In this document: piece by piece, positions 1-64,000 of the stretch
How positions within the stretch are numbered: the first letter of the stretch is position 1
Layout of the letters: each line of letters starts with the position of its first letter
Assembly (NCBI RefSeq): GCF_000176915.2
Contig: NC_014844.1
Span: forward strand, 806,001 to 870,000
Direction of reading: 5' to 3'
From: Pseudodesulfovibrio aespoeensis Aspo-2
GTDB lineage: Bacteria > Desulfobacterota > Desulfovibrionia > Desulfovibrionales > Desulfovibrionaceae
Length of the DNA: 64,000 nucleotides
The notes under the pieces: model-generated
The model's input: the letters and a program-made list of their open reading frames with translations, nothing else
Databases searched by the model: none
Told to the model about the DNA's origin: nothing
Translations under genes and position numbers: made by a program

Positions 1-1
1 C

Positions 2-613
2 CCCTTCAAGGGGTGGAACATGGTCTGGTTCAGCTTCAACGACGCCATGTACCACGGGGTGTTCAAGCCCGTGGCCACCGGCTATGCCTGGGCCATCCCG
101 GCCAAGCCGCGTCAGTGGGTCAGGAATTTCTTCACCAACATGCTCTTCCCTGTCCGCTTCGTGAACAATGTCTTTCAGGGCAAGTTCGATGCGGCCTACA
201 TGGAAACCTCCAAGTTCATCGCCAACACCAGCTGGGGCCTGCTCGGCTTTGCCGACGTCGCCTCCGGCATGAAGCGCAACTGGGAGCCGGAGCGCCCCAC
301 GGCAGACGGCTTTGGCCAGACCCTGGGCAAGACCGGCCTCGGACACGGCGTCTATCTCGTCTGGCCCTTCCTCGGCCCCAGCTCCATCCGCGAGTCCGTG
401 GGCTGGGTGGGCGACACCCTGCTTGATCCGCTCACCTACTGCGACCTGACCTTTATCGAGTTCGTTGCCGTTCGCGCCTACAAGAACGTCAACCAGCTCT
501 CCCTCGAACTGCGCGGCAACGAGTACGAGACCATCACCGATGGAGCCATCGACAAGTACGCCGCCGTGCGCGATGCCTATGTCCGCTTCCGGGCCAAGAA
601 GGTCAAGGAATAG
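2..613 (+). CDS. mlaA: MlaA family phospholipid-binding lipoprotein, 3' part
   Basis: The reading frame is open from the first bases of the window, so the N-terminus, including the lipoprotein signal, lies upstream. The visible part starts at the family's conserved NxxxFxFND segment (here WNMVWFSFNDAM). It continues with the typical FxxNxxFPVRFVNNVFQGKF region and the GLLGFADVAS stretch followed by the DFGQTLG-like motif (here DGFGQTLGKTGLGHG). MlaA (VacJ) is an outer-membrane lipoprotein that removes misplaced phospholipids from the outer leaflet and hands them to the Mla pathway. The C-terminal tail, rich in Arg and Lys, ends 12 bp before the next gene. No other mla genes are in the window. 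Family assignment is strong; the transport role is inferred from the family. Confidence 0.9.
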   Translation, partial: PFKGWNMVWFSFNDAMYHGVFKPVATGYAWAIPAKPRQWVRNFFTNMLFPVRFVNNVFQGKFDAAYMETSKFIANTSWGLLGFADVASGMKRNWEPERPTADGFGQTLGKTGLGHGVYLVWPFLGPSSIRESVGWVGDTLLDPLTYCDLTFIEFVAVRAYKNVNQLSLELRGNEYETITDGAIDKYAAVRDAYVRFRAKKVKE

Positions 614-625
614 CCTGAATTCCCC

Positions 626-1105
626 ATGAAGATCGCGGTCATATCCGACACCCACATGGGCGACCTGCCTGGGTGGCTTGACCGTGTCTACGAGCAGTGG
701 CTCGGTCCTGCCGACGTGCTCATTCACTGCGGCGACATCACCTCCTTTCAGACATGGTCCTATTTCATGCGCCACGACCGGTTCATCTGCGTGCGCGGCA
801 ACTGCGACTGGGACCCCAACCTCGTCGGCCAGCTGGAGCCCATGGTCACCGCCTCAGTCGGGCCTTTGACCGTGGGCGTGGCCCATGGCTGGGGCGCTCG
901 TTCGCTGGTGCCCGTGACCGTTGTCCAGGCGTTTGGGCCGGGCTGCGACCTGATCTGCTACGGCCATACCCATTGTCGTGACTGGTCCCTGGTCGAGGGT
1001 GTCCGGGTGGTCAATCCCGGCTCCCTGGGCGAGGTCGGCTCCATGGCCGAGATCACTGTCTCCGACCAGGGGGACATGGACTGCCGGTTCATCGACGTTT
1101 TTTGA
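626..1105 (+). CDS. YfcE/MJ0936-type metallophosphoesterase
   Basis: This 159-residue protein is a compact calcineurin-like phosphoesterase. All metal-binding motifs are present: SDTH at residues 7-10, HCGD around 34-37, GNCD around 59-62 (the GNCD form is typical of the YfcE/MJ0936 subgroup), a central HGW, and GHTH near residue 113 followed by NPGS. Such proteins are soluble dinuclear-metal phosphodiesterases with broad in vitro activity, and their natural substrate is usually unknown. The gene starts 12 bp after mlaA stops, so the two are probably co-transcribed. The length fits the family. The specific substrate cannot be read from the sequence. Confidence 0.88.
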   Translation: MKIAVISDTHMGDLPGWLDRVYEQWLGPADVLIHCGDITSFQTWSYFMRHDRFICVRGNCDWDPNLVGQLEPMVTASVGPLTVGVAHGWGARSLVPVTVVQAFGPGCDLICYGHTHCRDWSLVEGVRVVNPGSLGEVGSMAEITVSDQGDMDCRFIDVF

Positions 1106-1110
1106 TTTTC

Positions 1111-1155
1111 CTCCGCATTCTCCGTTTTCTCCGCATTCTCCGCGTTCTCCGCATC
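1111..1155. repeat. five tandem 9-bp units (CTCCGCATT type)
   Basis: Immediately after the phosphoesterase stop codon there are five contiguous 9-bp units of the form CTCCGNNTN: CTCCGCATT, CTCCGTTTT, CTCCGCATT, CTCCGCGTT, CTCCGCATC. The tract is pyrimidine-rich on this strand. It has no obvious coding role and could vary in copy number by slippage. Confidence 0.75.
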
Positions 1156-1307
1156 TTTTCTGCTCATGCAGGCCGACCCCTGGCCGGATGACGCGTTGTT
1201 CCCGTCCGCAACTCTTTGTCACTGGGCCGCTGCCGGCGGCTGTCGGGGCGGCTGGTTTCGAGAAAAGGTCTGTTGCACTTTTGTTGCAGGAGTGGCATGG
1301 CTTTGCT

Positions 1308-2567
1308 GTGCTGGAAATAATAAAACGCCTGTGTATTGCTGGGGCAGTCATCCTGTTCGTCAGCTGCATGCTGCCGACCCGCTCGTCGCATTCGGGGGAG
1401 CCAGGGGAGCCGGGGGAGCTGGTCTTTGGCATGTCCGCCGCCTTTACCGGGGCCAACGGTGAAATGGGTATCGAATTTTACCGGGGACTTATGGCCTACA
1501 TCGAGCACTTCAACGCGAACGGCGGCGCTTCGGGGTGGACCATCAAGGTGCTGCCCGCCAACGACGGATACAATCCGCTGCCCTGTTTCGAGAACACGGT
1601 CCGGTTCATTGAGGAGGAGGATGTCTTTGCCCTGTTCTCGTATGTGGGAACGCCGACCACCGCGCACATTCTGCCACTGCTTCAGAAATTCAGCGCGCGG
1701 CACACCTTTCTGCTTTTTCCCCTGACCGGGGCGCAGCCCATGCGCACAGAGCCCTTTGGGGAATACGTCTATACCTTGCGCGCGTCCTATTTCGAGGAGA
1801 CGGCGGGGCTGGTGGACAATCTGCTCAAGGTGGGCCGCAGGCGCATCGCAGTCTTCTATCAGAACGACGCCTACGGGCGGACCGGCTGGGACGGCGTTCG
1901 CCGCGCCCTCAGGCGGCAGGGCGAGCAGGTGGTGGCCGAGGCCGCCTATCGCCGGGGCGCAACCTACGAGCAGGACTTCACCTCCGAAGTGGCGCATCTC
2001 ATGGAGGCCGGGCCGGACGCGATCATCTGTGTTGGCACCTATGCCTCCCAGGCAGCGTTTATCCGCGACATGCGCAACGCCGGACACGATCTGCCCGTGG
2101 CCGGGCTGTCGTTTTCCGACAGCGACAAGATGCTCGAACTGTTGACCCTGGAGGAGCGCAGGTCTGGCCGCAAATATACGGAAAAACTCATCTGTTCCCA
2201 GGTGGTTCCGTGTTACGAAGACCTCACCCTCAGTGGCGTGCGCTTCTACCGGGAGTTGATGGACAACTACAAGGGCACCGGTCAGGTGGCTGGCCAGGGC
2301 TACAGCCCGCGCCGGTTCAGCTACGTCAGCTTCGAGGGGTTCCTCAACGGGATCATGCTGGGGGAGATGGTCAGGCGGATGGCCGACGACCCGAGGCGCG
2401 AGCGCATTCCTGAGGTCATGGACTCCATCGTTGACATGGACCTGGGCATCGGCGTCAACGTCAGTTTCGGCCCTGGTCGCCGACAGGGGCTGGATGCCGT
2501 GTACTTCACCACCGTGGCGGGCGGCCATTTTCAGCCCATCCGCGACTGGGCGGAATGGAGCCGATGA
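1308..2567 (+). CDS. periplasmic ligand-binding lipoprotein (branched-chain amino acid/amide ABC-type receptor fold)
   Basis: The protein is a type I periplasmic binding protein of the Leu/Ile/Val-amide receptor family (LELVFGMSAAFTGANGEMG start of the mature domain, then the YEQDFTSEV and GPDAIICVGTYASQAAFIRDMR segments). The reading frame is open further upstream, but a GTG at 1308 gives a short hydrophobic leader ending in a lipobox-like FVSC. This makes it a likely lipoprotein of about 419 residues; TTG at 1281 is an alternative. No permease or ATPase genes are nearby. Instead its 3' end overlaps the following GGDEF-EAL gene by 13 bp, which suggests that it reports ligand to that membrane enzyme rather than importing it. 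The ligand is unknown. Confidence 0.8.
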   Translation: MLEIIKRLCIAGAVILFVSCMLPTRSSHSGEPGEPGELVFGMSAAFTGANGEMGIEFYRGLMAYIEHFNANGGASGWTIKVLPANDGYNPLPCFENTVRFIEEEDVFALFSYVGTPTTAHILPLLQKFSARHTFLLFPLTGAQPMRTEPFGEYVYTLRASYFEETAGLVDNLLKVGRRRIAVFYQNDAYGRTGWDGVRRALRRQGEQVVAEAAYRRGATYEQDFTSEVAHLMEAGPDAIICVGTYASQAAFIRDMRNAGHDLPVAGLSFSDSDKMLELLTLEERRSGRKYTEKLICSQVVPCYEDLTLSGVRFYRELMDNYKGTGQVAGQGYSPRRFSYVSFEGFLNGIMLGEMVRRMADDPRRERIPEVMDSIVDMDLGIGVNVSFGPGRRQGLDAVYFTTVAGGHFQPIRDWAEWSR

Positions 2568-5137
2568 AAGCGCCAAAGCTCTTCCTCAAGCCGCTGTTGT
2601 TCATGGTGGTCATCTTCGGACTGATCTCCCTGGTCACGTCCGTGACCTTTGGCAACCGGCTCAAGCGGGAGATGACGCGCGAGCACGAGTCCAAGGCCCT
2701 GGCCCTGGCCGACAGCGTGGCCGAGTCTGACATCGTCACCATTCTCAGTCAGGATGCAGGCGGCGTGCAGGCGCGCATTGACCGCTACCAGCGCATCGCC
2801 GGGGTTTCCTACGTGCTGGTGGCCGATGAGCGCGGCGAAATCATGGCCCATACCTTTGTCCCTGACGTGCCCAAGGTGGTGCGCGCCCTGGTGGCCGGGA
2901 CCGCACAGCTGCCCGGTGACGAGGTTGTGCTGCGCGACATCGTCTACGGCGACAACCGGTATCTCCATGTCTCAAGGCCCATCCTCGCCGGGCTGGCCGG
3001 GTCGGTCCACATCGGCATGGATTCCGAAATCATCGCCAGACACATCCGGGAGGCGGTGCTGGAGCAGCAACTGGTCACCCTTGTCCTGTTCGGGGCCAGC
3101 CTGCTCGTGGCCTTTGTCTTCATCCTCAACATTTCCAAGCCGCTCAACCTGCTGGCCGAGTATGCGGGCCGGGTGGCGGCCAAGGATTTCGACAGCGTTC
3201 CCGAGATTAACTCCCGCGACGAGGTGGGCCAGCTGGCCAGGGCCATGCGCTCCATGGCCAGGCATATAGCCGAGTTGGTGGGCAACCTCGAGGACCGGGT
3301 GCGCAGCAAGACCCAGGAGTTGCAGGAGGCGCGCGACGCCTTGCGCCAGAAGGTGGACGAGCGCACCAGCGAGCTGTTGCGGGCCAACACCCAGCTCAAG
3401 ATCGAGATTGCCGAGCGCAAGGTCATCGGCGACGCCCTGCGCAAGGCCGAGAAGAAATACCGGACCATCTTCGAGAACGCCCTTGAGGGCATCTACCAGA
3501 CCTCGCCCAGTGGCCGTTTCCTGAGCGCCAATCCGTCGCTGGCGCGCATCCTCGGCTTCAAGTCCGCCGACGAGATGATGGGCTCGGTCTATGACATCGG
3601 CACCCAGATGTACCTGGAGCCGGGTCGGCGCAAGGAGTTCCTGCGCCTGATCGAGGAGACCGGGGAGGTCAAGAATTTCGTCTCCAAGGTACGGCGGCGC
3701 GATGGCCGCATCATCTGGATATCCGAGAACGCCCGGCGCATCACCGACGCCGACGGCTCTGTCATGTGCTACGAGGGCTCGGTGGAGGACATCACCCTGC
3801 GCAAGAAGGCAGAGGACCAGCTCAAGCGGCAGGCGTTTCACGATCCGCTCACCGGCCTGCCCAACCGCGCCCTGTTCCTGGACCACCTGCGCATGGCCAT
3901 GGAGCGCGGTCGGCGGCGCAGGCACCTGTTCGCGGTCATCTACATGGACCTTGACCGGTTCAAGGTCATCAACGACTCCCTGGGGCACGAGACGGGCGAT
4001 GAACTGTTGCGCAGCGTGGCCCGCGTGCTGGAGAAGTGTGGCCGGTCCGTGGACACCATCGCCCGGTTCGGCGGCGACGAGTTCGCCATCCTGATCGAGG
4101 AGATATCAGCGTCCAGAGACGCCATCGCCATTGCGCGGCGCATTCTCGACGGCGTGCGCCAGCCCTTCACCATCAACGGCAACGAGGTTTTCACCTCGGC
4201 CTCGCTGGGCATCGTGCTCAAGACCGACGGCTATGACCGGCCCGAGGCGCTGCTGCGCGATGCGGATACGGCCATGTACCGGGCCAAGGAGCACGGCAAG
4301 TCCCGCTTCAAGGTCTTCAACCAGAAGATGCACGATCAGGCCCTGCGGCTCATGGCCCTGGAGACGGACCTGCGCCGGGCCGTGGATCTGCGCGAGTTCG
4401 AGGTGGCCTACCAGCCCATCGTCTGCCTCGACACGCGCCGGGTGTGCGGGTTCGAGGCGTTGGTCCGGTGGCGGCATCCGGAGCACGGCGTCATCCTGCC
4501 CGGCGATTTCATCTCCCTGGCCGAGGATACCGGCCTCATCTATGCCATAGACAATTTCGTGCTGGTGGCCGCCTGCGCCCAGGTCAAGCTGTGGCAGACC
4601 ACCTTCGGGCACCTGATGGGCGAGCTGTTGACGCTGAACATCAACATCTCCGGCAAGCACTTTGGCCAGCCCATGCTGCTCAGTCAGGTGACGCGCGCCC
4701 TGGACGACTCCGGCCTGAATCCCCAGGCGCTCAACATCGAAATCACCGAGAGCGCGCTCATGGACAACCCGGCAGTGGCCGAGGAGGTGCTCAAGCAGCT
4801 CAAGTCCCTCGGGGCCAAGGTGTGCATCGACGATTTCGGCACCGGCTACTCATCCCTGTCCTACCTGCAACGTTTCCCCATCGACGTGGTCAAGGTGGAC
4901 CGCTCGTTCATCGACGGCGTGGAGGGCAACCTGGACAGCCAGGCCATCGTGCGCACGGTCTTTTCCCTGGGAGAGTCCCTGGGGCTCAAGATCGTGGCCG
5001 AGGGCGTGGAGACCCCGGCTCAGCTCGCCTTCCTCGAGAACGAAGGGTGCCGCTATGTCCAGGGGTTCCTCTTCTACAGGCCGCTCTCGGCGACCGAGGT
5101 GGACGAGCTGCTGGCGGGCGGCTCCATCGGCTCCTGA
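2555..5137 (+). CDS. membrane HAMP-PAS-GGDEF-EAL c-di-GMP enzyme
   Basis: This is an 860-residue bifunctional signalling protein. An N-terminal membrane helix (about residues 10-33), a periplasmic sensor region (about 35-170) and a second helix (about 172-193) precede a HAMP linker, a coiled coil, a PAS domain (starting near KKYRTIFENALEGIY), a GGDEF domain and a C-terminal EAL domain. The cyclase motif RFGGDEF is intact near residue 505. The EAL motif is intact (FEALVRWRHPEHG near 633), with later DDFGTGYSSL and EGVET motifs present, so both diguanylate cyclase and phosphodiesterase activity are possible. The start ATG lies inside the end of the upstream binding-protein gene; an ATG at 2564 is equally possible. 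Coupled translation supports a sensor-receptor pair. Confidence 0.9.
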   Translation: MEPMKAPKLFLKPLLFMVVIFGLISLVTSVTFGNRLKREMTREHESKALALADSVAESDIVTILSQDAGGVQARIDRYQRIAGVSYVLVADERGEIMAHTFVPDVPKVVRALVAGTAQLPGDEVVLRDIVYGDNRYLHVSRPILAGLAGSVHIGMDSEIIARHIREAVLEQQLVTLVLFGASLLVAFVFILNISKPLNLLAEYAGRVAAKDFDSVPEINSRDEVGQLARAMRSMARHIAELVGNLEDRVRSKTQELQEARDALRQKVDERTSELLRANTQLKIEIAERKVIGDALRKAEKKYRTIFENALEGIYQTSPSGRFLSANPSLARILGFKSADEMMGSVYDIGTQMYLEPGRRKEFLRLIEETGEVKNFVSKVRRRDGRIIWISENARRITDADGSVMCYEGSVEDITLRKKAEDQLKRQAFHDPLTGLPNRALFLDHLRMAMERGRRRRHLFAVIYMDLDRFKVINDSLGHETGDELLRSVARVLEKCGRSVDTIARFGGDEFAILIEEISASRDAIAIARRILDGVRQPFTINGNEVFTSASLGIVLKTDGYDRPEALLRDADTAMYRAKEHGKSRFKVFNQKMHDQALRLMALETDLRRAVDLREFEVAYQPIVCLDTRRVCGFEALVRWRHPEHGVILPGDFISLAEDTGLIYAIDNFVLVAACAQVKLWQTTFGHLMGELLTLNINISGKHFGQPMLLSQVTRALDDSGLNPQALNIEITESALMDNPAVAEEVLKQLKSLGAKVCIDDFGTGYSSLSYLQRFPIDVVKVDRSFIDGVEGNLDSQAIVRTVFSLGESLGLKIVAEGVETPAQLAFLENEGCRYVQGFLFYRPLSATEVDELLAGGSIGS

Positions 5138-5246
5138 TTTCGTCGGGCCATCCGGCGGTGAAGTCCTTCTCTTCGCGGCCAATCCGGTGTATGGTCGCCC
5201 TGCGGCTTATGAAAGTCTGCCCAACAACAACGACGAGCGACGAGCC

Positions 5247-5987
5247 ATGACCATACCCACCCAGGAAGGACTCATAGAGGGCGTTTTCTCCATCGAACGC
5301 ATGGCCAGGATAGGCACCGGGGCCACGGCCAAGCGGGTCAGCCAGACCGCTTTGTACTACGCCCGGCAGATGGACGAATCGACCATCGAGTTGCAGGGGC
5401 TCAATCAGAAGAATGTCCCTTTTGGCCCCACCGAGCAGATCACCAAGGAACAACTGCTGGCCGACTACCTGCCCATGCCCCAGCTTTTCAAGGAGGTGGT
5501 GGGCAACCTGCGCCAGGTCCAGAAGGCAGTGGCCCGCGGCGACAAGTTTCGCAAGCGCGGCGAGACGTTTACGGCGGAGTACGAGTACGCCAACGCCCTC
5601 AACCTCGACGAGCAGAACGTGCGCGCCAACTTCGGCATCGGCCTGTGCCTGCTGGCCCGCGACGAGACGGACAAGGCCAAGCAGGTCTTCGAGCGCATCC
5701 TGGGCATCGACTCCGCCTTTGCCGACGAGCACAAGCACCTGTTCAACGAATACGGCATCGAATTGCGCAAGAAAAAGCTCTTTGGCCAGGCCGTGGACTA
5801 TTACCGCCGCGCCCTGTCGTTGTCCGACGACGACGAAAACCTCTGGTACAACCTCGCCCGCGCCCATTTCGAGCGCGGCGACTTTGCCAAGGCCCTGGAG
5901 GGCGTGACGCGGTGTCTCGAATTGGACAACGGTCACGACGAGGGCCGCAAGATGCTTGACTACATGACCAGAAAGGGGCTGGCGTAG
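5247..5987 (+). CDS. TPR-repeat protein
   Basis: This is a 246-residue soluble protein with tetratricopeptide-type helices in its C-terminal two thirds (segments such as ANFGIGLCLLARDETDKAKQ, NEYGIELRKKKLFGQAVDYY and LWYNLARAHFERGDFAKALE). The N-terminal part (EGLIEGVFSIERMARIGTGATAKRVS) has no repeat and may be a partner-specific region. An open frame continues upstream, but ATG 5247 is the first start that gives a normal N-terminus outside the preceding gene. TPR proteins act as scaffolds for protein complexes; the partner here is unknown. It follows the c-di-GMP enzyme by 109 bp on the same strand. Confidence 0.8.
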   Translation: MTIPTQEGLIEGVFSIERMARIGTGATAKRVSQTALYYARQMDESTIELQGLNQKNVPFGPTEQITKEQLLADYLPMPQLFKEVVGNLRQVQKAVARGDKFRKRGETFTAEYEYANALNLDEQNVRANFGIGLCLLARDETDKAKQVFERILGIDSAFADEHKHLFNEYGIELRKKKLFGQAVDYYRRALSLSDDDENLWYNLARAHFERGDFAKALEGVTRCLELDNGHDEGRKMLDYMTRKGLA

Positions 5988-6020
5988 GGGGTTTCCCCGG
6001 CGTCACTCTGGGGAGAGAGC

Positions 6021-7448
6021 GTGGCCACGATCAAGGCCTTCATCATCGCCGGGACGCACAGCGGGTGCGGCAAGACCTCGGTTTCGCTCGGAATCATGGC
6101 CCTGCTCGCGCGACGTGGCCTGCGCGTCCAGCCCTTCAAGTGCGGGCCGGACTTCATCGATCCCGGTCACCACGCCCTGGCCTGCGCCCGTGAGGGCAGG
6201 CCCGTGTCCAGCCACAACCTTGACGGCTGGATGCTCTCGCGCGAGACCAATGCGGACATCTTCAACCGCTACGCCGCCTGGTGCGATGTTGCCGTGGTCG
6301 AAGGGGTGATGGGACTGTTCGACGGCATTTCCGGCACTGGCGAGGACGGCTCCACGGCCCAGATCGCCAAGATGCTCGGCCTGCCCGTCATCCTGGTGGT
6401 GGACGCCCGGTCCATGGCCCGGTCCGCCGCAGCCATGGTCTCTGGCTATGCCCGTTTCGACCCGGCGGTGAACATCGCGGGCGTGATTTTCAATCAGGTG
6501 GGGAGCGACTCCCATGCCGAGCTGCTCATGGAGGCCATGTCCCTGCTGCCGGGTATTCCGGTGTTGGGCTGCCTCAGGCGCGACGGGTCCATTGCCGTGC
6601 CCTCGCGCCACCTGGGGCTGGTCACCGCCGAGGACGACGGCGCGGGGGCTGACCGCTATCAGCGGCTGGCCGGGTGGATCGAGTCCGGCATGGACCTGGA
6701 CGACGTGCTCGACCGCCTGCCCGATGTCGAGGCCGTGGCCCCGTTCGAGCCGGTGCCGGAGCTTGGCAGCGTGACCATCGGCGTGGCCCGCGACGCGGCG
6801 TTCTGCTTCTACTACGAGGAGAACCTGCGCCTGCTGCGCGAGGCCGGGGCCAGACTGGTGGAGTTCTCGCCCCTGAGCGACACGCACCTGCCTCCCGGCG
6901 TCCAGGGGCTCTACCTGGGCGGCGGCTATCCAGAGCTCTCCGCCTTCGAACTGGGGCAGAACACCCGGCTGCGCAGGGAGATCAAGGAATTCTGCGATCT
7001 GGGGCATCCGGTCTACGCCGAGTGCGGCGGCTTCATGTACCTGATGAACGACATCGTCACCGGGCGGGGCCGCTACGCCATGGCCGGTGTCTTCCCCGTG
7101 CGCGCCGACATGGACGAAAAGGCCCGCGCCCTGGGCTATCGCGAGATAGCCATCAGCGAGGATACGGTGCTTGGCCCTGCCGGCGTTGTTGCGCGGGGCC
7201 ACGAATTCCACTACTCGTTCATCAAGGAGGGGTTCGATCCTGTCCTGATGCGGCCCGTCTACACCATGACCGGGCGCAAGGGGCGCATCGACGCGGCAGA
7301 GGGATTCCTGCACGCCAACACGCTCGGCTCATATGTCCATCTCCATTTTGGCAGCAGCCCGGAGCTGGCCGCCTCGTTCGTCAACGCCTGCAAGAGTGGG
7401 CCGCTTGACGGGCATGGCGTGCCCGGCGACCCCGCCGGGGAAGCCTAG
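6021..7448 (+). CDS. cbiA: cobyrinic acid a,c-diamide synthase
   Basis: CbiA amidates side chains a and c of cobyrinate with glutamine and ATP, and acts in the anaerobic cobalamin pathway. The 475-residue protein has the N-terminal dethiobiotin-synthetase-like ATPase domain with the P-loop GTHSGCGKTS at residues 11-20. Its C-terminal class I glutamine amidotransferase domain has the nucleophile Cys in YAECGGFMYL near residue 333. The length matches the family. The start codon is GTG, preceded by a GGGAGAG ribosome-binding site. Other cobalamin genes (cobA-hemD, cbiD, cbiG, cobJ) are scattered through the next 24 kb rather than sitting in one operon. No cobalamin riboswitch was recognised upstream. 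Confidence 0.95.
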   Translation: MATIKAFIIAGTHSGCGKTSVSLGIMALLARRGLRVQPFKCGPDFIDPGHHALACAREGRPVSSHNLDGWMLSRETNADIFNRYAAWCDVAVVEGVMGLFDGISGTGEDGSTAQIAKMLGLPVILVVDARSMARSAAAMVSGYARFDPAVNIAGVIFNQVGSDSHAELLMEAMSLLPGIPVLGCLRRDGSIAVPSRHLGLVTAEDDGAGADRYQRLAGWIESGMDLDDVLDRLPDVEAVAPFEPVPELGSVTIGVARDAAFCFYYEENLRLLREAGARLVEFSPLSDTHLPPGVQGLYLGGGYPELSAFELGQNTRLRREIKEFCDLGHPVYAECGGFMYLMNDIVTGRGRYAMAGVFPVRADMDEKARALGYREIAISEDTVLGPAGVVARGHEFHYSFIKEGFDPVLMRPVYTMTGRKGRIDAAEGFLHANTLGSYVHLHFGSSPELAASFVNACKSGPLDGHGVPGDPAGEA

Positions 7449-7481
7449 ACGCCAGCGCATCCCGACGGACAGCCACGCATC

Positions 7482-8846
7482 ATGCCGACTCCGCATCCAT
7501 TCACGCCACGCCCTGCGGTCGGAACCGCGGCGACAGGGCCGGCGACAGGGCCGGCGACAGGAACCGCGGCGACAGGGCCGCTGCCCGGCTCGACCCGCTC
7601 CCTGTGGGCCTGGGCCTTCTACGACTGGGCCAATTCCGGCTTCGCCGCCCTGGTCCAGACCTTTGTCTTCGCCGCTTTTTTTGCCCGGGCCGTGGCCGAA
7701 AACGAGACCGTGGGCACCGCCCTGTGGGGGAACATGATGGGCGCAGCCGGGCTGGTCATCGGCCTTGGCGGGCCGCTGCTGGGCGCGGTGGCCGACCGCA
7801 GCGGGCGGCGCAAGCCATGGCTCGCGGCGTTCAGCGGGCTGTGCATCGCGGCCACGGCCTGCCTCTGGTTCGTGCGGCCCGATCCGTCCTTTGTTTGGCT
7901 TGGGCTGGTCCTGGCCGGACTGGGCACCATCGGCTCGGAATACGCCATGATTTTTTACAACGCCATGCTGCCGGGGCTGGCCGATGAGCGAACCCTGGGC
8001 CGCTGGTCCGGCTGGGGGTGGGGGCTGGGCTACGCGGGGGGGGTGGTGCTGCTGGTCATCGCCCTGTACGGTTTTGTGGAGCCCAACGCCTGGTTCGACC
8101 TGCCGCGGGCCGAGAGTGAGCATGTGCGCGCGGTGATGCCCCTGACGGCCCTGTGGTATCTGGTTTTCTGCCTGCCCCTGTTCCTGCTCTGCCCGGACGC
8201 GCCGTCCAGGGGGATCGCCCTTGGCCGGGCCGTGGCCGAGGGAGCGGCCCAGCTGCGCAACTCCCTGCGCCGCGTGCGCGACTATCGCGACATCGCCGTG
8301 TTCCTGCTGGCGCGCATGCTCTACAACGATGGCATGACCACCATGTTCGCCTTTGGCGGCATCTATGCAGCCGGAACGTTCGGCATGGGTCCGAGCCAGA
8401 TCATCGTCTTTGGCATCGGGCTCAACGTCACCGCCGGACTGGGCGCGGCGGCCTTTGCCTGGCTTGATGACCGTGCCGGGCCGCGCAGGACCATCATCGT
8501 CTCCCTCATCGGGTTGATCGTGCCGGGTGTGCTCATCCTGCTGGTCGAGAGTCAGACCCTGTTCTGGATTTTCGGCCTGTCCCTCGGCATCTTCGTGGGC
8601 CCGGTCCAGGCATCGAGCCGGTCGTACCTGGCGCGGGTGGCCCCGGAGGCGGTGCGCGGCGAGATGTTCGGCCTGTTCGCCCTGTCCGGCAAGCTGACCT
8701 CGTTCCTGGGGCCGCTTCTGGTGGGCTGGCTGACCCTGGCCTCGGGCAGCCAGCGCGTGGGTATGGCCTCGGTCATCGTGTTGTTCGTGCTCGGCCTGGC
8801 CGGGATGATGCTGGTACCGCCCGCAAGGGCACACAAGGGGGAATGA
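7482..8846 (+). CDS. MFS transporter, UMF1/Atg22-like family
   Basis: This 454-residue integral membrane protein has about twelve predicted helices. After a proline/glycine-rich N-terminal extension, the conserved WAFYDWANSGFAALVQTFVF segment identifies the UMF1 (Atg22-like) branch of the major facilitator superfamily. The cytoplasmic loop GAVADRSGRRKPWLA matches the MFS loop 2-3 motif. Members are thought to export amino acids or small metabolites, but the substrate here is unknown. The extreme N-terminus (about 35 residues) is encoded by tandem DNA repeats and consists of ATGP-type units, which is unusual. The stop codon overlaps the start of the following AMMECR1 gene. Confidence 0.88.
   Translation: MPTPHPFTPRPAVGTAATGPATGPATGTAATGPLPGSTRSLWAWAFYDWANSGFAALVQTFVFAAFFARAVAENETVGTALWGNMMGAAGLVIGLGGPLLGAVADRSGRRKPWLAAFSGLCIAATACLWFVRPDPSFVWLGLVLAGLGTIGSEYAMIFYNAMLPGLADERTLGRWSGWGWGLGYAGGVVLLVIALYGFVEPNAWFDLPRAESEHVRAVMPLTALWYLVFCLPLFLLCPDAPSRGIALGRAVAEGAAQLRNSLRRVRDYRDIAVFLLARMLYNDGMTTMFAFGGIYAAGTFGMGPSQIIVFGIGLNVTAGLGAAAFAWLDDRAGPRRTIIVSLIGLIVPGVLILLVESQTLFWIFGLSLGIFVGPVQASSRSYLARVAPEAVRGEMFGLFALSGKLTSFLGPLLVGWLTLASGSQRVGMASVIVLFVLGLAGMMLVPPARAHKGE
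7521..7580 (+). repeat. coding tandem repeat (20-bp direct repeat plus 12-bp units)
   Basis: A 20-bp sequence beginning GGAACCGCGGCGACAGGG occurs at 7521-7540 and again at 7560-7579. Between them are further copies of its 12-bp part GGCGACAGGGCC. The repeat is in frame with the MFS transporter and encodes alternating ATGP/GTA units of its N-terminal tail. Confidence 0.8.
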
Positions 8847-9406
8847 TGGCAAAAGAGTTTGGATTTGCCCTGGCCGACGAGGAGAAGACCTATCTGCGCG
8901 AACTGGTCCAGTTGTCCATCGCTTCGCGGCTCAGTCCGGCGGGTGCGCCGTCCGGCCCGCCCGAACCTCCCACCCGGACCCTGCGCGAGCATCTGGGTGC
9001 CTTTGTCACCCTCAAGCTCGGCGGCTCGCTGCGCGGCTGCATCGGCAATGTCCGGGGCACGGGCGAGCTGTATCGCACCGTGTGGGACATGGCCCGGTCC
9101 GCCGCCTTCGAGGACCCGCGCTTTCCGCCGCTCACGCCCGGCGAGTTCGAGGCCATGGAGTATGAAATCTCCATTCTCGGCCCCATCGAGTCCTGCCCGG
9201 ACCCGGAGCTGGTGGAGGTGGGCCGTCACGGGTTGATCATGTCGCGCGACGGTCACTCTGGGCTGCTCCTGCCCCAGGTGCCCGTGGAGTGGCGCTGGGA
9301 CCGCGAGACCTTCCTGGATCAGACCTGCGTCAAGGCCGGGCTGCCGCGCGACGCGTGGCGCGAACCGGCCACCACCATCCTCTGGTTCGAGGCCGTGGTC
9401 TTTTGA
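8843..9406 (+). CDS. AMMECR1 domain protein (AmmeMemoRadiSam system protein A type)
   Basis: This 187-residue protein carries an AMMECR1 domain with the hallmark LRGCIGN motif (here GSLRGCIGNVRG), the following SAAFEDPRFPPLTPGE segment and the C-terminal PQVPVEWRWDRETFL stretch. In bacteria this domain is the A component of the AmmeMemoRadiSam gene set, which also includes a Memo protein and a radical SAM protein. Neither partner is in this window. The gene starts at an ATG that overlaps the stop codon of the MFS gene (ATGATGG; the second ATG at 8846 is an alternative), so the two are translationally coupled. Biochemical function is not established. Confidence 0.88.
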   Translation: MMAKEFGFALADEEKTYLRELVQLSIASRLSPAGAPSGPPEPPTRTLREHLGAFVTLKLGGSLRGCIGNVRGTGELYRTVWDMARSAAFEDPRFPPLTPGEFEAMEYEISILGPIESCPDPELVEVGRHGLIMSRDGHSGLLLPQVPVEWRWDRETFLDQTCVKAGLPRDAWREPATTILWFEAVVF

Positions 9407-9604
9407 GCCGACTCTCATTGGCCTTCCCGGAAGAGGGTATCGACAAGACGGCTTTGAACGCGGTATAGGTACAGTGAAGATTGTGGGCCAAAGAACTGGA
9501 ACGCCATTGCCAACGCGACAGGGAGGCCGGGATGACCTTGAAATTCCATGACATCATGACTCGACCCGCACTGCTGGGTCTGGCCTGAGCCGGGGACGCG
9601 CCGC

Positions 9605-10807
9605 ATGATCAGGAAGGTTCCGGTTGAAGAATTGCAGCCCGGGATGCATGTGGTCAAGCTCTCAAGCGAGATCTGGGAGCATCTGCCCTTTCTCTATTCC
9701 AAGCCGGGCGTTCTCCAGTCGCGCAAGCAGATCGAGCGCATCAGCGCCGACGGCTACCTGCACGCCTTTATCCAGGTGGACGGCCCGGACGAATCCGGCG
9801 CGACCCTCGACACCCTCCTGACCGGGCCGACGCAGGACGCGCCGCCCAAGCCCAGGGTGCCTTTCGAGCAGGCCATGCAGGTGGCCGAGGTCGTCTACTC
9901 CAAGGCCATGCACCACGCCAAGCGGATCATCCATGATGTCAAGCTCGGGCGCAAGGTGGACTTTGAGGCCTCGGTGGAGACCGTGGACGCCATCGTCGAT
10001 TCCGCCATCCACAACCCCGACACCCTGCTGTGTCTCTCCAAGCTCTCGGACTACGACGAGTACACCTACGCCCACTGCATCAACGTGGCCGCCATCTCCG
10101 TGGTTTTTGGCGAGTATCTGGGGCTGCCGCGCGACGAGCTGGTCAGGCTCGGACTGGCCGGGATGATGCACGACCTGGGCAAGACCGCGGTGCCCGCCCG
10201 GATCATCAACAAGCGCGCCCGGCTCACCGAGAGCGAGTTCGAGGAGATCAAGCGGCACCCGGAGTATGGATGCGACATCCTGGCCCGCCAGCAGGAGGTG
10301 GCCGACGACATCCTCGAAGCCGTGCGCGACCACCACGAGAAGTACAACGGCTCAGGCTACCCAGAGCGGCGGACCAAGAAGACCATCGCCCCCTTTGCCC
10401 GGATCATCAGCCTGGCCGATGTCTACGACGCCCTGACCAGCGACCGCTCCTACAAGGACGCCATCCTGCCCAACAAGGCTCTGGCCATCATGTACGGCAT
10501 GCGCGAGCAGGATTTCGATCCCATTGAGGTGCAGAGATTTATCAAGTGCCTGGGCATCTTCCCCTCCGGCAGTCTGGTCAGGCTCAACACCGGCTTTTAT
10601 GGCGTGGTCTACGAGTCCAACCCGGCTCTGCCGCTGATGCCCAAGATCAAGATCATCCTCGACGAGGACCTGCACCCCATCCCTGCCGAGCTGGTGGATC
10701 TGGCCGCGGCCCAGGCCCTGGGCAACAGGGATCTCGAAATTCTGGAGTGCGCCGATCCCGCGGCCTACCGCCTGAGCCTCAAACCCTATCTGACCCGCAA
10801 AGGATGA
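9605..10807 (+). CDS. HD-GYP domain c-di-GMP phosphodiesterase-like protein
   Basis: This 400-residue cytoplasmic protein has an N-terminal DUF3391 domain (VPVEELQPGMHVVKL; about residues 5-130) and a C-terminal HD-GYP domain. The metal-binding HD pair is in MMHDLGKTAVP near residue 187, and the DHHEKYNGSGYPE segment containing the GYP motif lies near residue 250. HD-GYP enzymes hydrolyse c-di-GMP to pGpG or GMP, and no catalytic residue looks replaced. It is the second c-di-GMP protein within 7 kb. About 200 bp of non-coding sequence precede it, so it probably has its own promoter, although none was clear. Confidence 0.92.
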   Translation: MIRKVPVEELQPGMHVVKLSSEIWEHLPFLYSKPGVLQSRKQIERISADGYLHAFIQVDGPDESGATLDTLLTGPTQDAPPKPRVPFEQAMQVAEVVYSKAMHHAKRIIHDVKLGRKVDFEASVETVDAIVDSAIHNPDTLLCLSKLSDYDEYTYAHCINVAAISVVFGEYLGLPRDELVRLGLAGMMHDLGKTAVPARIINKRARLTESEFEEIKRHPEYGCDILARQQEVADDILEAVRDHHEKYNGSGYPERRTKKTIAPFARIISLADVYDALTSDRSYKDAILPNKALAIMYGMREQDFDPIEVQRFIKCLGIFPSGSLVRLNTGFYGVVYESNPALPLMPKIKIILDEDLHPIPAELVDLAAAQALGNRDLEILECADPAAYRLSLKPYLTRKG

Positions 10808-10813
10808 CCCGCC

Positions 10814-11077
10814 ATGGACCGCATGCAAACCATCCAAAGGCTGCTGGCCGTCAAGGACACTGTCTACGGCCTGCTGGAATGGGCCGAGAACGTGAGTGAT
10901 GAGGAGTTCGGGCGGTGCTGCTCCCTTGATTGCCTGCCCCCTGAGGAGACACTGCTGCGCATGGAGGCCTTCTGCCAGCTTGCGCAGGAGCTTGCCCTGG
11001 AGTGTGGGGGGATTGTCCGGGGGCTTGACCGGGTGTGCGTAGGGGACGGCGGTCCTGCGACCGGCGGGGGTGCCTGA
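10814..11077 (+). CDS. small hypothetical protein (87 aa)
   Basis: This short ORF starts 6 bp after the HD-GYP gene and its stop codon overlaps the start of the next gene, so it sits in an operon-like string. The protein begins MDRMQTIQRLLAVKDTVYG, looks helical and amphipathic, and has four cysteines, including a CC pair (RCCSLDCLPPEE). No family is recognised. Confidence comes from context and tight spacing rather than homology. Confidence 0.55.
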   Translation: MDRMQTIQRLLAVKDTVYGLLEWAENVSDEEFGRCCSLDCLPPEETLLRMEAFCQLAQELALECGGIVRGLDRVCVGDGGPATGGGA

Positions 11078-11505
11078 TGGACACGAATTTCTGGCTGGGC
11101 CTGATTGCCCTGACCTGCGCCCTGTACATGCTCAAGTGGTTTCAGGGACGGCGCAAGGTCACGGTCTACCGCATCAGCCCGGCCTCGCTCAGGCGGTCAA
11201 AAGAGGTCATGCTCCGTGTGCTCCCGCTGGTGGAGGATGGCCGCGACTGTCCCCTGGACGTGACCAGCCTGCCTTGGGACAAGGCCACCATCAAGGGCGC
11301 AGCCAAAATCCTGGCCTACCACTTCTGGAGGGAGAACCAGCACGAGGAGCTGATCCGGATCAAGCAGTGCTTCGTCTCCCTGGCCCGCTTCCAGAACCGC
11401 GATCTCGACTTCGAGACCTGCGAGCGGCTGCTGACGCGCGAGCGCGAGCGGCTGGTGCGGGAGATCGACTGTTATCTGACCCACGCCTCGTCACGCAAGG
11501 GGTAA
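11077..11505 (+). CDS. hypothetical membrane-anchored protein (142 aa)
   Basis: The protein has one N-terminal hydrophobic segment (FWLGLIALTCALYMLKWF, about residues 4-21) followed by a basic cytoplasmic-type domain ending in a long helical region rich in Arg and Glu. The start ATG at 11077 shares one base with the upstream stop (TGATG), giving translational coupling, and an in-frame upstream GTG is therefore less likely. No conserved domain is recognised. The three-gene string beginning with the HD-GYP protein suggests a shared role, which is inference only. Confidence 0.6.
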   Translation: MDTNFWLGLIALTCALYMLKWFQGRRKVTVYRISPASLRRSKEVMLRVLPLVEDGRDCPLDVTSLPWDKATIKGAAKILAYHFWRENQHEELIRIKQCFVSLARFQNRDLDFETCERLLTRERERLVREIDCYLTHASSRKG

Positions 11506-11542
11506 CAGGCGCTTCTGGCTGCCGGGGGGAGCGCACTCCTGG

Positions 11543-11878
11543 TCAGGGCCCCTTGACGCCATCCCGCGCGGCCTCTTCCCCCCGCGTTTTCTGCTCCGCG
11601 TCCGGGCCTGCATCGGCGCTCTTTCTGATGGCGTCGAATCGCTCCTTGAGCCGGGTCAGGATGTGGTCATACCCCTTGGGCGTGTGGGGGACCATGCAGG
11701 CCGTGCAATCCTTGACGCCCGATTCAAGCACCGTGAAGTTGCCGCCGCAGTCGTCGAGGAAGTAGAGCGGGCAGAAGCAGAAGAGGCAGTTGAATTCGTC
11801 CGGCCTGCTCGTCCTGTGGCAGGGGAAGTACCGGCACTCCCGGTTGCAGAAGAAGCGGTGGCTGTTGTGCACGGTCAC
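11543..11878 (-). CDS. cysteine-rich small domain protein
   Basis: This 111-residue protein has a dense Cys pattern at its N-terminus: FFCNRECRYFPCH, then FNCLFCFCPLYFLDDCGGNF and DCTACMVPH. The pattern matches the 'cysteine-rich small domain' family (PF04071 type), which is probably metal- or cluster-binding and is often found near corrinoid genes. A GTG at 11878 overlaps the stop of the upstream DUF4389 gene (AAGTGA), so the longer open frame to 11911 is probably not used. The C-terminus is a Lys/Arg/Asp-rich tail. Function is unknown. Confidence 0.75.
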   Translation of the reverse strand: MTVHNSHRFFCNRECRYFPCHRTSRPDEFNCLFCFCPLYFLDDCGGNFTVLESGVKDCTACMVPHTPKGYDHILTRLKERFDAIRKSADAGPDAEQKTRGEEAARDGVKGP

Positions 11879-12192
11879 TTGAAGAGGACCTGCTTGGCGG
11901 GCTCCTCGCACTCGGCGTCTTCAGGGAACCGGGCAAAGGGGAAGGGCCGGGCGTTGTCGTTGAGGGTGTTGTAGCGCATGAGCCGGTAGCCGTAATGAGA
12001 GAGCGAGTTGGTGAACCGGCGCAACGGCTCGCTGCGTTTTTTGGCTATCAGCAGATAGCCATACTGGAAGAGCACGGCCAGCTGGATGATGAATCCGGTC
12101 ACCTCGAAGAAGATCATGCACACCAGGGTCACCAGGAACCGCTTGAGGATGGCTCCCCTGTCCACAGTGGTTGATACCGTGTCGTTCGTCAT
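11875..12192 (-). CDS. DUF4389-type membrane protein
   Basis: This 105-residue protein has two hydrophobic stretches (about residues 19-32 and 34-48; RFLVTLVCMIFFEVTGFI and IQLAVLFQYGYLLIAK) followed by the conserved FTNSLSHYGYRLMRYNTLN segment of the DUF4389 family. A strong AAGGAGG ribosome-binding site precedes the ATG. It overlaps the Cys-rich gene by 4 bp, so the two form an operon. Members are small inner-membrane proteins of unknown role. Confidence 0.78.
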   Translation of the reverse strand: MTNDTVSTTVDRGAILKRFLVTLVCMIFFEVTGFIIQLAVLFQYGYLLIAKKRSEPLRRFTNSLSHYGYRLMRYNTLNDNARPFPFARFPEDAECEEPAKQVLFK

Positions 12193-12293
12193 GGTGCCTC
12201 CTTGGCAAAGGGGTTGTCCCCAGTCGGGGTTGTCCCGCGATCGGGGTGGTTGGGCGAGTCCGGGTCAGCCAGGGCGCGAGGCCCGGAGTCGGG

Positions 12294-14177
12294 CTAGGAG
12301 AATACGATCTCTCCGGCCCTGGCGTCCAGGGATATGGTAGAGCCTTCGGTCCTTTTTGAGACCGCAACGCTCTTGTTGCCGAAGATGATGACCACGCCGG
12401 GATGGATCAGCCGGTGGACCCTGATTCTGATGCCGGCCAGCTCCTCCTGCCGGGCCAGGGCGTTCTGGGTGAGCTCTTCGGACACGGCCTTGCGCTGCTT
12501 GATCAACGCTATCCGGTGCCTGAGGATCTCGGCCACGGCGGCGCGCTTTTCGGGCTTGGTGCGGGCCAGGATGACCCTGGCCGGGTCGTGGCCCAGGATG
12601 TCGTTGATCTTGCCGATGGAGTCCTTGAGCTTCTTGCGCTCGGCGCGCAGGGTTTCATCGCCGTCGTGGCCGATCTGCACGGCCACCGTGGTGCGCACCC
12701 CCAGCTCGGAGCCGAGTTCGTTGACCTCCATGCCCTTGCCGGTGACGATGTTGCCGCCCTGCACGTGGCCCTTGCCGCGGGTGCCGATGAGGCGCCCCTC
12801 GGCCCTGATCTCCGAGTTGGTGATGTCGTTGGTTATGATCACATCGCCGCCGGCGCTGATGCGGGCATTGGTGGCGTAGGCGGCGGAGATGGTGCCCTCG
12901 GCCCGGACAGATCCGCCGTCGGGCATGAGGATGCCGCCCGTGACCTCGATGTTGCCGCCCGCATGCACGGTGGCGCTCTCCACGGACCCGGCCACGATGA
13001 TGTGCTTGGGCGCGGCAACCGAGAATCCGGCGTGGATCGAGCCGAGGATCTTGACCGAGCCATGCTCCAGGGTGACGTTGCCTGTGGCGAGGTCCACGTT
13101 GTCGTTGATGATCAGGCAATCGGTGACCGAGAGGGTGGTTCCCTCCATGACCATGACGCCCTTGGCCGTGGAGGTGAAGGTGATCTCGTCCAGCAGCACC
13201 TCCACGTTTTCGCCCCGGCGGACTGTCAGATCCCTGCCCGAGCTGGCCGGGATGGTCTTGCCGTAGATGTCGATGCCGCCCTTGCCCGAAGTGGGGTGGT
13301 GCAGCCGGGCGATGGCCTGTCCCGGCTCCACATGCGGGTAGGTGCCCCGGTCGCGGAAGTTGAGCCTCCCGGCCTCGTCCTCTGTGCCTGCCAGTTCGCG
13401 CGTGGAGACCAGCGGTTCCAGCCAGCCGTCGTGCCCTGGCGCCGGGAGTTTGCCCATGACCACGGTCTGGTCCGTCAGGGGGCGTCCCAGGGACTGCGCC
13501 TGCTTGAGCAGCGCTTCGAGCCGAGCCACGTCGATGTCGATGACCACGCCGAGGTCGCGCAGTTCCTTTTCCAGCCGGGCGGCGGTCACGGGCTGGCCCC
13601 TGAAATCCCGGTGGTGCAGGGTGGCCTTGATCAAGACCGAGTCTTCGGAAATGTGCGTCACCGGGTCCACCGAGATGGTGGTTTCCTTGAGCCTGGCCAT
13701 GCCCCAGGCGCGGGACACATAGGAGTTGGTCAGGGGATCGAAGCCCACGTTGTCGCCCAGAGTCACCTCGATGTCCTCTGGCTCGAAATGTTTCTTGGGA
13801 TGGATGATGCGTCCGTCGATGGTCTCGCCGTCGCGGGCATGCTGCGGCGGGTGCTTGCGCGCGAACCTGTCGCCGGGAAACACCGGATATTCCAGGTTGC
13901 CCAGGGCCACGAGAGAGGCGTGGGAAGGCTCCTGCACCTCAATGCCGCGCACCAGCACCACACGGCGGATTTCCTCATCGCGCTGGATGGCGCTGATGAT
14001 TTCCCTGGCCGCTTCCTCGTCCACTGGCAGGCCCACCCCGGCCTTGGCCACCTGCCGCTTGAGCAGCGCCACAGAGGGGCCTTCCCCGCCCTGCGGCGGA
14101 GAGTAGCGGCTGACACCGAGCTTCATGCCGTCCTCGGACATGGCGAACCGGAATTGGGCGTCGCGGGGTTCTGCCAT
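12294..14177 (-). CDS. FapA (DUF342) family polymer-forming domain protein
   Basis: This is a large soluble protein of about 627 residues. The central third consists of repeated beta-helical turns such as LEHGSVKILGSIHAGFSV, GGNIEVTGGILMPDGGSVRAEG and GGDVIITNDITNSEIRAEG. The N-terminal part carries the FapA-type DIDVARLEALL and VEPGQAIARLH segments, and the C-terminal part has a long coiled coil. The family (flagellar assembly protein A, DUF342) is widespread, and its role in motility or polar organisation is only partly known. ATG 14177 is preceded by a GGGGG-type site; an upstream start at 14216 would add 13 residues. It stands alone on the minus strand. Confidence 0.88.
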   Translation of the reverse strand: MAEPRDAQFRFAMSEDGMKLGVSRYSPPQGGEGPSVALLKRQVAKAGVGLPVDEEAAREIISAIQRDEEIRRVVLVRGIEVQEPSHASLVALGNLEYPVFPGDRFARKHPPQHARDGETIDGRIIHPKKHFEPEDIEVTLGDNVGFDPLTNSYVSRAWGMARLKETTISVDPVTHISEDSVLIKATLHHRDFRGQPVTAARLEKELRDLGVVIDIDVARLEALLKQAQSLGRPLTDQTVVMGKLPAPGHDGWLEPLVSTRELAGTEDEAGRLNFRDRGTYPHVEPGQAIARLHHPTSGKGGIDIYGKTIPASSGRDLTVRRGENVEVLLDEITFTSTAKGVMVMEGTTLSVTDCLIINDNVDLATGNVTLEHGSVKILGSIHAGFSVAAPKHIIVAGSVESATVHAGGNIEVTGGILMPDGGSVRAEGTISAAYATNARISAGGDVIITNDITNSEIRAEGRLIGTRGKGHVQGGNIVTGKGMEVNELGSELGVRTTVAVQIGHDGDETLRAERKKLKDSIGKINDILGHDPARVILARTKPEKRAAVAEILRHRIALIKQRKAVSEELTQNALARQEELAGIRIRVHRLIHPGVVIIFGNKSVAVSKRTEGSTISLDARAGEIVFS

Positions 14178-14381
14178 CACGCCCCCGTGCGACAGCCTGG
14201 CGCGATGTCGGGACACGCGCCGGGCGAACGCACGAAACCCGTGCCGGTCGAACCGGTCGGGTCAGGGGCTGTATGGCAGACGGTGTTGGTCACTTGCGGT
14301 CCTGTTGATTGCAAAAGTGTCACAGGTGTATGATGTTTTTTCGTAACATACCGGGCGGCCACATGGCAACTTCGGATCAGG

Positions 14382-15674
14382 TCAGGTGCGGTCCTGGCCT
14401 GGCCGGGAAAGACGCCAGCAGAGTTCCTCCAGGGTGGCGGCCAGGTCGGCGTAAATGCCGCCCGGTTCCGGGGGCAGGCCGAACAGGGCGCGTCGCTGCT
14501 CCCGCAGTCCATGTACGGACACGGCGTCAGATGCCGAGTGGAACATGGTCATGGACAGCCGCTCGGCCAGGAGATAGCCGGACAGGCCGCTGGCCAGGAG
14601 CCCGACGAGGGTGCCGAACCCCGCTGCTTGGCCGCGCCAGTAGGCCAGGGTGGCGTTGTCCGGCTCATGGGCCATGGCCTCGCAGATGAACGAGTACAGG
14701 GTGTTGATGCCCGCGCCTGGAATGCCGCGCCGCCAGCCCAGCAGCCACGGCGTGCGCCAGAAGAGCAGAAAGTGGCTGGTGCCCGTGGCAATGGTGGCTT
14801 CCATGGCCCGGCGCGCGGCCATGAGTGCGGGATCGTCCCAGACCACGGGCCGCGCGGCCACGTCCCAGGCCGGGACCGGCCCGCAGCTCTGCCCATGATC
14901 GCCGCCCAGCACATGGTCGAGAATGTGCGCCAGCCAGCGGTTGGCATGGGGCGAGGCGGGCGTCTCCAGGTGGGCGTAGCTCAAGATCACCCGGCCCGCG
15001 CCGAAATCGTTGGCTGTAACGCAGGGCGTGCCTTCCATGAAGTCGGGGTCCAGGTGGATGCCGTAGAGGTTTTCCCAGTCGGCCATGGTCCCCTGGGGCA
15101 GGGTGGACAGGTTCAGGTCCGCCACCCAGAAGTCCGGCCCCGGCCTGCCGTAGCGGGCCAGGACCGTGACCGAGGCGTCCACGGGATCGAAGCGGCCCGG
15201 CCACCAGACCGGCAGCATGGGGCCTTTGTCAGCGCTTTCCCCCGTGCCTTCCCTGATCAGGTCTGGCGGTACCAGGGGGTCGGTCTGGTTCAGGGAAACA
15301 TGCACATGGCCGGAGAGGAAGTGGTGGAGCCGGTTGGTGTATCCCTTGCGGGTCCAGGGGGAGAGGCCGAGGCCGTAGGGGCCGGTCAGGGCCAGCCCGG
15401 CCCCGCCGCAAAAGCCGAGGTAGGCGCCGCCGTCGTGCACGAACTCGCAGATGGCGTCCATGCCGCGCACTCCCAGCCGGTCTGCCTTGCCCTTGGCCCG
15501 TCCGCCCGGCACGATGAGCAGGCGCGGCGCTTCGCCGCACTTGCCAGCCAGCACGCCATCGGCTATCTCGGAGCCGCGCACCAGGCGATGGGGAATGCCC
15601 CACGCCTCAAGGGCGCGCGCGGCCAGCAGGCCCCAGAAGTGGGACTCGTCCCAATATATGTGTATGCTTGACAT
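14382..15674 (-). CDS. BPL_N-like (biotin ligase N-terminal, amidotransferase-fold) protein
   Basis: This 430-residue protein starts at ATG 15674, preceded by a GAGGGA site (the frame remains open further upstream across a repeat element, but that part looks non-coding). The N-terminal 220 residues resemble the BPL_N glutamine-amidotransferase-like fold: SIHIYWDESHFWG start, LLIVPGGRAKGKA, and the nucleophile-elbow GAYLGFCGGAGLA with a Cys near residue 105. The C-terminal half, from about residue 260, is helical and has no recognised domain. Enzymes of this fold act on amides, but the catalytic status is uncertain. No biotin ligase domain follows. Confidence 0.7.
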   Translation of the reverse strand: MSSIHIYWDESHFWGLLAARALEAWGIPHRLVRGSEIADGVLAGKCGEAPRLLIVPGGRAKGKADRLGVRGMDAICEFVHDGGAYLGFCGGAGLALTGPYGLGLSPWTRKGYTNRLHHFLSGHVHVSLNQTDPLVPPDLIREGTGESADKGPMLPVWWPGRFDPVDASVTVLARYGRPGPDFWVADLNLSTLPQGTMADWENLYGIHLDPDFMEGTPCVTANDFGAGRVILSYAHLETPASPHANRWLAHILDHVLGGDHGQSCGPVPAWDVAARPVVWDDPALMAARRAMEATIATGTSHFLLFWRTPWLLGWRRGIPGAGINTLYSFICEAMAHEPDNATLAYWRGQAAGFGTLVGLLASGLSGYLLAERLSMTMFHSASDAVSVHGLREQRRALFGLPPEPGGIYADLAATLEELCWRLSRPGQDRT

Positions 15675-15759
15675 AATCGGCTCCCTCGACAAGGGTAGTC
15701 CGCACGCTACCAACCGGCAGGCGCGACCGCAAGGGGAGAAGAGCGAATTTCGGATATCC

Positions 15760-15787
15760 GGGGGAAACTTGTGAAAAAGTTTCCCCC
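15760..15787. repeat. perfect inverted repeat (11-bp arms)
   Basis: GGGGGAAACTT and its exact complement AAGTTTCCCCC flank a 6-base loop. It lies in the spacer between the divergent BPL_N-like gene and valS. The hairpin is followed by only two T residues on the plus strand. It could be a transcription stop or a leader structure for valS. Confidence 0.6.
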
Positions 15788-15909
15788 TTGCATCCGATTC
15801 CGTCCTTTCAATCAGGCACTTCGCAACACCGTGGCAGCACCAACAACGAACACCCTCCACGCCGCCGTCCGCCTCTTCGATGACGGCCAGTCCAAAAGGC
15901 GGCGTGGCA

Positions 15910-15970
15910 CAAAAAAGTTTTGGAGGGTCCAGGGAATCTTTGTCGAAAGGTTCCCTGGCCGCCGGAGGCA
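15910..15970 (+). repeat. dispersed hairpin element, copy A, carrying the valS ribosome-binding site
   Basis: This is a roughly 60-bp element: AAGTTTTGGAGGGTCC, a hairpin at 15929-15958 (arms CCAGGGAATCTTT and AAAGGTTCCCTGG, one G-U pair), then GGCCGCCGGAGGCA. A second copy lies at 48515-48571 with the same flanks. The hairpin arms differ between copies by a compensatory pair (G-C here, A-T there). Here the conserved GCCGGAGG at the 3' side is positioned as the Shine-Dalgarno sequence of valS. Similar GCCTCCGGCGGCC hairpins are common in related genomes, from general knowledge. Confidence 0.75.
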
Positions 15971-15973
15971 AAC

Positions 15974-18640
15974 ATGGCCCGCAGGGAACTGGCCAAGGCA
16001 TACGAGCCTTGGGATGTCGAGGAAAAGTGGGAGAGCCACTGGGAAGCGGACAAGACCTTCACCCCGGACCCGGACGGGCCGGGCGACCCGTATTCCATCG
16101 TCATCCCGCCGCCCAACGTCACGGGCGTGCTGCACATGGGCCACGCCCTGAACCTGACGCTTCAGGACATCCTGTGCCGGTTCCACCGCCAGCAGGGGCG
16201 CAACGTGCTCTGGGTGCCGGGTACGGACCACGCGGGCATCGCCACCCAGAACGTGGTGGAGCGCCAGCTCAAGGAAGAGGGCAAGAGCCGCCACGACCTG
16301 GGCCGCGAGAAGTTCATCGAGCGCGTCTGGGAGTGGAAGCAGGAAAAGGGCGACCGCATCCTCGGCCAGATCAGGCGCATGGGCGCGTCCGTGGACTGGA
16401 CCCGTGAGTGCTTCACCTTTGACGACCAGCGCGCCAGGGCCGTGCGCGAGGTGTTCGTCGAGCTGTACCGGCAGGGGCTCATCTACAAGGGCGACTACAT
16501 CATCAACTGGTGCAACCGCTGCCACACCGCCCTGGCCGACGACGAGGTCGAGCACGAGCCGAAACCCGGCCATCTCTACCACATCCAATATCCCCTGGCC
16601 GACGGCTCGGGCCATCTGGTGGTGGCCACCACCCGGCCCGAGACCATGCTCGGCGACACGGCCATTGCCGTGAACCCGGAGGACGAGCGCTTCAACCACC
16701 TCATCGGCAAGGAGGCCGTGCTGCCGCTCGTGGGCCGCAAGCTGCCCATCATCGGCGACGCCTACGTGGACGTGGCCTTTGGCACTGGCTGCCTCAAGGT
16801 CACGCCCGCCCACGACATGAACGACTGGGAGCTGGGCCGCAAGCACGGTCTCGAAGTGCTGGCCATCCTCGACGAGGACGGCAACATCAACGAGAACGCG
16901 CCCGAGCGCTATCGCGGCCTGCACAAGGCAGAGGCGCGCACGGTCATCATCACGGACCTCAAGAACGAAGGGTTGTTCGTGGGCGTGGACGACCACGACC
17001 ATTCGGTGGGCGCGTGCTACCGCTGCAAGTCGGTCATCGAGCCGCATGTCTCCACCCAGTGGTTCGTGTCCATGAAGCCTTTGGCCGAGAAGGCGCGCGC
17101 CGCCGTGCCCGCACAGACCAAAATTCACCCGGAGCACTGGACCAAGACCTACTACGAGTGGCTCGACAACATCCGCGACTGGTGCATTTCGCGCCAGATA
17201 TGGTGGGGCCACCGCATCCCGGCCTGGACCTGCGAGAAATGCGGCGCTCTGACCGTGTCCATCACCGACCCCAGCGCCTGCGAATCCTGCGGCAGCCGCA
17301 ACATCATCCAGGACGAGGACGTGCTCGACACCTGGTTCTCGTCCGCGCTGTGGCCTTTCTCCACTCTGGGCTGGCCCGACAAGACCCCGGAGCTGGCCAG
17401 GTACTACCCGACCTCCTGTCTGGTCACCGGGTTTGACATCCTCTTTTTCTGGGTGGCGCGCATGATGATGATGGGGCTCCAGTTCATGGAGCGGGTGCCG
17501 TTTCACGATGTCTACATCCACGCCCTGGTGCGCGACGAAAAGGGCAAGAAGATGTCCAAGTCCACGGGCAACGTCATCGACCCCCTGGACATGATCGAGA
17601 AATACGGGGCCGACGCCCTGCGTTTCACCCTGACCAGCTTCGCGGCCATGGGCCGCGACATCAAGCTCTCGGAGCAGCGCATCGAGGGCTACAAGCACTT
17701 CATGAACAAGATCTGGAACGCGGCCCGGTTCGCCATGATGAACCTGCCCGACGAGATTCCGGCGGTCCCCCTCGACCAGACCTCAAGCCTTGCCGACACC
17801 TGGATTCTGCACCGGCTGGAGGAGGTCAAGACCACCGTGGCCGAGGCTACCGCGGCCTACCGCTTCAACGAGGTGGCCCAGACGCTCTACAAGTTCATCT
17901 GGTCCGAGTTCTGCGACTGGTACCTGGAGATGATCAAGCCCGCCCTCTACGGCGAGGACGAGGCAGCCAAGGCGGCCACCCAGAAGGCGCTGTGGACCGT
18001 GCTCTCCGAGACCATGGTCCTGCTCCACCCGGTGGCCCCGTTCATCTCCCAGGAGATATGGTCCGTGCTGCCCCGCCCGGCAGGCGACGACCGCTCCGAG
18101 GACATCGCCACCCTGCCGTTCCCGTCCCCGCGCCCCCAGTGCCTGAACCCGGACGCCGTGGCCCGCATGGAGCTGTTCATGGGCGTGGTCTCCGGCATCC
18201 GCAACATCCGCACCGAACTGCTCATCGAGCCGGCCAAGAAGCTCGACCTGCTGGTGCGCACGGCAAACGACGCAGACAGGGGCGTGCTCGAATCCACCCT
18301 GAACCTGATCCGCTTCCTGGCCCGCGTCGAGAACGTCACCATCGGCCCGGATGTCAAGGGCCCCAAGGCGTCGGGCGCAGCCGTGGTCCAGGGCAACGAG
18401 CTCTTCGTGCCCCTTGCGGGCGTGGTGGATTTCGAGGCCGAGCTGGCGCGCCTGGACAAGAACCTGGCCAAGCTCGACAAGACCATGAAAGGCGTGTCCG
18501 GCAAGCTCGCCAACCCCGGCTTTGTCAACAACGCCCCGCCCGAGGTGGTGGAGGGCGAAAAGCGCAAGCTGGCCGAGATGGAAGAGGAACAAACCAAGCT
18601 CGCCCAACTCAAGGCCCGCCTTGAGAGCGTGATGGAGTAG
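15974..18640 (+). CDS. valS: valyl-tRNA synthetase
   Basis: ValRS charges tRNA-Val using ATP and edits mischarged Thr. The 888-residue protein has the class I HIGH-type motif in PPNVTGVLHMGHALN (near residue 48), the editing CP1 domain in the middle (TTRPETMLGDTAIAV), and KMSKSTGN near residue 535. An anticodon-binding domain and a C-terminal coiled-coil arm (LARLDKNLAKLDKTMKGVSG) complete it. ATG 15974 is chosen because MARRELAKAYEPWDVE matches the family N-terminus and a GGAGG site sits 8 bases upstream; the more upstream ATG would translate the repeat element. A strong hairpin follows the stop codon. Confidence 0.97.
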   Translation: MARRELAKAYEPWDVEEKWESHWEADKTFTPDPDGPGDPYSIVIPPPNVTGVLHMGHALNLTLQDILCRFHRQQGRNVLWVPGTDHAGIATQNVVERQLKEEGKSRHDLGREKFIERVWEWKQEKGDRILGQIRRMGASVDWTRECFTFDDQRARAVREVFVELYRQGLIYKGDYIINWCNRCHTALADDEVEHEPKPGHLYHIQYPLADGSGHLVVATTRPETMLGDTAIAVNPEDERFNHLIGKEAVLPLVGRKLPIIGDAYVDVAFGTGCLKVTPAHDMNDWELGRKHGLEVLAILDEDGNINENAPERYRGLHKAEARTVIITDLKNEGLFVGVDDHDHSVGACYRCKSVIEPHVSTQWFVSMKPLAEKARAAVPAQTKIHPEHWTKTYYEWLDNIRDWCISRQIWWGHRIPAWTCEKCGALTVSITDPSACESCGSRNIIQDEDVLDTWFSSALWPFSTLGWPDKTPELARYYPTSCLVTGFDILFFWVARMMMMGLQFMERVPFHDVYIHALVRDEKGKKMSKSTGNVIDPLDMIEKYGADALRFTLTSFAAMGRDIKLSEQRIEGYKHFMNKIWNAARFAMMNLPDEIPAVPLDQTSSLADTWILHRLEEVKTTVAEATAAYRFNEVAQTLYKFIWSEFCDWYLEMIKPALYGEDEAAKAATQKALWTVLSETMVLLHPVAPFISQEIWSVLPRPAGDDRSEDIATLPFPSPRPQCLNPDAVARMELFMGVVSGIRNIRTELLIEPAKKLDLLVRTANDADRGVLESTLNLIRFLARVENVTIGPDVKGPKASGAAVVQGNELFVPLAGVVDFEAELARLDKNLAKLDKTMKGVSGKLANPGFVNNAPPEVVEGEKRKLAEMEEEQTKLAQLKARLESVME

Positions 18641-18647
18641 AAAAAAC

Positions 18648-18671
18648 GAAGCCCCTCGTTGGAGGGGCTTC
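18648..18671. terminator. hairpin terminator after valS
   Basis: A perfect 10-bp stem (GAAGCCCCTC / GAGGGGCTTC) with a 4-base loop starts 8 bp after the valS stop. It is preceded by an A-run, so its U-tract would be on the minus-strand transcript. On the plus strand it may act as a weak or Rho-assisted stop. Confidence 0.7.
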
Positions 18672-18777
18672 GCATTGAACCTTGAGGACATCACTGGCTC
18701 GGAGCCGGGAGGGGTTTCTCTCAAGGACAGCAATCAATACATACACACGATTCGCATGAAAGGCAAGCCTACAAGAA

Positions 18778-19473
18778 ATGTCTGATCAGTCACAGATACA
18801 AAGACGTCTTGAAGAACTGGTCAGGAGTTTGTCTGTGGAACGTCTTCAGCCATACAAGTTGCCCAGAAATGTCAACCCGGACGAGGGCGATTACGACTGG
18901 CTTCTTCGTTACGTATGGAATATCAAGTTGTGCGAATCGTTGTATCCTGGACTTCAGAATCTTGAAATCGCGTTGAGAAATGCAATTCACAACACCCTCT
19001 CCAAGGCATACGAAACAGAGTTTTGGTTTTTGAAAGAAGGTTTGTTGAAGGTCGGCGAGTCCGAGCAGATACGCCGTGCTGAGCGGCTTATCCCAACAGG
19101 AAAGCGGAAAATAGCCGGGAAATACGTCGCGGAATTGGGGTTTGGCTTTTGGGTTTCCCTTCTCCACAAACGATACCATGATTCATTGGTGCCGAAAATC
19201 ATGAAAACGGCCTTTCCCGGCAAGGCCCACCCCATGAAGAGATCATTGGTTGCAGGAGAACTCGACACGATTCGCAAGTTACGCAATAGAGTGTTTCATC
19301 ACGAACCCATTTGGAACAATCCACGACTTGCGGTTTTGCACAACCAGATTTTGCAGTATGTCGCTTGGCTCAACTATGAGTTATTTATCGTAACCAGGGG
19401 AGTGGACGGGTTTGAAACCATCCACCAGTCCGGGACCACTCCGTATAAAGAAATAATCGCGGAAATTGGTTAG
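18778..19473 (+). CDS. Abi-like (HEPN superfamily) protein
   Basis: This 231-residue protein resembles the Abi_2/AbiD-F family linked to abortive phage infection. The N-terminal region has QPYKLPRNVNPDEGDYDWLL and the conserved NLEIALRNAIHNTLS helix. The C-terminal part contains KLRNRVFHHEP, which fits the RNxxxH catalytic motif of HEPN ribonucleases. Codon use and base composition are clearly more AT-rich than the flanking valS and cobA genes, which suggests recent acquisition. It stands alone, without a recognisable antitoxin or neighbouring defence genes. A role as an RNase in phage defence is inferred from the family and is not demonstrated. Confidence 0.8.
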   Translation: MSDQSQIQRRLEELVRSLSVERLQPYKLPRNVNPDEGDYDWLLRYVWNIKLCESLYPGLQNLEIALRNAIHNTLSKAYETEFWFLKEGLLKVGESEQIRRAERLIPTGKRKIAGKYVAELGFGFWVSLLHKRYHDSLVPKIMKTAFPGKAHPMKRSLVAGELDTIRKLRNRVFHHEPIWNNPRLAVLHNQILQYVAWLNYELFIVTRGVDGFETIHQSGTTPYKEIIAEIG

Positions 19474-19497
19474 CCGCGCATGTCAGGAGAGAATACC

Positions 19498-21018
19498 ATG
19501 GCAAACGTTTTCCTCGTCGGAGCCGGTCCGGGCGATCCGGGCATGCTCACACTGCGGGCCAAGGAGATCATCGAGACCTGCGATGTGATGATCTACGATT
19601 ATCTGGCCAACGCGGATTTTCTGAAGTGGTGCAAGTCCGACTGCGAGATCCTCTACGTGGGCAAGAAGGGCGGGGATCACACCCTGCCCCAGGACCAGAT
19701 CAACGCGCTGATCGTGGACAAGGCGCGCAGCGGCAAGACCATCTGCCGGCTCAAGGGCGGCGATCCGTATGTGTTCGGGCGCGGCGGCGAGGAGGCCGAG
19801 GAGCTGGTGGAGGCGGGCATCGACTTCGAGGTGGTGCCGGGCATCACTGCGGGCGTGGCCGCCCCGGCCTATGCGGGCATTCCGGTGACCCACCGCGACC
19901 ATACCACCAGCGTCTGCTTCATCACCGGCCACGAGGACCCCACCAAGGGCGAATCCGGCAACAACTGGGCCGTGTACGGCCAGTCCAATTCCACCCTGGT
20001 CTTCTACATGGGCGTGGGCAACCTGCCCATGATCGCCGAAAATCTCATGAAGCATGGCCGGGCTGCCGACACCCCGGTGGCCCTGGTGCGCTGGGGCACG
20101 CGCTGCAATCAGCAGTCCTTTGTCTCCACCCTGGAGAACGTGGCCGCCGACGCGGCAGAGCGCAAGTTCAAGGCCCCGTCCATCATCATCGTGGGCGGTG
20201 TCTGCTCCCTGCACGACAAGCTTGCGTGGTTCGAGAAGAAACCCCTGCTCGGCCAGGGCGTGGTGGTCACCCGAGCCCGCGAGCAGGCCAGCGGGCTGGT
20301 GGACATCCTGCGCGGCCACGGGGCGTGCGTGCACGAGTTTCCGACCATTGCCGTGGAGCCGCTCGACGACTACGCCGAGGTGGAGACGGCCATTCTGCAA
20401 CTGGCCCGCTACCAGTGGGTGGTGTTCACCTCGGTCAACGGCGTCAAATTCTTCTGGGAGCAGCTCGGAGCCATCGGCCTGGATTCGCGCATCTTTGGCG
20501 GCATGCAGATCGCGGCCATCGGCCCGGCCACGGCGGATGAGCTCAAGGCGCGCGGCATCATCCCGGATTTCGTGCCCGACAAGTACGTGGCCGAGCATGT
20601 GGTCGAGGGGCTGCTTGCGCTGGGCATCCAGGGCCAGGACGTGCTCATCCCGCGCGCGAAAGTCGCCCGCGAGGTCTTGCCGGAAGAGCTGAAAAAGGCG
20701 GGTTGCAACGTCACGGTCCTGCCCGTGTACGAGACCAGACTGGTCCAGCAGTCCGGTGACGAGATCGTGGCCGCGCTCGACAACGGCGACATCCGATACG
20801 TCACCTTCACCTCGTCGAGCACGGTGGAGAACTTCTTCGAGCTGATCCCGGCAGACACCCTGCGCCGGTATCCGGACGTGCGGCTCGCCTCCATCGGGCC
20901 GGTCACGACCGCCACCCTGTCCCGCTTCGGCTTCACCCCGGCCATCGAGCCGGAGGACTACACCATCCCCGGCCTGGTGGCCGCGCTGGTGGCCGCAGTG
21001 ACGGCGGACAAGGGCTGA
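19498..21018 (+). CDS. cobA-hemD: fused uroporphyrinogen-III C-methyltransferase / uroporphyrinogen-III synthase
   Basis: Two consecutive tetrapyrrole enzymes are joined in one 506-residue protein. Residues 1-245 form SAM-dependent uroporphyrinogen-III methyltransferase (CobA/SUMT; VGAGPGDPGMLTLRAKE at the start, then RLKGGDPYVFGRGGEEAEEL and VVPGITAG). Residues about 255-506 form the HemD domain (GVVVTRAREQASGLVDIL, TFTSSSTVENFFEL, ASIGPVTTATL). Together they turn hydroxymethylbilane into precorrin-2, the branch point to siroheme, cobalamin and, through siroheme decarboxylation, heme. The ATG at 19498 follows an AGGAGAG site; a frame start at 19480 would include that site and is not used. 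This fusion is common in sulfate reducers and clostridia. Confidence 0.95.
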   Translation: MANVFLVGAGPGDPGMLTLRAKEIIETCDVMIYDYLANADFLKWCKSDCEILYVGKKGGDHTLPQDQINALIVDKARSGKTICRLKGGDPYVFGRGGEEAEELVEAGIDFEVVPGITAGVAAPAYAGIPVTHRDHTTSVCFITGHEDPTKGESGNNWAVYGQSNSTLVFYMGVGNLPMIAENLMKHGRAADTPVALVRWGTRCNQQSFVSTLENVAADAAERKFKAPSIIIVGGVCSLHDKLAWFEKKPLLGQGVVVTRAREQASGLVDILRGHGACVHEFPTIAVEPLDDYAEVETAILQLARYQWVVFTSVNGVKFFWEQLGAIGLDSRIFGGMQIAAIGPATADELKARGIIPDFVPDKYVAEHVVEGLLALGIQGQDVLIPRAKVAREVLPEELKKAGCNVTVLPVYETRLVQQSGDEIVAALDNGDIRYVTFTSSSTVENFFELIPADTLRRYPDVRLASIGPVTTATLSRFGFTPAIEPEDYTIPGLVAALVAAVTADKG

Positions 21019-21041
21019 TCGCCTCGCATTTGAACGATGCT

Positions 21042-21076
21042 AAGGGGGCCGGTCCATTGCCGGTCCCCTTTTTTTG
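21042..21076 (+). terminator. Rho-independent terminator after cobA-hemD
   Basis: An 11-bp stem (AAGGGGGCCGG / CCGGTCCCCTT, one G-U pair) with a 7-base loop is followed directly by seven Ts. It lies 24 bp after the stop codon. Confidence 0.9.
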
Positions 21077-21232
21077 CGCCCAAAGCCATGTCCGCACCCG
21101 GCGGTTGGTGAAAACAATCCTTGAAAAACGCGGCGGATTGGGCCAACTATGCGGGCGGGGCGCGGACGCGCCTCTTTTGCAGCCACATCCGACCATGCGG
21201 CCCATTCCGCCAAGCGTTTTACAGGAGTGCCG

Positions 21233-21937
21233 ATGTCCTTGCCCATAGCCGTCCTCGTCTCGGGGAGCGGGTCCAACCTGCAATCCATCATCGACCGCAT
21301 CGCCGAGGGAGTGCTCGACGCCGAGATCCGGCTCGTGGTCTCCAACCGGGCCGGGGCCTTTGGGCTGGAGCGGGCCAGGAAGCACAACATCCCCACCAAG
21401 GTGCTGCTGCATACCGACTACCCCACGCGCGAGGCGTTCGACGCGGCCCTGGTGGATTCCATCCACAAGGCGGGTGTGGACAAGGGCGGGCTGGTGGTCA
21501 TGGCCGGGTTCATGCGCATCGTCACCCCGGTCTTTCTCTCCGCTTTCCCGCACCGGGTGGTCAACATCCATCCCGCCCTGTTGCCCGCCTTCCCAGGCGT
21601 GCACGGGCAGGCCGACGCCGCGGATTACGGGGTCAAAATATCGGGCTGCACCGTGCATTTCGTGGACGAGGAGATGGACCACGGCCCGGTCATCATCCAG
21701 GCCGCCGTGCCCTGTCAGGCAGGCGAGGACGGCAATGTGCTCGGCCCGCGCATCCTCAAGCTCGAACACCGCGTCTACCCCCAGGCCATCCAGTGGATCG
21801 CCGAGGACCGGCTGACCATCCGCGACCGTCATGTGGACCTCAAGGTCTCGGGCCGCCCCAAGGCCGAGCAACCCAGGGCCGACATCGACACCCCCACCTA
21901 TGCCCTGGTCTGGCCGCCCCTCGAAGCGGGCTTCTAA
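21233..21937 (+). CDS. purN: phosphoribosylglycinamide formyltransferase
   Basis: PurN transfers a formyl group from 10-formyl-tetrahydrofolate to GAR in purine synthesis. The 234-residue protein begins PIAVLVSGSGSNLQSII (phosphate-binding loop), contains MAGFMRIVTPVFL, and has the catalytic segment NIHPALLPAFPGVHG with GCTVHFVDEEMDHGP after it. ATG 21233 has an ACAGGAG site upstream; an earlier in-frame ATG lacks one. A C-terminal extension of about 30 residues beyond the usual 200-210 ends in TYALVWPPLEAGF. The gene lies between two strong terminators, so it is probably a single-gene transcript. Confidence 0.95.
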   Translation: MSLPIAVLVSGSGSNLQSIIDRIAEGVLDAEIRLVVSNRAGAFGLERARKHNIPTKVLLHTDYPTREAFDAALVDSIHKAGVDKGGLVVMAGFMRIVTPVFLSAFPHRVVNIHPALLPAFPGVHGQADAADYGVKISGCTVHFVDEEMDHGPVIIQAAVPCQAGEDGNVLGPRILKLEHRVYPQAIQWIAEDRLTIRDRHVDLKVSGRPKAEQPRADIDTPTYALVWPPLEAGF

Positions 21938-21983
21938 CCGGGCAGGCCGGGCTACGCTCCAGCCAGTTGCGTTGCCGCAACAC

Positions 21984-22023
21984 GGATCAGGCCTCGTGTG
22001 GAAATCCACGCGAGGCCTGATCC
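21984..22023. terminator. long hairpin between convergent purN and cbiD
   Basis: A 19-bp near-perfect stem (starting GGATCAGGCCTCG, one G-U pair) with a 2-base gap lies 46 bp after purN and 48 bp before the end of the convergent cbiD gene. It is likely to stop transcripts from both sides, although the T-run on the plus side is only three bases. Confidence 0.75.
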
Positions 22024-22071
22024 TTTGCGTCTTGCCGTGGATGTCAGGGCTGGACACGGTCAGCCGCCCGC

Positions 22072-23148
22072 TCAGATCAGCCGCTGTCCGTCAAAATCGA
22101 AGACCGCGTAGCTCACTGCGCAGCGACCGCCGGAAAAGGCGCGGGCCGCGCTGGCAGCTCTGGCCGTGAGCAGGGCGAGCAGGGCAGGCAGGGCCGGATC
22201 GGCCCGCAGCAGGTCGAGCACCTGCCGGGCGGTGTTGGCCTCGCGGATGGCGGGCAGGAGGCCGGGCGCGCACCCTGCCTTGACGCACAGTTCGGCCAGC
22301 CGGGCGAAATCCACGGGGTGGCTTTTGGCGTGGGTGTAGGCCAGCCCCTGGGCCTGTTTGACCAGCTTGCCGAAGAAGAGCGACCACGTCACACGGATAA
22401 AACCGCGCTGCGCTGCCCCGTCCATAGAAAATTCAAAAAAATCAGCAGCCTGGATCATGGCGGTCTCCGGCGTGTGGGGAAAGGCGTCCAGGTAGAGCCG
22501 CTCGGTGCGGCGGCCCGTGGTGAAGACGGCGTGCTCCAGGCCCAGGGCGCGGGCCACGTCGAGCCCCTCGGCCACCGTGGCCTTCCACGAGTCGTGGGAG
22601 TAGGGCTTGACAATGCCCTGGGTGCCGAGGATGGAGATGCCGCCCACGATGCCGAGCCTGGGATTCATGGTCTTGGCCGCCAGCCGTTCGCCGTCCGGCA
22701 CCTCGACCACCACCCGGACGCGGCCCGCGAAATCCGGTCCGGCAGCGTGGCGCACCCCGGCCTCGATCTGGCGTCGCGGCTCCGGGTTGATGGCGGGCTG
22801 GCCAACGGCCACGGGCAGGCCCGGCAGGGTGGCGACACCCACTCCGATGCCGCCTTCGACCAAGACGACCATAATGTCTGTGTCGTTTTGATTAATTTCG
22901 ACCACTGCCTGAATGTCGCAGCCATGGGTTGCGTCTGGATCGTCGCCGCCGTCCTTGACGACCGTGACGCGCACCGCGTCGCCTTCATGCTCATAGCGGG
23001 CCACCGGCACTTCGAGGTGGCCGCCGGGCGGGAGCGGGACCATGAACGTTGCCGGGCGCGCGCCGGTGAGCAGGAAGACCGTCCCGGCCATGGCCGCTGC
23101 CGTGGCGCAGGTGCCGGTGGTGCGGCCCGTGCGCAGGGGGGTGGTCAT
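22072..23148 (-). CDS. cbiD: cobalt-precorrin-5B C1-methyltransferase
   Basis: CbiD methylates C1 in the anaerobic cobalamin pathway. The 358-residue protein begins LRTGRTTGTCATAAAMAGTV, the conserved CbiD N-terminus, and contains NPRLGIVGGISILGTQGIVKPYS, which is the family signature. It continues with TTGRRTERLYLDAFP. The start ATG at 23148 overlaps the stop of the upstream SDR gene (ATGA), so the much longer open frame is not one gene. A shallow variation, INPEPRRQIEAGVR, matches the substrate-binding region. It is separated by several kb from cbiG and cobJ on the other strand. Confidence 0.95.
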   Translation of the reverse strand: MTTPLRTGRTTGTCATAAAMAGTVFLLTGARPATFMVPLPPGGHLEVPVARYEHEGDAVRVTVVKDGGDDPDATHGCDIQAVVEINQNDTDIMVVLVEGGIGVGVATLPGLPVAVGQPAINPEPRRQIEAGVRHAAGPDFAGRVRVVVEVPDGERLAAKTMNPRLGIVGGISILGTQGIVKPYSHDSWKATVAEGLDVARALGLEHAVFTTGRRTERLYLDAFPHTPETAMIQAADFFEFSMDGAAQRGFIRVTWSLFFGKLVKQAQGLAYTHAKSHPVDFARLAELCVKAGCAPGLLPAIREANTARQVLDLLRADPALPALLALLTARAASAARAFSGGRCAVSYAVFDFDGQRLI

Positions 23149-24659
23149 CCGCGTTTCCTGACGCGTTCGGGTTTGGAGTAGAGGTGCGTGCCCGCCTGGG
23201 CCGAGATATTCTTGATCATGTTGCCAAAAAGCAGGACGTGGAATGGATGCATGGCGAACCAGTAGAGGATGCCCAGCAGTCCCCTGGGCAGGAAGCGGGC
23301 GGTCATGACGATGTCCACGGCGTTTTCCCACTGGCTGTCGAGCCGGAATTCGAGCAGGGCCTCGCCCGGCAGCCGCATCTCGGCCAGCAGGAGCAGCCTG
23401 CGGCCCGGATCGCTGGCCAGCACCCGCCAGAAGTCGAGCGCGTCGCCCACGCGCACCGGGTCGCTGCCGCGCGGTCGGCCCCTGGCCATGCCCGGTCCGG
23501 CCAGGAGCCGGTCGATGAAGCCGCGCAGCCGCCACAGCGGGTCGCCGTAGTACCATCCCTGCTCGCCGCCGATGCGTTCGATGAGCGCCCAGACCTTGGC
23601 CGGGTCGCCCTGGAGCCGCGCCTTGTAGCCCAGCTCGTAGCTGGTGCCGCCCGCATAGGTGGGGTCGTCTCCCGAGGCCCACTCGGGCATGCACGCGCTG
23701 CCCACGTCGAACAGGCAGGTCTCCACCTTCTGGTGCTCGGTCTTGTCCAGGGCGCGGCGGATGGCCTCGCGGCAGGAGAGCAGCTCCTGGGGCACCAGTT
23801 CGCGGATGGTCTGGTCGCGGCAGACCACCTCGTTGCGCAGCCCCTCGATAAGGGATCGGGCCAGGGACATGGGCACCGGAGTGATCAGGCTGACCCAGAA
23901 GGACGAAAGTCGGGGCGAGAGAAAGGGCGTGGCCAGGATGCGCCGCCTGGGGATGCCCGCCACCTCTGCGTAGAGGGCGAAAAGTTCGGCGTAGGAGAGC
24001 ACGTCCGGGCCGCCGATGTCCAGGGTCAGCCCGGCGGTGGCCTCGTTCTCCAGGCATCCGGCCAGATAGCCCAGCACATTGCGGATGGCGATGGGCTGGG
24101 TGCGGGTGGTGACCCAGGTGGGCGCGAGCATGATTGGCAGCCGGTCGGCCAGATAGCGCACCAGCTCAAAGGACGACGAGCCCGAGCCGATGATCTGGGC
24201 GGCGCGCAGGATGGTCACCCGCGACGGGGCCAGGGAGAGGATGCGGCCCACCTCGGCCCGCGAGCGCAGATGCTTGGACAGCGGGTGGTCGTCGTGGTCC
24301 TCGCCCAGGCCGCCGAGGTAGATGATGCGCTCAAGCCCGGTGGCCGAGGCCGCGGCCACCATGTTGTAGGCCGCGTCTCGCTCCTGGGCCGAGAAGTCTC
24401 GCCCGGGCTGGTTCATGGAGTGGACGAGGTAGAAGGCGGCGCGGCAGCCGTCGGCGGCCAGGCGCAGGCTCTCTGCATCGTGCATGTCGGCGCGGACGAT
24501 CTCGAGGTTCGGATTGTCCGCCCACTGGCGCGAGCGGATCTTGTTCACGCTGCGCCCGGCGGCGCGGACCGTGAAGCCGCGCTCAAGCAGCAGGGGCACG
24601 AGCCTGCCGCCCACATAGCCGGTGGAGCCGAGTACGAGAACAGGGCGGGTGTCCATCAA
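23145..24659 (-). CDS. NAD(P)-binding SDR protein with C-terminal DUF2867 domain
   Basis: This 504-residue protein has an N-terminal extended/atypical SDR domain with the Rossmann motif GSTGYVGGRLVPLLL (residues about 11-25) and the TILRAAQIIGSGSSSF segment typical of NmrA-like members. From about residue 335 it has a DUF2867 domain (YELGYKARLQGDPAKVWALIERIGG, then WYYGDPLWRLRGFIDRLLAGPG), which has a START-like lipid-binding fold. The C-terminus includes a hydrophobic stretch (GLLGILYWFAMHPFHVLLFG) that may associate with membranes. The family is of unknown function. It is translationally coupled to cbiD; a functional link is not obvious. Confidence 0.85.
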   Translation of the reverse strand: MMDTRPVLVLGSTGYVGGRLVPLLLERGFTVRAAGRSVNKIRSRQWADNPNLEIVRADMHDAESLRLAADGCRAAFYLVHSMNQPGRDFSAQERDAAYNMVAAASATGLERIIYLGGLGEDHDDHPLSKHLRSRAEVGRILSLAPSRVTILRAAQIIGSGSSSFELVRYLADRLPIMLAPTWVTTRTQPIAIRNVLGYLAGCLENEATAGLTLDIGGPDVLSYAELFALYAEVAGIPRRRILATPFLSPRLSSFWVSLITPVPMSLARSLIEGLRNEVVCRDQTIRELVPQELLSCREAIRRALDKTEHQKVETCLFDVGSACMPEWASGDDPTYAGGTSYELGYKARLQGDPAKVWALIERIGGEQGWYYGDPLWRLRGFIDRLLAGPGMARGRPRGSDPVRVGDALDFWRVLASDPGRRLLLLAEMRLPGEALLEFRLDSQWENAVDIVMTARFLPRGLLGILYWFAMHPFHVLLFGNMIKNISAQAGTHLYSKPERVRKRG

Positions 24660-24705
24660 CTGCCTCCGGGATGCTTTTCAGTGGGCCGTCTGGCCGGGCA
24701 TGCCA

Positions 24706-25023
24706 CTATTTTTTTGGGGTGCCGGTGCTGAAGCGGAATTCGCCATCGCGGATGACCCAGCCCCGATCATTCATGCACTGGCTGTAGACCTTGTACTGCT
24801 TGTCCTTGCTCAGGGGGTATTGTTCCCCGGCGATCACGTCGCAGGCGCGCGAATCCGTGTCGAACCGGCTCTTGGCCTCGGCTGAGTCCTTGATATCGGG
24901 ATTCTCCCACTGCTTGGAGCAGCCCGTCAGGAGCGAGGCGGCCAGCAGGGCACTGAGCAGGGCGGCTCCGAGCGCAGCGGTCAGACACAGGGAGCGCATG
25001 GGGTGGCGCATGGGGTGATGCAT
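24706..25023 (-). CDS. small lipoprotein of unknown function
   Basis: This 105-residue protein has a hydrophobic signal (LCLTAALGAALLSALLAASLLTGC) ending in the lipobox LLTGC, so the mature lipoprotein starts at Cys near residue 35. The remaining 70 residues are polar and contain two further cysteines that could form a disulfide (SRACDVIAGEQYP and YSQCMNDRGW). The latter resembles many small envelope lipoproteins with an 'xCMxxRGW' end. Two starts are possible (25023, 25002). No specific role can be given. Confidence 0.75.
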   Translation of the reverse strand: MHHPMRHPMRSLCLTAALGAALLSALLAASLLTGCSKQWENPDIKDSAEAKSRFDTDSRACDVIAGEQYPLSKDKQYKVYSQCMNDRGWVIRDGEFRFSTGTPKK

Positions 25024-25041
25024 GGGGAATCCTTTCGGCGG

Positions 25042-26034
<993 letters not shown>

Positions 26035-26169
26035 GGAAATCTCCTTTGATGCGTCAGCAAGCGACAAGCATACGTGCGCCCGCCGTTCGTGGCAAGCCCC
26101 TGGTGGGACTCGGCAGGCGAATGGTGGTGTGCCGCAAGCGTCGGATTGCCCGTCCGCTGTTTGCCACGG

Positions 26170-26198
26170 TTGCATCCTGTGGCGCGGGCGGGTATAGA
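26170..26198 (+). promoter_or_regulatory. candidate promoter very close to the Ahb start codon
   Basis: TTGCAT and TATAGA are separated by 17 bp. The predicted start point, 6-8 bp after the -10 box, would fall only 0-3 bases before the ATG at 26207. No Shine-Dalgarno sequence is visible, so the transcript may be leaderless. Confidence 0.4.
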
Positions 26199-26206
26199 CC
26201 ACTGCC

Positions 26207-26683
26207 ATGGCAATACACTTTACCGAGACCCAAGCGCGGATTCTGGCCCTGGCTGGCGCCGACCTGCCGGACACTGAGCAGCCGTTCCTGACCATCGCCG
26301 AAAAGGCGGGCGTGGACGAGCAGACCGTCATCGACCTGTTGACCGACCTCAAGGGGCGCAGGATCATCCGCCGTTTCGGGGCCACCCTGCGGCACCAGAA
26401 GGCGGGCTACAGCCACAACGCCATGGTCGCCTGGCGCGTGCCCGTGGAGCGCACCGAGGCCGTGGGCGAGATATTCGCCGCCCGGCCCGAGATCAGCCAC
26501 TGCTACATCCGCCGCACCTACCCGGAGTGGACCTACAACGTCTACACCATGATCCACGGCGAGCGGCCCGGCCAGACCGACGAGGTGGTGGCCGAGTTGG
26601 CGGCGATCACCGGCATCGACGACCACTGCACGCTCAAGTCCCTCAAGGAACTCAAGAAGACCTCGATGGTCTATTTCAAATAG
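26207..26683 (+). CDS. siroheme decarboxylase subunit (AhbA/AhbB type, Lrp/AsnC-like fold)
   Basis: This 158-residue protein has a winged-helix N-terminus (TIAEKAGVDEQTVIDLLTDLKGRRIIRRFGATLRHQ) and an AsnC-type ligand-binding C-terminus (NAMVAWRVP, SHCYIRRTYPEWTYNVYTMIHG). The segment RRFGATLRHQKAGY and the His/Tyr-rich YIRRTYPEWTYN region match the siroheme decarboxylases of the alternative heme pathway rather than DNA-binding Lrp regulators. The enzyme removes two acetate carboxyls from siroheme to give didecarboxysiroheme, usually as an AhbA-AhbB heterodimer. Which subunit this is cannot be told here, and the partner is not in the window. It directly precedes hemL, which supports a heme role. 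Confidence 0.82.
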   Translation: MAIHFTETQARILALAGADLPDTEQPFLTIAEKAGVDEQTVIDLLTDLKGRRIIRRFGATLRHQKAGYSHNAMVAWRVPVERTEAVGEIFAARPEISHCYIRRTYPEWTYNVYTMIHGERPGQTDEVVAELAAITGIDDHCTLKSLKELKKTSMVYFK

Positions 26684-26692
26684 GAGCCGCTC

Positions 26693-27952
26693 ATGGATTC
26701 CAAAGCCCTGTACGCCAAGGCCCTGACCCTCATGCCCGGCGGGGTCAACTCGCCGCTGCGCGCCTGCCGCTACGTCAACGCCGAGCCGGTCTTCATCGAC
26801 CGCGCCAAGGGCGCGCGCATGTGGGACGTGGAAGGGCGCGAATACATCGACTATGTGCTGAGCTGGGGGCCGATGATCCTGGGCCACCAGGACCCTGCCG
26901 TGACCGAGGCCGCCCACCGGGCCGTGGACAAGGGGTCCAGCTACGGCGCGCCCTGCCTGGGCGAGATAACCCTGGCCGAGGAGATTTCCAGGCTCGTCCC
27001 GTCCATGGAGATGATGCGCATGGTCTCGTCCGGCACCGAGGCCACCATGTCCGCCCTGCGGCTGGCGCGGGGTTTTACTGGCCGCAGCAAGTTCGTCAAG
27101 TTCATCGGCAACTACCACGGCCACGCCGACTCCTTCCTGGCCGCGGCGGGCAGCGCGGCGGCCACGGTGCCCGGCACGCCCGGCGTACCCGAGGAGATCG
27201 TCCGGCACACCCTGCTGGCCCACTACAACGACCTCGACGCCGTGCGCGCCCATTTCGCGGCCAGCGGTTCCGAGATCGCCTGCGTCATCGTCGAGCCTGC
27301 GGCGGGCAACATGGGGCTGGTCCTGCCTGCGGACGGCTTTCTCGAGGGGCTGCGCGACCTGTGCACCGAGCATGGCGCGCTGCTCATCTTCGACGAGGTC
27401 ATCACCGGCTTCCGTCTCGCTCCGGGCGGGGCGCAGGAGCGGTTCGGCATCAAGCCCGACCTGACCACGCTGGGCAAGATCATCGGCGGCGGGTTCCCGG
27501 TGGGCTGCTACGGCGGCAGCCGCACGATCATGGAGCATATGGCCCCGGTGGGCGGCGTGTTCCAGGCTGGAACCCTGTCCGGCAACCCCGTGGCCATGGC
27601 CGCGGGGCTGGCCACTCTCAAGCGGCTTGGGGAGTGCGACTATCCCGCGCTCGAAGCCCGCACCCTGGCCTTTGCCCGCGAGCTGGCCGCCATCATGGAG
27701 TCCAAGGGGCAGGCCGTGACCCTCAACGCCATTGCCTCGGCCTTTACCATGTATTTTTCCCAGGGGCCGGTGACCAACATGATCGAGTCCGGCAAGTGCG
27801 ACTCCAAGGCCTACGCCACCTTCTGGCAGCAGATGCTGGCCCAGGGGATTTACCTCGCGCCCGCCGGGTTCGAGTGCGCCTTCACCTCGTTCGCCCACAC
27901 GGACGAGGACTTTGCCACGACCCTTGACGCGGCCCGCAAGGTCCGGTTCTAG
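26693..27952 (+). CDS. hemL: glutamate-1-semialdehyde 2,1-aminomutase
   Basis: HemL converts glutamate-1-semialdehyde to 5-aminolevulinate, the first committed tetrapyrrole precursor. The 419-residue PLP enzyme shows [12 protein letters not shown] at the N-terminus, [22 protein letters not shown], the PLP-contacting [17 protein letters not shown], and the Schiff-base Lys in [18 protein letters not shown]. The length is normal. It starts 9 bp after the Ahb gene with a GGAG site, so the two form an operon linking the start of tetrapyrrole synthesis with the siroheme-to-heme branch. Confidence 0.97.
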
Positions 27953-28038
27953 CCGGGCTTGCCGGAAGCTGGCGGCGCGGTCGTTCCATTGTCTGTCCAG
28001 CCTGCCGCCAGCCGGGCAGGGACCAGGGAGCACGGGCC

Positions 28039-29073
28039 ATGCCTGAATCGCTGCACATCGCCGTCTACGCCCTGACCGGGCAGGGATACCCCCTGGCCGC
28101 GCGCATCGCCCGCGAGACGGGTGGCACCCTCTTTGCCACGGCCCGGCTCGCCCAAGGCCGCGATGTCCCCTTCGAGTCGCTGCCCCATCTGGTGGGTGCG
28201 CAGTTCCACAGCTTTGGCGGCCACGTGTTCGTGGCCGCGGCGGGCATCGCGGTGCGCTGCATCGCGCCGCACCTGCAGGGCAAGGACACGGACCCTGCCG
28301 TGGTCTGCCTGGACCAGGACGGGCGGTTCGCTGTCAGCCTGCTCTCGGGCCACCTGGGCGGGGCCAACGAGCTGGCCTCCCGCTGCGCGGCCATCACCGG
28401 GGGGCAGGCGGTCATCACCACGGCCACGGACTGCGCCGGGCTGCCCTCGCTCGACCTGCTGGCCCGCGAGCGCAACATGGCCATCGGCAACCTCAAGCGG
28501 GTCAAGACGGTCAACGCGGCCCTGCTGCGCGGCGAGGCCGTGCAGTTGTACGATCCCGGCGGGTATCTGCGGACAGAAGATCCGAAACATTTCCTCCTGG
28601 TGGACGATCCCGCCGCATGGCGACACAATGCGCCCGGCGTCTGGATATCCTGGCGCAGGGACTGCCCGGACCAGGAGGCGCTGCGCCTCTATCCGCGCGT
28701 GCTCATGCTCGGCCTGGGCTGTCGCCGGGGCGTGAGCGGGCAGGATATTTCGGCCCATGTGCGCGACTCGTTCCGGGCTGCGGGCCTGTCGTTCCTGAGC
28801 ATCGGCGGCCTGGGCAGCATCGTGGCCAAGCGCCACGAGGCGGGATTGCTCGAGGCGGCAGAGGGGCTGGGCGTGGTGCCGAAATTCTATGACGCCGACC
28901 GGCTGGGCGCGGTGGACGTACCCAACCCGTCGCCTGCGGTCGAGCAACGCATGGGCGTCTCGTCGGTGGCCGAGGCCGCAGCCATGCTGCTGGCCGGGGG
29001 CGGCCCGCTGGTGATGGAGAAGACCAAGACGGAAAACGTCACGCTGGCCGTGGCAAGGAGCGAATCATGCTGA
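28039..29073 (+). CDS. cbiG: cobalt-precorrin-5A hydrolase
   Basis: CbiG opens the delta-lactone of cobalt-precorrin-5A and releases acetaldehyde. The 344-residue protein has the N-terminal/central CbiG motifs FVAAAGIAVRCIAPHLQGKDTDPAVV and LLSGHLGGANELA, and the C-terminal domain with LGLGCRRGVSGQDI and SSVAEAAAML. The length is typical. Its last 7 bases overlap the start of cobJ, showing translational coupling. An upstream gap of 86 bp separates it from hemL, so it may belong to the same transcript. Confidence 0.93.
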   Translation: MPESLHIAVYALTGQGYPLAARIARETGGTLFATARLAQGRDVPFESLPHLVGAQFHSFGGHVFVAAAGIAVRCIAPHLQGKDTDPAVVCLDQDGRFAVSLLSGHLGGANELASRCAAITGGQAVITTATDCAGLPSLDLLARERNMAIGNLKRVKTVNAALLRGEAVQLYDPGGYLRTEDPKHFLLVDDPAAWRHNAPGVWISWRRDCPDQEALRLYPRVLMLGLGCRRGVSGQDISAHVRDSFRAAGLSFLSIGGLGSIVAKRHEAGLLEAAEGLGVVPKFYDADRLGAVDVPNPSPAVEQRMGVSSVAEAAAMLLAGGGPLVMEKTKTENVTLAVARSESC

Positions 29074-29825
29074 CAGCCGTGAGCCTCGGACCGGGCGACG
29101 AGAGCCTGCTGACCCCGGCGGCCCGCCAGGCCATTGCCCAGGCCGATGTGGTGGCCGGGTACAAGGGATACATCGAGCTGGTGCCGCCTGGGCTGCTCGC
29201 GGGCAAGGAGGTCGTGTCCACGGGCATGATGGGCGAGGTGGAGCGGGCCAGGATGGCGGTGGCCTCGGCCCGGTCAGGCCGCCGCACGGTCATGGTCTGC
29301 AGCGGCGACGCGGGCATCTACGCCATGGCCGGGCTGCTGCTGGAAATCCTTGAGGTCGAGGGGCTGCTGGACGCGGTGGCGTTCTCGGTGGTGCCGGGCG
29401 TGCCCGCCTTTGCCGCCGCCGCCGCATTGCTCGGCGCGCCGCTGATGCATGATTTCGCCTCTGTCAGCCTGAGCGACCTGCTCACCCCGTGGGAGGTCAT
29501 CGAGAAGCGGCTTAAGCTGGCTGCCGAGGCGGATTTCGTCATCGCCATCTACAACCCGCGCTCAAAAAAGCGGGATGATCACCTGACGCGCGCCCTGGCC
29601 GTCATCGGCGGCAGCCGTGCTCCCGGAACCCCGGTGGGCGTGGTGGGCCGGGCCAACAGGCCGGGGCAGAGCGTGCTGGTGACCACCCTCGGCGCGGTGG
29701 ACACCGGTCTGGTGGACATGCAGACCGTGCTCCTGGTGGGCAACTCCGCCACCCGCATCGCGGGAGGCCGGATGCTGACTCCGCGCGGCTATCATCGCAA
29801 GTACGAAATGGGCAATAACGCCTGA
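29067..29825 (+). CDS. cobJ: precorrin-3B (cobalt-factor III) C17-methyltransferase
   Basis: CobJ/CbiH is a SAM-dependent methyltransferase that methylates C17 with ring contraction. The 252-residue protein has the family's LGPGDESLLTPAARQAI start, MVCSGDAGIYAMAGLLLE, VVPGVPAFAAAAALLGAPLMHDFASVSLSDLLTPW and YNPRSKKRDDHL. In an anaerobic, cobalt-early organism the name cbiH is equivalent. It overlaps cbiG. Its stop is followed by about 155 bp leading to cytochrome c3. Confidence 0.94.
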   Translation: MLTAVSLGPGDESLLTPAARQAIAQADVVAGYKGYIELVPPGLLAGKEVVSTGMMGEVERARMAVASARSGRRTVMVCSGDAGIYAMAGLLLEILEVEGLLDAVAFSVVPGVPAFAAAAALLGAPLMHDFASVSLSDLLTPWEVIEKRLKLAAEADFVIAIYNPRSKKRDDHLTRALAVIGGSRAPGTPVGVVGRANRPGQSVLVTTLGAVDTGLVDMQTVLLVGNSATRIAGGRMLTPRGYHRKYEMGNNA

Positions 29826-29979
29826 AGTGTCAAAACTCCCTTGCCTATCAGGGGCTTTTTCAGGTAAACCCAAGCGTCTACGATGGCATCCCCCGCTTGA
29901 CAGGGGGGGGATACTTATTTATCCCGCACAGTAGAGAGTGTGACGGTTTCTTATTCATGCAACAGGAGGAAGTAGGTAC

Positions 29980-30384
29980 ATGAAAAAATCTCTGATGATC
30001 TGCCTTATGGTTGGCGCTCTGGTCTGTATTTTCGCGCTGCCCGCAGTGATTGCCGGCGCCGCGGTTCCCGACAGCGTCACCATGAAGGCCCCTGAAGGCT
30101 CCCCGATGACCAAGCCCGCCGTGGTCTTCCCGCACAAGAAGCACGCTGACGGCGGCATCGACTGCCTGGTCTGCCACCACAAGTCCGAGTCCAAGGAAGC
30201 CGTCACCGGCTGCGCCGTTGAAGGCTGTCACGTCGACAACAGCAAGGAAGCCAAGAAGGATCCCAAGGGTTTCTACCAGGCTTTCCATGGCAAGGACTCC
30301 GATGCATCCTGCATGTCCTGCCACAAGAAGGAAAAGAAGGCCGGCAAGGCCGCTCCCGTAGCCTGCAAGGACTGCCACAAGTAG
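29980..30384 (+). CDS. periplasmic tetraheme cytochrome c3
   Basis: This 134-residue precursor has an N-terminal signal peptide (KKSLMICLMVGALVCIFALP, cleavage probably after AGA near residue 28). The mature class III cytochrome has four heme sites: CLVCH, CAVEGCH (CX4CH), CMSCH and CKDCH. Axial histidines are present in FPHKKHADG and FHGKDSDA. Cytochrome c3 carries electrons between periplasmic hydrogenases or formate dehydrogenases and membrane complexes in Desulfovibrio-type sulfate reducers. In many homologues the fourth site is also CX4CH; here it is CX2CH. It has its own terminator and no close partner genes. A TTGACA box at 29897-29902 may be the -35 element, but no good -10 follows. 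Confidence 0.95.
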   Translation: MKKSLMICLMVGALVCIFALPAVIAGAAVPDSVTMKAPEGSPMTKPAVVFPHKKHADGGIDCLVCHHKSESKEAVTGCAVEGCHVDNSKEAKKDPKGFYQAFHGKDSDASCMSCHKKEKKAGKAAPVACKDCHK

Positions 30385-30400
30385 TCTGACAGTCGAACTC

Positions 30401-30432
30401 AAGGGGAGCTGTCCGCGACAGCTCCCCTTTTT
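30401..30432 (+). terminator. Rho-independent terminator of cytochrome c3
   Basis: A perfect 13-bp stem (AAGGGGAGCTGTC / GACAGCTCCCCTT) with a 3-base loop runs into five Ts, 16 bp after the stop codon. Confidence 0.95.
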
Positions 30433-30458
30433 GCAAACATTCTCTTCCGGAGGTATCC

Positions 30459-31829
30459 ATGACCCCGGCTCCCCCGCCTCCCCCGACCGACGACAGCGTC
30501 GATGTCAACGACGTGCTGAACGCCGGAAAGCCCGAGAACGAAGGTCTTGACCCGGATTCCCTCGACGCGGACTTCGAGCAGGAACTGGAAGATCTTTTTT
30601 CCGACGACCTTGAGGAGGAAGGGGCCGCTGCGGACGAAGGCGACGACGAGCCCATCGTGCTCGACGAATATGTCACCGTGGAGAATGACGGCAACACCGA
30701 GGTTCAGGACGACGAAAGCATGGACGATCTGGCTGGTGATGACGAGGCGCTGCTCCTGCTCGACGATCTGACCGACGAGGACGACCCCATGCTCCTCGAC
30801 GACGTGGCCGAACCCTTTTCCGAAGGCCCGGCAAAAGACGCCGGGGACGACGACATGGCCGCGCTGCTCGACGATATAGCCGAGGATAACGCGCCCGAAC
30901 CGGAATCTGACGCCGATGAGGTCATAGAACTGGACGACCTACTGGACGAGGGCGATGACTTGGCCGATCTCGACGCCCTGCTGGCCGAAGTCGACGAGGC
31001 TCAGGGCCTGGACGGCGATGCGCTGGCCGACGCCGATGTGCTTGAATCCGACGCGGACGACGACGAAGACGACGTGCTGCTGCTCGACGACACCCTGTCC
31101 GATACCCTGCTTGAAGAGGCCATGACCGACGACACCCTGTCCGACGACATGCTGGCCGAAGATTTTTCTGCCGTGGCGGATGGAGACATTTCCGCTCCCC
31201 AAGACCTGATGGAAGCGGCCCTGGCCGAGGACGCGCACACCGATCTGTCCGTGGAGGAGAGCGTGGCCGAGGACGAGCTGGACCTGCTCATGGACGAGCC
31301 CGAGGGCGCGGACCATGGCGGGGTTTCCGATCTGACCGGGCTGGACAGCCTGGAGGACGACATTGAGGACATGGACAGCCTGCTCGACAACGTCGAGGTG
31401 GATGTCTCTGGCGTGGTGTCCGGTTCCGCCGACGAAACCGGGGGCGGCGGAGTCGATTTTGACGATCTGCCCGATGCCGACATCTCCGATCTGGACGATT
31501 CCGACCTGGACATTATGGGAAGCGACATGGGCGACGTGATCACTGCCGAGGCCATGCCGCCAGACGCCGGGGTGGACGTGTCCGACGACGTGGACGTGGA
31601 CCAGCTGCTGGCCGACGTCCGCACCGAATCGGCATCCGCGCCCGCAGCCGTGCCCGGTTCTGCTCCCGCATCCGTGGCCGAGCTCCAGGACAAGGTCGCC
31701 CGGCTCGAAGCCCGCGTGGCCGAGCTGGAAACCCGCATCAGGGAAGAGATCGCCCATCTCCTGCCCGCCGAGGCCGCCCGGATCATCCGCGAGGAGATCG
31801 CGGCCCTTGCCCGCGAGATGGACGACTAG
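30459..31829 (+). CDS. very acidic repetitive protein with C-terminal coiled coil
   Basis: This 456-residue protein is dominated by Asp, Glu, Leu and Ala. After MTPAPPPPPTDDSVD it consists of many irregular short units of the type LLDDhxx or DLDxLLxEV (for example LLLLDDLTDEDD, MAALLDDIAED, DLDALLAEVDEA, DVDQLLADV). It ends with a basic-acidic coiled coil of about 60 residues (VAELQDKVARLEARVAELETR, then RIIREEIAALARE). There is no signal peptide or membrane helix. Such a protein is probably largely disordered, and could oligomerise through the coiled coil and present repeated acidic docking motifs. No family is recognised. A good ribosome-binding site and a terminator on each side support a single-gene unit. 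Confidence 0.75.
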   Translation: MTPAPPPPPTDDSVDVNDVLNAGKPENEGLDPDSLDADFEQELEDLFSDDLEEEGAAADEGDDEPIVLDEYVTVENDGNTEVQDDESMDDLAGDDEALLLLDDLTDEDDPMLLDDVAEPFSEGPAKDAGDDDMAALLDDIAEDNAPEPESDADEVIELDDLLDEGDDLADLDALLAEVDEAQGLDGDALADADVLESDADDDEDDVLLLDDTLSDTLLEEAMTDDTLSDDMLAEDFSAVADGDISAPQDLMEAALAEDAHTDLSVEESVAEDELDLLMDEPEGADHGGVSDLTGLDSLEDDIEDMDSLLDNVEVDVSGVVSGSADETGGGGVDFDDLPDADISDLDDSDLDIMGSDMGDVITAEAMPPDAGVDVSDDVDVDQLLADVRTESASAPAAVPGSAPASVAELQDKVARLEARVAELETRIREEIAHLLPAEAARIIREEIAALAREMDD

Positions 31830-31850
31830 GCGACAGACTCTTTTCGCAAG

Positions 31851-31880
31851 AAAAAGGCCCGCCATTGAGCGGGCTTTTTC
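31851..31880. terminator. bidirectional terminator
   Basis: A stem of AAAAAGGCCCGC / GCGGGCTTTTT with one bulged base and a 6-base loop lies between the acidic-protein gene and the convergent minus-strand gene. A- and T-runs on either side fit both directions. Confidence 0.85.
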
Positions 31881-31899
31881 GTCTCTTGTGGGGTGGCCC

Positions 31900-32469
31900 C
31901 TACAACTCGTCGGGGATGCCCAGGGCGGTGCGCAGTTGGTCCACGTTGTTGAGGATCAGGGCCTGCTCCGAGGCAGGCACCTCGCTGTCGATTTCGTCCT
32001 TGAGGGCCTGGACCTGGGCGCTCATGGAGCCGCCCAGCGCCTCGCTCATGGTGTCCATGGCCTGCTCCATGGCCTGTCTCTCGGCTTCGGGCAGGGCCGC
32101 CATCTGCGCCCGCATCTGCTCCATGGCCTGGTTCATCTGGTCCAGGCTCAGGACGGTCACGGCGTGGCTGTAGATGTAGAAGAAACGCTCTTCGGTCCAG
32201 CCCATATCCCTGATGGTGTCCAACACCTCCTCAGGCAGGATGGCGTTGCCCCCGGCTTCCGTGTTTTCCGCGCCAAGGGCGGTCAGTTCCGGAATGGTGG
32301 GCAGGTCGGCCAGGAACTTTTCGAACTCGTCGGCGGTGAAGGGGCCGCCCGCAGCCTCGACCACGAGGCGGGCCTCTTCGGACAATGTGCCAGCCTGGGC
32401 CTGTCCGGCAGCCAGCAGGAGGAGGAGGCTCAGGGCAATGCCCGGACACAGGGCGGGACAGCGTTGCAT
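31900..32469 (-). CDS. secreted helical protein of unknown function
   Basis: This 189-residue protein has a clear signal peptide (IALSLLLLLAAGQAQA, cleavage after AQA near residue 26). The mature part is predicted mostly helical and acidic, with Met/Gln/Ala-rich amphipathic helices (LSLDQMNQAMEQMRAQMAALPEAERQAMEQAM) that could form a coiled coil. ATG 32469 is preceded by AAGGAG; the longer frame upstream is not used. It is convergent with the acidic-protein gene. No domain family is recognised. Confidence 0.72.
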   Translation of the reverse strand: MQRCPALCPGIALSLLLLLAAGQAQAGTLSEEARLVVEAAGGPFTADEFEKFLADLPTIPELTALGAENTEAGGNAILPEEVLDTIRDMGWTEERFFYIYSHAVTVLSLDQMNQAMEQMRAQMAALPEAERQAMEQAMDTMSEALGGSMSAQVQALKDEIDSEVPASEQALILNNVDQLRTALGIPDEL

Positions 32470-32674
32470 GGGGACACTCCTTGCGCCCGCAGGCGCGATA
32501 TGCGGCACTGTATATGGGTTTGGCGGGGTGGCGTCAACTGCCGTGAAAGATTGCGGCTGCCCGGACCTGTCCAGAGAGACTCCAACGGCCACAAAGGTTT
32601 TACTCCGCAATGAAGTCATGTATGTTCCGGGTTCCTGAGCAGACCGAATGAAAGCAAACGCGGGATGAAACACG

Positions 32675-33835
32675 ATGTCATTGAGAGTGAGCAGGCGACG
32701 GCCCCTGGTGGCCCAGTCCGAGATACGGAACATGTCCATCGAGTGCGCCAAGGTCGGCGGCATCAACCTGGCCCAGGGCGTGTGCGACCTGCCCGTGCCC
32801 GAATCTGTCATCCGCGGGGCCGAGGAGGCCATGCGGCGCGGCAGCAACATCTACACCCGCTTTGACGGGCGCGTGGAGCTGCGCCGCGCCATCGCGGCCA
32901 GACAGCTGCGGGACACCGGCCTGGACGCGGACCCCGAAGGGCAGGTGGTGGTTTCTGCCGGGGCCACGGGCGCATTCTACTCCGCCTGCCTCGCCCTGCT
33001 CGACGAAGGGGACGAGGTGATGGTTTTCGAGCCGTACTACGGCTATCACATCGTCACCCTGGCCTCGCTGGGCATCAAGCCGGTCTTCGTCACCCTGGCC
33101 CCGCCAAACTGGGAGTTTGCCGCCGCCGACCTGGAGCGCGCGGTCACCCCCCGGACGCGGGCCATCATCCTGAACACGCCCTCCAACCCGGCGGGCAAGG
33201 TGTTCAGCCGCGAGGAGCTGTCCCTGGTGGCCGATTTCGCCCAGGCCCATGACCTGTTCGTGTTCACCGACGAGATATACGAGAACTTCGTCTTCGACGG
33301 GCTTGCGCACATCGCCCCGGCCACCTTGCCCGGCATGGCCCGGCGGACCATCACCATCTCCGGTCTGTCCAAGGTCTTTGCCATCACCGGCTGGCGCATC
33401 GGTTACGCCATCTGCGACCCGGAGTGGGCGCTGGCCATCGGCCACTTCAGCGATCTGGTCTATGTCTGCGCTCCGGCCCCGCTGCAACTGGGCGCGGCGC
33501 GCGGCCTTGAGGAGCTGGGGCCGGACTACTACCAGGGCGTGGCCAAGGATCACCAGCGCAAGCGCGATCTCTTTTGCGCCACCCTGCGCGACATCGGGCT
33601 GACGCCTCATGTGCCTGCCGGGGCCTACTATACTCTGGCCGACATTTCGACCCTGCCCGGCGACACGGCCAAGGCGCGCGCCATGCACCTGCTTGAGCGC
33701 ACCGGCGTGGCCTGCGTGCCCGGCTCGGCCTTCTACCAGGGGGACACGGGCGAGACCCTGGCCCGGTTCTGTTTTGCCAAGGAAATGAAGATACTTGAAG
33801 ACGCCATGCGCAGGCTGAGGACATTACCGTCATGA
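32675..33835 (+). CDS. class I/II PLP aminotransferase (aspartate aminotransferase-like)
   Basis: This 386-residue fold-type I PLP enzyme has LAQGVCDLPVPESV at the start of the catalytic domain, VVVSAGATGAFYSACLALL, ILNTPSNPAGKVFS, FTDEIYENFVFDG and the Schiff-base Lys in TISGLSKVFAITGWRIGYA near residue 231. The final RFCFAKEMKILEDAMRRL contains the substrate-carboxylate Arg. It resembles the aspartate/kynurenine aminotransferase branch; the amino-acid specificity cannot be set from sequence. Its stop overlaps the start of the DksA-like gene (ATGA). About 200 bp upstream are empty, with no clear promoter. Confidence 0.88.
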   Translation: MSLRVSRRRPLVAQSEIRNMSIECAKVGGINLAQGVCDLPVPESVIRGAEEAMRRGSNIYTRFDGRVELRRAIAARQLRDTGLDADPEGQVVVSAGATGAFYSACLALLDEGDEVMVFEPYYGYHIVTLASLGIKPVFVTLAPPNWEFAAADLERAVTPRTRAIILNTPSNPAGKVFSREELSLVADFAQAHDLFVFTDEIYENFVFDGLAHIAPATLPGMARRTITISGLSKVFAITGWRIGYAICDPEWALAIGHFSDLVYVCAPAPLQLGAARGLEELGPDYYQGVAKDHQRKRDLFCATLRDIGLTPHVPAGAYYTLADISTLPGDTAKARAMHLLERTGVACVPGSAFYQGDTGETLARFCFAKEMKILEDAMRRLRTLPS

Positions 33836-34167
33836 CAGACAAGGAAAGACAGGATTTCAAGCGGTTCGCCAGCGAGGAGGTCGAGGCCCTCAAGGCCGAG
33901 ATTCCCCGGCTCGAAGCCCTGCTCGTGCCCGTGGCCCCGGACAACGCCATTGGCCGCATCTCGCGCATGGACAACATCGTCAACCAGTCCGTGTCCGAGG
34001 CCCAGCTCTCCAAGACCAGGGTGCGCCTCGCCCGCCTGGGCGAGGCCTTGCGCCGCGTGGACGACGACGAGGACTTCGGCCTGTGCATCGACTGCAGCAA
34101 GCCCATCCCCATGGCCCGGCTCAAGGCCATGCCCGAAACCCAATACTGCGTGGACTGCGCCGAGTAG
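33832..34167 (+). CDS. DksA/TraR-type zinc-finger protein
   Basis: This 111-residue protein has the DksA/TraR layout: an N-terminal coiled coil (QDFKRFASEEVEALKAEIPRLEALL), a helical middle, and a C-terminal four-Cys zinc finger (FGLCIDCSKPIPMARLKAMP then QYCVDC). DksA proteins enter the RNA polymerase secondary channel and modulate promoters, with or without ppGpp. This one is shorter than classical DksA (about 150 residues) and its coiled-coil tip does not clearly carry the DxxDxA motif, so its regulatory mode is uncertain. It is translationally coupled to the aminotransferase. Confidence 0.85.
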   Translation: MTDKERQDFKRFASEEVEALKAEIPRLEALLVPVAPDNAIGRISRMDNIVNQSVSEAQLSKTRVRLARLGEALRRVDDDEDFGLCIDCSKPIPMARLKAMPETQYCVDCAE

Positions 34168-34453
34168 TCTGTAGGAATTTGGGTTAGCAGTCGCGCTTGA
34201 AGACAGGAGGGGAGTTCAAGGCTTTTGTATACAGGGTTTGTTGTTTGTTCAAACTCACAGGATTCAATCGTGTCGCCTCTGATAGGGAAAAAACACCGAC
34301 CACCATTTCTTTCCAACCATTTGCAAAACTCATCATATAGGTCAGAAGGATCATAAGGATCGTACCAATCTTCGCCGTACATTTTTGATGCCCACCCATC
34401 GAATCGGGCTTCTCTGGCTCACCTCACGCCCATCCGCCATCGGCGGGCAAAGC
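34168..34453. other. AT-rich spacer with a possible truncated minus-strand gene
   Basis: This 290-bp stretch is markedly more AT-rich than its surroundings. On the minus strand, starting at 34382, a plausible protein begins MYGEDWYDPYDPSDLYDEF and continues EFCKWLERNGGRCFFPIRG. Its frame has no stop before it enters the dksA-like gene in antisense, so it looks like a 5' fragment whose end is missing. No ribosome-binding site is evident and no family is recognised. The region may be a remnant of an inserted element. Confidence 0.35.
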
Positions 34454-34482
34454 TTGACTATATCCCCATTCTGGCTTAACAA
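34454..34482 (+). promoter_or_regulatory. candidate sigma70 promoter for ffh
   Basis: TTGACT at 34454-34459 and TAACAA at 34477-34482 are separated by 17 bp, about 70 bp upstream of the ffh start. The -35 box is good (5 of 6) and the -10 box weak (3 of 6). Confidence 0.4.
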
Positions 34483-34553
34483 ACCACCTCTTTGCCCGCG
34501 CTGGACGGGGTTTTTGTGCTTGGATAACGAGGGAAACTCGGGAGATAGAACAC

Positions 34554-36059
34554 TTGTTCGAGAGCCTGCAAGAGAGACTTGGCAACGCCTTTCAGAAATT
34601 CAAGGGCCAGAAACGACTTGATGAGGACAACATCAGGGAGGGACTGCGCGAGGTGCGTCTTGCGCTCCTTGAGGCGGATGTCAACTTCAAGGTGGTCAAG
34701 GGCTTCGTCGATCAGGTGAAGGAGCGCGCCCTGGGCGAGGAGGTCATGAAGGGCCTTGATCCCGGCGCGCAGATTATCAAGATCGTCAATGACGAGTTGG
34801 TCGAGCTTCTGGGTGGCGAGCAGCAGGGGCTGGACCTTGTGGCCAAGCCGCTCAAGGTGATGATGGTCGGTCTCCAGGGATCGGGCAAGACCACCTCGTC
34901 GGGCAAGATCGCGCTCTTTTTGCGCAAGAACCATGGCCGCAAGCCGTACCTCGTGCCTGCGGACGTGTACCGCCCGGCGGCCATCGACCAGTTGAACACC
35001 CTGGCCCGCCAGCTCGACGTGCCCGTGTATCCGTCCACCACCGGCATGAACCCGGTGGACATCTGCCGCGACGCCATGGCCAAGGCCGGGGAGCTGGGCT
35101 GCGACCTGATCCTTTTCGACACTGCGGGCCGGCTGCATATCGACGAGACGCTCATGGACGAGCTTGAGAACATCAAGCAGGCGTGCTCGCCCCAGGAAAT
35201 TTTGTTCGTGGCCGACGCCATGACCGGGCAGGACGCGGTCACCGTGGCCGAGGCCTTCAACAACAAGCTCGGCATCACCGGCGTGGTGCTGACCAAGATG
35301 GATGGCGACGCCCGCGGCGGCGCGGCCCTGTCCATCAAGTCCGTGACCGGCAGGCCGGTCAAGTTCGTGGGCATGGGCGAGAAGCTCTCCGAGCTTGAGC
35401 TCTTCCATCCCGACCGCATCGCCTCGCGCATCCTGGGCATGGGCGACATGATGACGCTCATCGAGAAGGCCCAGTCCGAGATCAACGAGGACGAGGCCAA
35501 GGCCATGGCCGAGAAGATGGCCAAGGCGGAGTTCGACTTCGAGGACTTCCTCGGCCACATGCGCAAGATCAAGAAGCTCGGAAGCATGGAAGGGCTGCTC
35601 AAGATGATCCCCGGCATGGGCAACATCATGAAGCAGCTCGGCAAGGACACCCTGCCCGAGGACGAGATGCGGCGCACCGAGGCCATCATCTCCTCCATGA
35701 CCCGGCAGGAGCGCCACCAGCCCGCGCTCATCAACCAGAGCCGCAAGGAGCGCATCGCCAAAGGCTCCGGGGTCAAGGTCATGGATGTCAACGTGCTCAT
35801 CAAGAATTTCAAGCAGATGAGCAAGGTCATGCAGGCCATGATGGGCGGCGGCAAGAAAAAGGGCAAGTTCGGCCTGCCCAAGCTGCCCGACATGAGCGCC
35901 CTGGGCGGCATGCCCGGCATGGACGCGCTGGGCATGGGCGGTATGCCCGGCATGGGCGGGGAAGACGAATCCGCCAAGCGCACCGTGTCCAAGAAGACGC
36001 TCAAGGAACGCAAGAAAAAGAAGCTGAACAAGCAGAACCGGAAGAAGAAAAAGAAATAG
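34554..36059 (+). CDS. ffh: signal recognition particle protein (Ffh, SRP54)
   Basis: Ffh binds 4.5S RNA and signal sequences and, with FtsY, targets proteins to the membrane. The 501-residue GTPase has an N domain (FESLQERLGNAFQKFKGQ), the G domain with GLQGSGKTTSSGKIA, DTAGRLH and TKMDGDARGGAAL, and a Met-rich M domain. The M domain has a Gly/Met tail (GMPGMDALGMGGMPGMGG) and a strongly basic end. The start codon is TTG at 34554, preceded by GGGAG; no ATG gives a full N domain. It heads the ffh-rpsP-khpA-rimM-trmD-rplS block, a gene order common in bacteria. Confidence 0.96.
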   Translation: MFESLQERLGNAFQKFKGQKRLDEDNIREGLREVRLALLEADVNFKVVKGFVDQVKERALGEEVMKGLDPGAQIIKIVNDELVELLGGEQQGLDLVAKPLKVMMVGLQGSGKTTSSGKIALFLRKNHGRKPYLVPADVYRPAAIDQLNTLARQLDVPVYPSTTGMNPVDICRDAMAKAGELGCDLILFDTAGRLHIDETLMDELENIKQACSPQEILFVADAMTGQDAVTVAEAFNNKLGITGVVLTKMDGDARGGAALSIKSVTGRPVKFVGMGEKLSELELFHPDRIASRILGMGDMMTLIEKAQSEINEDEAKAMAEKMAKAEFDFEDFLGHMRKIKKLGSMEGLLKMIPGMGNIMKQLGKDTLPEDEMRRTEAIISSMTRQERHQPALINQSRKERIAKGSGVKVMDVNVLIKNFKQMSKVMQAMMGGGKKKGKFGLPKLPDMSALGGMPGMDALGMGGMPGMGGEDESAKRTVSKKTLKERKKKKLNKQNRKKKKK

Positions 36060-36098
36060 GGAAAAAAAGACGGCGTCGTCTTTCCACGGATAATCACC

Positions 36099-36127
36099 TT
36101 GCCAAGCAATAGGCAAAAACGTATTAA
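36099..36127 (+). promoter_or_regulatory. candidate sigma70 promoter for the rpsP operon
   Basis: TTGCCA (36099-36104) and TATTAA (36122-36127) are separated by 17 bp, 25 bp before the rpsP start. A small 7-bp hairpin just upstream (AAAGACG / CGTCTTT, about 36066-36083) may attenuate ffh read-through. Confidence 0.5.
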
Positions 36128-36151
36128 AACACTATTGGGGGTATAATTACC

Positions 36152-36391
36152 ATGGCTATGAAAATCAGACTGACCCGTATGGGTGCCAAGAAGCGTCCCT
36201 TCTACCGCGTGGTGGCTCTCGACAGCGCCGTGCGCCGCGACGGACGTCCCGTTGAATACCTCGGATACTACAATCCGATGGTCGAGCCCGCCGAGGTCAG
36301 CCTCGACATGGAAAAGATCGAGAAGTGGCTCAAGCAAGGCGCCGAGCCGAGCAACACCGTTCGTTCCCTGCTCAAGAATGCCGGCAAGTAG
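36152..36391 (+). CDS. rpsP: 30S ribosomal protein S16
   Basis: S16 is a small 30S assembly protein. The 79-residue sequence begins [31 protein letters not shown], which matches the family closely, and contains YLGYYNPM and [21 protein letters not shown]. It opens the classic rpsP-rimM-trmD-rplS cluster. Confidence 0.98.
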
Positions 36392-36475
36392 CACCGTGCT
36401 TCTCTCGTCCGGCTTTCCGTTTGGCAGCTCAAGTTCAGGGCGCGGGACAACGCGCCCACCCCGGAGGATGACGTC

Positions 36476-36709
36476 ATGCTGAAAGAGATGATCGAGTACA
36501 TTGCCAAATCGCTGGTGGACAACCCGGATGAAGTGCGCGTGTCGGAAGTGGAAGGCGAGCAGACCTCGGTGATCGAGCTGAAGGTGGCCAAGGAAGACCT
36601 CGGCAAGGTGATCGGCAAGCAGGGCCGCACAGCCCGCGCCATGCGCACCCTGCTGGGGGCTGCCTCCACCAAGGCCAAGAAACGCTCGGTCCTGGAAATT
36701 CTCGAATAG
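36476..36709 (+). CDS. khpA: KH-domain RNA-binding protein KhpA
   Basis: This 77-residue single KH domain has the RNA-binding GXXG loop in [19 protein letters not shown]. KhpA binds many RNAs, often together with KhpB, and influences cell division and ribosome assembly in Gram-positive species. Its place between rpsP and rimM is conserved widely. The length is standard and the start ATG is preceded by GGAGG. Confidence 0.95.
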
Positions 36710-36892
36710 AGCCCGGTGCCCCGCACGGGGCGCTGCGATCATGGTTCCCCGCTGGCCGATGCGGTCGCGGGGCGCAGGAAAAGCTCAAGGCCAAGGCGCA
36801 GAGGCGCGGGGCTTGAGCTTTTCGCGACATGGCCCGGTCGCGTCGCCACGCGCAAGGCGCGCCGGGACGCTCAACCAGCGGAAAAAGTATTC

Positions 36893-37492
36893 ATGGGACA
36901 GACCGGACTCATTCTCGTGGGCGGGGTGGTCAGGCCGCACGGAATTCGCGGGGAGATCTGCATCAAGAGCCATGCGGACTCCCCGTCGCTTTTCGGCCTC
37001 GTGGCCGCCCTCTACCTGCAGGACAAGGGCAAGCCGCCGATCCCTCATGCCGTGCGCTCCTGGCGCGAGCACAAGGGGATGGTGCTGCTTACCCTCGACG
37101 GCGTGGACGACCGCGACAAGGCCGAAGCCCTGCGCGGGCGCGAAGTCCTGGTGCGCGAGGCTGACCTGCCCGAACTGGACGAGGGCGAGCACTACCTCTA
37201 CCAGCTCATGGGCTGCCGCGTGACCCTTGCGGACGGGACCGACGTGGGCGTGCTCGAACACTTCTTCGAGACCGGCGAACAGGACACCTGGGTCATCATC
37301 AACGAGGCCGGGACAGAGATCATGCTGCCCGCCGTGCCGGAATTCGTCCTTGACGTGGACCTCGACGCCGGGGTCATCGTCATCGACCCGCCCGCCGGGC
37401 TGCTCGACCTCTACCTCAATCCCGAGCCGCCCAGGGCAAAGCCCGCTCGCCCGGAGCGCGCCAAGAGTGGCAAAAGGGCCAAGGGTTCATGA
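36893..37492 (+). CDS. rimM: ribosome maturation factor RimM
   Basis: RimM helps mature the 30S head by binding S19. The 199-residue protein has the N-terminal barrel (LILVGGVVRPHGIRGEICIKSHAD) and a C-terminal PRC-barrel (YQLMGCRVTLADG, MLPAVPEFVLDVDLDAGVIVID). ATG 36893 is chosen because GLILVGGVVRPHGIRGE is the family N-terminus; the frame is open further upstream but that part is not RimM-like. About 180 bp separate it from khpA. A basic C-terminal tail of about 20 residues is extra. It overlaps trmD by 4 bp. Confidence 0.94.
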   Translation: MGQTGLILVGGVVRPHGIRGEICIKSHADSPSLFGLVAALYLQDKGKPPIPHAVRSWREHKGMVLLTLDGVDDRDKAEALRGREVLVREADLPELDEGEHYLYQLMGCRVTLADGTDVGVLEHFFETGEQDTWVIINEAGTEIMLPAVPEFVLDVDLDAGVIVIDPPAGLLDLYLNPEPPRAKPARPERAKSGKRAKGS

Positions 37493-38784
37493 ACTTCCAC
37501 ATCGTCTCCATCTTTCCGCACTATTTCGAGACGCCGCTCTCGTCCGGGCTCATGGGCAAGGGTGTGGAGGGCGGTCTGGTCACCTTCAACCACATCGACG
37601 TGCGCCACTTTGCCGGGGGCATCCACAAATCCGTGGACGACCGTCCCTTTGGCGGCGGACCCGGCATGCTCCTCAAGCTCGACCCCATGGTCAAGGCCCT
37701 GGCCTCCATCCCGTCGCCAGGGCGCATCCTGATGCTCTCGCCGCGCGGCAAGCCCCTGACCCAGGCCCGCGTGCGCCAGCTGGCCAGCGAGGACGACATC
37801 ACCCTCATCTGTGGCCGCTACGAGGGCATCGACGAGCGGTTGCTTGAGCTTTTTCCCATCGAACTGGTCAGTGTGGGCGATTTCGTGCTCAACGGCGGCG
37901 AGGCGGGCGCTGTCTGCCTCATCGAGGCCGTGGCCCGGCTGCTGCCCGGCTTCATGGGCCACGCCGATTCCGGTGACGAGGAGAGCTTTTCCTCAGGCCT
38001 GCTGGAATACCCGCACTATACCCGGCCCGACGAATTCGAGGGACTGGCCGTGCCCGAGGTGCTGCGCACCGGCGACCATGCCAGGATCGAGCAATGGCGG
38101 CGCGAGCGGTCGCTGGAAGCCACCCTGGGCGACCGGCCCGACCTGCTGCCCGAGGCCCGGCTGAGCGTGGAGGACGTGGATCACCTGCGCTCCCTGCCGC
38201 GCACCCGGCTGGGGCGCAATCTCTATCTCGCCCTGGTCCACTACCCGGTGCTCAACAAGTTCGGCGAAAAAGTGGCCGTGTCCGTGACCAACCTTGACCT
38301 GCACGACATGTCGCGTGTGGCCCGCAGTTATGGCCTGGGCGGGTTCTATGCCACCACGCCCATAGAGGATCAGAAGGCGCTGGCCGGGCAGCTCCTCACC
38401 CACTGGCGCGAGGGCGCGGGCAGCGTCGCCAACCCGGACCGGGCCGAGGCCTTCTCCAAGGTCAAGGTTTTTGACGATATCGAGGCGGCGGTCCTTGACA
38501 TCGAGGTGCAAACAGGGCAATGTCCCCGCCTCGCAGCCACGTCAGCGCGGCTGGATCGCAGGCCCGGCGCAGAGCCTGCGCTCACATACCGGAACCTGCG
38601 GGAATGGCTTGAGAAATCGCCGGTTTTACTCGTCTTCGGGACAGGCCACGGGCTGGCCGAAGAGGTGCTGGGCAAGGCCGAGGGCGTGCTCAGACCGATC
38701 AGGTATCTGGACGATTACAACCATCTGTCAGTGAGGAGCGCAGTCGCCATCATTGTCGACCGGCTCGTGGCAGATGAATACTAG
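37489..38784 (+). CDS. trmD: tRNA (guanine-37-N1) methyltransferase fused to a second SPOUT-like domain
   Basis: TrmD makes m1G37 in tRNAs to prevent frameshifting. Residues 1-240 are canonical: FHIVSIFPHYFETPL, FGGGPGMLLK, LICGRYEGIDERLLE, VGDFVLNGGEAGA and LEYPHYTRPDEFEG. The protein continues to residue 431, nearly double the usual 240-250. The extra part (NLYLALVHYPVLNKFGEKVAVSVTNLDLHDMSR, then PVLLVFGTGHGLAEEVL) resembles the PF09936-type RNA methyltransferase (SPOUT) domain. The fusion gives two methyltransferase-like modules in one chain. The target of the second is unknown. Confidence 0.92.
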   Translation: MNFHIVSIFPHYFETPLSSGLMGKGVEGGLVTFNHIDVRHFAGGIHKSVDDRPFGGGPGMLLKLDPMVKALASIPSPGRILMLSPRGKPLTQARVRQLASEDDITLICGRYEGIDERLLELFPIELVSVGDFVLNGGEAGAVCLIEAVARLLPGFMGHADSGDEESFSSGLLEYPHYTRPDEFEGLAVPEVLRTGDHARIEQWRRERSLEATLGDRPDLLPEARLSVEDVDHLRSLPRTRLGRNLYLALVHYPVLNKFGEKVAVSVTNLDLHDMSRVARSYGLGGFYATTPIEDQKALAGQLLTHWREGAGSVANPDRAEAFSKVKVFDDIEAAVLDIEVQTGQCPRLAATSARLDRRPGAEPALTYRNLREWLEKSPVLLVFGTGHGLAEEVLGKAEGVLRPIRYLDDYNHLSVRSAVAIIVDRLVADEY

Positions 38785-38815
38785 AATAGATTTTCCGTTC
38801 ACAAGGAGAATGACC

Positions 38816-39166
38816 ATGGACATCATCAAGCAGATCGAATCCGAGCACATCCGTCTCGACATCCCGGACTTCAAGGCCGGTGACACCATCAAGGTCCACT
38901 ACCGGATCGTTGAGGGCGAAAAAGAGCGCATCCAGGTCTTCCAGGGTGCGGTTCTGCGTCGTCGCCGGGGTACCACCAACGCCACCTTCACCGTGCGCAA
39001 GATATCCGATGGCGTGGGCGTGGAGCGCGTGTTCCCCACCAACTCCCCGTTTATCGACAACGTCGAGATCGTCTCCGAAGGCAAAGTCCGCCGCAGCCGC
39101 ATCTACTACCTGCGCAACCTGCGCGGTAAGGCCGCCCGCATCAAGTCCAAGCAGATCTGGGAATAA
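38816..39166 (+). CDS. rplS: 50S ribosomal protein L19
   Basis: L19 sits at the 30S-50S interface. The 116-residue protein contains FKAGDTIKVHYRIVEGEKERIQVFQGAVLRRR and SPFIDNVEIVSEGKVRRSRIYYLRNLRGKAARIK, both diagnostic. The ATG at 38816 is used since AAGGAG lies 7 bp upstream; an ATG at 38810 is too close to that site. A terminator follows. Confidence 0.98.
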   Translation: MDIIKQIESEHIRLDIPDFKAGDTIKVHYRIVEGEKERIQVFQGAVLRRRRGTTNATFTVRKISDGVGVERVFPTNSPFIDNVEIVSEGKVRRSRIYYLRNLRGKAARIKSKQIWE

Positions 39167-39208
39167 CTCCGGCCCGCCGGAACACCCCCGCTGCATCAGT
39201 GACACCCC

Positions 39209-39239
39209 AGCCCGGAGCGCCAACGCGCTCCGGGCTTTC
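39209..39239 (+). terminator. terminator of the rpsP-rplS operon
   Basis: A perfect 12-bp stem (AGCCCGGAGCGC / GCGCTCCGGGCT) with a CAAC loop is followed by a short T-run, 42 bp after rplS. Confidence 0.88.
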
Positions 39240-40049
39240 ACGGTTTGCGCCTACAACAACGCCTTGAGCGGCAAAGGGGTGAAGAAAGGTCAGAGCCGTC
39301 GCTGGTGCTCCTCCCTGTTTTTTGATTGCCCTCCCCTGCTTGAGCCGCTTCGCGTCTCTCTGCCCTTCGGGCAGGCGCACTTCGTGCGACGCTGGATTCC
39401 CTTCGGTCACCGGCGGGGTTACTTTCTTTTGCTGGCCCAAAAAAAAGTAACCAAAGAAAAGGGCCTTGCTATCTTGGCCGCCTGCACTCCACGGCCAAGA
39501 AGTTGATCCAATCGGGGCTGCTCCCGAATCAAGTCGCCGAAGCGGTTCCGTGATTCGAAGAGCCGCAGCCCTCGCTTGGTCAGCTTCTAAGCCTTAGGAG
39601 GCTTAAGGGCTGGGGCGCTCGAAAGAGGGTAAAACGGCGTTCGTGGCTGGGTGGGACTTGGTGCAATCGTGCGCCGTTGATTCTTCTCATTCAAGCTGGT
39701 CACAACATCACGGGTTTCACTTACGTCAGCCCTGCAATGGGCGGGAGCGTCGCAGCGCCAGTTGCGTCGGGCCGCGTCACGGGCGAAACCCGGCGGAGGC
39801 GGAGTCTTCGACGCCGACAACTGTTTCGCCAGCGGCCCGATGCTACTGGCGCGCGGTGCGGGAGACCCGATCACAGATTCTTAAAAAGCGGTTTTTGCTT
39901 ACTTTTGGCCGCTTTGGCCCAAAAGTAAGTCGCGACGGAGGAGCGAAATCCTCCCAGACTCTTCATCCGCCGCAGGCGGCTTCCGCTTCCCTCTTCCTCT
40001 TCTCTTTTTCCACCAAATCGGGCAGACATACCCCAAGGAATCCCTGCAT
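39240..40049. repeat. 810-bp intergenic region with two related inverted-repeat elements
   Basis: No credible gene was found between rplS and rnhB. The region holds two palindromic elements sharing a TTACTTT...GGCCNAAAAGTAA core. One is at 39417-39452 (arms GGTTACTTT / AAAGTAACC, followed by a second AAAG-rich part) and one at 39898-39929 (arms CTTACTTTTGG / CCAAAAGTAAG, 10-base loop). About 445 bp of Arg/Pro-coding-like but unsupported sequence lie between them. The pattern suggests a non-coding repeat cluster or a decayed miniature mobile element. Short open frames here have no ribosome-binding site or recognisable product. Confidence 0.55.
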
Positions 40050-40673
40050 ATGAACCACCCCCCATTCCCTCCAGACGCCATCGCCGGTGTGGACGAAGCA
40101 GGCCGCGGCTGCCTCGCCGGCCCGGTCGTGGCCGGGGCATGCATCCTGCCCCAAACCTACGACCTCCCTGGCCTCAACGACTCCAAACAACTCTCCGCCG
40201 CCAAACGCGAAACCCTGTACCCCCTCATCCGCAGCCAGGCCGTGGCCTGGGCCGTGGGCCTCTCCTGGCCGGGCGAGATCGACCGGGTCAACATCCTCCA
40301 GGCCACCTTCCTGGCCATGGGACGGGCCGTGCGCGCCCTGAAATTGTCACCGCGGTTCCTGCGCATCGACGGCAACAAGATCATCCCGGCCCATGCCCTC
40401 GGGCTAGGCGTGAGCCAGGAGTGGGTCATTGGCGGCGACGGCTCTGTCCCGGCCATCTCGGCGGCCTCGGTGCTGGCCAAGACCTTTCGTGACCGGCTGA
40501 TGGTCAAGCTGGCGGCCCGGTATCCGGGGTATGGACTGGAGCGGCACATGGGCTATGGCACCAAAGAGCATATGGAGGCGGTCGCCCGGCTCGGCCCATG
40601 CGCCATGCATCGGCTCACGTTCCGGGGCGTCAGGCCCGAGCCTGCGGTGCAGCGGCAGGGCCGTTTGATCTGA
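40050..40673 (+). CDS. rnhB: ribonuclease HII
   Basis: RNase HII cuts the RNA strand of RNA-DNA hybrids and removes single ribonucleotides. The 207-residue protein has the catalytic start [21 protein letters not shown] (Asp and Glu of the metal site), [18 protein letters not shown] and the helix [15 protein letters not shown] with the final acidic residues. The length is typical. It follows the repeat region and leads the yraN-rsmI-bioB-bioY string. Confidence 0.96.
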
Positions 40674-40750
40674 GCCCAAGGCTGTTGCAAGGCGTGGAGC
40701 CCCCCGGCTTGCGCTGGCGTCCCGCCCCCCCCTGTGCTATCACTCCCCCC

Positions 40751-41143
40751 ATGGGATTGCTGGACAAACGCACGCCCGCCAAGTGGCGCGGCGATCTTGG
40801 CGAGGATGCCGCGGCCCGGTATCTGGAGAGCCGGGGCATGCGCGTGCTCGACCGCAACTGGCGGTATCGCCAGTGGGAGCTGGATCTGGTCTGCCGCGAC
40901 GGCGACACGCTGGTGTTCGTGGAGGTCAAGACGCGCGTGGCCGGGTCCATGAGCGCCCCGGCGGACGGCCTGGGCCGGGCCAAGCGGGCGCGGCTGGTCA
41001 AGGCGGCGGCGCGCTATCTGAGCGCCAAGGGGCTGTGGGACGAGCCGTGCCGGTTTGATCTGGCCGCCGTGGTGGACACGGGCGTGTCCATGGATGTCGA
41101 GCACACTGAAAACGCTTTCGATCTTACGGGGATGCGCTTATGA
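40751..41143 (+). CDS. yraN: YraN family (UPF0102) endonuclease-fold protein
   Basis: This 130-residue protein has the YraN signature GDLGEDAAARYLESRGMRVLDRNWR and the nuclease-fold core ELDLVCRDGDTLVFVEVKTR (D...EVK pattern). It is probably a member of the PD-(D/E)XK-like superfamily; its cellular role is unknown. The ATG at 40751 gives the family N-terminus. The stop overlaps rsmI by 4 bp, a very common yraN-rsmI neighbourhood. Confidence 0.9.
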   Translation: MGLLDKRTPAKWRGDLGEDAAARYLESRGMRVLDRNWRYRQWELDLVCRDGDTLVFVEVKTRVAGSMSAPADGLGRAKRARLVKAAARYLSAKGLWDEPCRFDLAAVVDTGVSMDVEHTENAFDLTGMRL

Positions 41144-41970
41144 GCGGGGCCGGAAAACTCTGGGTGGTGGCCACTCCCCTTGGCAATGCGGACGATCTGT
41201 CGCCGCGCGCCCGGCAGATTCTGGGCGGGGCGGAGATCATCCTGGCCGAGGACACCCGCCGGGCCGGGCTGCTCTTCAGGCGGTTAAATCTTGAGCGGCA
41301 TGGCAAACTGGTCAGTTTTTTCGAGCACAACGAGGACAAACGTCTGCCCAAGGTGCTTGAATATCTTGAGGAGGGGCTGACCGTGGCCCTCATCTCGGAT
41401 GCCGGGACGCCGCTGCTGTCAGACCCCGGCTTCACCCTGGTGCGCGCCTGCCGCGAGCGCGGGATCGCGGTCTCGCCGGTGCCTGGGCCGAGCGCGCCTG
41501 TGGCCGCCTTGTCCGCATCCGGGCTGCCGCCGCTGCCCTATACCTTCCTCGGGTTCCCGCCGCGCAAGAAGAGCCAGACCGAGGCGCTCTTTCTGGCCCA
41601 TCGCGACACCGGGGCGACCCTGATTTTTTTCGAGCGCAAGACGCGCCTTGCGGGCACGCTGGAGATCGCCGCCGACATCCTGGGCGACCGCGAATTCTGC
41701 GTGGCCCGCGAGTTGACCAAGGAGTATGAGGAGTTCCTGCGCGGTCGGCTGGGCGACCTGACCGGGCTCGACCCGGAGCTGCGCGGCGAGCTGACCGTGA
41801 TCATCGGACCGGCCACGGCTGGGGGCAGGACAGGAGAGGCCGAGCTTGCGCAGTTGGTGGCCGAGGAGGGCGGGGCTGGCGGCAGGCCCAAGGAGATCGC
41901 CCGCCGGGTGGCTGCGCGCGCCGTTGGCTGGACAGCCAAAGAGGTCTATGCGACCATGTGTCCCCAATGA
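41140..41970 (+). CDS. rsmI: 16S rRNA (cytidine-1402-2'-O) methyltransferase
   Basis: RsmI 2'-O-methylates C1402 in the ribosomal decoding centre. The 276-residue SAM enzyme starts KLWVVATPLGNADDLSPRA, with AEDTRRAGLL, LISDAGTPLLSDPGF, VPGPSAPVAALSASGLP and FLGFPPRKKS as family signatures. Both ends overlap neighbours (yraN start and bioB start), so the genes are translationally coupled. Confidence 0.95.
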   Translation: MSGAGKLWVVATPLGNADDLSPRARQILGGAEIILAEDTRRAGLLFRRLNLERHGKLVSFFEHNEDKRLPKVLEYLEEGLTVALISDAGTPLLSDPGFTLVRACRERGIAVSPVPGPSAPVAALSASGLPPLPYTFLGFPPRKKSQTEALFLAHRDTGATLIFFERKTRLAGTLEIAADILGDREFCVARELTKEYEEFLRGRLGDLTGLDPELRGELTVIIGPATAGGRTGEAELAQLVAEEGGAGGRPKEIARRVAARAVGWTAKEVYATMCPQ

Positions 41971-42992
41971 GCCTGAATGCCGCATACCGCAAGGTTCTGG
42001 ACGGAAAGTCCCTGGCCGATGCGGACATCCGTTTTCTGGTGGATCTGCCGCTTGACCGCGTCCCGGAGCTGGCGCGGCTGGCCCATGCCCTGCGCCTGGC
42101 CCGGTTCGGCGACCAGGTGGGGCTGTGCGCCATTGTCAATGCCAAGTCCGGCGGGTGTTCCGAGGACTGCGCCTTTTGCGCCCAGTCGTCCCGGAGCACG
42201 GCAGACGGTCCGCGCCATCCGCTGCTCCCGGCCCGCGACATCGCGGCTGCGGGCGAGGCGGCCAGGGCGCGCGGCGCGAGCCGGTTCGGCGTGGTGGCCA
42301 GCGGCAAGACCGTGACCGCGCGCGATTTTGAGGGCTTTGTGGAGGCGGTGGGGCTTGTGGCCGGGCTGGGGCTGGCCCCGGACCTGTCGCCGGGCATCCT
42401 GGACCGGGCGCAGTTGCAGGCGTTGCAGCGGGCCGGGTTGCAGGGGTATCATCACAACCTGGAGACGTCGGCTTCGTTTTTTCCCAGCATCTGCACCAGC
42501 CACGCCTATGACGAGGACGTGCGGGCCGTGCGCGCCGGGATTCAGGCCGGGCTGCATGTCTGCTCCGGCGGCATCTTCGGCCTGGGCGAGAGCTGGGACG
42601 ACCGGGTGGAGCTGGCCCTGCTCCTGGCCTCGCTTGGCGTGGACTCGGTGCCGATCAACTTTTTGCAGCCCATCCCCGGCACTCCGCTGGCCGGGCGCGA
42701 GGTGCTTGCGCCGCTGGAGGCGCTCAAGATCGTCGGGGTCTACCGCTTCCTGCTGCCGGACGCGGCCATCCGCATCTGCGGCGGGCGGCTGCCCGTGTTC
42801 GGCGCCGGGGACGGGGCAGGGGGCGGGCGCGAACTGCTCGCTTCGGGCGCCAGCGGCCTGATGATCGGCGATTACCTGACCGTGCGCGGCGGCGACGCGG
42901 ACCGCGACCTCGCCGATATCCGCGCCCTGGGCCTGAGGCCGGAACCCTGCGCAATGGGTCACATGCCGCACCCCTGCATCATGGATAATTAA
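41967..42992 (+). CDS. bioB: biotin synthase
   Basis: BioB is a radical-SAM enzyme that inserts sulfur into dethiobiotin. The 341-residue protein has the radical SAM cluster motif CSEDCAFC (near residue 62), the YHHNLETS segment, VCSGGIFGLGESWDDRVELA, and NFLQPIPGTPL with the second-cluster Arg/Cys residues. ATG 41967 overlaps the rsmI stop; a GTG at 41958 is an alternative. The product pairs with bioY, the biotin transport gene, 15 bp downstream, which suggests that synthesis and uptake share control. The other biotin-synthesis genes are not in the window. Confidence 0.95.
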   Translation: MSLNAAYRKVLDGKSLADADIRFLVDLPLDRVPELARLAHALRLARFGDQVGLCAIVNAKSGGCSEDCAFCAQSSRSTADGPRHPLLPARDIAAAGEAARARGASRFGVVASGKTVTARDFEGFVEAVGLVAGLGLAPDLSPGILDRAQLQALQRAGLQGYHHNLETSASFFPSICTSHAYDEDVRAVRAGIQAGLHVCSGGIFGLGESWDDRVELALLLASLGVDSVPINFLQPIPGTPLAGREVLAPLEALKIVGVYRFLLPDAAIRICGGRLPVFGAGDGAGGGRELLASGASGLMIGDYLTVRGGDADRDLADIRALGLRPEPCAMGHMPHPCIMDN

Positions 42993-43007
42993 CCCGACAG
43001 GAAACAG

Positions 43008-43559
43008 ATGCCCAAGGATTCCCTGACCGATCTGCACCAGCTTGTCTGGACCGCGCTCTTGGCCGCCACCATCGGCGCGGGCGCGTACCTCATCGTGCCC
43101 ATCGGACCTGTGCCTGTTTCCATGCAGCCGTTCTTCGTCTTTCTGACCGGGTTTGCGCTTGGACCCCGGCGGGGTGCCATGGCTGTCGGGCTGTATCTGC
43201 TGGCCGGGACTTTGGGACTGCCCGTGTTCGCGGGCGGCAGGTCCGGCCTGGGCCACTTGTTCGGTCCCACCGGCGGGTACATCTTCGGCTGGCTGGCGGC
43301 GGTCTGGCTGTGCGGGCTGGCCCGGCAGCAGGACGGGACCGTTCCCTGGGTGCGCGGCGGCGGCTTCGGGCTGGTCGCGCTGCTGGTTCTCTATGCCATG
43401 GGCGCGGGCTGGCTCAAGTTCGCCCTGTCCATGAGCTGGCACAAGGCGTGGCTGGCCGGGGTCGCGCCGTTCATTGTGTGGGACATCATCAAGCTCGCGG
43501 CCTCCCTGGCCTGCGCCCGGTACATGGTCCGGCTCGGACTGCTTCCGGGCCAAAGATAG
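43008..43559 (+). CDS. bioY: biotin transporter substrate-binding subunit BioY
   Basis: BioY is the S component of ECF-type biotin uptake, and can also work alone. The 183-residue protein has about six membrane helices and the family signatures IGPVPVSMQPFFVFLTGFALGPRRGA, LPVFAGGRSGLGHLFGPTGGYIFGW and FIVWDIIKLAASL. AGGAAACAG precedes the ATG. No EcfA or EcfT gene is nearby. Confidence 0.94.
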   Translation: MPKDSLTDLHQLVWTALLAATIGAGAYLIVPIGPVPVSMQPFFVFLTGFALGPRRGAMAVGLYLLAGTLGLPVFAGGRSGLGHLFGPTGGYIFGWLAAVWLCGLARQQDGTVPWVRGGGFGLVALLVLYAMGAGWLKFALSMSWHKAWLAGVAPFIVWDIIKLAASLACARYMVRLGLLPGQR

Positions 43560-43583
43560 CCGCCCGGCGGCACGGATGGTGTG

Positions 43584-44378
43584 ATGATGAAGGAGAGCAG
43601 CCCGGCAAGCCCACGCGAAGACACGCTGGTCATGGCCTACCTGCGCAGCTTCATGCGCTGCTACATGGCCGGGGCCGGGTTCAACACGCGCGGCATGCAG
43701 AACATCGGGCTGGTCTACGCCATGCAGCCAGGGCTTTCGGCCATCCACACCGATCCCAAAAAGTACCGGGCGGCCCTGAAACGGTATGTGCGCCACTTCC
43801 AGTCCCACCCCTTCTGGATGCCGTGTCTGGTGGGCATCTTTCTCAATGTGGAAAAGGCCGTCGCAGCGGGGCGGTTTCCCCCGGCCATGCTGTCCAAGGT
43901 CAAGGACACCACGGCCTACACCCTGTCCGCTCTGGGCGACTCGGTCTTTGCCGGGAGCCTGCTCATATTCTGGGCGCTGTTGACCATCTGTCTGCTGCTT
44001 TCCGGCCAGACCGCCGCGCCGCTGACGCTGGGCATCTGTTTTTTCATTGGGCTTCAGGTGTTCCGGGCGTATACCTTTGCCTGCGGCGCGCGTCAGGGGT
44101 TCCGGTTCCTGGAGCGGCTCAAGCGATGGGATCTGATCAACTGGGGGCGGCGGATCAAGTATGTCAACGCCGGGCTGCTCCTGTGGCTGTGGGCGCTCAT
44201 CTGGCCGCGCCCCTTTGACTGGTGGGAGTGGCTGGCCGGGACGGGCGCGCTGATGCTGTTCGCCCGGTTCGTGCGCACAGGGCTGCTGTCGCGCGTGCTG
44301 GCCGCGGCGGCCTTTGTGGCGGGCATCGAGGTTTTTCCCCGGTTCGAGCAGATGATCCGGGGATTTTTGAGCTTGTGA
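43584..44378 (+). CDS. PTS mannose-family IID component-like membrane protein
   Basis: This protein of about 264 residues resembles EIID of the mannose/fructose/sorbose PTS family. The N-terminal part has RCYMAGAGFNTRGMQNIGLVYAMQPGLSAIH and the HFQSHPFWMPCLVGIFLNVE pattern, followed by hydrophobic helices. Classical EIID works with EIIC as the sugar channel, but no EIIC or EIIB is adjacent. Instead HPr and enzyme I follow. In related sulfate reducers such sets are thought to be regulatory or relics; that is inference. The start is GTG 43581, ATG 43584 or ATG 43587. It lies 24 bp after bioY. Confidence 0.78.
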   Translation: MMKESSPASPREDTLVMAYLRSFMRCYMAGAGFNTRGMQNIGLVYAMQPGLSAIHTDPKKYRAALKRYVRHFQSHPFWMPCLVGIFLNVEKAVAAGRFPPAMLSKVKDTTAYTLSALGDSVFAGSLLIFWALLTICLLLSGQTAAPLTLGICFFIGLQVFRAYTFACGARQGFRFLERLKRWDLINWGRRIKYVNAGLLLWLWALIWPRPFDWWEWLAGTGALMLFARFVRTGLLSRVLAAAAFVAGIEVFPRFEQMIRGFLSL

Positions 44379-44428
44379 TTATTGGTACAATTCGACATAG
44401 AAAGATGTGTCTAACGAGCAGGTAGGTC

Positions 44429-44734
44429 ATGACCGAGACGAATCAGAGCATGGACGAGGGACAGGGCGATTTTCTCTCCCGGCAGGTGGTCGTTGCCAAC
44501 GAGCACGGGCTCCACGCCCGTCCCGCCGGGAAACTCGCCCAGCGCGCCCAGGGGTTTTCGGCGAATATACGCATCGTCCTTGATGGACAGGAGGTGGACG
44601 CCAAGTCCATCCTCGACGTGCTGACCCTGGCCGCAGGGCCTGGGGATGTCCTCGAAATCCGCGCCAGCGGCGACGACGCGGCCCAGGCTGTCGAAGCCCT
44701 GGAGAGACTGTTTCACCAAAGGTTCAGCGACTAG
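44429..44734 (+). CDS. ptsH: HPr phosphocarrier protein
   Basis: HPr passes phosphate from EI to EIIA proteins. The 101-residue protein has the active-site His29 in EHGLHARPAGKLAQRA and the conserved VDAKSILDVLTLAAGPGDVLEI region. The N-terminus is about 13 residues longer than in E. coli HPr. The gene abuts ptsI without spacing (stop followed directly by ATG). Confidence 0.94.
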   Translation: MTETNQSMDEGQGDFLSRQVVVANEHGLHARPAGKLAQRAQGFSANIRIVLDGQEVDAKSILDVLTLAAGPGDVLEIRASGDDAAQAVEALERLFHQRFSD

Positions 44735-46519
44735 ATGGCAGAAAAGATCCTCACGGGCATTCCGGTGGCCACCGGTATCGCCATCGGCAAGGCGTTTTTC
44801 GTCAACCGCAACCACAAGGCGCATCTGCCGCGGCACACCGTGGCCGCCCTGGCGGTTGAGGGCGAGACCGCGCGGCTGCACGACGCCTTTGTCGCCGTGG
44901 AGGCCGAGCTTTCCGCCATCCGCGAGCAGGTGCCCGCCGAGCTCAAGGACTACGGCCTGCTCATCGACACCCACATCCTCATGCTCAAGGATCCCAAGCT
45001 CTCCGGGGTGGCCGGGGAGTACATCCGCTCTCTGGGCCTCAACGCGGCCTGGGCGCTGGAAAAGGCCGTGTCCGACCAGGAGGTCGCCTTTGGCGCGGTG
45101 CATGATCCCTACATCCGCGAGCGGATGCAGGATGTACGCGTGGTGGCTGACAAGGTCCAGGCCAAGCTCATCGGGCGTGAAAACGACCTGACGGCCATAC
45201 CGGGTCGGGTCATCATCATGGCCCACGACCTGACCCCGGCGGATACCGTGGAGATCCAGGTCAGCCGGATCATGGGCTTTGCCACGGTGCGCGGCGGCAA
45301 GACCTCGCACACAGGCATCATGGCCCGCTCCATGGGCATCCCGGCCCTGGTGGGCGTGGAGCGGCTCGAAGATTTCGTGCACGACGGCGACCTGGTGATC
45401 ATCGACGGCCTGACCGGCAAGATCGTGGTCAACCCCACCGAGTCCGAGCTTGAGGACTACAACGAGCGCGCCGCCTATTTCGAGGACTACACCCGCAAGA
45501 TCAAGCGCGGCTGCCACCTGCCCGCCGAGACCTTTGACGGCTCCCGCGTCCAGGTGCTGGCCAACATCGAGCTGGTGGAGGAGATCGCCTCGGCGCTGGA
45601 CAACGGGGCCGAGGGCGTCGGCCTCTATCGCACCGAGTACGCCTACCTCAATCGCAAGGATCTGCCCACCGAGGACGAGCTGGCCGAAAAATACATCGAC
45701 CTCGCCGCCATCCTCTCCCCGCGCAAGGTGGTCTTCCGCACCCTGGACCTCGGCGCGGACAAGTTCATCTCCGCCTTTGGCGAACTCAACGAGACCAACC
45801 CGGCCATGGGGCTTCGGGCCATCCGCTTCTGCCTGCGCAACCCGCAGCTCTTCAAGAGCCAGCTGCGGGCCATCCTGCGCGCCTCGGCCTACGGCAATGT
45901 CTCGCTCATGTTCCCCATGATCTCCGGGGTCAAGGAGGTGCGTCAGGCCAAGGCGTGGCTGGCCCAGGCCAAGGCCGAGCTGCGCCGCGAGGGCGTGGAC
46001 TACAACCCGGACATGCCTGTCGGCATCATGATCGAGCTGCCCTCGGCTGCCATGATCGCCGAGTTCCTGGCCCACGAGGTGGATTTCTTCTCCATTGGCA
46101 CCAATGATCTGATCCAGTACTCCATCGGCGTGGACAGGACCAACCACCATGTGTCCTACCTCTACCAGCCGCTGCACCCGGCCACCCTGCGCACCATCAA
46201 GCTGGTGGTTGACGCCGCGCATCAGGCGGGCATAGAAGTCTCCCTGTGCGGCGAGGTGGCGAGCGACCCGTTCTGCGTGCCCATCCTGCTCGGCATGGGC
46301 ATCGACTCGATCTCCCTGACCCCGCAGGCCATCCCAGGCATCAAGCGCATCATCCGCCAGACCAACATGCACGACTGCCGCAAGCTCCTGCGCAAGGTGC
46401 TCGAATGCCGCACCGTCAGCCGCATCAACGGACTGGTCATGGACAACATCTTCAAGTCCTTTCCGGACGAGGTCACGTTCTTCTCGTCCCTGCTCGAAAA
46501 CGACGAATCGCCGTCCTAG
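44735..46519 (+). CDS. ptsI: PTS enzyme I (PEP-protein phosphotransferase)
   Basis: Enzyme I takes phosphate from PEP to HPr. The 594-residue protein has the phosphorylatable His in GGKTSHTGIMARSMGIPALVG (near residue 191), the PEP-binding barrel with FRTLDLGADKF, NPAMGLRAIRFCL, MFPMISGVKEV, GIMIELPSAAM, FFSIGTNDLIQYSIGVDR and the Cys of VSLCGEVASDP. All catalytic residues are intact. It is the third gene of the PTS set and is followed by smpB after 102 bp. Confidence 0.96.
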   Translation: MAEKILTGIPVATGIAIGKAFFVNRNHKAHLPRHTVAALAVEGETARLHDAFVAVEAELSAIREQVPAELKDYGLLIDTHILMLKDPKLSGVAGEYIRSLGLNAAWALEKAVSDQEVAFGAVHDPYIRERMQDVRVVADKVQAKLIGRENDLTAIPGRVIIMAHDLTPADTVEIQVSRIMGFATVRGGKTSHTGIMARSMGIPALVGVERLEDFVHDGDLVIIDGLTGKIVVNPTESELEDYNERAAYFEDYTRKIKRGCHLPAETFDGSRVQVLANIELVEEIASALDNGAEGVGLYRTEYAYLNRKDLPTEDELAEKYIDLAAILSPRKVVFRTLDLGADKFISAFGELNETNPAMGLRAIRFCLRNPQLFKSQLRAILRASAYGNVSLMFPMISGVKEVRQAKAWLAQAKAELRREGVDYNPDMPVGIMIELPSAAMIAEFLAHEVDFFSIGTNDLIQYSIGVDRTNHHVSYLYQPLHPATLRTIKLVVDAAHQAGIEVSLCGEVASDPFCVPILLGMGIDSISLTPQAIPGIKRIIRQTNMHDCRKLLRKVLECRTVSRINGLVMDNIFKSFPDEVTFFSSLLENDESPS

Positions 46520-46621
46520 ACCCAATACCCGCGCCGCCGCGCCCCACGGCCAGACGCGCACCCCCCGCCGCCACGCGCGACCGGGCCGGGGGCCATTCCC
46601 CCAAGGAACAGACGAACACCC

Positions 46622-47098
46622 ATGGCAAAAAAGAAATCGACCACCACGCCGGACACCATCGGCACCAACAAGCAGGCCAGACGCCTCTACGATATCCTCG
46701 AAACCTTTGAGGCGGGCATCTCCCTGCTCGGCAGCGAGGTCAAATCCCTGCGCGGCGGCCACGTCGCCTTCAAGGACGGCTATGTCCAGTTCCGCGACCA
46801 CTCCGCCTTCCTGGTGGGCGTGCATATCGCGCCCTACGAGAAGACCGGCGAATATGACCAGCACGATCCCGAAAGGCCGCGCCAATTGCTCCTGCACAAG
46901 CGGGAAATCCTCGTGCTCAAGGCCAAGTCGGACCAAAAGGGCCTGACCGTCATCCCCATGAAAATGTACTTCAGCCGGGGCAAGATCAAGGTGCTCATCG
47001 GCCTTGGCAAGGGCAAAAACGTCCACTCCCGCAAGCAGGACCTCAAAGACCGCGACATCGCCCGCGACACCGCCCGCCAACTGGCCGACCACAGATAG
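46622..47098 (+). CDS. smpB: SsrA-binding protein SmpB
   Basis: SmpB brings tmRNA to stalled ribosomes. The 158-residue protein has the OB-fold core [34 protein letters not shown]-type [19 protein letters not shown] and the basic C-terminal tail [14 protein letters not shown]. No tmRNA (ssrA) gene was found in the following 500 bp. The preceding 100 bp are Pro/Arg-rich non-coding sequence with an AAGGAAC site. Confidence 0.95.
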
Positions 47099-47615
47099 CG
47101 GGGTGGGGTGAGGGGTTCCGGGGGGAGAGCATGTGGAGACAGCCGCCACCTTGTGTGGGACTGTCGGTACTTGCCTTCATTTTTCAACGGACTGCGGCTG
47201 TCTGGCCACAGTCCGTTGGTGTTTGTGTGTCACTGCCGTGTGTGAATCCGTCAGGCAACCTGGGGGATTTGCGCCTTATAGATGGTCATGGCGTCCCGTT
47301 CCTCTGGCGTACGGGCTTGCGGTCCCTGTTTTTGAAGGCCTTCAGTTCCACAGCGCGCTCCTCAGAGTTGACCCGCTCCCATTTCAGCCGATGCGCCTCG
47401 ACGCTTCGAGCCATGGCCTTGCGCAGTCCAGCTCAACCAATGATTGTAAAAGTTGAGAAGGTTTTCTTCCAAACCTCTTTTTGTGGGATATACAAAGGAA
47501 TATACAAATGATATCAAGTGCATGAAGCTCGTTTTGGCGGGAGGATGAATAAGGTATTGTGTCCTCCCTGGTTCTTGGTGAATCTTGCAAATACGTATGC
47601 TCTCAGGAGGCTGAT
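47099..47615. other. 517-bp gap with a hairpin and minus-strand coding remnant
   Basis: No intact gene was found. A 9-bp inverted repeat (AACGGACTG / CAGTCCGTT) lies at about 47185-47216. Further on, the minus strand can be read as MARSVEAHRLKWERVNSEER and AVELKAFKNRD, and after a one-base shift as ARTPEERDAMTIYKAQIPQV. This looks like a frameshifted fragment of a helical protein. The second half is AT-rich and leads into the M15 peptidase gene. It may be a decayed insertion next to smpB; no attachment site was identified. Confidence 0.35.
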
Positions 47616-48257
47616 ATGATGAAGAATTTTATAAAATTTACAGTGTTGTGCGTCTTGGCAGCACTCTCTGTTGTGTTGGGCAGTGCCCTGGTATTTGCCG
47701 AAGAGACGCCTATTGTAGATTCGGATATGACCTTTGCCGAGGCTGTGCAAAACATGCCCATGGCAGCGCCGAAAAACATTATGGAATCGCTCGAACTGGT
47801 GAGGGTTCACTATTTTTCTCTTGACGGAAAACTGCACCAGGGCCAAATCCTGGTACATCGGGAACTTGTTGATGAAGTGCAGGAGTTTTTTCGGCTGGCG
47901 CGAGAACACCGTTTTCCAATTTACTCGGTTATCCCTATTTCGTCTCCCAGATTTGACTGGAGTGACGATAAAAGCATGCAGGCCAACAATTCATCAGGGT
48001 TCAACTATCGTCTCATAGCAGGCAAGGATGTGCTTTCAAAACATGCTTATGGCCGCGCCATCGACATTAATCCGCAACTCAATCCGTACATCCTTAACGG
48101 CGTGAGTCAGCCAGCCGGAGCCGTGTACGAGCCTGGAAAGCCTGGAGTGTTCACCAGCGATTCCCCGCTGGTGGTCTATCTCAGGAAACAAGGTTGGAGT
48201 TGGGGCGGCGATTGGGTGGCACCCCGTCCTCAGGACAATCATCATTTCCAGAAGTAG
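47616..48257 (+). CDS. secreted M15-family D,D-carboxypeptidase-like protein
   Basis: This 213-residue protein has an N-terminal signal peptide (FIKFTVLCVLAALSVVLGSALVFA). The C-terminal domain has the zinc-binding pattern of M15 peptidases: SKHAYGRAIDINPQLNPY (HxxxxxxD) and WGGDWVAPRPQDNHHFQ (the GGDW...DxHH end). Such enzymes cut peptidoglycan stem peptides in the periplasm. The start ATG at 47616 follows AGGAGG. Base composition is more AT-rich than its neighbours, which suggests horizontal origin. It is a lone gene. Confidence 0.85.
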   Translation: MMKNFIKFTVLCVLAALSVVLGSALVFAEETPIVDSDMTFAEAVQNMPMAAPKNIMESLELVRVHYFSLDGKLHQGQILVHRELVDEVQEFFRLAREHRFPIYSVIPISSPRFDWSDDKSMQANNSSGFNYRLIAGKDVLSKHAYGRAIDINPQLNPYILNGVSQPAGAVYEPGKPGVFTSDSPLVVYLRKQGWSWGGDWVAPRPQDNHHFQK

Positions 48258-48514
48258 ACACGTCGCGGAATTGGGGAACACGGAAAGTTTTCCCCCGGCT
48301 CCCCTCTCAAAACTTGGTGGGGCTACGCCGCCTGGAAGGGCAAACGGCAAGGACGGGCTTGATGGCGGCGCAGGGGGCTGCCGTCAGCACGAGGCGCGCC
48401 TCTTTTTGTCCACATTTCCTGAAAAAAGCTCTGCCTTTCCGCGCATCCGCGCCCTCTCCGCCGCTGTCCGAATTTTCGCGTCCTCCTGCCTCGCCTTGCG
48501 GCGGAGCGCCAACA
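48258..48514. other. non-coding spacer
   Basis: No supported gene lies between the peptidase and the repeat element. Short Pro/Gly/Arg-rich open frames on both strands lack ribosome-binding sites. A GGAAAGTTTTCCCCC tract resembles the hairpin sequence seen before valS but is not a good stem here. Confidence 0.4.
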
Positions 48515-48571
48515 AGTTTTGGAGAGTCCAGAGAACCTTTTCCAAAAGGTTCTCTGGCCGCCGGAGGCATG
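48515..48571. repeat. dispersed hairpin element, copy B, downstream of the sigma54 activator
   Basis: This is the second copy of the element at 15910-15970. The stem at 48528-48557 is a perfect 14-bp inverted repeat (CCAGAGAACCTTTT / AAAAGGTTCTCTGG), flanked by AACAAGTTTTGGAGAGT on one side and GGCCGCCGGAGGCA on the other. It begins 11 bp beyond the stop codon of the minus-strand activator gene, so in that orientation it probably serves as its transcription terminator. In copy A the same strand carries a ribosome-binding site. Confidence 0.75.
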
Positions 48572-48581
48572 AAGCGGCGGG

Positions 48582-49988
48582 TCAGGGCCTGGCTATGTTG
48601 TGGAGTTTGATCAGGGTATAGAGCCGGGCGCGGGAGAGGCCGGAGAGGGCGCAGGCGCGGCGGATGTCGCCGTTGGCCAGGTCCATCAGGCGCGCCAGGT
48701 AGTGCTGTTCGATGTGTGCGATCTGGTCGGCGCGGTATGTCTTGAGGTCCGGGAAGTGTTCGCGCTCGCCCATGGCGATGTCGTGGCCGGTTTCTGCCGG
48801 GTGCGGGTCTTCCATGGCGCGCCGGGCCACCCGCGAGCGGATCATCCGGGGCAGGTGGCGGGGATAGAGGATGTTCTCCCGTCCCGCCTTGTTGATGGCC
48901 TGCTCGATGGTGTTCATCAGTTCGCGGATGTTGCCGGGCCAGTCGTACTGCATGAGCGCGCCGAGGAAATCCGGCGAGAAGCCTTTGCTTTCCACCCGGA
49001 GCCGTTGGCAGTGCCGCCGGATGAAGTGGCAGGTCAGCTCGTTGATGTCTTCGGAGATGTCTCTGAGCGGCGGCAGCTGGAGGCGGGTGCCGTGCAGGCG
49101 GTAGAAGAGGTCGCGTCTGAAGTCGCCGCTGGCGACCATGGCTTCCAGGTCGCGGTTGGTGGCTGAGAGCAGCCTGAAATCGCTCACGATCTCTGTTGTC
49201 GCCCCCACCGGCCTGAAGCTGCGGCCCTCCAGGACGCGCAGGAACACGCGCTGGATGGGCAGCGGCAGCTCGCCGACCTCGTCCAGGAACAGCGTGCCGC
49301 CGTCGGCCTGCCTGACCAGACCGATGGCATGGGTGTCCGCGCTGGTGAAGGCTCCCCGCTCGTGGCCGAAGAGCAGGCTTTCGGCCAGGGTATCGGGCAG
49401 GGCCGCACAATCCACCACCACGAACGATTTCTTTCGGCGCGGGCTGTTCTCGTGGATGGCTCTGGCAAAGAGCTCCTTGCCTGTGCCGGTTTCGCCGATG
49501 ATCAGGACGTTGCTTTCCGAGGCAGCGGCCATGGCCACGCTGTCCAGGGCGGATTGCAGCGAACGGCTGTTGCCCACGATGCCGCCCCGGCGCAGCGACA
49601 CGGGCGGGCGGGCCGACCGCCGTTCCTGCTGATAGTCCGTGATCCGGCTGATGAGGACTGTCAGCCGCTGGATGTTGGGCGGCTTGGTCAGGTAGTCCCA
49701 GGCCCCGTCGCGGATGGTGCGCTCGGCTGTGTCCGGATCCCTGTTGCGCGAGACGAAGATGATCTCGGGAAAGGACGGAATTTCGCGGATGGTGGCGAGA
49801 CAGTCGAGGCTGTCCCTGTCCGAGAGGTCGTCGCCGAGCAGGACCACCCGGTAGTCGCCTGTGTGCAGCATGCCCATGGCGCGGGCCAGGGAATTGCAAC
49901 AGGCTGCCGACAGGTTGTGCCGGGCAAGGTCCTGTTCCAACCGGGCGGTGTAGGCGGTGTCGCCGTCAATGATCAGGATGTCGGACAC
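48582..49988 (-). CDS. sigma54-dependent activator with degenerate receiver domain
   Basis: This 468-residue NtrC-type regulator has an N-terminal receiver (1-118), an AAA+ domain (about 138-375) and a C-terminal Fis-type helix-turn-helix (IRRACALSGLSRARLYTLIK). The AAA+ domain shows the Walker A GETGTGKELFARAI, the Walker B-like GGTLFLDEVGELPLP, and the sigma54-contact loop as GAFTSA instead of GAFTGA. In the receiver the acidic cluster is only partly kept (IIDGD). A gap-free alignment puts Gly52 at the phospho-acceptor position (VVLLGDDLSDRDSL), although Asp53 follows. The Lys of LTKPP is present. The start is GTG with GAGGAG upstream. It lies upstream of and divergent from the Hdr operon and is its probable regulator. 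Confidence 0.9.
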   Translation of the reverse strand: MSDILIIDGDTAYTARLEQDLARHNLSAACCNSLARAMGMLHTGDYRVVLLGDDLSDRDSLDCLATIREIPSFPEIIFVSRNRDPDTAERTIRDGAWDYLTKPPNIQRLTVLISRITDYQQERRSARPPVSLRRGGIVGNSRSLQSALDSVAMAAASESNVLIIGETGTGKELFARAIHENSPRRKKSFVVVDCAALPDTLAESLLFGHERGAFTSADTHAIGLVRQADGGTLFLDEVGELPLPIQRVFLRVLEGRSFRPVGATTEIVSDFRLLSATNRDLEAMVASGDFRRDLFYRLHGTRLQLPPLRDISEDINELTCHFIRRHCQRLRVESKGFSPDFLGALMQYDWPGNIRELMNTIEQAINKAGRENILYPRHLPRMIRSRVARRAMEDPHPAETGHDIAMGEREHFPDLKTYRADQIAHIEQHYLARLMDLANGDIRRACALSGLSRARLYTLIKLHNIARP

Positions 49989-50019
49989 GGGCCACGCTCC
50001 TCGGACTATTCCGATACGC

Positions 50020-50049
50020 TTTATAGCACAATTCTGTCGTTTTGTTCAA
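50020..50049 (-). promoter_or_regulatory. sigma70-type promoter of the activator gene
   Basis: On the minus strand TTGAAC (50049-50044) and TATAAA (50025-50020) are separated by 18 bp. The predicted start point is about 25 bp before the GTG start codon. Confidence 0.6.
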
Positions 50050-50109
50050 TCGCTCCCCATGGCTGAATTCATGGAAGAAACCAGATTATAACGCGGATTC
50101 CGTCACTAT

Positions 50110-50128
50110 TGTCCTGCCGGACAGGACA
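50110..50128. promoter_or_regulatory. 19-bp palindrome, candidate activator site 1
   Basis: TGTCCTG-CCGGA-CAGGACA is a perfect 7-bp inverted repeat with a 5-base centre. Two related copies lie at 50233-50270. It is the best copy and lies just upstream of the activator's own promoter. Confidence 0.65.
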
Positions 50129-50232
50129 GAGGTGGCCCGCGTCTGGCCGTCCGGCGAGGAGAGCCCTGACCACGCCAACCGCTCAGTTGCGTTCTCCATT
50201 GTCATGACGGGACTCTCCTGAACAGATTCCAA

Positions 50233-50270
50233 TGTCTTGCCGAACGGGACTGGTCTTGCCAGACAGGACG
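50233..50270. promoter_or_regulatory. two abutting 19-bp palindromes, candidate upstream activating sequences
   Basis: TGTCTTG-CCGAA-CGGGACT (50233-50251) is followed directly by GGTCTTG-CCAGA-CAGGACG (50252-50270). Both follow the pattern of site 1. They lie about 90-125 bp upstream of a -24/-12-like sequence, a typical distance for sigma54 enhancers. Confidence 0.6.
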
Positions 50271-50356
50271 AAATCTTCTTGTTTTGCAGGTGTTTCAATC
50301 TGCCATCCCGTCGCCTCCCGCATATAATCCGTCCATTTCCCTGCGTTTATCCGCTT

Positions 50357-50372
50357 CGGCACGCAACTTGTT
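50357..50372 (+). promoter_or_regulatory. candidate sigma54 (-24/-12) promoter of the Hdr operon
   Basis: CGGCACG-CAAC-TTGTT matches the consensus TGGCACG-N4-TTGCA/T except for the first base and the -12 C. The spacing between the GG and the -12 element is correct. A second partial match at 50423-50439 (GAGGTGACATGCCTTGC) has the GC but one extra base of spacing. Confidence 0.4.
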
Positions 50373-50569
50373 ATTGAGAGCATGAGACATCTCGGAGGCG
50401 CTGGTGAGCAGTCGTGGCTGAGAGGTGACATGCCTTGCAAATACAGACTGTTGAAGAGGATGTGGACATGGCGTGACCGGTTGCTCGCGCATCGGGTCCG
50501 CTCTCCATCTCTCCAGGAGGGCAGCCGGGACGGAAGACAGGGGGGGACAGCGGCAAGGAGGTATGGCGG

Positions 50570-50839
50570 ATGAAGCGCAAATGGGATCCCAAGACAAAGG
50601 CGAGGATCGTGCTGGAGGGTCTTTCCGGGGGATGCATCAACGACCTTTGCCGCGCGCACGATCTGCGCCCCGGACAATACTACAAGTGGCGCGGGTTTTT
50701 TTTGGAAAACTGCCACCAGGTCTTCGAGCGGCAGTCCGGCCCCCAGACCGAGGCCGATCTGGCCTCCGAGAATGAAAAGCTCAAGCGGCTGGTGGGCGAG
50801 CTGACCCTGGAGTTGAACAACGGCAGAACCATTCGCTGA
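50570..50839 (+). CDS. orphan IS3/IS911 OrfA-like helix-turn-helix protein
   Basis: This 89-residue protein has the Tnp_8-type helix-turn-helix of IS3-family OrfA (MKRKWDPKTKARIVLEGLSG, then CINDLCRAHDLRPGQYYKWR) and a C-terminal leucine-zipper-like helix (LASENEKLKRLVGELTLEL). No orfB, terminal inverted repeats or target duplication accompany it. It has a good ribosome-binding site (AAGGAGG) and is spaced like a first operon gene, 21 bp before hdrA. It could be a domesticated DNA-binding protein or the leftover of an insertion. Confidence 0.8.
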   Translation: MKRKWDPKTKARIVLEGLSGGCINDLCRAHDLRPGQYYKWRGFFLENCHQVFERQSGPQTEADLASENEKLKRLVGELTLELNNGRTIR

Positions 50840-50860
50840 CCATGCGAGGAGGAGCGGGCC

Positions 50861-52891
50861 ATGGCTGAAAGGATCGGCGTATACATTTGTCATTGCGGCT
50901 CGAACATCGCGGGCAAGGTCGATTGCGCGGATGTCGCAGGCTTTGCCGGGCGGATCAGGAACGTGGCGGTCTCGCGCGACTACCAGTTCATGTGCTCGGA
51001 TCCGGGGCAGGAGATGATCATCAGGGACATCCGCGAATATGGCCTGAACCGCGTGGTGGTGGCGTCCTGCTCGCCGCGCCTGCACGAGAAGACCTTTCAG
51101 AAGGCGTGCGCCCGCGGGGGGTTGAACCCCTACCTGATGCAGCATGCCTGCATCCGCGAGCACTGCTCGTGGATCACCGCCGATCCGGTCGAGGCCACGG
51201 CCAAGGCCAAGCACATCGTGGAAGCCGCAGTGGAGCGGGTGGGTCGGCATCAGGAACTGTTTTCGCGCGAGGTGGACGTGCTGCCCGATGTCATGGTCGT
51301 GGGCGCGGGCATTGCGGGCATCCAGGCGGCGCTCGACATCGCCAAGTCCGGCCACCGGGTGCATCTGGTGGAAAAGGCGCCGTCCATCGGCGGGCACATG
51401 GCCCAGTTCGACAAGACCTTTCCCACCCTCGACTGCGCGGCCTGCATCTCGACCCCCAAGATGGTGGCCGTCTCGCAGGAGCCCAACATCAACCTCATGA
51501 CCTGGAGCGAGGTGGTGGACGTGTCCGGCTTTGTGGGCAACTACACGGTCACTGTCCTGCACAAGCCCCGCTACATCAACGCCAGCATCTGCACCGGGTG
51601 CGGGGCTTGCCTTGAGAAATGCCCGACCAAGGCGCCCAGCGAATTCAACGAGGGGCTTGGCACGCGCAAGGCCATCTACCGCAACTCGCCCCAGGCCGTG
51701 CCCAACACCCCGGTCATCGACGGGACCATCTGCCGCAAGATCACCAAGGACAAGTGCGGCCTGTGCCAGCAGATATGCCCCACCGGGGCCATCGACTACA
51801 CCATGCAGGAGAGCCGCGAGGTTTTTCATGTGGGCAGCGTTGTCCTGGCCACGGGCTACGACACCATGGACCCGACGCCCATGGCCGAGTACGGGTATGG
51901 CCGCTACGGCGAGGTCTATACCGCGTTGCAGTTCGAACGGCTGAACAATGCCGTTGGCCCTACCGGGGGCAAGATTGTCATGAAGAACGGGGAGTCCCCG
52001 GAGAGCGTGGCCATCATCCACTGCGTGGGCAGCCGCGACAGGAATTATCACGAATACTGTTCGCGCACCTGCTGCATGTACGCCCTCAAGTACGACCACC
52101 TGATCAAGGACAAGATCGGTCACCACGCCAAGGTCTACAATTTCTACATCGACATGCGCTGCTTCGGGAAGGGGTACGAGGAGTTCTACCGGCGCGTCCA
52201 GGACGAGGGCGTGACCTTCATCCGGGGCCGCCCTGCCGAGATCGTGCAGGAGAACGGCAAGCTGGTGGTGGTGGGCGAGGACACCCTGCTCAGCATGAAC
52301 GTGCGCGTGCCCGTGGACATGGTGGTGCTGTGCACGGCCATGGAGCCCAGGGCGGACATGCCCGAGGTGGCCCGCGTCTTTGGCGTGGCCCAGGGGCAGG
52401 ACGGGTTCTTCCTGGAGGAGCATCCCAAGCTCGGGCCGGTCTCGACAGCCACGGACGGCGTGTTCCTGGCCGGGGCCTGCCAGGGGCCAAAGGACATCCC
52501 GGACGCGGTCTCCCACGCCTCGGGCGGGGCGGCCCAGGCCCTGGCCCTGGCGGCCAGGGGCAAGGTCTCCATCTCCCCGACCACGTCGTGGATCAACCCG
52601 GACATCTGCATCGGCTGCAAGGTGTGCATTGGCCTGTGCGCCTACTCGGCCATCGAGTTCGACGAGCGCCGCCAGGTGTCGGTCATCAACGAGGCCATGT
52701 GCAAGGGATGCGGCAGTTGCGCCGGGTATTGCCCAAGCGGGGCGGCCCAGATCAAGCACTTCAACGAGAACCAGATATTCGACGAAATCGACGGGTTGCT
52801 GGGCATGATGCCCGGCATTCCGATCATGCCCGATGCTGCGGGAGCGGAACACGAGACGCAACTTCACGCCCGCGCGGGCGAACCGGCCTAG
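50861..52891 (+). CDS. hdrA: heterodisulfide reductase subunit A-like flavoprotein
   Basis: HdrA is the FAD-containing subunit proposed to bifurcate electrons in Hdr complexes. The 676-residue protein starts with the HdrA N-terminal domain (IGVYICHCGSNIAGKVD, VVVASCSPRLHEKTF). It then has the FAD motif VVGAGIAGIQAALDIA (about 146-161), the Cys segment LDCAACISTPKM, and the ferredoxin site CTGCGACLEKCP (244-255). A further Cys group follows in CGLCQQICP (299-307), and the conserved HCVGSRDRNYHEYCSRTCC. Two C-terminal 4Fe-4S sites are seen (CIGCKVCIGLC and CKGCGSCAGYCP). It is followed 9 bp later by mvhD, and together these resemble the HdrA-MvhD electron-entry module. Confidence 0.93.
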   Translation: MAERIGVYICHCGSNIAGKVDCADVAGFAGRIRNVAVSRDYQFMCSDPGQEMIIRDIREYGLNRVVVASCSPRLHEKTFQKACARGGLNPYLMQHACIREHCSWITADPVEATAKAKHIVEAAVERVGRHQELFSREVDVLPDVMVVGAGIAGIQAALDIAKSGHRVHLVEKAPSIGGHMAQFDKTFPTLDCAACISTPKMVAVSQEPNINLMTWSEVVDVSGFVGNYTVTVLHKPRYINASICTGCGACLEKCPTKAPSEFNEGLGTRKAIYRNSPQAVPNTPVIDGTICRKITKDKCGLCQQICPTGAIDYTMQESREVFHVGSVVLATGYDTMDPTPMAEYGYGRYGEVYTALQFERLNNAVGPTGGKIVMKNGESPESVAIIHCVGSRDRNYHEYCSRTCCMYALKYDHLIKDKIGHHAKVYNFYIDMRCFGKGYEEFYRRVQDEGVTFIRGRPAEIVQENGKLVVVGEDTLLSMNVRVPVDMVVLCTAMEPRADMPEVARVFGVAQGQDGFFLEEHPKLGPVSTATDGVFLAGACQGPKDIPDAVSHASGGAAQALALAARGKVSISPTTSWINPDICIGCKVCIGLCAYSAIEFDERRQVSVINEAMCKGCGSCAGYCPSGAAQIKHFNENQIFDEIDGLLGMMPGIPIMPDAAGAEHETQLHARAGEPA

Positions 52892-52900
52892 GAGGCTGTC

Positions 52901-53326
52901 ATGCGCAACGAGTTCGAACCGACCATACTGGCCTTTGTCTGCAACTGGTGCACCTACACGGCGGCGGATCTTGCCGGGACCTCCCGCATGGTCCAGCAGC
53001 CCAACCTGCGGCTGGTGCGGATGATGTGCACCGGCATGGTGGACCCCAAGTACATCGTCAAGTCCCTGCTCTCCGGGGCGGACGGCGTGCTCGTCAGCGG
53101 CTGCCATCCCGGCGACTGCCACTACATCAACGGCAACTACAAGGCCCGGCGCAGGATCAAGCTCTTAAACGAAATCCTGCCCCAGTTCGGCATCGACAAG
53201 GGCCGCGTCAAGCTGACCTGGGTCGGGGCCAGCGAGGGCAATGAATTCGCGGCCACGGTGAACCATTTCATCAACGAGATCAGAGAACTCGGTCCCATGG
53301 AAGCGCGTTCCATGGCCGTGGTCTAA
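52901..53326 (+). CDS. mvhD: MvhD-like iron-sulfur electron transfer subunit
   Basis: This 141-residue protein belongs to the MvhD family (hydrogenase iron-sulfur subunit delta). It binds a [2Fe-2S] cluster and links an electron donor to HdrA. Family motifs are AFVCNWCTYTAADLAG, VRMMCTGMVDPKYIVKSLLSGADGVLVSGCHPGDCHYINGN and LTWVGASEGNEFAATV. In methanogens its partner is a hydrogenase or formate dehydrogenase. Here no hydrogenase follows, but an FdhB/FrhB-like protein does. The spacing to both neighbours is under 30 bp. Confidence 0.94.
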   Translation: MRNEFEPTILAFVCNWCTYTAADLAGTSRMVQQPNLRLVRMMCTGMVDPKYIVKSLLSGADGVLVSGCHPGDCHYINGNYKARRRIKLLNEILPQFGIDKGRVKLTWVGASEGNEFAATVNHFINEIRELGPMEARSMAVV

Positions 53327-53350
53327 CAGCGCTGACAAAGGGGTGACGAC

Positions 53351-54493
53351 ATGGCGACCACAGCGAAGATACAGGTGGAAGGAAACAATCCGGTCTTGGC
53401 CCTCCAGGGCTTTCTGAAGGGGTTGCTGGGCGACGAATCCATCGGCGGTGTGCTGGTGTCGGTCCACCATTTTGGCAAGGGCATGCCCATGCCGACCCTG
53501 GTGACCGATCCGGCGCAGCTCTCTGGCGCGGACCCGCTGGCCCCGGCCTTTCCCATGAACAGCGCCAAGCTCCTGTCCCGCCTGACGCGCGGCCAGGCGG
53601 GCGAGCGCATCGCGGCGGTCATGCGTCCGTGCGAGATCAGGGCGTTTGTCGAGCTGGTCAAGCTCAACCAGGGCAGCCTCGATAACGTCATCCTGGTGGG
53701 CATGGACTGTCTGGGGGCCTACGACAACGTCAACTACAAGCTGTTTCTGGGCGATCAGGACCCGTTTGCCGCCACCCTTGGTTTTCATGGCGTGAACGGG
53801 GTCGGCGTGTCCGCCGGAGGGGTCGAGATAGCCAACGCCTGCAAGGCGTGCGAGCACCCGTCGCCGACCAACGCGGACATCGTCATCGGCGTTGCCGGGG
53901 CGGACCTGCGCGAGAGCATCCCGGTCATGGCCACCAGCGCGCGCGGCGAGGCGTTGCTCAGCGCGCTGAATCTGCCGGAAATCCAGTCCACCAACGGGCG
54001 CGACAAGGCCCTGGCCGCCCTGGTGGAGGCCAGGACCGTCTACCGCGACGCCATGATCGAGCAGACCAAGAGTGTGACCGGCACCCTGACCGACCTGTCC
54101 GAGTACCTTGCGGGCTGCGTCAACTGTTACAACTGCCGGGTGGCCTGCCCGGTCTGCTACTGCAAGGAGTGCGTCTTCAACACCGATGTCTTCGAGCACA
54201 AGCCGTGGCAGTACGTGGAGTGGGCCAAGCGCAAGGGCAGCCTCAAGATGCCCACGGATACCATCTTTTACCACCTGACGCGCATGGCGCACATGAGCAT
54301 GGCCTGCGTCGGATGCGGGCAGTGTTCCAACGCCTGTCCCAACGACATCCCGGTCATGGAGCTGTTCAGGACGGTTGCCGCGCGGACCCAGGCGAGCTTC
54401 GACTACGAGCCGGGGCGCAGCCTGGACGAGCCTCCGCCCATGTCGGTGTTCAAGGAGGACGAGTTCCAGGACACGGTGTCGCACATGGTCTGA
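53351..54493 (+). CDS. FdhB/FrhB-like iron-sulfur protein
   Basis: This 380-residue protein resembles the beta subunit of coenzyme F420 hydrogenase/formate dehydrogenase. The central part has AAVMRPCEIRAFVELVKLNQGSLDNVILVGMDCLG, typical of the FrhB/FdhB C-terminal domain. The C-terminal part has the Cys-rich segment CVNCYNCRVACPVCYCKECVF (near 256) and a classic 4Fe-4S site CVGCGQCSNACP (near 318). Such subunits usually carry FAD and pass electrons from NAD(P)H, F420H2 or formate modules to MvhD/HdrA. No catalytic formate dehydrogenase or hydrogenase subunit is encoded in the operon, so the donor is unknown. ATG 53351 follows AAAGGGG. Confidence 0.85.
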   Translation: MATTAKIQVEGNNPVLALQGFLKGLLGDESIGGVLVSVHHFGKGMPMPTLVTDPAQLSGADPLAPAFPMNSAKLLSRLTRGQAGERIAAVMRPCEIRAFVELVKLNQGSLDNVILVGMDCLGAYDNVNYKLFLGDQDPFAATLGFHGVNGVGVSAGGVEIANACKACEHPSPTNADIVIGVAGADLRESIPVMATSARGEALLSALNLPEIQSTNGRDKALAALVEARTVYRDAMIEQTKSVTGTLTDLSEYLAGCVNCYNCRVACPVCYCKECVFNTDVFEHKPWQYVEWAKRKGSLKMPTDTIFYHLTRMAHMSMACVGCGQCSNACPNDIPVMELFRTVAARTQASFDYEPGRSLDEPPPMSVFKEDEFQDTVSHMV

Positions 54494-54520
54494 TCGGGAG
54501 CATGAGTTTGGGAGGTCATT

Positions 54521-57500
54521 ATGAGAAAGCAATACGGCGCATTGGTGGTCGGAGCGGGTATAGGCGGCATCCGGGCCGCCCTGGATCTGGCCGTCACCGG
54601 CCACAAGGTCGCGCTCATCGACAGGCGGCCAAACCACGGCGGCATCCTGAGCCAGCTCGACCACCAGTTCCCGTCGGACCATTGCGGCATGTGCAAGATG
54701 CTGCCGCTCATGGCGCGCGATTCGTCGAGCCAGTTCTGCCTGCGCAAGGGGTTATTCCACGACAACATCGACATCATGCTCTCCACCGAGCTGGTGGAGC
54801 TTGAGGGCGAGCCGGGCAAGTTCTTCGTGTCCCTCAGCCGCAAGTCCACGCTGATCGACCCGGCCAGGTGCGTCAGTTGCGGCAAGTGCTCGGAGGTCTG
54901 CCCGGTGCGGGTGCCGAGCGAGTACAACGCCGGGCTGACCATGCGGGCCGCCGTGCATCTGCCGGTGCCTCACGCCATCCCCAACCACTACGTGGTCGAC
55001 CTCGAAAACTGCCAGCGGTGCTGGAAGTGTCACGAGGCGTGCCCCACCGGAGCCATTGACTTCAAGTTCGACGAGCGCAAGGACTTCCACATCCTGGTGG
55101 CGGACAGCGATCCGGCGGTGGCGGCCATGATCAGGGAGAGTCTGGGCGAGCAGAACTTCCCCCTGCATTTCGCCGCTTCGGGCAGCGAGGCCGTGGACAT
55201 GCTTGCCGAAGGGAGTGAGGCCGGAGGCGGGCGCATCAGGCTGACGCTGCTGGGCATGAATCTGGACGACATGGGCGCGGACCGCGTGCTGACGCGTTGC
55301 CGCGAGCTGCGGCCCGACATGCCCGTGGTGCTCCTGGCCGAGCCGGAACAGGCGGAACAGGCCGCCGAACTGGTCATGCAGGGCGCGCGCGAACACCTGA
55401 CCAAGCCCCTGTCGGCCAAGCGGTTCGTGCCCTGGCTCGACAAGCTCTACATGCGCATCATGTCCGACACGGTGGAGGAGCTTGAGGTCGGGGCCGTGGT
55501 CCTGGCCGGCGGGTTCGAGTGCTACAATCCGGTCATGGACCCGGAGGGCGGCCAGGATGTGTGGTGCTACGACCACCCCGGCGTGCTCACGGCGGTGGAG
55601 TTCGAGCGGCTGCTCAGCCACGCCGGACCGACTGGAGGCCGCCTGCTCAGGCCGGGCGACAACGCCCCGGTGCGCAAGATCGCCTGGATACAGTGCGTGG
55701 GCTCGCGCGATGTGCAAAAGGGCGCGGATTTCTGCTCGGCGGTGTGCTGCATGTTCTCCATCAAGGAGGCCGTGCTGGCCAAAAAGGCCGCGGCCGGCGA
55801 CCTGGACGCCACCATCTTCTACATGGACATGCGGACCACGGGCAAGGGGTACCAGCGGTATCGCAACCGGGCTGAGGCCGAGGATGGCGTGCGCTTCGTG
55901 CGCAGCAGGCCTCACTCTGTCGTGCCTGCTCCGGACGGCAAGGGGCTGAAGATCGAGTTCATGACCGACGACGGCGCGCTGGTCGAGGAAATCTACGACA
56001 TGGTCGTGCTGGCCGCCGGGGCTCGCCCGCCCCGCGGCATGGACAAGTTCGCCCTGACCGCGGGCCTGGACCTCAACGAATGGGGATTCGTGCAAACCCA
56101 GCCCTACGCCCCGGAGCGGACCAGCCGCGTGGGCGTGTTCTCGGCAGGCGCGTTCGGCGAGCCCAAGGACATCTCGGAGTCGGTCATCCAGGCCGGCGCC
56201 GCAGCCTCGGCTGCGTCGCGGATCATCAAGATCTACGACGTGCTGGCCGGGATCGGCGGCGAGCCGGAGCCATCCTACCCCGACGTGTCCAGGGAGCCGC
56301 CCCGGACCTTTGTGGCCGTGTGCGCCTCCTGCCCCACCCTTGAGCTGGCCGTGGACCTGGACGCCCTGAGCCAAAGGCTGGCAACGGTCCATTCCGTGTG
56401 CAAGGTGGTGGCCGTGGGCAGCGCCTGCACCCATGCGGGCTGGAAGGACATCGAGCGCGGCGTGGCCGAGTTCAAGCCCAACCGGGTGCTGATCGGCGCG
56501 TGCATGCCCTATGCCTACATCCCCCGCCTCAAGGAGCTTGGCCGGGCCATCGGGTTGAATCCCGCCCTCATGGACGTGGTGGACATCTACAGCCCCACCT
56601 TTGACATGGGCCGGGACGACGACCCGGAGAGGCCGGACAGGACCATCAAGGCCGAAAAGGAGATTTACGCCGCCCTGGCCACTGCCGTGGCCCGGCTCCA
56701 GGGTGCGGACCCGGTGCCGCCGCCGACCATGGTGGACGTGGCCCGGTCCGCCCTGGTGGTGGGCGGCGGACTGGCCGGCATGACCGCGTCCATGTCCATC
56801 GCGGACCAGGGATACGGCGTCTGTCTGGTGGAGTCCGAGGAGGAGCTTGGCGGCATGGCCATGCGGCTGCACACGCAGCTCGACGGCACGGACCCGCGCA
56901 AGTTCATGGAGGAGCTGATTGGCCAGGTGGAGAAGCATCCGAACATCAAGGTGTTCAAGGACTCGCGCGTGGTGCTCTCGCGGGGCAGCGCCGGACGGTT
57001 CCGCTCGGCCATCGCCAGCCCGCGGGGGGTCTTTCCCCTGGAGCACGGCGTGACCATCCTGGCCACGGGCGGGCATGAGGCCAAGGTGTATGAGAGCGGC
57101 CTGTGTGTCCACAAGTCGGTCATGACCCATCTGGCCATGGAAGAGGGGCTGGCCAGCGGCACCATCGACGCCGGGGCGCTGGGGTCGGTGGTCATGATCC
57201 AGTGCTGGCGCGCGCCCGACGAGGACCGCAAGTATTGCAGCCGGGTCTGCTGCCCGGAGATGCTCAAGAACGTCCTCACCCTCAAGGAGCGCAACCCGAA
57301 TCTGCCCATCTACGTGTTCTACCGCGACATCATGACCCAGGGGTTCCTTGAGACCTACTACACCAAGGCGCGCAAGGCCGGGGCCATCTTCATCCGCTAC
57401 GATTCCGACACCAGGCCTGTGGTCACCTTCGAGGAAGGCAGGCCTGTGGTCACGGGACGCGATCCGGTCCTGGGCGCCGAGGTCCGGTTCAGGCCCGATC

Positions 57501-57994
57501 TCCTCTCCCTTTCGAGCGGCTTGGAGCCCAACGACGTGGAGGAACTGCTTGAAATCTTCGGGGTGGAGATCGACGGGGACGGCTTCTACCGCGAGGCGGA
57601 CTTCAAGTGGCGGCCCGTGGATTTCCTCAAGCAGGGCCTCTACATGTGCGGCATCGCCCACTCGCCCCGGCGCATGGACGAGACTATCGCCTCGGCCAAG
57701 GCTGCGGCCCAGCGCGCCCTGCGTATCCTCAACGCCGAGAAGATCACCCGCGAGACCGTGGTGGCCCAGGTGCGCCACTCCCTGTGCTCCCTGTGTCAGG
57801 CGTGCGTGGCGGCCTGCCCCTATGGCGCGCGCTCCCTGGACATGGACGCCGGGCGCATCGCGGTGGACGAGATACTCTGCCAGGGGTGCGGGGCGTGCGC
57901 GGCCGTGTGCCCCAACAGCGCGACCATACTCAAGGGATTCCACGACGGGCCGATGATGTCGGTCATCGACGCGGCCCTGGAAGAACCGGCATAG
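54521..57994 (+). CDS. double HdrA-like flavoprotein with embedded pseudo-receiver domain
   Basis: This 1157-residue protein joins two HdrA-like units. Unit 1 has an FAD motif (VVGAGIGGIRAALDLA, 9-24), Cys segment HCGMCKM (54-60), and 4Fe-4S sites CVSCGKCSEVCP (117-128) and CQRCWKCHEACP (164-175). A receiver-like domain (about 189-312; HILVADSDPAVAAMIRESLG, then TLLGMNLDDMGADRVL and LTKPLS) interrupts it. Gly245 replaces the phospho-acceptor Asp. The rest of unit 1 follows, with QCVGSRDVQKGADFCSAVCC (391-410). Unit 2 has an HdrA N-terminal-like part (597-690), a second FAD motif (VVGGGLAGM, 746-754), the variant QCWRAPDEDRKYCSRVCC and two final 4Fe-4S sites (1089-1099, 1120-1130). It probably acts as a second flavin site of the Hdr complex. 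Confidence 0.9.
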   Translation: MRKQYGALVVGAGIGGIRAALDLAVTGHKVALIDRRPNHGGILSQLDHQFPSDHCGMCKMLPLMARDSSSQFCLRKGLFHDNIDIMLSTELVELEGEPGKFFVSLSRKSTLIDPARCVSCGKCSEVCPVRVPSEYNAGLTMRAAVHLPVPHAIPNHYVVDLENCQRCWKCHEACPTGAIDFKFDERKDFHILVADSDPAVAAMIRESLGEQNFPLHFAASGSEAVDMLAEGSEAGGGRIRLTLLGMNLDDMGADRVLTRCRELRPDMPVVLLAEPEQAEQAAELVMQGAREHLTKPLSAKRFVPWLDKLYMRIMSDTVEELEVGAVVLAGGFECYNPVMDPEGGQDVWCYDHPGVLTAVEFERLLSHAGPTGGRLLRPGDNAPVRKIAWIQCVGSRDVQKGADFCSAVCCMFSIKEAVLAKKAAAGDLDATIFYMDMRTTGKGYQRYRNRAEAEDGVRFVRSRPHSVVPAPDGKGLKIEFMTDDGALVEEIYDMVVLAAGARPPRGMDKFALTAGLDLNEWGFVQTQPYAPERTSRVGVFSAGAFGEPKDISESVIQAGAAASAASRIIKIYDVLAGIGGEPEPSYPDVSREPPRTFVAVCASCPTLELAVDLDALSQRLATVHSVCKVVAVGSACTHAGWKDIERGVAEFKPNRVLIGACMPYAYIPRLKELGRAIGLNPALMDVVDIYSPTFDMGRDDDPERPDRTIKAEKEIYAALATAVARLQGADPVPPPTMVDVARSALVVGGGLAGMTASMSIADQGYGVCLVESEEELGGMAMRLHTQLDGTDPRKFMEELIGQVEKHPNIKVFKDSRVVLSRGSAGRFRSAIASPRGVFPLEHGVTILATGGHEAKVYESGLCVHKSVMTHLAMEEGLASGTIDAGALGSVVMIQCWRAPDEDRKYCSRVCCPEMLKNVLTLKERNPNLPIYVFYRDIMTQGFLETYYTKARKAGAIFIRYDSDTRPVVTFEEGRPVVTGRDPVLGAEVRFRPDLLSLSSGLEPNDVEELLEIFGVEIDGDGFYREADFKWRPVDFLKQGLYMCGIAHSPRRMDETIASAKAAAQRALRILNAEKITRETVVAQVRHSLCSLCQACVAACPYGARSLDMDAGRIAVDEILCQGCGACAAVCPNSATILKGFHDGPMMSVIDAALEEPA

Positions 57995-58010
57995 CCAAGG
58001 ACGGTGAGCC

Positions 58011-58580
58011 ATGAGCGAAGTGAAGACAAGGACATGGAGCCCGGCGACAGACGAATACCAGGCCGTGCTGGCCGGACTGCGGGACATGGTGGGGGCGTGC
58101 ATGCAGTGCGGCACCTGCACCGCGTCCTGCCCCAACTGGCACGCCATGGATGTGTCCCCGCGCCGCATGTGGCGGATGATCCAGTTCGGCATGCTCGACG
58201 AGATCCTGGAGAGCCGGACCTTCTGGCTGTGCTCGTCATGCTACATGTGCACCCTGCGCTGCCCGCGGGGGCTCAAGCTGACCTCGGCCATGGGCGCGCT
58301 CAAGCGGTTGGCGCGGCTCGACGGATCAAGGCAGGCCAGGCGCAACGGGGCCTTCTACGAGGCGTTCATGGCCGATGTGGAGGCCAACGGGCGGCTCCAG
58401 GAGGCGAGCATGATGCAGGGCTATTTCCTGCGGCGCATGGACCCGAGGCTGCCCCTGTCCTTTCTGCCCCTGGGGCTGAAGATGCTCGGCAAGGGCAAGC
58501 TGCACCTGCCGAACCATGCCCAGCGCGGACGGCTCGGACCCATGTTTGCCAAGGTCAGACAGATGGAGGCGGGATCATGA
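58011..58580 (+). CDS. hdrC: heterodisulfide reductase subunit C-like iron-sulfur protein
   Basis: HdrC passes electrons from HdrA to HdrB. The 189-residue soluble protein has two 4Fe-4S sites, CMQCGTCTASCPNW (near 30-41) and CSSCYMCTLRCPRG (near 73-84), with the family's SPRRMWRMIQFGMLDEIL between them. The C-terminal 90 residues are basic and helical. The stop overlaps the start of hdrB (ATGA). Confidence 0.93.
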   Translation: MSEVKTRTWSPATDEYQAVLAGLRDMVGACMQCGTCTASCPNWHAMDVSPRRMWRMIQFGMLDEILESRTFWLCSSCYMCTLRCPRGLKLTSAMGALKRLARLDGSRQARRNGAFYEAFMADVEANGRLQEASMMQGYFLRRMDPRLPLSFLPLGLKMLGKGKLHLPNHAQRGRLGPMFAKVRQMEAGS

Positions 58581-59587
58581 AGTACGCATACTACCCCGGC
58601 TGCTCGCTCATGGAGAGCGCGCGCGAATTCGATGTCTCGGTCCGGGCGGTCATGGACAGGCTCGGCGCAGAGCTGATCGAGATTCCGGACTGGACGTGCT
58701 GCGGGGCGAGCGCGGCCGAGCCGGTCAGCAAGCTCATGAACTACGCCCTGCCAGCCCGCAACTTGGCCATTGTCCAGGACGAGCTGCCGGGCCTGGACGT
58801 GCTCGCCCCGTGCAGCGCCTGCTACCTCAACCTGCTCAAGGTCAACCGCGAGGTGGTGGGCGAGCGGCATCTGCATGGCCGGGTCAACGAGGTGCTGGCC
58901 GCATCCGGCCTGACCTACCGGGGCGAGGTGAACGTGCGCCACCTGCTGGACGTGCTGCTCAACGACGTGGGCGCGGGGATCATGGCCCAGAAGGTGACTC
59001 GCGGTCTGGAGGGCATGAAGCTCGCGCCCTACTATGGCTGCCAGATTCTTAGGCCCTATCCCGTGTTCGACTCGCCGGGCAGGCCCACCTCCATGGAGCC
59101 GATCATCCGGGCCATGGGCGGGCAGGTGCATGAATGGGACTGCGGCAACCGGTGCTGCGGCGCGTCGCTCATGGTCGGCCACCGCGACGTGGCGCTGCAC
59201 TCCGTGGCCGCGATCCTCGATCAGGCCGACGGGGCAGACGCCGTGGTTACGGTCTGCCCCCTGTGCCAGATGAATCTCGAAGCCTACCAGGGCCAGGCCG
59301 TCAGGGCGGGGGGCCGCCGGGTGCCGGTGCTCTACCTGACGCAGGTCATGGGGCTGGCCCTGGGCCTGGACGAGGAGGCCGTGCAGCTGGGCAAGAACCT
59401 GAGCCTGAACGCCGGAGCCAGACACGGCATTGAAACGCGGGCCTGGAGCCTTGGGCTTCAGGCCGAAGATGCCGAGTCCGGCCAGGGGGGTCCGGGCGAG
59501 CCCCGGCCAGATCGGCCAGACCGGCCAGACCGGCCAGACCGGCCAGAAAAGAAGAGTAACCTCAACAAGGGAGCGAATCATGTTTAA
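58577..59587 (+). CDS. hdrB: heterodisulfide reductase subunit B-like CCG-domain protein
   Basis: HdrB carries the catalytic noncubane [4Fe-4S] clusters that reduce disulfides. The 336-residue protein has two CCG motifs: TCCGASAAEP with the later CSACY, and RCCGASLMVGH with CPLCQ, fitting the CX(31-39)CCGX(35-36)CXXC pattern. It starts KYAYYPGCSLMES as usual. The last 50 residues are an unusual tail of DRP repeats (DRPDRPDRPDRPEKK) encoded by 9-bp tandem repeats, not seen in classical HdrB. The last codons overlap the following usp start. Confidence 0.92.
   Translation: MKYAYYPGCSLMESAREFDVSVRAVMDRLGAELIEIPDWTCCGASAAEPVSKLMNYALPARNLAIVQDELPGLDVLAPCSACYLNLLKVNREVVGERHLHGRVNEVLAASGLTYRGEVNVRHLLDVLLNDVGAGIMAQKVTRGLEGMKLAPYYGCQILRPYPVFDSPGRPTSMEPIIRAMGGQVHEWDCGNRCCGASLMVGHRDVALHSVAAILDQADGADAVVTVCPLCQMNLEAYQGQAVRAGGRRVPVLYLTQVMGLALGLDEEAVQLGKNLSLNAGARHGIETRAWSLGLQAEDAESGQGGPGEPRPDRPDRPDRPDRPEKKSNLNKGANHV
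59504..59547 (+). repeat. 9-bp tandem repeat in the hdrB 3' end
   Basis: Five units of CGGCCAGAN (CGGCCAGAT, three CGGCCAGAC, final CGGCCAGA) lie in frame and encode the Asp-Arg-Pro tail of HdrB. The repeat could expand or contract without frameshift. Confidence 0.85.
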
Positions 59588-60482
59588 GGACATCATCGTC
59601 GGCGTCACGCCGTCCGGCGTGGACAAGTGCGCGGTCATGGCGGCTGCGGAGTTCGCCAGGAAGTTCGAGGCAAAGCTCTACCTGACCCACGTGGCGGGCA
59701 TGGCCCAGGGCTGGGGCTCCATGGAACACCTCGAACCCTCGGGTGAGACTGAGCGGATCAAGAGCCAGATAGAGGAGATGTACAGCGACCTCCTGAGCGG
59801 CATCGCGGAGTACCAGATCAACGTCATTCCGGGTATCCCCCACGCCGAGATACTGCGGCTGGCCCGCAAGAAGAACACCGACCTCATCGTCATGGGACCG
59901 CACACCAAGGAATACGAGGAAAAGCGGTCCAAGATGTGGGGCATGGCGGGCAGCACCCTGGAGCGCGTCAGCCAGAAGGCCCGCTGCCCGGTCATGATCG
60001 TGCACAAGGACGTGGCCTGCAAGGACCCGCTGTTCGAGAACATCCTGGTGGCCACTGACTTCTCGGATCAGGCCGAGTGCGCCGTGAACTACGGCGGCCA
60101 GATGGCCCGCCAGTACAAGGCGAACCTGACGGTCATGCACGTGGTCGAGCCCGGCGTGAGCGCGGGCGACGTCGAGGCCCGCCTGGCAAACGAATACGGC
60201 CCGCGTCTGGATGGCGTGCCCGGATGCTCGTTCGGTGTCTGTAGCGGCCAGCCGCCCATGGAGATCCTGCGCATGGCGCAGCAGAAGCGGGCCGACCTGA
60301 TCATCATGGCCCACCACTCCAAGGAGATGGACCCGGAGAAGGCGTTTCTCGGTTCCACGGTGGTCCAGGTGGCCCTCAACGGGGCCTGCCCGACCATGAG
60401 CGTCAACCGCCACTTCGATCTGCGCTGCGGCCTGATGTACGATCAGGCCGGCCAGGTCGTGCAGACCGAGGCCACAGTCTAG
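59580..60482 (+). CDS. tandem universal stress protein
   Basis: This 300-residue protein has two USP domains (about 1-145 and 150-290). Each begins with the DIIVGVTPS / NILVATDFSD strand and ends with SQKARCPVMIV / ALNGACPTMSV. The ATP-binding loops GPHTKEY and the second FLGSTVVQV are recognisable, although the first loop lacks the full G-2x-G-9x-GS pattern. USP proteins act in stress or starvation, often through nucleotide binding. ATG 59580 overlaps the end of hdrB and is preceded by AGGGAG. Its place inside the Hdr operon suggests a regulatory or sensor role for that complex, by inference only. Confidence 0.9.
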   Translation: MFKDIIVGVTPSGVDKCAVMAAAEFARKFEAKLYLTHVAGMAQGWGSMEHLEPSGETERIKSQIEEMYSDLLSGIAEYQINVIPGIPHAEILRLARKKNTDLIVMGPHTKEYEEKRSKMWGMAGSTLERVSQKARCPVMIVHKDVACKDPLFENILVATDFSDQAECAVNYGGQMARQYKANLTVMHVVEPGVSAGDVEARLANEYGPRLDGVPGCSFGVCSGQPPMEILRMAQQKRADLIIMAHHSKEMDPEKAFLGSTVVQVALNGACPTMSVNRHFDLRCGLMYDQAGQVVQTEATV

Positions 60483-60541
60483 CCTGTCCGCCGCCCCTGC
60501 CTGCGCGGGCGGGGGCGGCGGCGTATCACAAGGAGCGGATC

Positions 60542-61861
60542 ATGGACATGGTCATTCCAAAGCCGATGGATGTCGGGGTGCGCGACTTCCTGAACCGGTT
60601 CGACTTCAGCGCCTGCATGATCTGCGGGACATGCTCCAACGGCTGCCCGGTCACCGGCACGCCCGGCATGGGGGGCTGGGACACGCGCAAGGTCATGCGC
60701 ATGCTCGCCTATGGGATGGTGGACGAGGTCGTGGACTCGAAATTCCCGTGGTTGTGCACCGGCTGCGGGCGGTGCGCCTATTCCTGCCCCATGGGCATCG
60801 ACATCCCGGCGGTCATGGGCCACATGAAGAGCCTGCGTGACCGCGACAAGGTGCCGGGATCGCTGCACAAGGGCATGGCCAACAACCTGGAGACCGGCAA
60901 CAACCTCGCCATCTCCAAGGAGGAGTATCTCTCAGGCATGGCCGAACTGGGCGTGGAGATGGCCGAGGAGTGCCCCGGCTTCTTTGTCCCGGTGGACAAG
61001 CAGGACGCCAAGGTGTTGTTCTTCCCCAATTCCAAGGAGGTCTACGGCGATTTCGAGGACCAGTACTGGTGGTGGCGGATCTTTTACGCGGCCAAAGAGG
61101 ACTGGACCGTGCCATCCGAGGGCTGGGAGGCCGTGGACTGGGCGCTCTTCACCGGCAACTACGCGGGCAACAAGAAGCTGGCCAAGCGCAAGATCGACTA
61201 CATGAAGCAGCACAACATCGAGCGCATGATCATGCCCGACTGCGGCGGCGGTTCCTACGGCTGCCGCAAGGGCATGGACACCTGCGTGCTGGAGGACCCC
61301 AACAACGAGGTCGGGTTCATCTACCTCTATGATTACCTGGTCCAGGTCATCCGCGAGGGCCGCGTCAAGCTCGACAAGTCGGTCAACGCGGGCAGGCGGT
61401 TCACCTGGCACGACTCGTGTAAGCATGGCCGCGAGCTGGCCCGCCACTTCGGCAAGGGGTTTTATGACGAGCCGCGCTGGATCGTCAGGCAGTGCGTGGA
61501 CGACTTTGTCGAGATGTCGCCGGACCGGGGGCTCAACTACTGCTGCGGCGGGGGCGGCGGCATGTGGCCCATGCCCTTTGAGGACGAATCCGCCTGGCAT
61601 GCCCGGCACAAGTACGACCAGATCAAGCGCAGCGGCGCGGACGTGGTGGTGGTCGGCTGCTCCAACTGCCGCGACCAGATCATGAAGCGCATCCCCAAGT
61701 ACTACAAGGACTACAAGTACGAGGTGAAATACCTCTGGCAATTGGTGGCCGAGACCCTGATCCTCGAACCCTGGGAGCAGGACATGGTGGCCCGGGCCGA
61801 GGCCGCGGCCAAGGCCCAATGGGAGCGGCTGGGCGTGGAGCTGGACACGACTGAATACTGA
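60542..61861 (+). CDS. HdrD-like iron-sulfur oxidoreductase with CCG domain
   Basis: This 439-residue protein has two N-terminal 4Fe-4S sites, CMICGTCSNGCP (25-36) and CTGCGRCAYSCP (72-83). The catalytic region has HDSCKHGRELARHFG, the CCG motif in LNYCCGGGGGMWPMP (near 335) and CSNCRDQI. This layout is that of HdrD or lactate/glycolate-oxidase-type Fe-S proteins, which use noncubane clusters for disulfide chemistry. It may be a soluble variant acting with, or alternative to, HdrB. The ATG follows AAGGAG, 59 bp after usp. It is the last gene of the operon, before a strong terminator. Confidence 0.88.
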   Translation: MDMVIPKPMDVGVRDFLNRFDFSACMICGTCSNGCPVTGTPGMGGWDTRKVMRMLAYGMVDEVVDSKFPWLCTGCGRCAYSCPMGIDIPAVMGHMKSLRDRDKVPGSLHKGMANNLETGNNLAISKEEYLSGMAELGVEMAEECPGFFVPVDKQDAKVLFFPNSKEVYGDFEDQYWWWRIFYAAKEDWTVPSEGWEAVDWALFTGNYAGNKKLAKRKIDYMKQHNIERMIMPDCGGGSYGCRKGMDTCVLEDPNNEVGFIYLYDYLVQVIREGRVKLDKSVNAGRRFTWHDSCKHGRELARHFGKGFYDEPRWIVRQCVDDFVEMSPDRGLNYCCGGGGGMWPMPFEDESAWHARHKYDQIKRSGADVVVVGCSNCRDQIMKRIPKYYKDYKYEVKYLWQLVAETLILEPWEQDMVARAEAAAKAQWERLGVELDTTEY

Positions 61862-61899
61862 TCCGGCCTTGCGGCAAGGTCCCGGTCGGGCCAGGGAAA

Positions 61900-61929
61900 C
61901 AGCCCCGGAATCAGGAGATTCCGGGGCTG
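61900..61929. terminator. bidirectional terminator after the Hdr operon
   Basis: A perfect 12-bp stem (CAGCCCCGGAAT / ATTCCGGGGCTG) with a 6-base loop lies 38 bp after the last Hdr gene and 25 bp beyond the stop of the convergent cytochrome gene. Confidence 0.88.
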
Positions 61930-61954
61930 TTGATGGTTTTCAGGCGGTATTGCC

Positions 61955-64000
61955 TTACTTCTTGGTGGCGCCATACCCCAGCGGCAGTGTCTTGAAGCGG
62001 CCTCCCGAGAGGATCGGGTCGTCCTTGTAGCCGAGCTTCTTGAAGTCGATGTAGTCCGTGGTGCCGATCAGGGAGCCGACATCGCGTCCCTTGAGCCGCA
62101 GGTGTTCGAAGTCAGCGCCTTTTTCCACCAGTTCGCGGAACTTGGCGTTGCGGCCATCCTGGTGGCAGCGGTCGCAGGTGCGATCGCCCTTGAGGCTCGT
62201 GTGGCATTGCACGCAGGACAGGGCGTGCTCCTTGGGCATGACTTCATGCTCGATGCGCCAGTACATGTTCGTGGCGACCCACATGTACTCGCCGCTGTAG
62301 GGCAGCTTGGCCTTTTTCATGCCTTCCTCGAAGGCAGCCTGCCAATCCGCGCTCACCCAGAATGCCGTTTTGTCTTCCTTGTCATAGGGGAACGTGTGGG
62401 GGACAAGCAGATGCCGATGCTCGGCATCGGCGGGCTGGATGGCGGCCATGATCTTGAAGGGCGTGATCTTGGAGTGCGGGTCCTTCATCGAGCCGATGGG
62501 TTCGGTGATGTTGGTCTTCACCAGGGCGCGCTTCTGCGCATAGGTCAGTTCCTCGCCCGGCCTGAAGCCCACGGCGTCGGGGTTGATGGTGTCGCCCAGG
62601 ACGTGCCGCTTCATGAATCCGTTGTACCACGCGTATTCCGGCTTGGCGGATTCCTTCCACTCAAAGGTTCCCTTCATCCAGTTGTAATCCTCCTTGCCGT
62701 ACTTGTCCTTCTGGGCCTTGCGATCCCTGTCTCCGGCAGTGGACCAGTCCCACCATGTCTTGGTGGCGAGGCATTTGGAGTATACGGGCGAGTGGCAGGT
62801 GTTGCAGCCCACCGTGTCGCAATGCTTGTTCAGGTGATGGTCGAGCAGGCTGTCGCCGTAGTGCGGGGCCGAGGTGTGGCAGTCCTCGCAGGCGCGGGAC
62901 CCCTCGACCACCGGGGCGGACGTGGAGCGGCCCGATATCTTGTGATTTCGGGTTTGATGGCATTCCACGCACTGGAAGTCATACCCGCCCATGTGGATGT
63001 CGCAGTCGCGGCTGGGCCAGTTCAGTTCCGAGCTCATGTCCGCGTGCTTGACCGCGTCGCCGCCGCCGCCGCTGAAGTGGCAGGTGCCGCACGAACTGCG
63101 GCTGGTGGGGCCGACATTTTGCGCCACATGGGGCAGATCGACCTTGGGGTCGGGCATGCCCGCCTTGGGCGGCGCCTTGACGTAACTGCCGGTGGTGTCA
63201 TGGCAGACCAGGCAGTCGATGTTTTCGGTTTTGCTGAAGTCGAAGGTGTCGTCCTTCCAGCCGTATCCGGCATGGCATGACGTGCAGCGGGCCTCGTTGC
63301 TGAGGATGGAGATGCAGAAGTTGTTGATCGTTGTCGTTCCCTTGCCCGACATGACGTCCTTCCTCTGCTCGGTCGTAAAGGGCGAAGGGCCGCGCCACAG
63401 CCAATGGGCCGAGGTCAGCATGTCCTTGCCCGCGTCCTCGTGGCAGCGCAGGCACTCCTTGGTCACTTCCTGAGGTGTGGGGTTGGCCGGGAGCTTGACC
63501 AGTTCCTTGTGATCCACAGGACGCGTGGCATGGCATCCTTCGCAACTGACCGGCCCCTTCTTCATGTCGGCATGACACCCCATGCACTGGATGTGGTAGG
63601 CGGCCTTGAGGCCGAGGCGCTCCTGGTCGCCGCCAGAAAACGCCTCCTGGTGACAGGATCTGCAGGCCACGGTTTCAGCAGCCTCGGGGTCGGCGGGACG
63701 GTAATGGTGACACGCCGCGCAGTCTCCGTCCAGCGATGCCGCATGCTTTGCGTGCATGAACCGCACCGGGCCATACTTTTTGTCGTAGGTGTCGACGTAG
63801 GGGCTGTCGAGAAGGATGTAGCTGCGCTTGATATCCTTGAACCCGATGTCAATGTTGCGCAGCCGCTGTTGCCTGAGCGGCAGGTCCTCCATGAGCACCT
63901 TCTCCACATACGGATACGTTTTCCTGGCCAGTTCTTCGGCCTCCTGCTGATCCGGAGCCACCCAGCCTTCCGGCTTGGGGGTCAGGTCCTTTCTGGATTT
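61955..64000 (-). CDS. 13-heme c-type cytochrome of the octaheme tetrathionate reductase family, 5' end missing
   Basis: The minus-strand frame stays open to the window edge, so the N-terminus and signal peptide lie outside. At least 681 residues are visible. An N-terminal module has four heme sites (CAACH, CRSCH, CMGCH, CEGCH) resembling a class III cytochrome. It is followed by nine more: CLRCH, CTSCH, CLVCH, CGTCH, CVECH, CEDCH, CNTCH, CVQCH and CDRCH. The segment CTSCHAGYGWKDDTFDFS...CLVCHD, and CGTCHFSGGGGDAVKHAD, match the octaheme tetrathionate reductase (OTR) family. It would be periplasmic and could reduce tetrathionate, nitrite or hydroxylamine, or simply wire electrons. It is convergent with the Hdr operon. 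Confidence 0.88.
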   Translation of the reverse strand, partial: KSRKDLTPKPEGWVAPDQQEAEELARKTYPYVEKVLMEDLPLRQQRLRNIDIGFKDIKRSYILLDSPYVDTYDKKYGPVRFMHAKHAASLDGDCAACHHYRPADPEAAETVACRSCHQEAFSGGDQERLGLKAAYHIQCMGCHADMKKGPVSCEGCHATRPVDHKELVKLPANPTPQEVTKECLRCHEDAGKDMLTSAHWLWRGPSPFTTEQRKDVMSGKGTTTINNFCISILSNEARCTSCHAGYGWKDDTFDFSKTENIDCLVCHDTTGSYVKAPPKAGMPDPKVDLPHVAQNVGPTSRSSCGTCHFSGGGGDAVKHADMSSELNWPSRDCDIHMGGYDFQCVECHQTRNHKISGRSTSAPVVEGSRACEDCHTSAPHYGDSLLDHHLNKHCDTVGCNTCHSPVYSKCLATKTWWDWSTAGDRDRKAQKDKYGKEDYNWMKGTFEWKESAKPEYAWYNGFMKRHVLGDTINPDAVGFRPGEELTYAQKRALVKTNITEPIGSMKDPHSKITPFKIMAAIQPADAEHRHLLVPHTFPYDKEDKTAFWVSADWQAAFEEGMKKAKLPYSGEYMWVATNMYWRIEHEVMPKEHALSCVQCHTSLKGDRTCDRCHQDGRNAKFRELVEKGADFEHLRLKGRDVGSLIGTTDYIDFKKLGYKDDPILSGGRFKTLPLGYGATKK

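Follow-up and report, generated by a model that had tools for sequence, protein, structure and literature searches.

The window analysed here is a stretch of 64,000 nucleotides from Pseudodesulfovibrio aespoeensis Aspo-2 (NC_014844.1, positions 806,001 to 870,000), and it holds a tight forward-strand operon in the order HdrA1, MvhD, FrhB-like, double HdrA, HdrC, HdrB, USP and HdrD-like. HdrA1 (50861-52891) is a normal-size HdrA of 676 residues that scores 785 bits with the HdrA2 model and is without the NfnB insert carried by its relatives. It is followed by an MvhD/FlpD-type 2Fe-2S subunit (52901-53326; PF02662, E 3.4e-52) and a FrhB-like subunit of 380 residues with a 4Fe-4S dicluster (53351-54493; PF04432 and PF13183). 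Downstream of the double HdrA come a HdrC-like protein (58011-58580; TIGR03290, E 1e-22, below the curated cut-off), a HdrB-like protein with two CCG domains (58577-59587; PF02754, and TIGR03288 with an E-value of 1.4e-44, below the cut-off), and, from profile matches, a double universal stress protein or USP (59580-60482) and a HdrD-like protein related to HmcF, TmcB and DsrK (60542-61861). As predicted from its genes, the window provides for both branches of bifurcation, that is for ferredoxin and for a disulfide-type acceptor. Profile matches also place an NtrC-type sigma-54 regulator on the reverse strand (48582-49988), which is syntenic with the operon and whose receiver in the window is without the acceptor Asp (LLGDD). 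Convergent with the operon lies an octaheme cytochrome of the tetrathionate reductase family (61955-63961; TIGR04315, 482.7 bits, above the cut-off).

The double HdrA is encoded by an open reading frame of 1157 residues (54521-57994, forward strand) that starts at an ATG with GGAGG upstream. We drew its domain boundaries from Pfam, from phmmer searches against PDB chains and from an AlphaFold2 model, with structure alignment and conservation among relatives as further guides. The first part of half 1 (residues 1-183; 54521-55069) carries the FAD dinucleotide motif GAGIGG at residue 11, the Cys197-type residues C55 and C58, and an inserted ferredoxin domain with cysteines at 117-127 and 164-174. 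The second part (residues 318-590; 55472-56290) is the remainder of the thioredoxin-reductase-like FAD domain with the cluster cysteines C392/405/409/410, and between the two sits a receiver domain, REC (about residues 188-310; 55082-55450), which the initial annotation had overlooked. A HdrA N-terminal-like domain follows (residues 591-735; 56291-56725), then the FAD domain of half 2 (residues 740-1075; 56738-57745), with GGGLAG at residue 748 and the cluster cysteines C895/906/910/911, and finally a double 4Fe-4S ferredoxin domain at the C-terminus (residues 1085-1140; 57773-57940) with sites at 1089-1099 and 1120-1130. The initial annotation had read this gene as a head-to-tail HdrA fusion adjoining a separate normal HdrA, with two FAD motifs, at least four 4Fe-4S sites and a HdrA-N-terminal-like domain between the flavin parts. 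All of this holds: both motifs are invariant or nearly so among relatives, four Fer4 sites are found, residues 591-752 correspond to the N-terminal domain of HdrA, and HdrA1 lies upstream. Its count of three flavins per protomer is plausible, taken as three HdrA-type flavins per set. We would predict three further clusters, at C392/405/409/410, at C895/906/910/911 and at C601/636/661 together with C55 or C58, which would bring the chain to about seven.

The AlphaFold2 model of the double HdrA (40 sequences) has a mean pLDDT of 86.1 and a pTM of 0.86, and a second model, of the relative L025, has the same architecture (pLDDT 86.2, pTM 0.85). When aligned with VIA-align, residues 4-573 fall on HdrA 151-576 with Z 26.2 (418 aligned residues, rmsd 1.8, 37% identity), and residues 592-1157 fall on HdrA 2-654 with Z 32.9 (550 aligned residues, rmsd 9.4, or 3.6 on 7bkd). 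Because the second half aligns to a whole HdrA, the second flavin domain is not collapsed at the level of the fold. The N-terminal domain, the FAD domain with its inserted ferredoxin and the C-terminal ferredoxin of HdrA are thus all present, divided between the halves. We call the protein HdrA-like by fold and not an equivalog, given that it scores 621.6 bits, and HdrA1 785 bits, against the curated whole-protein cut-off of 1100 bits for NF040770 (HdrA2-type), a model that includes a fused MvhD which in the window is a separate gene.

The division of parts between the halves is the same throughout the 75 double HdrAs that we compared. The N-domain cysteines C601, C636 and C661 are present in all 75, and C55 and C58 of half 1 are present in all 70 that have a residue there. 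Only half 1 has the inserted ferredoxin cysteines and only half 2 has the C-terminal ferredoxins; half 2 has neither an inserted ferredoxin nor equivalents of HA5 and HA6. This is the complementary arrangement of N-domain and Cys197 by which Chadwick et al. recognize a fused heterodimeric HdrA, with C55/C58 in half 1 only and C601/C636/C661 in half 2. In the published HdrA model the arm of one protomer serves the FAD of the other protomer, so that with complementary halves the double HdrA can be read as a covalent pseudo-dimer that makes up one complete bifurcation unit. The initial annotation instead saw two bifurcation sites in series, a reading which we reject as the main one and consider very improbable. 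Each half has an intact FAD fold and an intact GxGxxG motif, the motif of half 2 being present in 75 of 75, and the four-cysteine site beside the flavin is kept by both halves in every double HdrA. Additionally, the arm of HdrA1 could in principle feed half 2, and such a pairing could give a second working unit, which counts against the one-unit reading. However, half 1 has no arm, and half 2 is without the inserted ferredoxin and without the conserved Asp of the half-1 GEPKD motif, in place of which it has S, N, T or R; the replaced Asp would fit an altered site for the accessory flavin. Counted over both halves, the domains yield a single unit of the kind described in the published model.

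The receiver itself is recognized by PF00072 with an E-value of 2.4e-10 in the window (41 bits against a cut-off of 30.2) and of 2.5e-31 in L025. It is predicted to fold into five beta-alpha units with a pLDDT of about 90, and the same is seen in the L025 model. The assignment rests on profile, sequence and predicted secondary structure, and whole-model fold searches returned only flavoproteins among the matches listed. In the 5odc alignment the insertion point lies between HdrA residues of about 311 and 316, at the junction by which the chain returns from the inserted ferredoxin domain to the FAD domain. A chance or low-quality match is ruled out by the E-value in relatives, and an assembly artefact is ruled out since the insertion stands in one open frame across dozens of genomes. 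It was found in 15 of 395 genomes of a phylum sample and, counted as the fusion, in 33 of 149 of a family sample; these counts are not independent, because some loci are duplicated between collections (e.g. L031/L120 and L075/L129).

A tree of the 75 double HdrAs, built with the receiver columns excluded, argues for a single origin of the insertion in the sampled sequences. The node of the REC-bearing group has a support of 99 and the clade with degenerate receivers a support of 100, and the three states of no receiver, canonical receiver and degenerate receiver need two changes, which is the minimum possible. Just outside the REC-bearing group branch relatives that share the operon but have no receiver (L071, L073, L074 and L078). 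As the tree comes from a quick search with a midpoint root, the direction of change is likely rather than proven. Among the REC-less relatives, the double HdrA of L080 (9992-14422; 1477 residues) contains an NfnB-like module (Fer4_20 and Pyr_redox_2, residues 156-548) about where the others have the receiver, which makes an insertion hot spot possible; the double HdrA of L083 has a similar length. In L072 (7228-10281) the double HdrA is split into two reading frames of 566 and 428 residues.

A phosphorylatable receiver has an acid pair, an acceptor Asp, a Thr or Ser, and a Lys. This quintet, D-D-D-T-K, is intact in 42 of 42 receivers outside the Desulfovibrionales and in none of the 16 inside; the window has D-S-G-A-K. 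The family sample agrees, with the quintet kept in 0 of 31 receivers examined and the acid pair always broken. Conservation of the whole domain follows the same line. Canonical receivers have a mean pairwise identity of 70.7%, compared to 71.7% for the first FAD/ferredoxin segment and 57% for the other flavin parts. In the Desulfovibrionales the receiver is the least conserved of all segments (47.9% against 60-79%), and its dN is the highest of all segments in five of five comparisons with the window. The low identity and high dN point to relaxed constraint on a domain that is still kept. From these residues we infer that phosphorylation has been lost in the Desulfovibrionales, the window included, and that the receiver is there a relaxed relic, probably with a structural role.

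HdrA1 also differs between these groups. It has about 1125-1150 residues in canonical loci and about 670-770 in the Desulfovibrionales. The HdrA1 of L025 (4667-8047) has an NfnB-like insert at residues 292-695 (4ylf_B, E 1.3e-96), and the window HdrA1 is 67-70% identical to it on either side of the gap. HdrA1 of the REC-less L072, L074 and L078 is also long enough to hold a putative insert (1124-1249 residues), which makes loss of NfnB in the Desulfovibrionales the simpler reading. The loss of NfnB and the loss of the quintet each amount to a single event on one branch, which leaves their correlation with an n of 1. In L071 (2095-8378) the HdrA1 region is rearranged, with NuoE-like, NuoF-NfnB-like and Fer2-containing chains.

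Looking at operons with at least 4.5 kb of downstream sequence, we found a same-strand histidine kinase starting within 5 kb in 24 of 35 canonical, 1 of 17 degenerate and 4 of 13 REC-less operons. In a Pfam check of seven canonical kinases and that of the REC-less L074, all had PAS and HATPase_c, and all except L074 had HisKA. Adjacency is not universal, as 11 of the 35 canonical operons have no such kinase, and the immediately downstream kinases are mostly in one clade. The REC-less L071 and L074 have a downstream kinase as well, thus the synteny is not specific to the receiver. In the window lineage (the window, L009, L010, L011/L017, L019 and L021) there is no kinase in the flanks examined, and this lineage alone also lacks the acceptor Asp of the sigma-54 regulator; in other Desulfovibrionales the regulator is intact with a kinase beside it. 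Inserted receivers of the Desulfovibrionales group with their own sigma-54 receivers with a support of 0.80, which we set aside as possible long-branch attraction. Receivers also occur elsewhere in these operons. A stand-alone receiver gene lies upstream of HdrA1 in L023 (1860-2288), and likewise in many canonical loci (L025, L026, L044, L047, L053 and others). In the USP gene of L118 (genome G333; 11707-13017) the two USP domains are separated by a receiver that is 59% identical over 162 residues, flanking linker included, to the HdrA receiver of the same genome, and looks like a copied cassette.

The reading that we prefer, to which we give a probability of about 0.55, is that the double HdrA is a covalent asymmetric pseudo-dimer with one bifurcation unit, and that its receiver ancestrally gated the low-potential output and is a relic in the Desulfovibrionales. 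HdrA1, MvhD, the FrhB-like subunit, the double HdrA, HdrC and HdrB would form a Hdr-type bifurcating complex. Mapping the halves onto the arm and flavin roles, half 2 would be the electron-input arm, through its N-terminal and C-terminal FeS domains, and half 1 would carry the working FAD, the cluster toward HdrCB and the inserted ferredoxin as low-potential exit, so that each chain would have a single bifurcation unit plus an accessory flavin. The ancestor of the REC-bearing group would have gained the receiver at the point of return from the exit ferredoxin domain to the FAD domain. Most lineages would have a working phosphoreceiver, probably addressed by the operon-linked PAS histidine kinase, and phosphorylation may gate the output of low-potential electrons by shifting the arm with the exit ferredoxin, or its partner. 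In the Desulfovibrionales the receiver would persist without being phosphorylatable. Since the window receiver is degenerate, the gating claim rests on the relatives. Its specific form, that in Desulfobacterales, Syntrophobacterales and related MAGs the operon kinase phosphorylates the receiver at the low-potential exit and switches ferredoxin reduction on or off, so that a two-component system would act directly on the Hdr complex as its output, is tentative and falls somewhat short of even odds.

The conserved quintet could also serve the opposite direction of signaling. The receiver may act as a reporter, in which the redox state of HdrA alters a receiver that competes with the NtrC-type regulator for a shared kinase as a phosphate sink and so informs transcription. 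Of 48 receiver matches in G390, the one that most resembles the inserted receiver, apart from itself, is the operon-adjacent NtrC-type regulator (113.6 bits, the next being 96.6), canonical inserted receivers are sister to the operon-type NtrC regulators with a support of 0.99, and an intact quintet is compatible with a sink. However, many canonical loci have no NtrC-type regulator in the flank examined and a sink does not require insertion at the electron exit, thus we consider this unlikely. We think it rather unlikely that the receiver everywhere has a purely structural role, as a spacer or as a module that docks, for instance, the USP or an FeS partner protein. The Desulfovibrionales do keep the length and place of the domain without its phosphosite, the last helix is conserved (VPWLDKLYMRIMSD), and dN is below dS among the near relatives of the window. 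A spacer, however, needs none of the five phosphorylation residues kept in 42 of 42 canonical receivers, and where these are lost the receiver is the least conserved segment.

To our knowledge, little is known of how bifurcating enzymes are switched to match need. The conserved receiver and frequent kinase neighbour in relatives suggest that energy-saving electron splitting could be switchable by phosphorylation, with the window copy lacking the site. Given a receiver in the catalytic chain with a strongly conserved phosphosite and a kinase linked to it, whether bifurcation is controlled after translation would become a directly testable question. The Desulfovibrionales offer a natural loss series, of the receiver site and then of the kinase and regulator site.

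Among known systems, QmoA and QmoB of sulfate reducers are two HdrA-like flavoproteins that act together as separate, membrane-linked chains. We know of no receiver in either of them, and matches at 3.27 Mb of the window's own genome may be QmoA/QmoB. Methanogen HdrABC (5odc, 7bkb and 8rvu) shares with the window system the fold, the FAD site, the FeS cysteines and the MvhD and HdrBC partners, but its HdrA is a homodimer of chains of about 650 residues without a receiver. By sequence the inserted receiver is closest to receivers of the NtrC family (1zy2, 4l4u and 1ntr) and to the operon-adjacent sigma-54 regulators; the output of that family is a DNA-binding sigma-54 activator, whereas here it would be a redox enzyme. 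The fused complementary HdrA is already known and the inserted receiver is the new part, a predicted phosphoreceiver that Desulfobacterota-type genomes conserve and that has degenerated in the window; we found no published description of HdrA with a receiver or response regulator in the literature searched, although an earlier one may exist. According to the available sections of PMC9012536, HdrA3 and HdrA4 of ANME and the HdrA of the Moorella thermoacetica MetFV-HdrABC-MvhD complex are fused proteins with complementary N-domain and Cys197, forming intramolecular heterodimers, and like them the double HdrA has two complementary HdrA units per chain. The N-terminal domain lies in the first half of ANME HdrA3/4 and in the second half here, and those sections mention no receiver in the fused HdrAs of ANME or Moorella. 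The same sections describe ANME-1 proteins, HdrA9-11, whose ferredoxin region holds an NfnB insertion, of the same kind as in the HdrA1 of the window's relatives. Compared with HdrA9-11, the window HdrA1 is without NfnB, and the second foreign domain of the present system is the receiver, carried by the double HdrA.

Follow-up and report, generated by a model that had tools for sequence, protein, structure and literature searches.

Why should a redox enzyme carry, inside its catalytic subunit, a signaling domain that appears to have lost its site of phosphorylation? The question is raised by an HdrA-like flavoprotein encoded in the window, by which we mean the whole stretch of 64,000 nucleotides analyzed here from Pseudodesulfovibrio aespoeensis. 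Table 1 lists the features of this protein and of the genes around it.

Table 1. Features of the hdr locus and of its receiver-bearing HdrA, in positions of the window
Feature	Position	Strand	Basis
Sigma-54 activator with degenerate receiver	48582..49988	-	PF00072 and PF00158
Receiver of the activator (Gly52 at the Asp position, codon 49833-49835; state D-G-G-S-K)	49653-49979	-	
HdrA, single, 676 aa	50861..52891	+	Pfam, comparison with relatives, synteny
MvhD/FlpD-like electron-input subunit	52901..53326	+	PF02662
FrhB/FdhB-like Fe-S subunit	53351..54493	+	PF04432 and Fer4
Double HdrA-like flavoprotein, 1157 aa, holds the receiver	54521..57994	+	Pfam, NCBIfam, HdrA matches by sequence and fold
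HdrA inserted ferredoxin domain, about residues 108-182, directly 5' of the receiver	54842..55066	+	Fer4 matches, 5ODC alignment
Inserted block, residues 183-317	55067..55471	+	HMMER alignment to 5ODC_A
Receiver (βα)5 domain, residues 190-315	55088..55465	+	PF00072, models, PDB fold search
Codons of Asp195 (DD1, retained) and Ser196 (DD2, metal ligand lost)	55103..55108	+	
Codon of Gly245, phospho-acceptor position, last residue of β3	55253..55255	+	CheY alignment, model DSSP
Helix α3, residues 253-263, with R259 and E262	55277..55309	+	
Codon of Ala273, conserved Thr/Ser gone	55337..55339	+	
Codon of Lys295, conserved Lys retained	55403..55405	+	
Helix α5, residues 299-315, with newly constrained W305, D307, K308, R312 and S315 (then D316)	55415..55465	+	
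HdrC	58011..58580	+	Fer4 dicluster domains, operon synteny
HdrB	58577..59587	+	Start read from frame, synteny
Tandem universal stress protein (Usp)	59580..60482	+	PF00582

The host protein has the FAD domain, the inserted ferredoxin domain, and the C-terminal ferredoxin domain of HdrA, and it is homologous to the solved HdrA structures. Its sequence matches 8RVU, 5ODC, and 7BKB (E 7e-104 for 5ODC_A), and the HdrA matches to its fold include the same three entries as well as 8RVY_A (E 3.9e-43). Scores against the methanogen HdrA equivalogs fall below the curated cut-offs (NF041778, 489 versus 1400 bits; NF041891, 477 versus 1300 bits). The full-length AlphaFold2 model, which like all models used here represents the chain only, without cofactors or partners, has a pLDDT of 87.1 and a pTM of 0.87. 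Two HdrA modules are joined in this chain. Module 1 (about residues 1–590) consists of an FAD domain, the inserted ferredoxin, and the receiver, while in module 2 (about residues 591–1157), an N-terminal HdrA domain is followed by another FAD domain and the C-terminal ferredoxin. In module 1, Cys58 is the equivalent of methanogen HdrA Cys197, and the N-terminal domain is missing; in module 2, the N-terminal domain is present and the Cys197 equivalent is absent. Because the cysteine and the N-terminal domain are split between the modules, the two may complete each other's Fe–S site inside one chain. Such completion between modules (Cys197 complementarity) has been proposed for the double HdrA fusions of ANME (PMC9012536).

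The receiver lies between residues 182 and 318, which correspond to residues 311 and 316 of 5ODC_A; where 5ODC_A has a loop of about 4 residues, this protein has a block of about 135. The Pfam profile Response_reg (PF00072) matches residues 191–302 with 41.0 bits (E 2.4e-10), above its gathering cut-off of 30.2. When modeled alone, the domain adopts the (βα)5 fold with a pLDDT of 93.5, and the top 50 PDB matches of the isolated domain are receivers almost throughout (3JTE, E 2e-8, TM 0.82; NtrC1, DctD, and CheY). The model places the secondary structure elements at residues 190–194 (β1), 198–211 (α1), 215–218 (β2), 221–230 (α2), 239–245 (β3), 253–263 (α3), 269–273 (β4), 275–286 (α4), 291–294 (β5), and 299–315 (α5). 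Profile, model, and PDB matches thus agree, well beyond chance, with a preliminary description of this DNA, which had recognized a receiver within HdrA. The span given there is residues 189–312; its nucleotide positions equal residues 189–313, and the inserted block is larger, at about 183–317.

An alignment to CheY and 264 receivers assigns the canonical DD1-DD2-D-T-K positions to D195-S196-G245-A273-K295. The same description had proposed that Gly245 replaces the phospho-acceptor Asp, and both the CheY alignment and the model, which put Gly245 at the end of β3, bear this out. The protein has neither the Asp nor a complete DD1/DD2 pair, of which DD2 contacts the metal directly in receivers (PMC12632262), nor the full set of Thr/Ser and Lys. 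It is therefore a receiver by profile that is devoid of key phosphotransfer residues, as pseudo-receivers (PsR/ALR) are defined (PMC12632262). Judged by these residues, the domain is in all likelihood a pseudo-receiver, and it should not undergo the usual phosphorylation.

The gene order hdrA-mvhD-frhB-hdrA(receiver)-hdrC-hdrB is common to most loci with a receiver-bearing HdrA. Together, the genes of the window encode the subunit set of an Hdr complex, for which electron bifurcation is predicted. In the window, the first HdrA encoded by the operon is without a GltD/NfnB-like NAD(P)H insertion, as in the Desulfovibrionaceae examined, whereas the first HdrA of Desulfobacterales has a GltD/NfnB-like module inserted and measures about 1136 aa versus 676 aa (for example, L128:4399-7809), implying that the electron donor probably differs. 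Beyond the operon lie genes for an HmcF/TmcB/DsrK-like CCG protein and, convergently, for a multihaem cytochrome c (60542-61861 and 61955-63961), which could provide a membrane or periplasmic electron link.

The same protein, with its insert at the same place, was found in 33 of the 149 genomes drawn from the family of the window, Desulfovibrionaceae, and in 22 of 36 genomes of its genus. Outside this family, a phylum-wide draw of 395 genomes yielded 11 genomes from eight other families. More than 50 further loci were recovered from a genome collection that was scanned with the canonical subset of a mixed alignment, including loci in Desulfonema magnum, Desulfospira joergensenii, Desulfatirhabdium, and Syntrophobacteraceae. 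In all these relatives, genes are open reading frames rather than curated calls. The insertion point is the exit of the HdrA inserted ferredoxin domain and is shared by Desulfovibrionaceae and at least eight other families, and the receiver is present at full length and free of frameshifts in every Desulfovibrionaceae copy found.

Other domains occur at or near this site as well. The ANME-1 HdrA has an NfnB domain inserted in its ferredoxin domain (PMC9012536), and two Desulfotignum genomes (L138:9569-12523 and L139:3267-6215) encode a double HdrA without the inserted ferredoxin cysteines, which contains an intact receiver instead. These cases and the GltD/NfnB-like insert of Desulfobacterales indicate that the site tolerates foreign domains. 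In the same operon type, several loci encode a Usp-REC-Usp protein with an intact receiver between two Usp domains (L100:14542-15855, L188:13707-15020, L132:2249-3610, L135, and L136). The Usp-borne receivers nest within the HdrA receivers on the tree and are the nearest receivers to the HdrA group, and one receiver type thus seems to have been inserted into two proteins of one system.

Outside Desulfovibrionaceae, the phosphorylation site of the HdrA receiver is intact. The state D-D-D-T-K was found at 47 of 47 loci, one of them truncated before the Lys, and the acidic pair, Asp, Thr, and Lys are invariant in all 40 full-length rows. In these rows, the receiver core is the most conserved region of the protein; its mean entropy is 0.86 bits, whereas the FAD/ferredoxin part has 0.98 and module 2 has 1.55. 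A histidine kinase gene follows downstream on the same strand within 5.2 kb at 39 of 55 loci (a count that includes two duplicate records; the kinase domains were confirmed by Pfam in representatives), commonly as a pair, a histidine kinase of about 768 aa and after it a REC-HK protein of about 390 aa. At 25 of the 55 loci, there is a stand-alone receiver gene upstream. From the intact site and the adjacent kinase genes, we infer that the original device was a phospho-switch built into the electron-bifurcating Hdr enzyme. The simplest reading is that the HdrA receiver would act as a phosphorylated input domain of this enzyme, although the adjacent kinases may serve transcription only, as a sigma-54 regulator and stand-alone receivers share these loci.

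Within Desulfovibrionaceae, by contrast, the HdrA receiver is degenerate throughout, and DD2 is gone in every genome, whether a kinase is adjacent or not. Most genera of the family have a divergent hybrid kinase gene that separates the sigma-54 activator gene from the hdr operon, with the domain order PAS-PAS-HisKA-HATPase-REC according to Pfam on one representative. Where this kinase is present, the receiver of the activator keeps its Asp (22 of 22 genomes, among which L172 was assigned by hand, its kinase frame overlapping the operon in the naive gene call); where it is absent, that Asp is lost (25 of 25 genomes, the window included). On a trait tree built without the receiver columns, loss of the kinase and loss of the activator Asp are one change each, on the same strongly supported branch. 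Their coupling is complete but, with this single origin, unreplicated. A search of the 64 kb with the kinases of eight relatives (tblastn) revealed no kinase remnant, and a clear orthologue of the lost kinase was not detected elsewhere in the genome, where the best full-genome match has 36% identity over part of the length.

The Asp of the HdrA receiver was lost four times on the tree and became Gly in the genus of the window and a neighboring genus (21 rows, SH-aLRT 100). Five kinase-bearing genomes of the family lack the HdrA Asp and four kinase-less genomes have it. Since exceptions run both ways, this residue does not track the kinase; only the Asp of the activator does so, as one event. 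Loss of the kinase is thus no clean cause of the loss of the HdrA Asp. Nor can the change from Asp to Gly have been the decisive event, because DD2 is lost family-wide, and Thr mostly, even in genera that keep the Asp; it is a late loss and not the defining one. Decay began with the loss of DD2 everywhere, continued with the loss of the hybrid kinase and the phospho-Asp of the activator on one branch, and ended with the replacement of the HdrA Asp by Gly. The HdrA receiver itself sits on a long branch (1.62) of the receiver tree. A derivation from the receiver of the adjacent activator was rejected, as the two belong to different parts of this tree.

One locus that bears the genus code of the window, L159 (G139:C1:603200-622600), has both the hybrid kinase and an activator that is intact, and its HdrA groups with that of another genus (L174), which suggests that the operon was transferred horizontally or has had a history of its own. 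Genome G110 contains two copies of the operon (L164 and L204), and a separate hybrid kinase and activator accompany each of them.

The degenerate receivers remain under purifying selection. In comparisons of close species, the receiver has a dN/dS of 0.05–0.39, mostly about 2–8 times that of the N-terminal FAD/ferredoxin part. Mean pairwise identity of the receiver core is 0.72 outside Desulfovibrionaceae versus 0.36 inside, while that of α5 is 0.33 outside versus 0.51 inside, a gain in constraint that is inflated in part by the closer kinship of the Desulfovibrionaceae set, an effect that the use of one row per genus reduces but does not remove. R259, E262 (both in α3), and R312 (in α5) are found in 17 of 17 genera of the family, each represented by one genome, and R259 and E262 are not invariant outside it; W305, D307, K308, S315, and D316 are invariant in 15–16 of the 17. 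By these comparisons of sequences, constraint has shifted away from the phosphosite and onto helices α3 and α5. In pseudo-receivers, the region of α2, the β3α3 loop, and α3 gains importance (PMC12632262). Given its low dN/dS and the relocated constraint, the receiver of the window is probably no dead relic.

We propose a model for this history, to which we assign a probability of roughly 0.6. Early in Desulfobacterota, an NtrC/AtoC-type receiver would have been inserted into one HdrA of the hdrA-mvhD-frhB-hdrA-hdrC-hdrB operon, where a locally encoded histidine kinase would phosphorylate it. The ensuing conformational change would alter the adjacent ferredoxin domain, perhaps by locking or freeing it, or the mobile arm, and would thereby tune the low-potential branch of electron bifurcation and hence ferredoxin reduction. 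Electron gating in Hdr is thought to run via movement of the mobile arm (PMC12350162), and in methanogen Hdr, low-potential electrons have been proposed to exit through the inserted ferredoxin domain (PMC9012536). In Desulfovibrionaceae, the switch would have been disconnected in steps, and the lineage of the window would have kept the non-phosphorylatable pseudo-receiver for its α3 and α5 surfaces. Today it most likely serves, at the ferredoxin exit, as a structural or docking module.

The preliminary description had suggested an unphosphorylated domain that binds a partner or a small ligand. The pseudo-receiver state, a dN/dS below 1, and the fixed residues in α3 and α5 fit either partner binding or a structural role. 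Its further suggestion, that such a partner might be the activator encoded next door, found no support and is best considered together with the broader idea of a true sensor or adaptor, which would bind a ligand, a redox signal, or a signaling protein such as the activator or Usp and would either regulate the enzyme or report to transcription. The newly invariant α3 and α5 residues do suggest a binding surface, known pseudo-receivers work through partners or Cys redox (PMC12632262), and nearly every Desulfovibrionaceae genome examined has the genes for the activator and Usp next to the operon. However, on the tree the HdrA receiver stands apart from that of the activator, and the α3/α5 signature is identical in genera with an intact activator, so it did not arise with the change in the activator. 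Nor was a conserved Cys seen in the receiver alignment. Overall, we regard a sensor or adaptor as rather unlikely.

A relic, which lost its kinase input, is hard to delete cleanly, and persists with no function beyond folding, would explain why the receiver evolves faster than the flanking FAD/ferredoxin part, and would fit its long branch and the stepwise loss of the phosphosite. Yet dN/dS is well below 1, all Desulfovibrionaceae copies found are of full length, with no frameshift, and positions are invariant over 17 genera, seemingly beyond the needs of folding; we therefore consider a relic improbable. Still more doubtful, to the point of being very improbable, is that phosphorylation persists at another residue, namely Asp249, Asp250, or a Ser/Thr. 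Acidic residues do follow β3, and Lys295 and Asp195 are retained, but neither the metal ligand DD2 nor the Thr is left, position 249 is unconserved within the family and 250 only partly conserved, and no partner kinase adjoins the operon, with the partial match mentioned above as the best candidate in the genome.

We see even odds that in many Desulfobacterota, two-component phosphorylation directly switches Hdr bifurcation on the enzyme itself, the window representing an end point of decay at which a pseudo-receiver has gained a new interaction surface. As far as we found, no signaling pathway has been described that controls flavin-based electron bifurcation post-translationally, and direct two-component control would, if proved, be of high interest. 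It is directly testable, as Desulfospira joergensenii and Desulfonema magnum are among the cultured strains with intact homologues. In addition, the Desulfovibrionaceae series provides a natural record of the passage from receiver to pseudo-receiver, with the order of residue losses, the loss of the kinase, and the relocation of constraint. How bacterial pseudo-receivers work has been named as an open question (PMC12632262).

Pseudo-receivers, enzyme-linked receivers, and domain insertions in HdrA are each already known. What appears to be new is a receiver inserted in HdrA, intact across the phylum and decaying in one family; no earlier description of a receiver inside HdrA was found in the literature searched, which excluded most subscription journals. 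The intact HdrA homologues resemble CheB-type response regulators with enzymatic output in joining a phosphorylatable-looking receiver to an enzyme. Unlike in CheB, the receiver is nested within the enzyme chain, and its output would be an electron-bifurcating flavoenzyme. To our knowledge, no case of this kind has been described.

In Desulfobacterium autotrophicum HRM2, hdr locus VIII contains tandem hdrL/hdrA4, an fdhB-like gene, and hdrB/hdrC, and a figure legend lists genes of the response regulator, histidine kinase, and CheY-like types next to hdr loci (PMC2702500). Compared by the text of that paper, the tandem HdrA layout is alike, and a receiver inside HdrA is not mentioned. Methanogen HdrA (5ODC, 7BKB, and 8RVU) shares with the protein of the window the FAD domain, the inserted and C-terminal ferredoxin domains, and the HdrB, HdrC, and MvhD partners encoded in the operon, but the latter has two HdrA modules per chain, and a receiver replaces the short loop after its inserted ferredoxin. 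HdrA 9–11 of ANME-1 are similar in having a big foreign domain at or in the inserted ferredoxin domain, and double HdrA fusions with Cys197 complementarity are a further likeness (PMC9012536); their NfnB insert, however, is a redox domain, whereas that of the window is a signaling domain. The known pseudo-receivers or aspartate-less receivers (Bourret et al, 2025; PMC12632262) agree with the HdrA receiver in their profile and fold match, in missing DD2, Asp, and Thr, and in the gain of constraint in α3. In contrast to these proteins, the HdrA receiver is embedded in a catalytic redox subunit, with no DNA-binding or common signaling output, and its intact orthologues at the same position make its decay traceable step by step.
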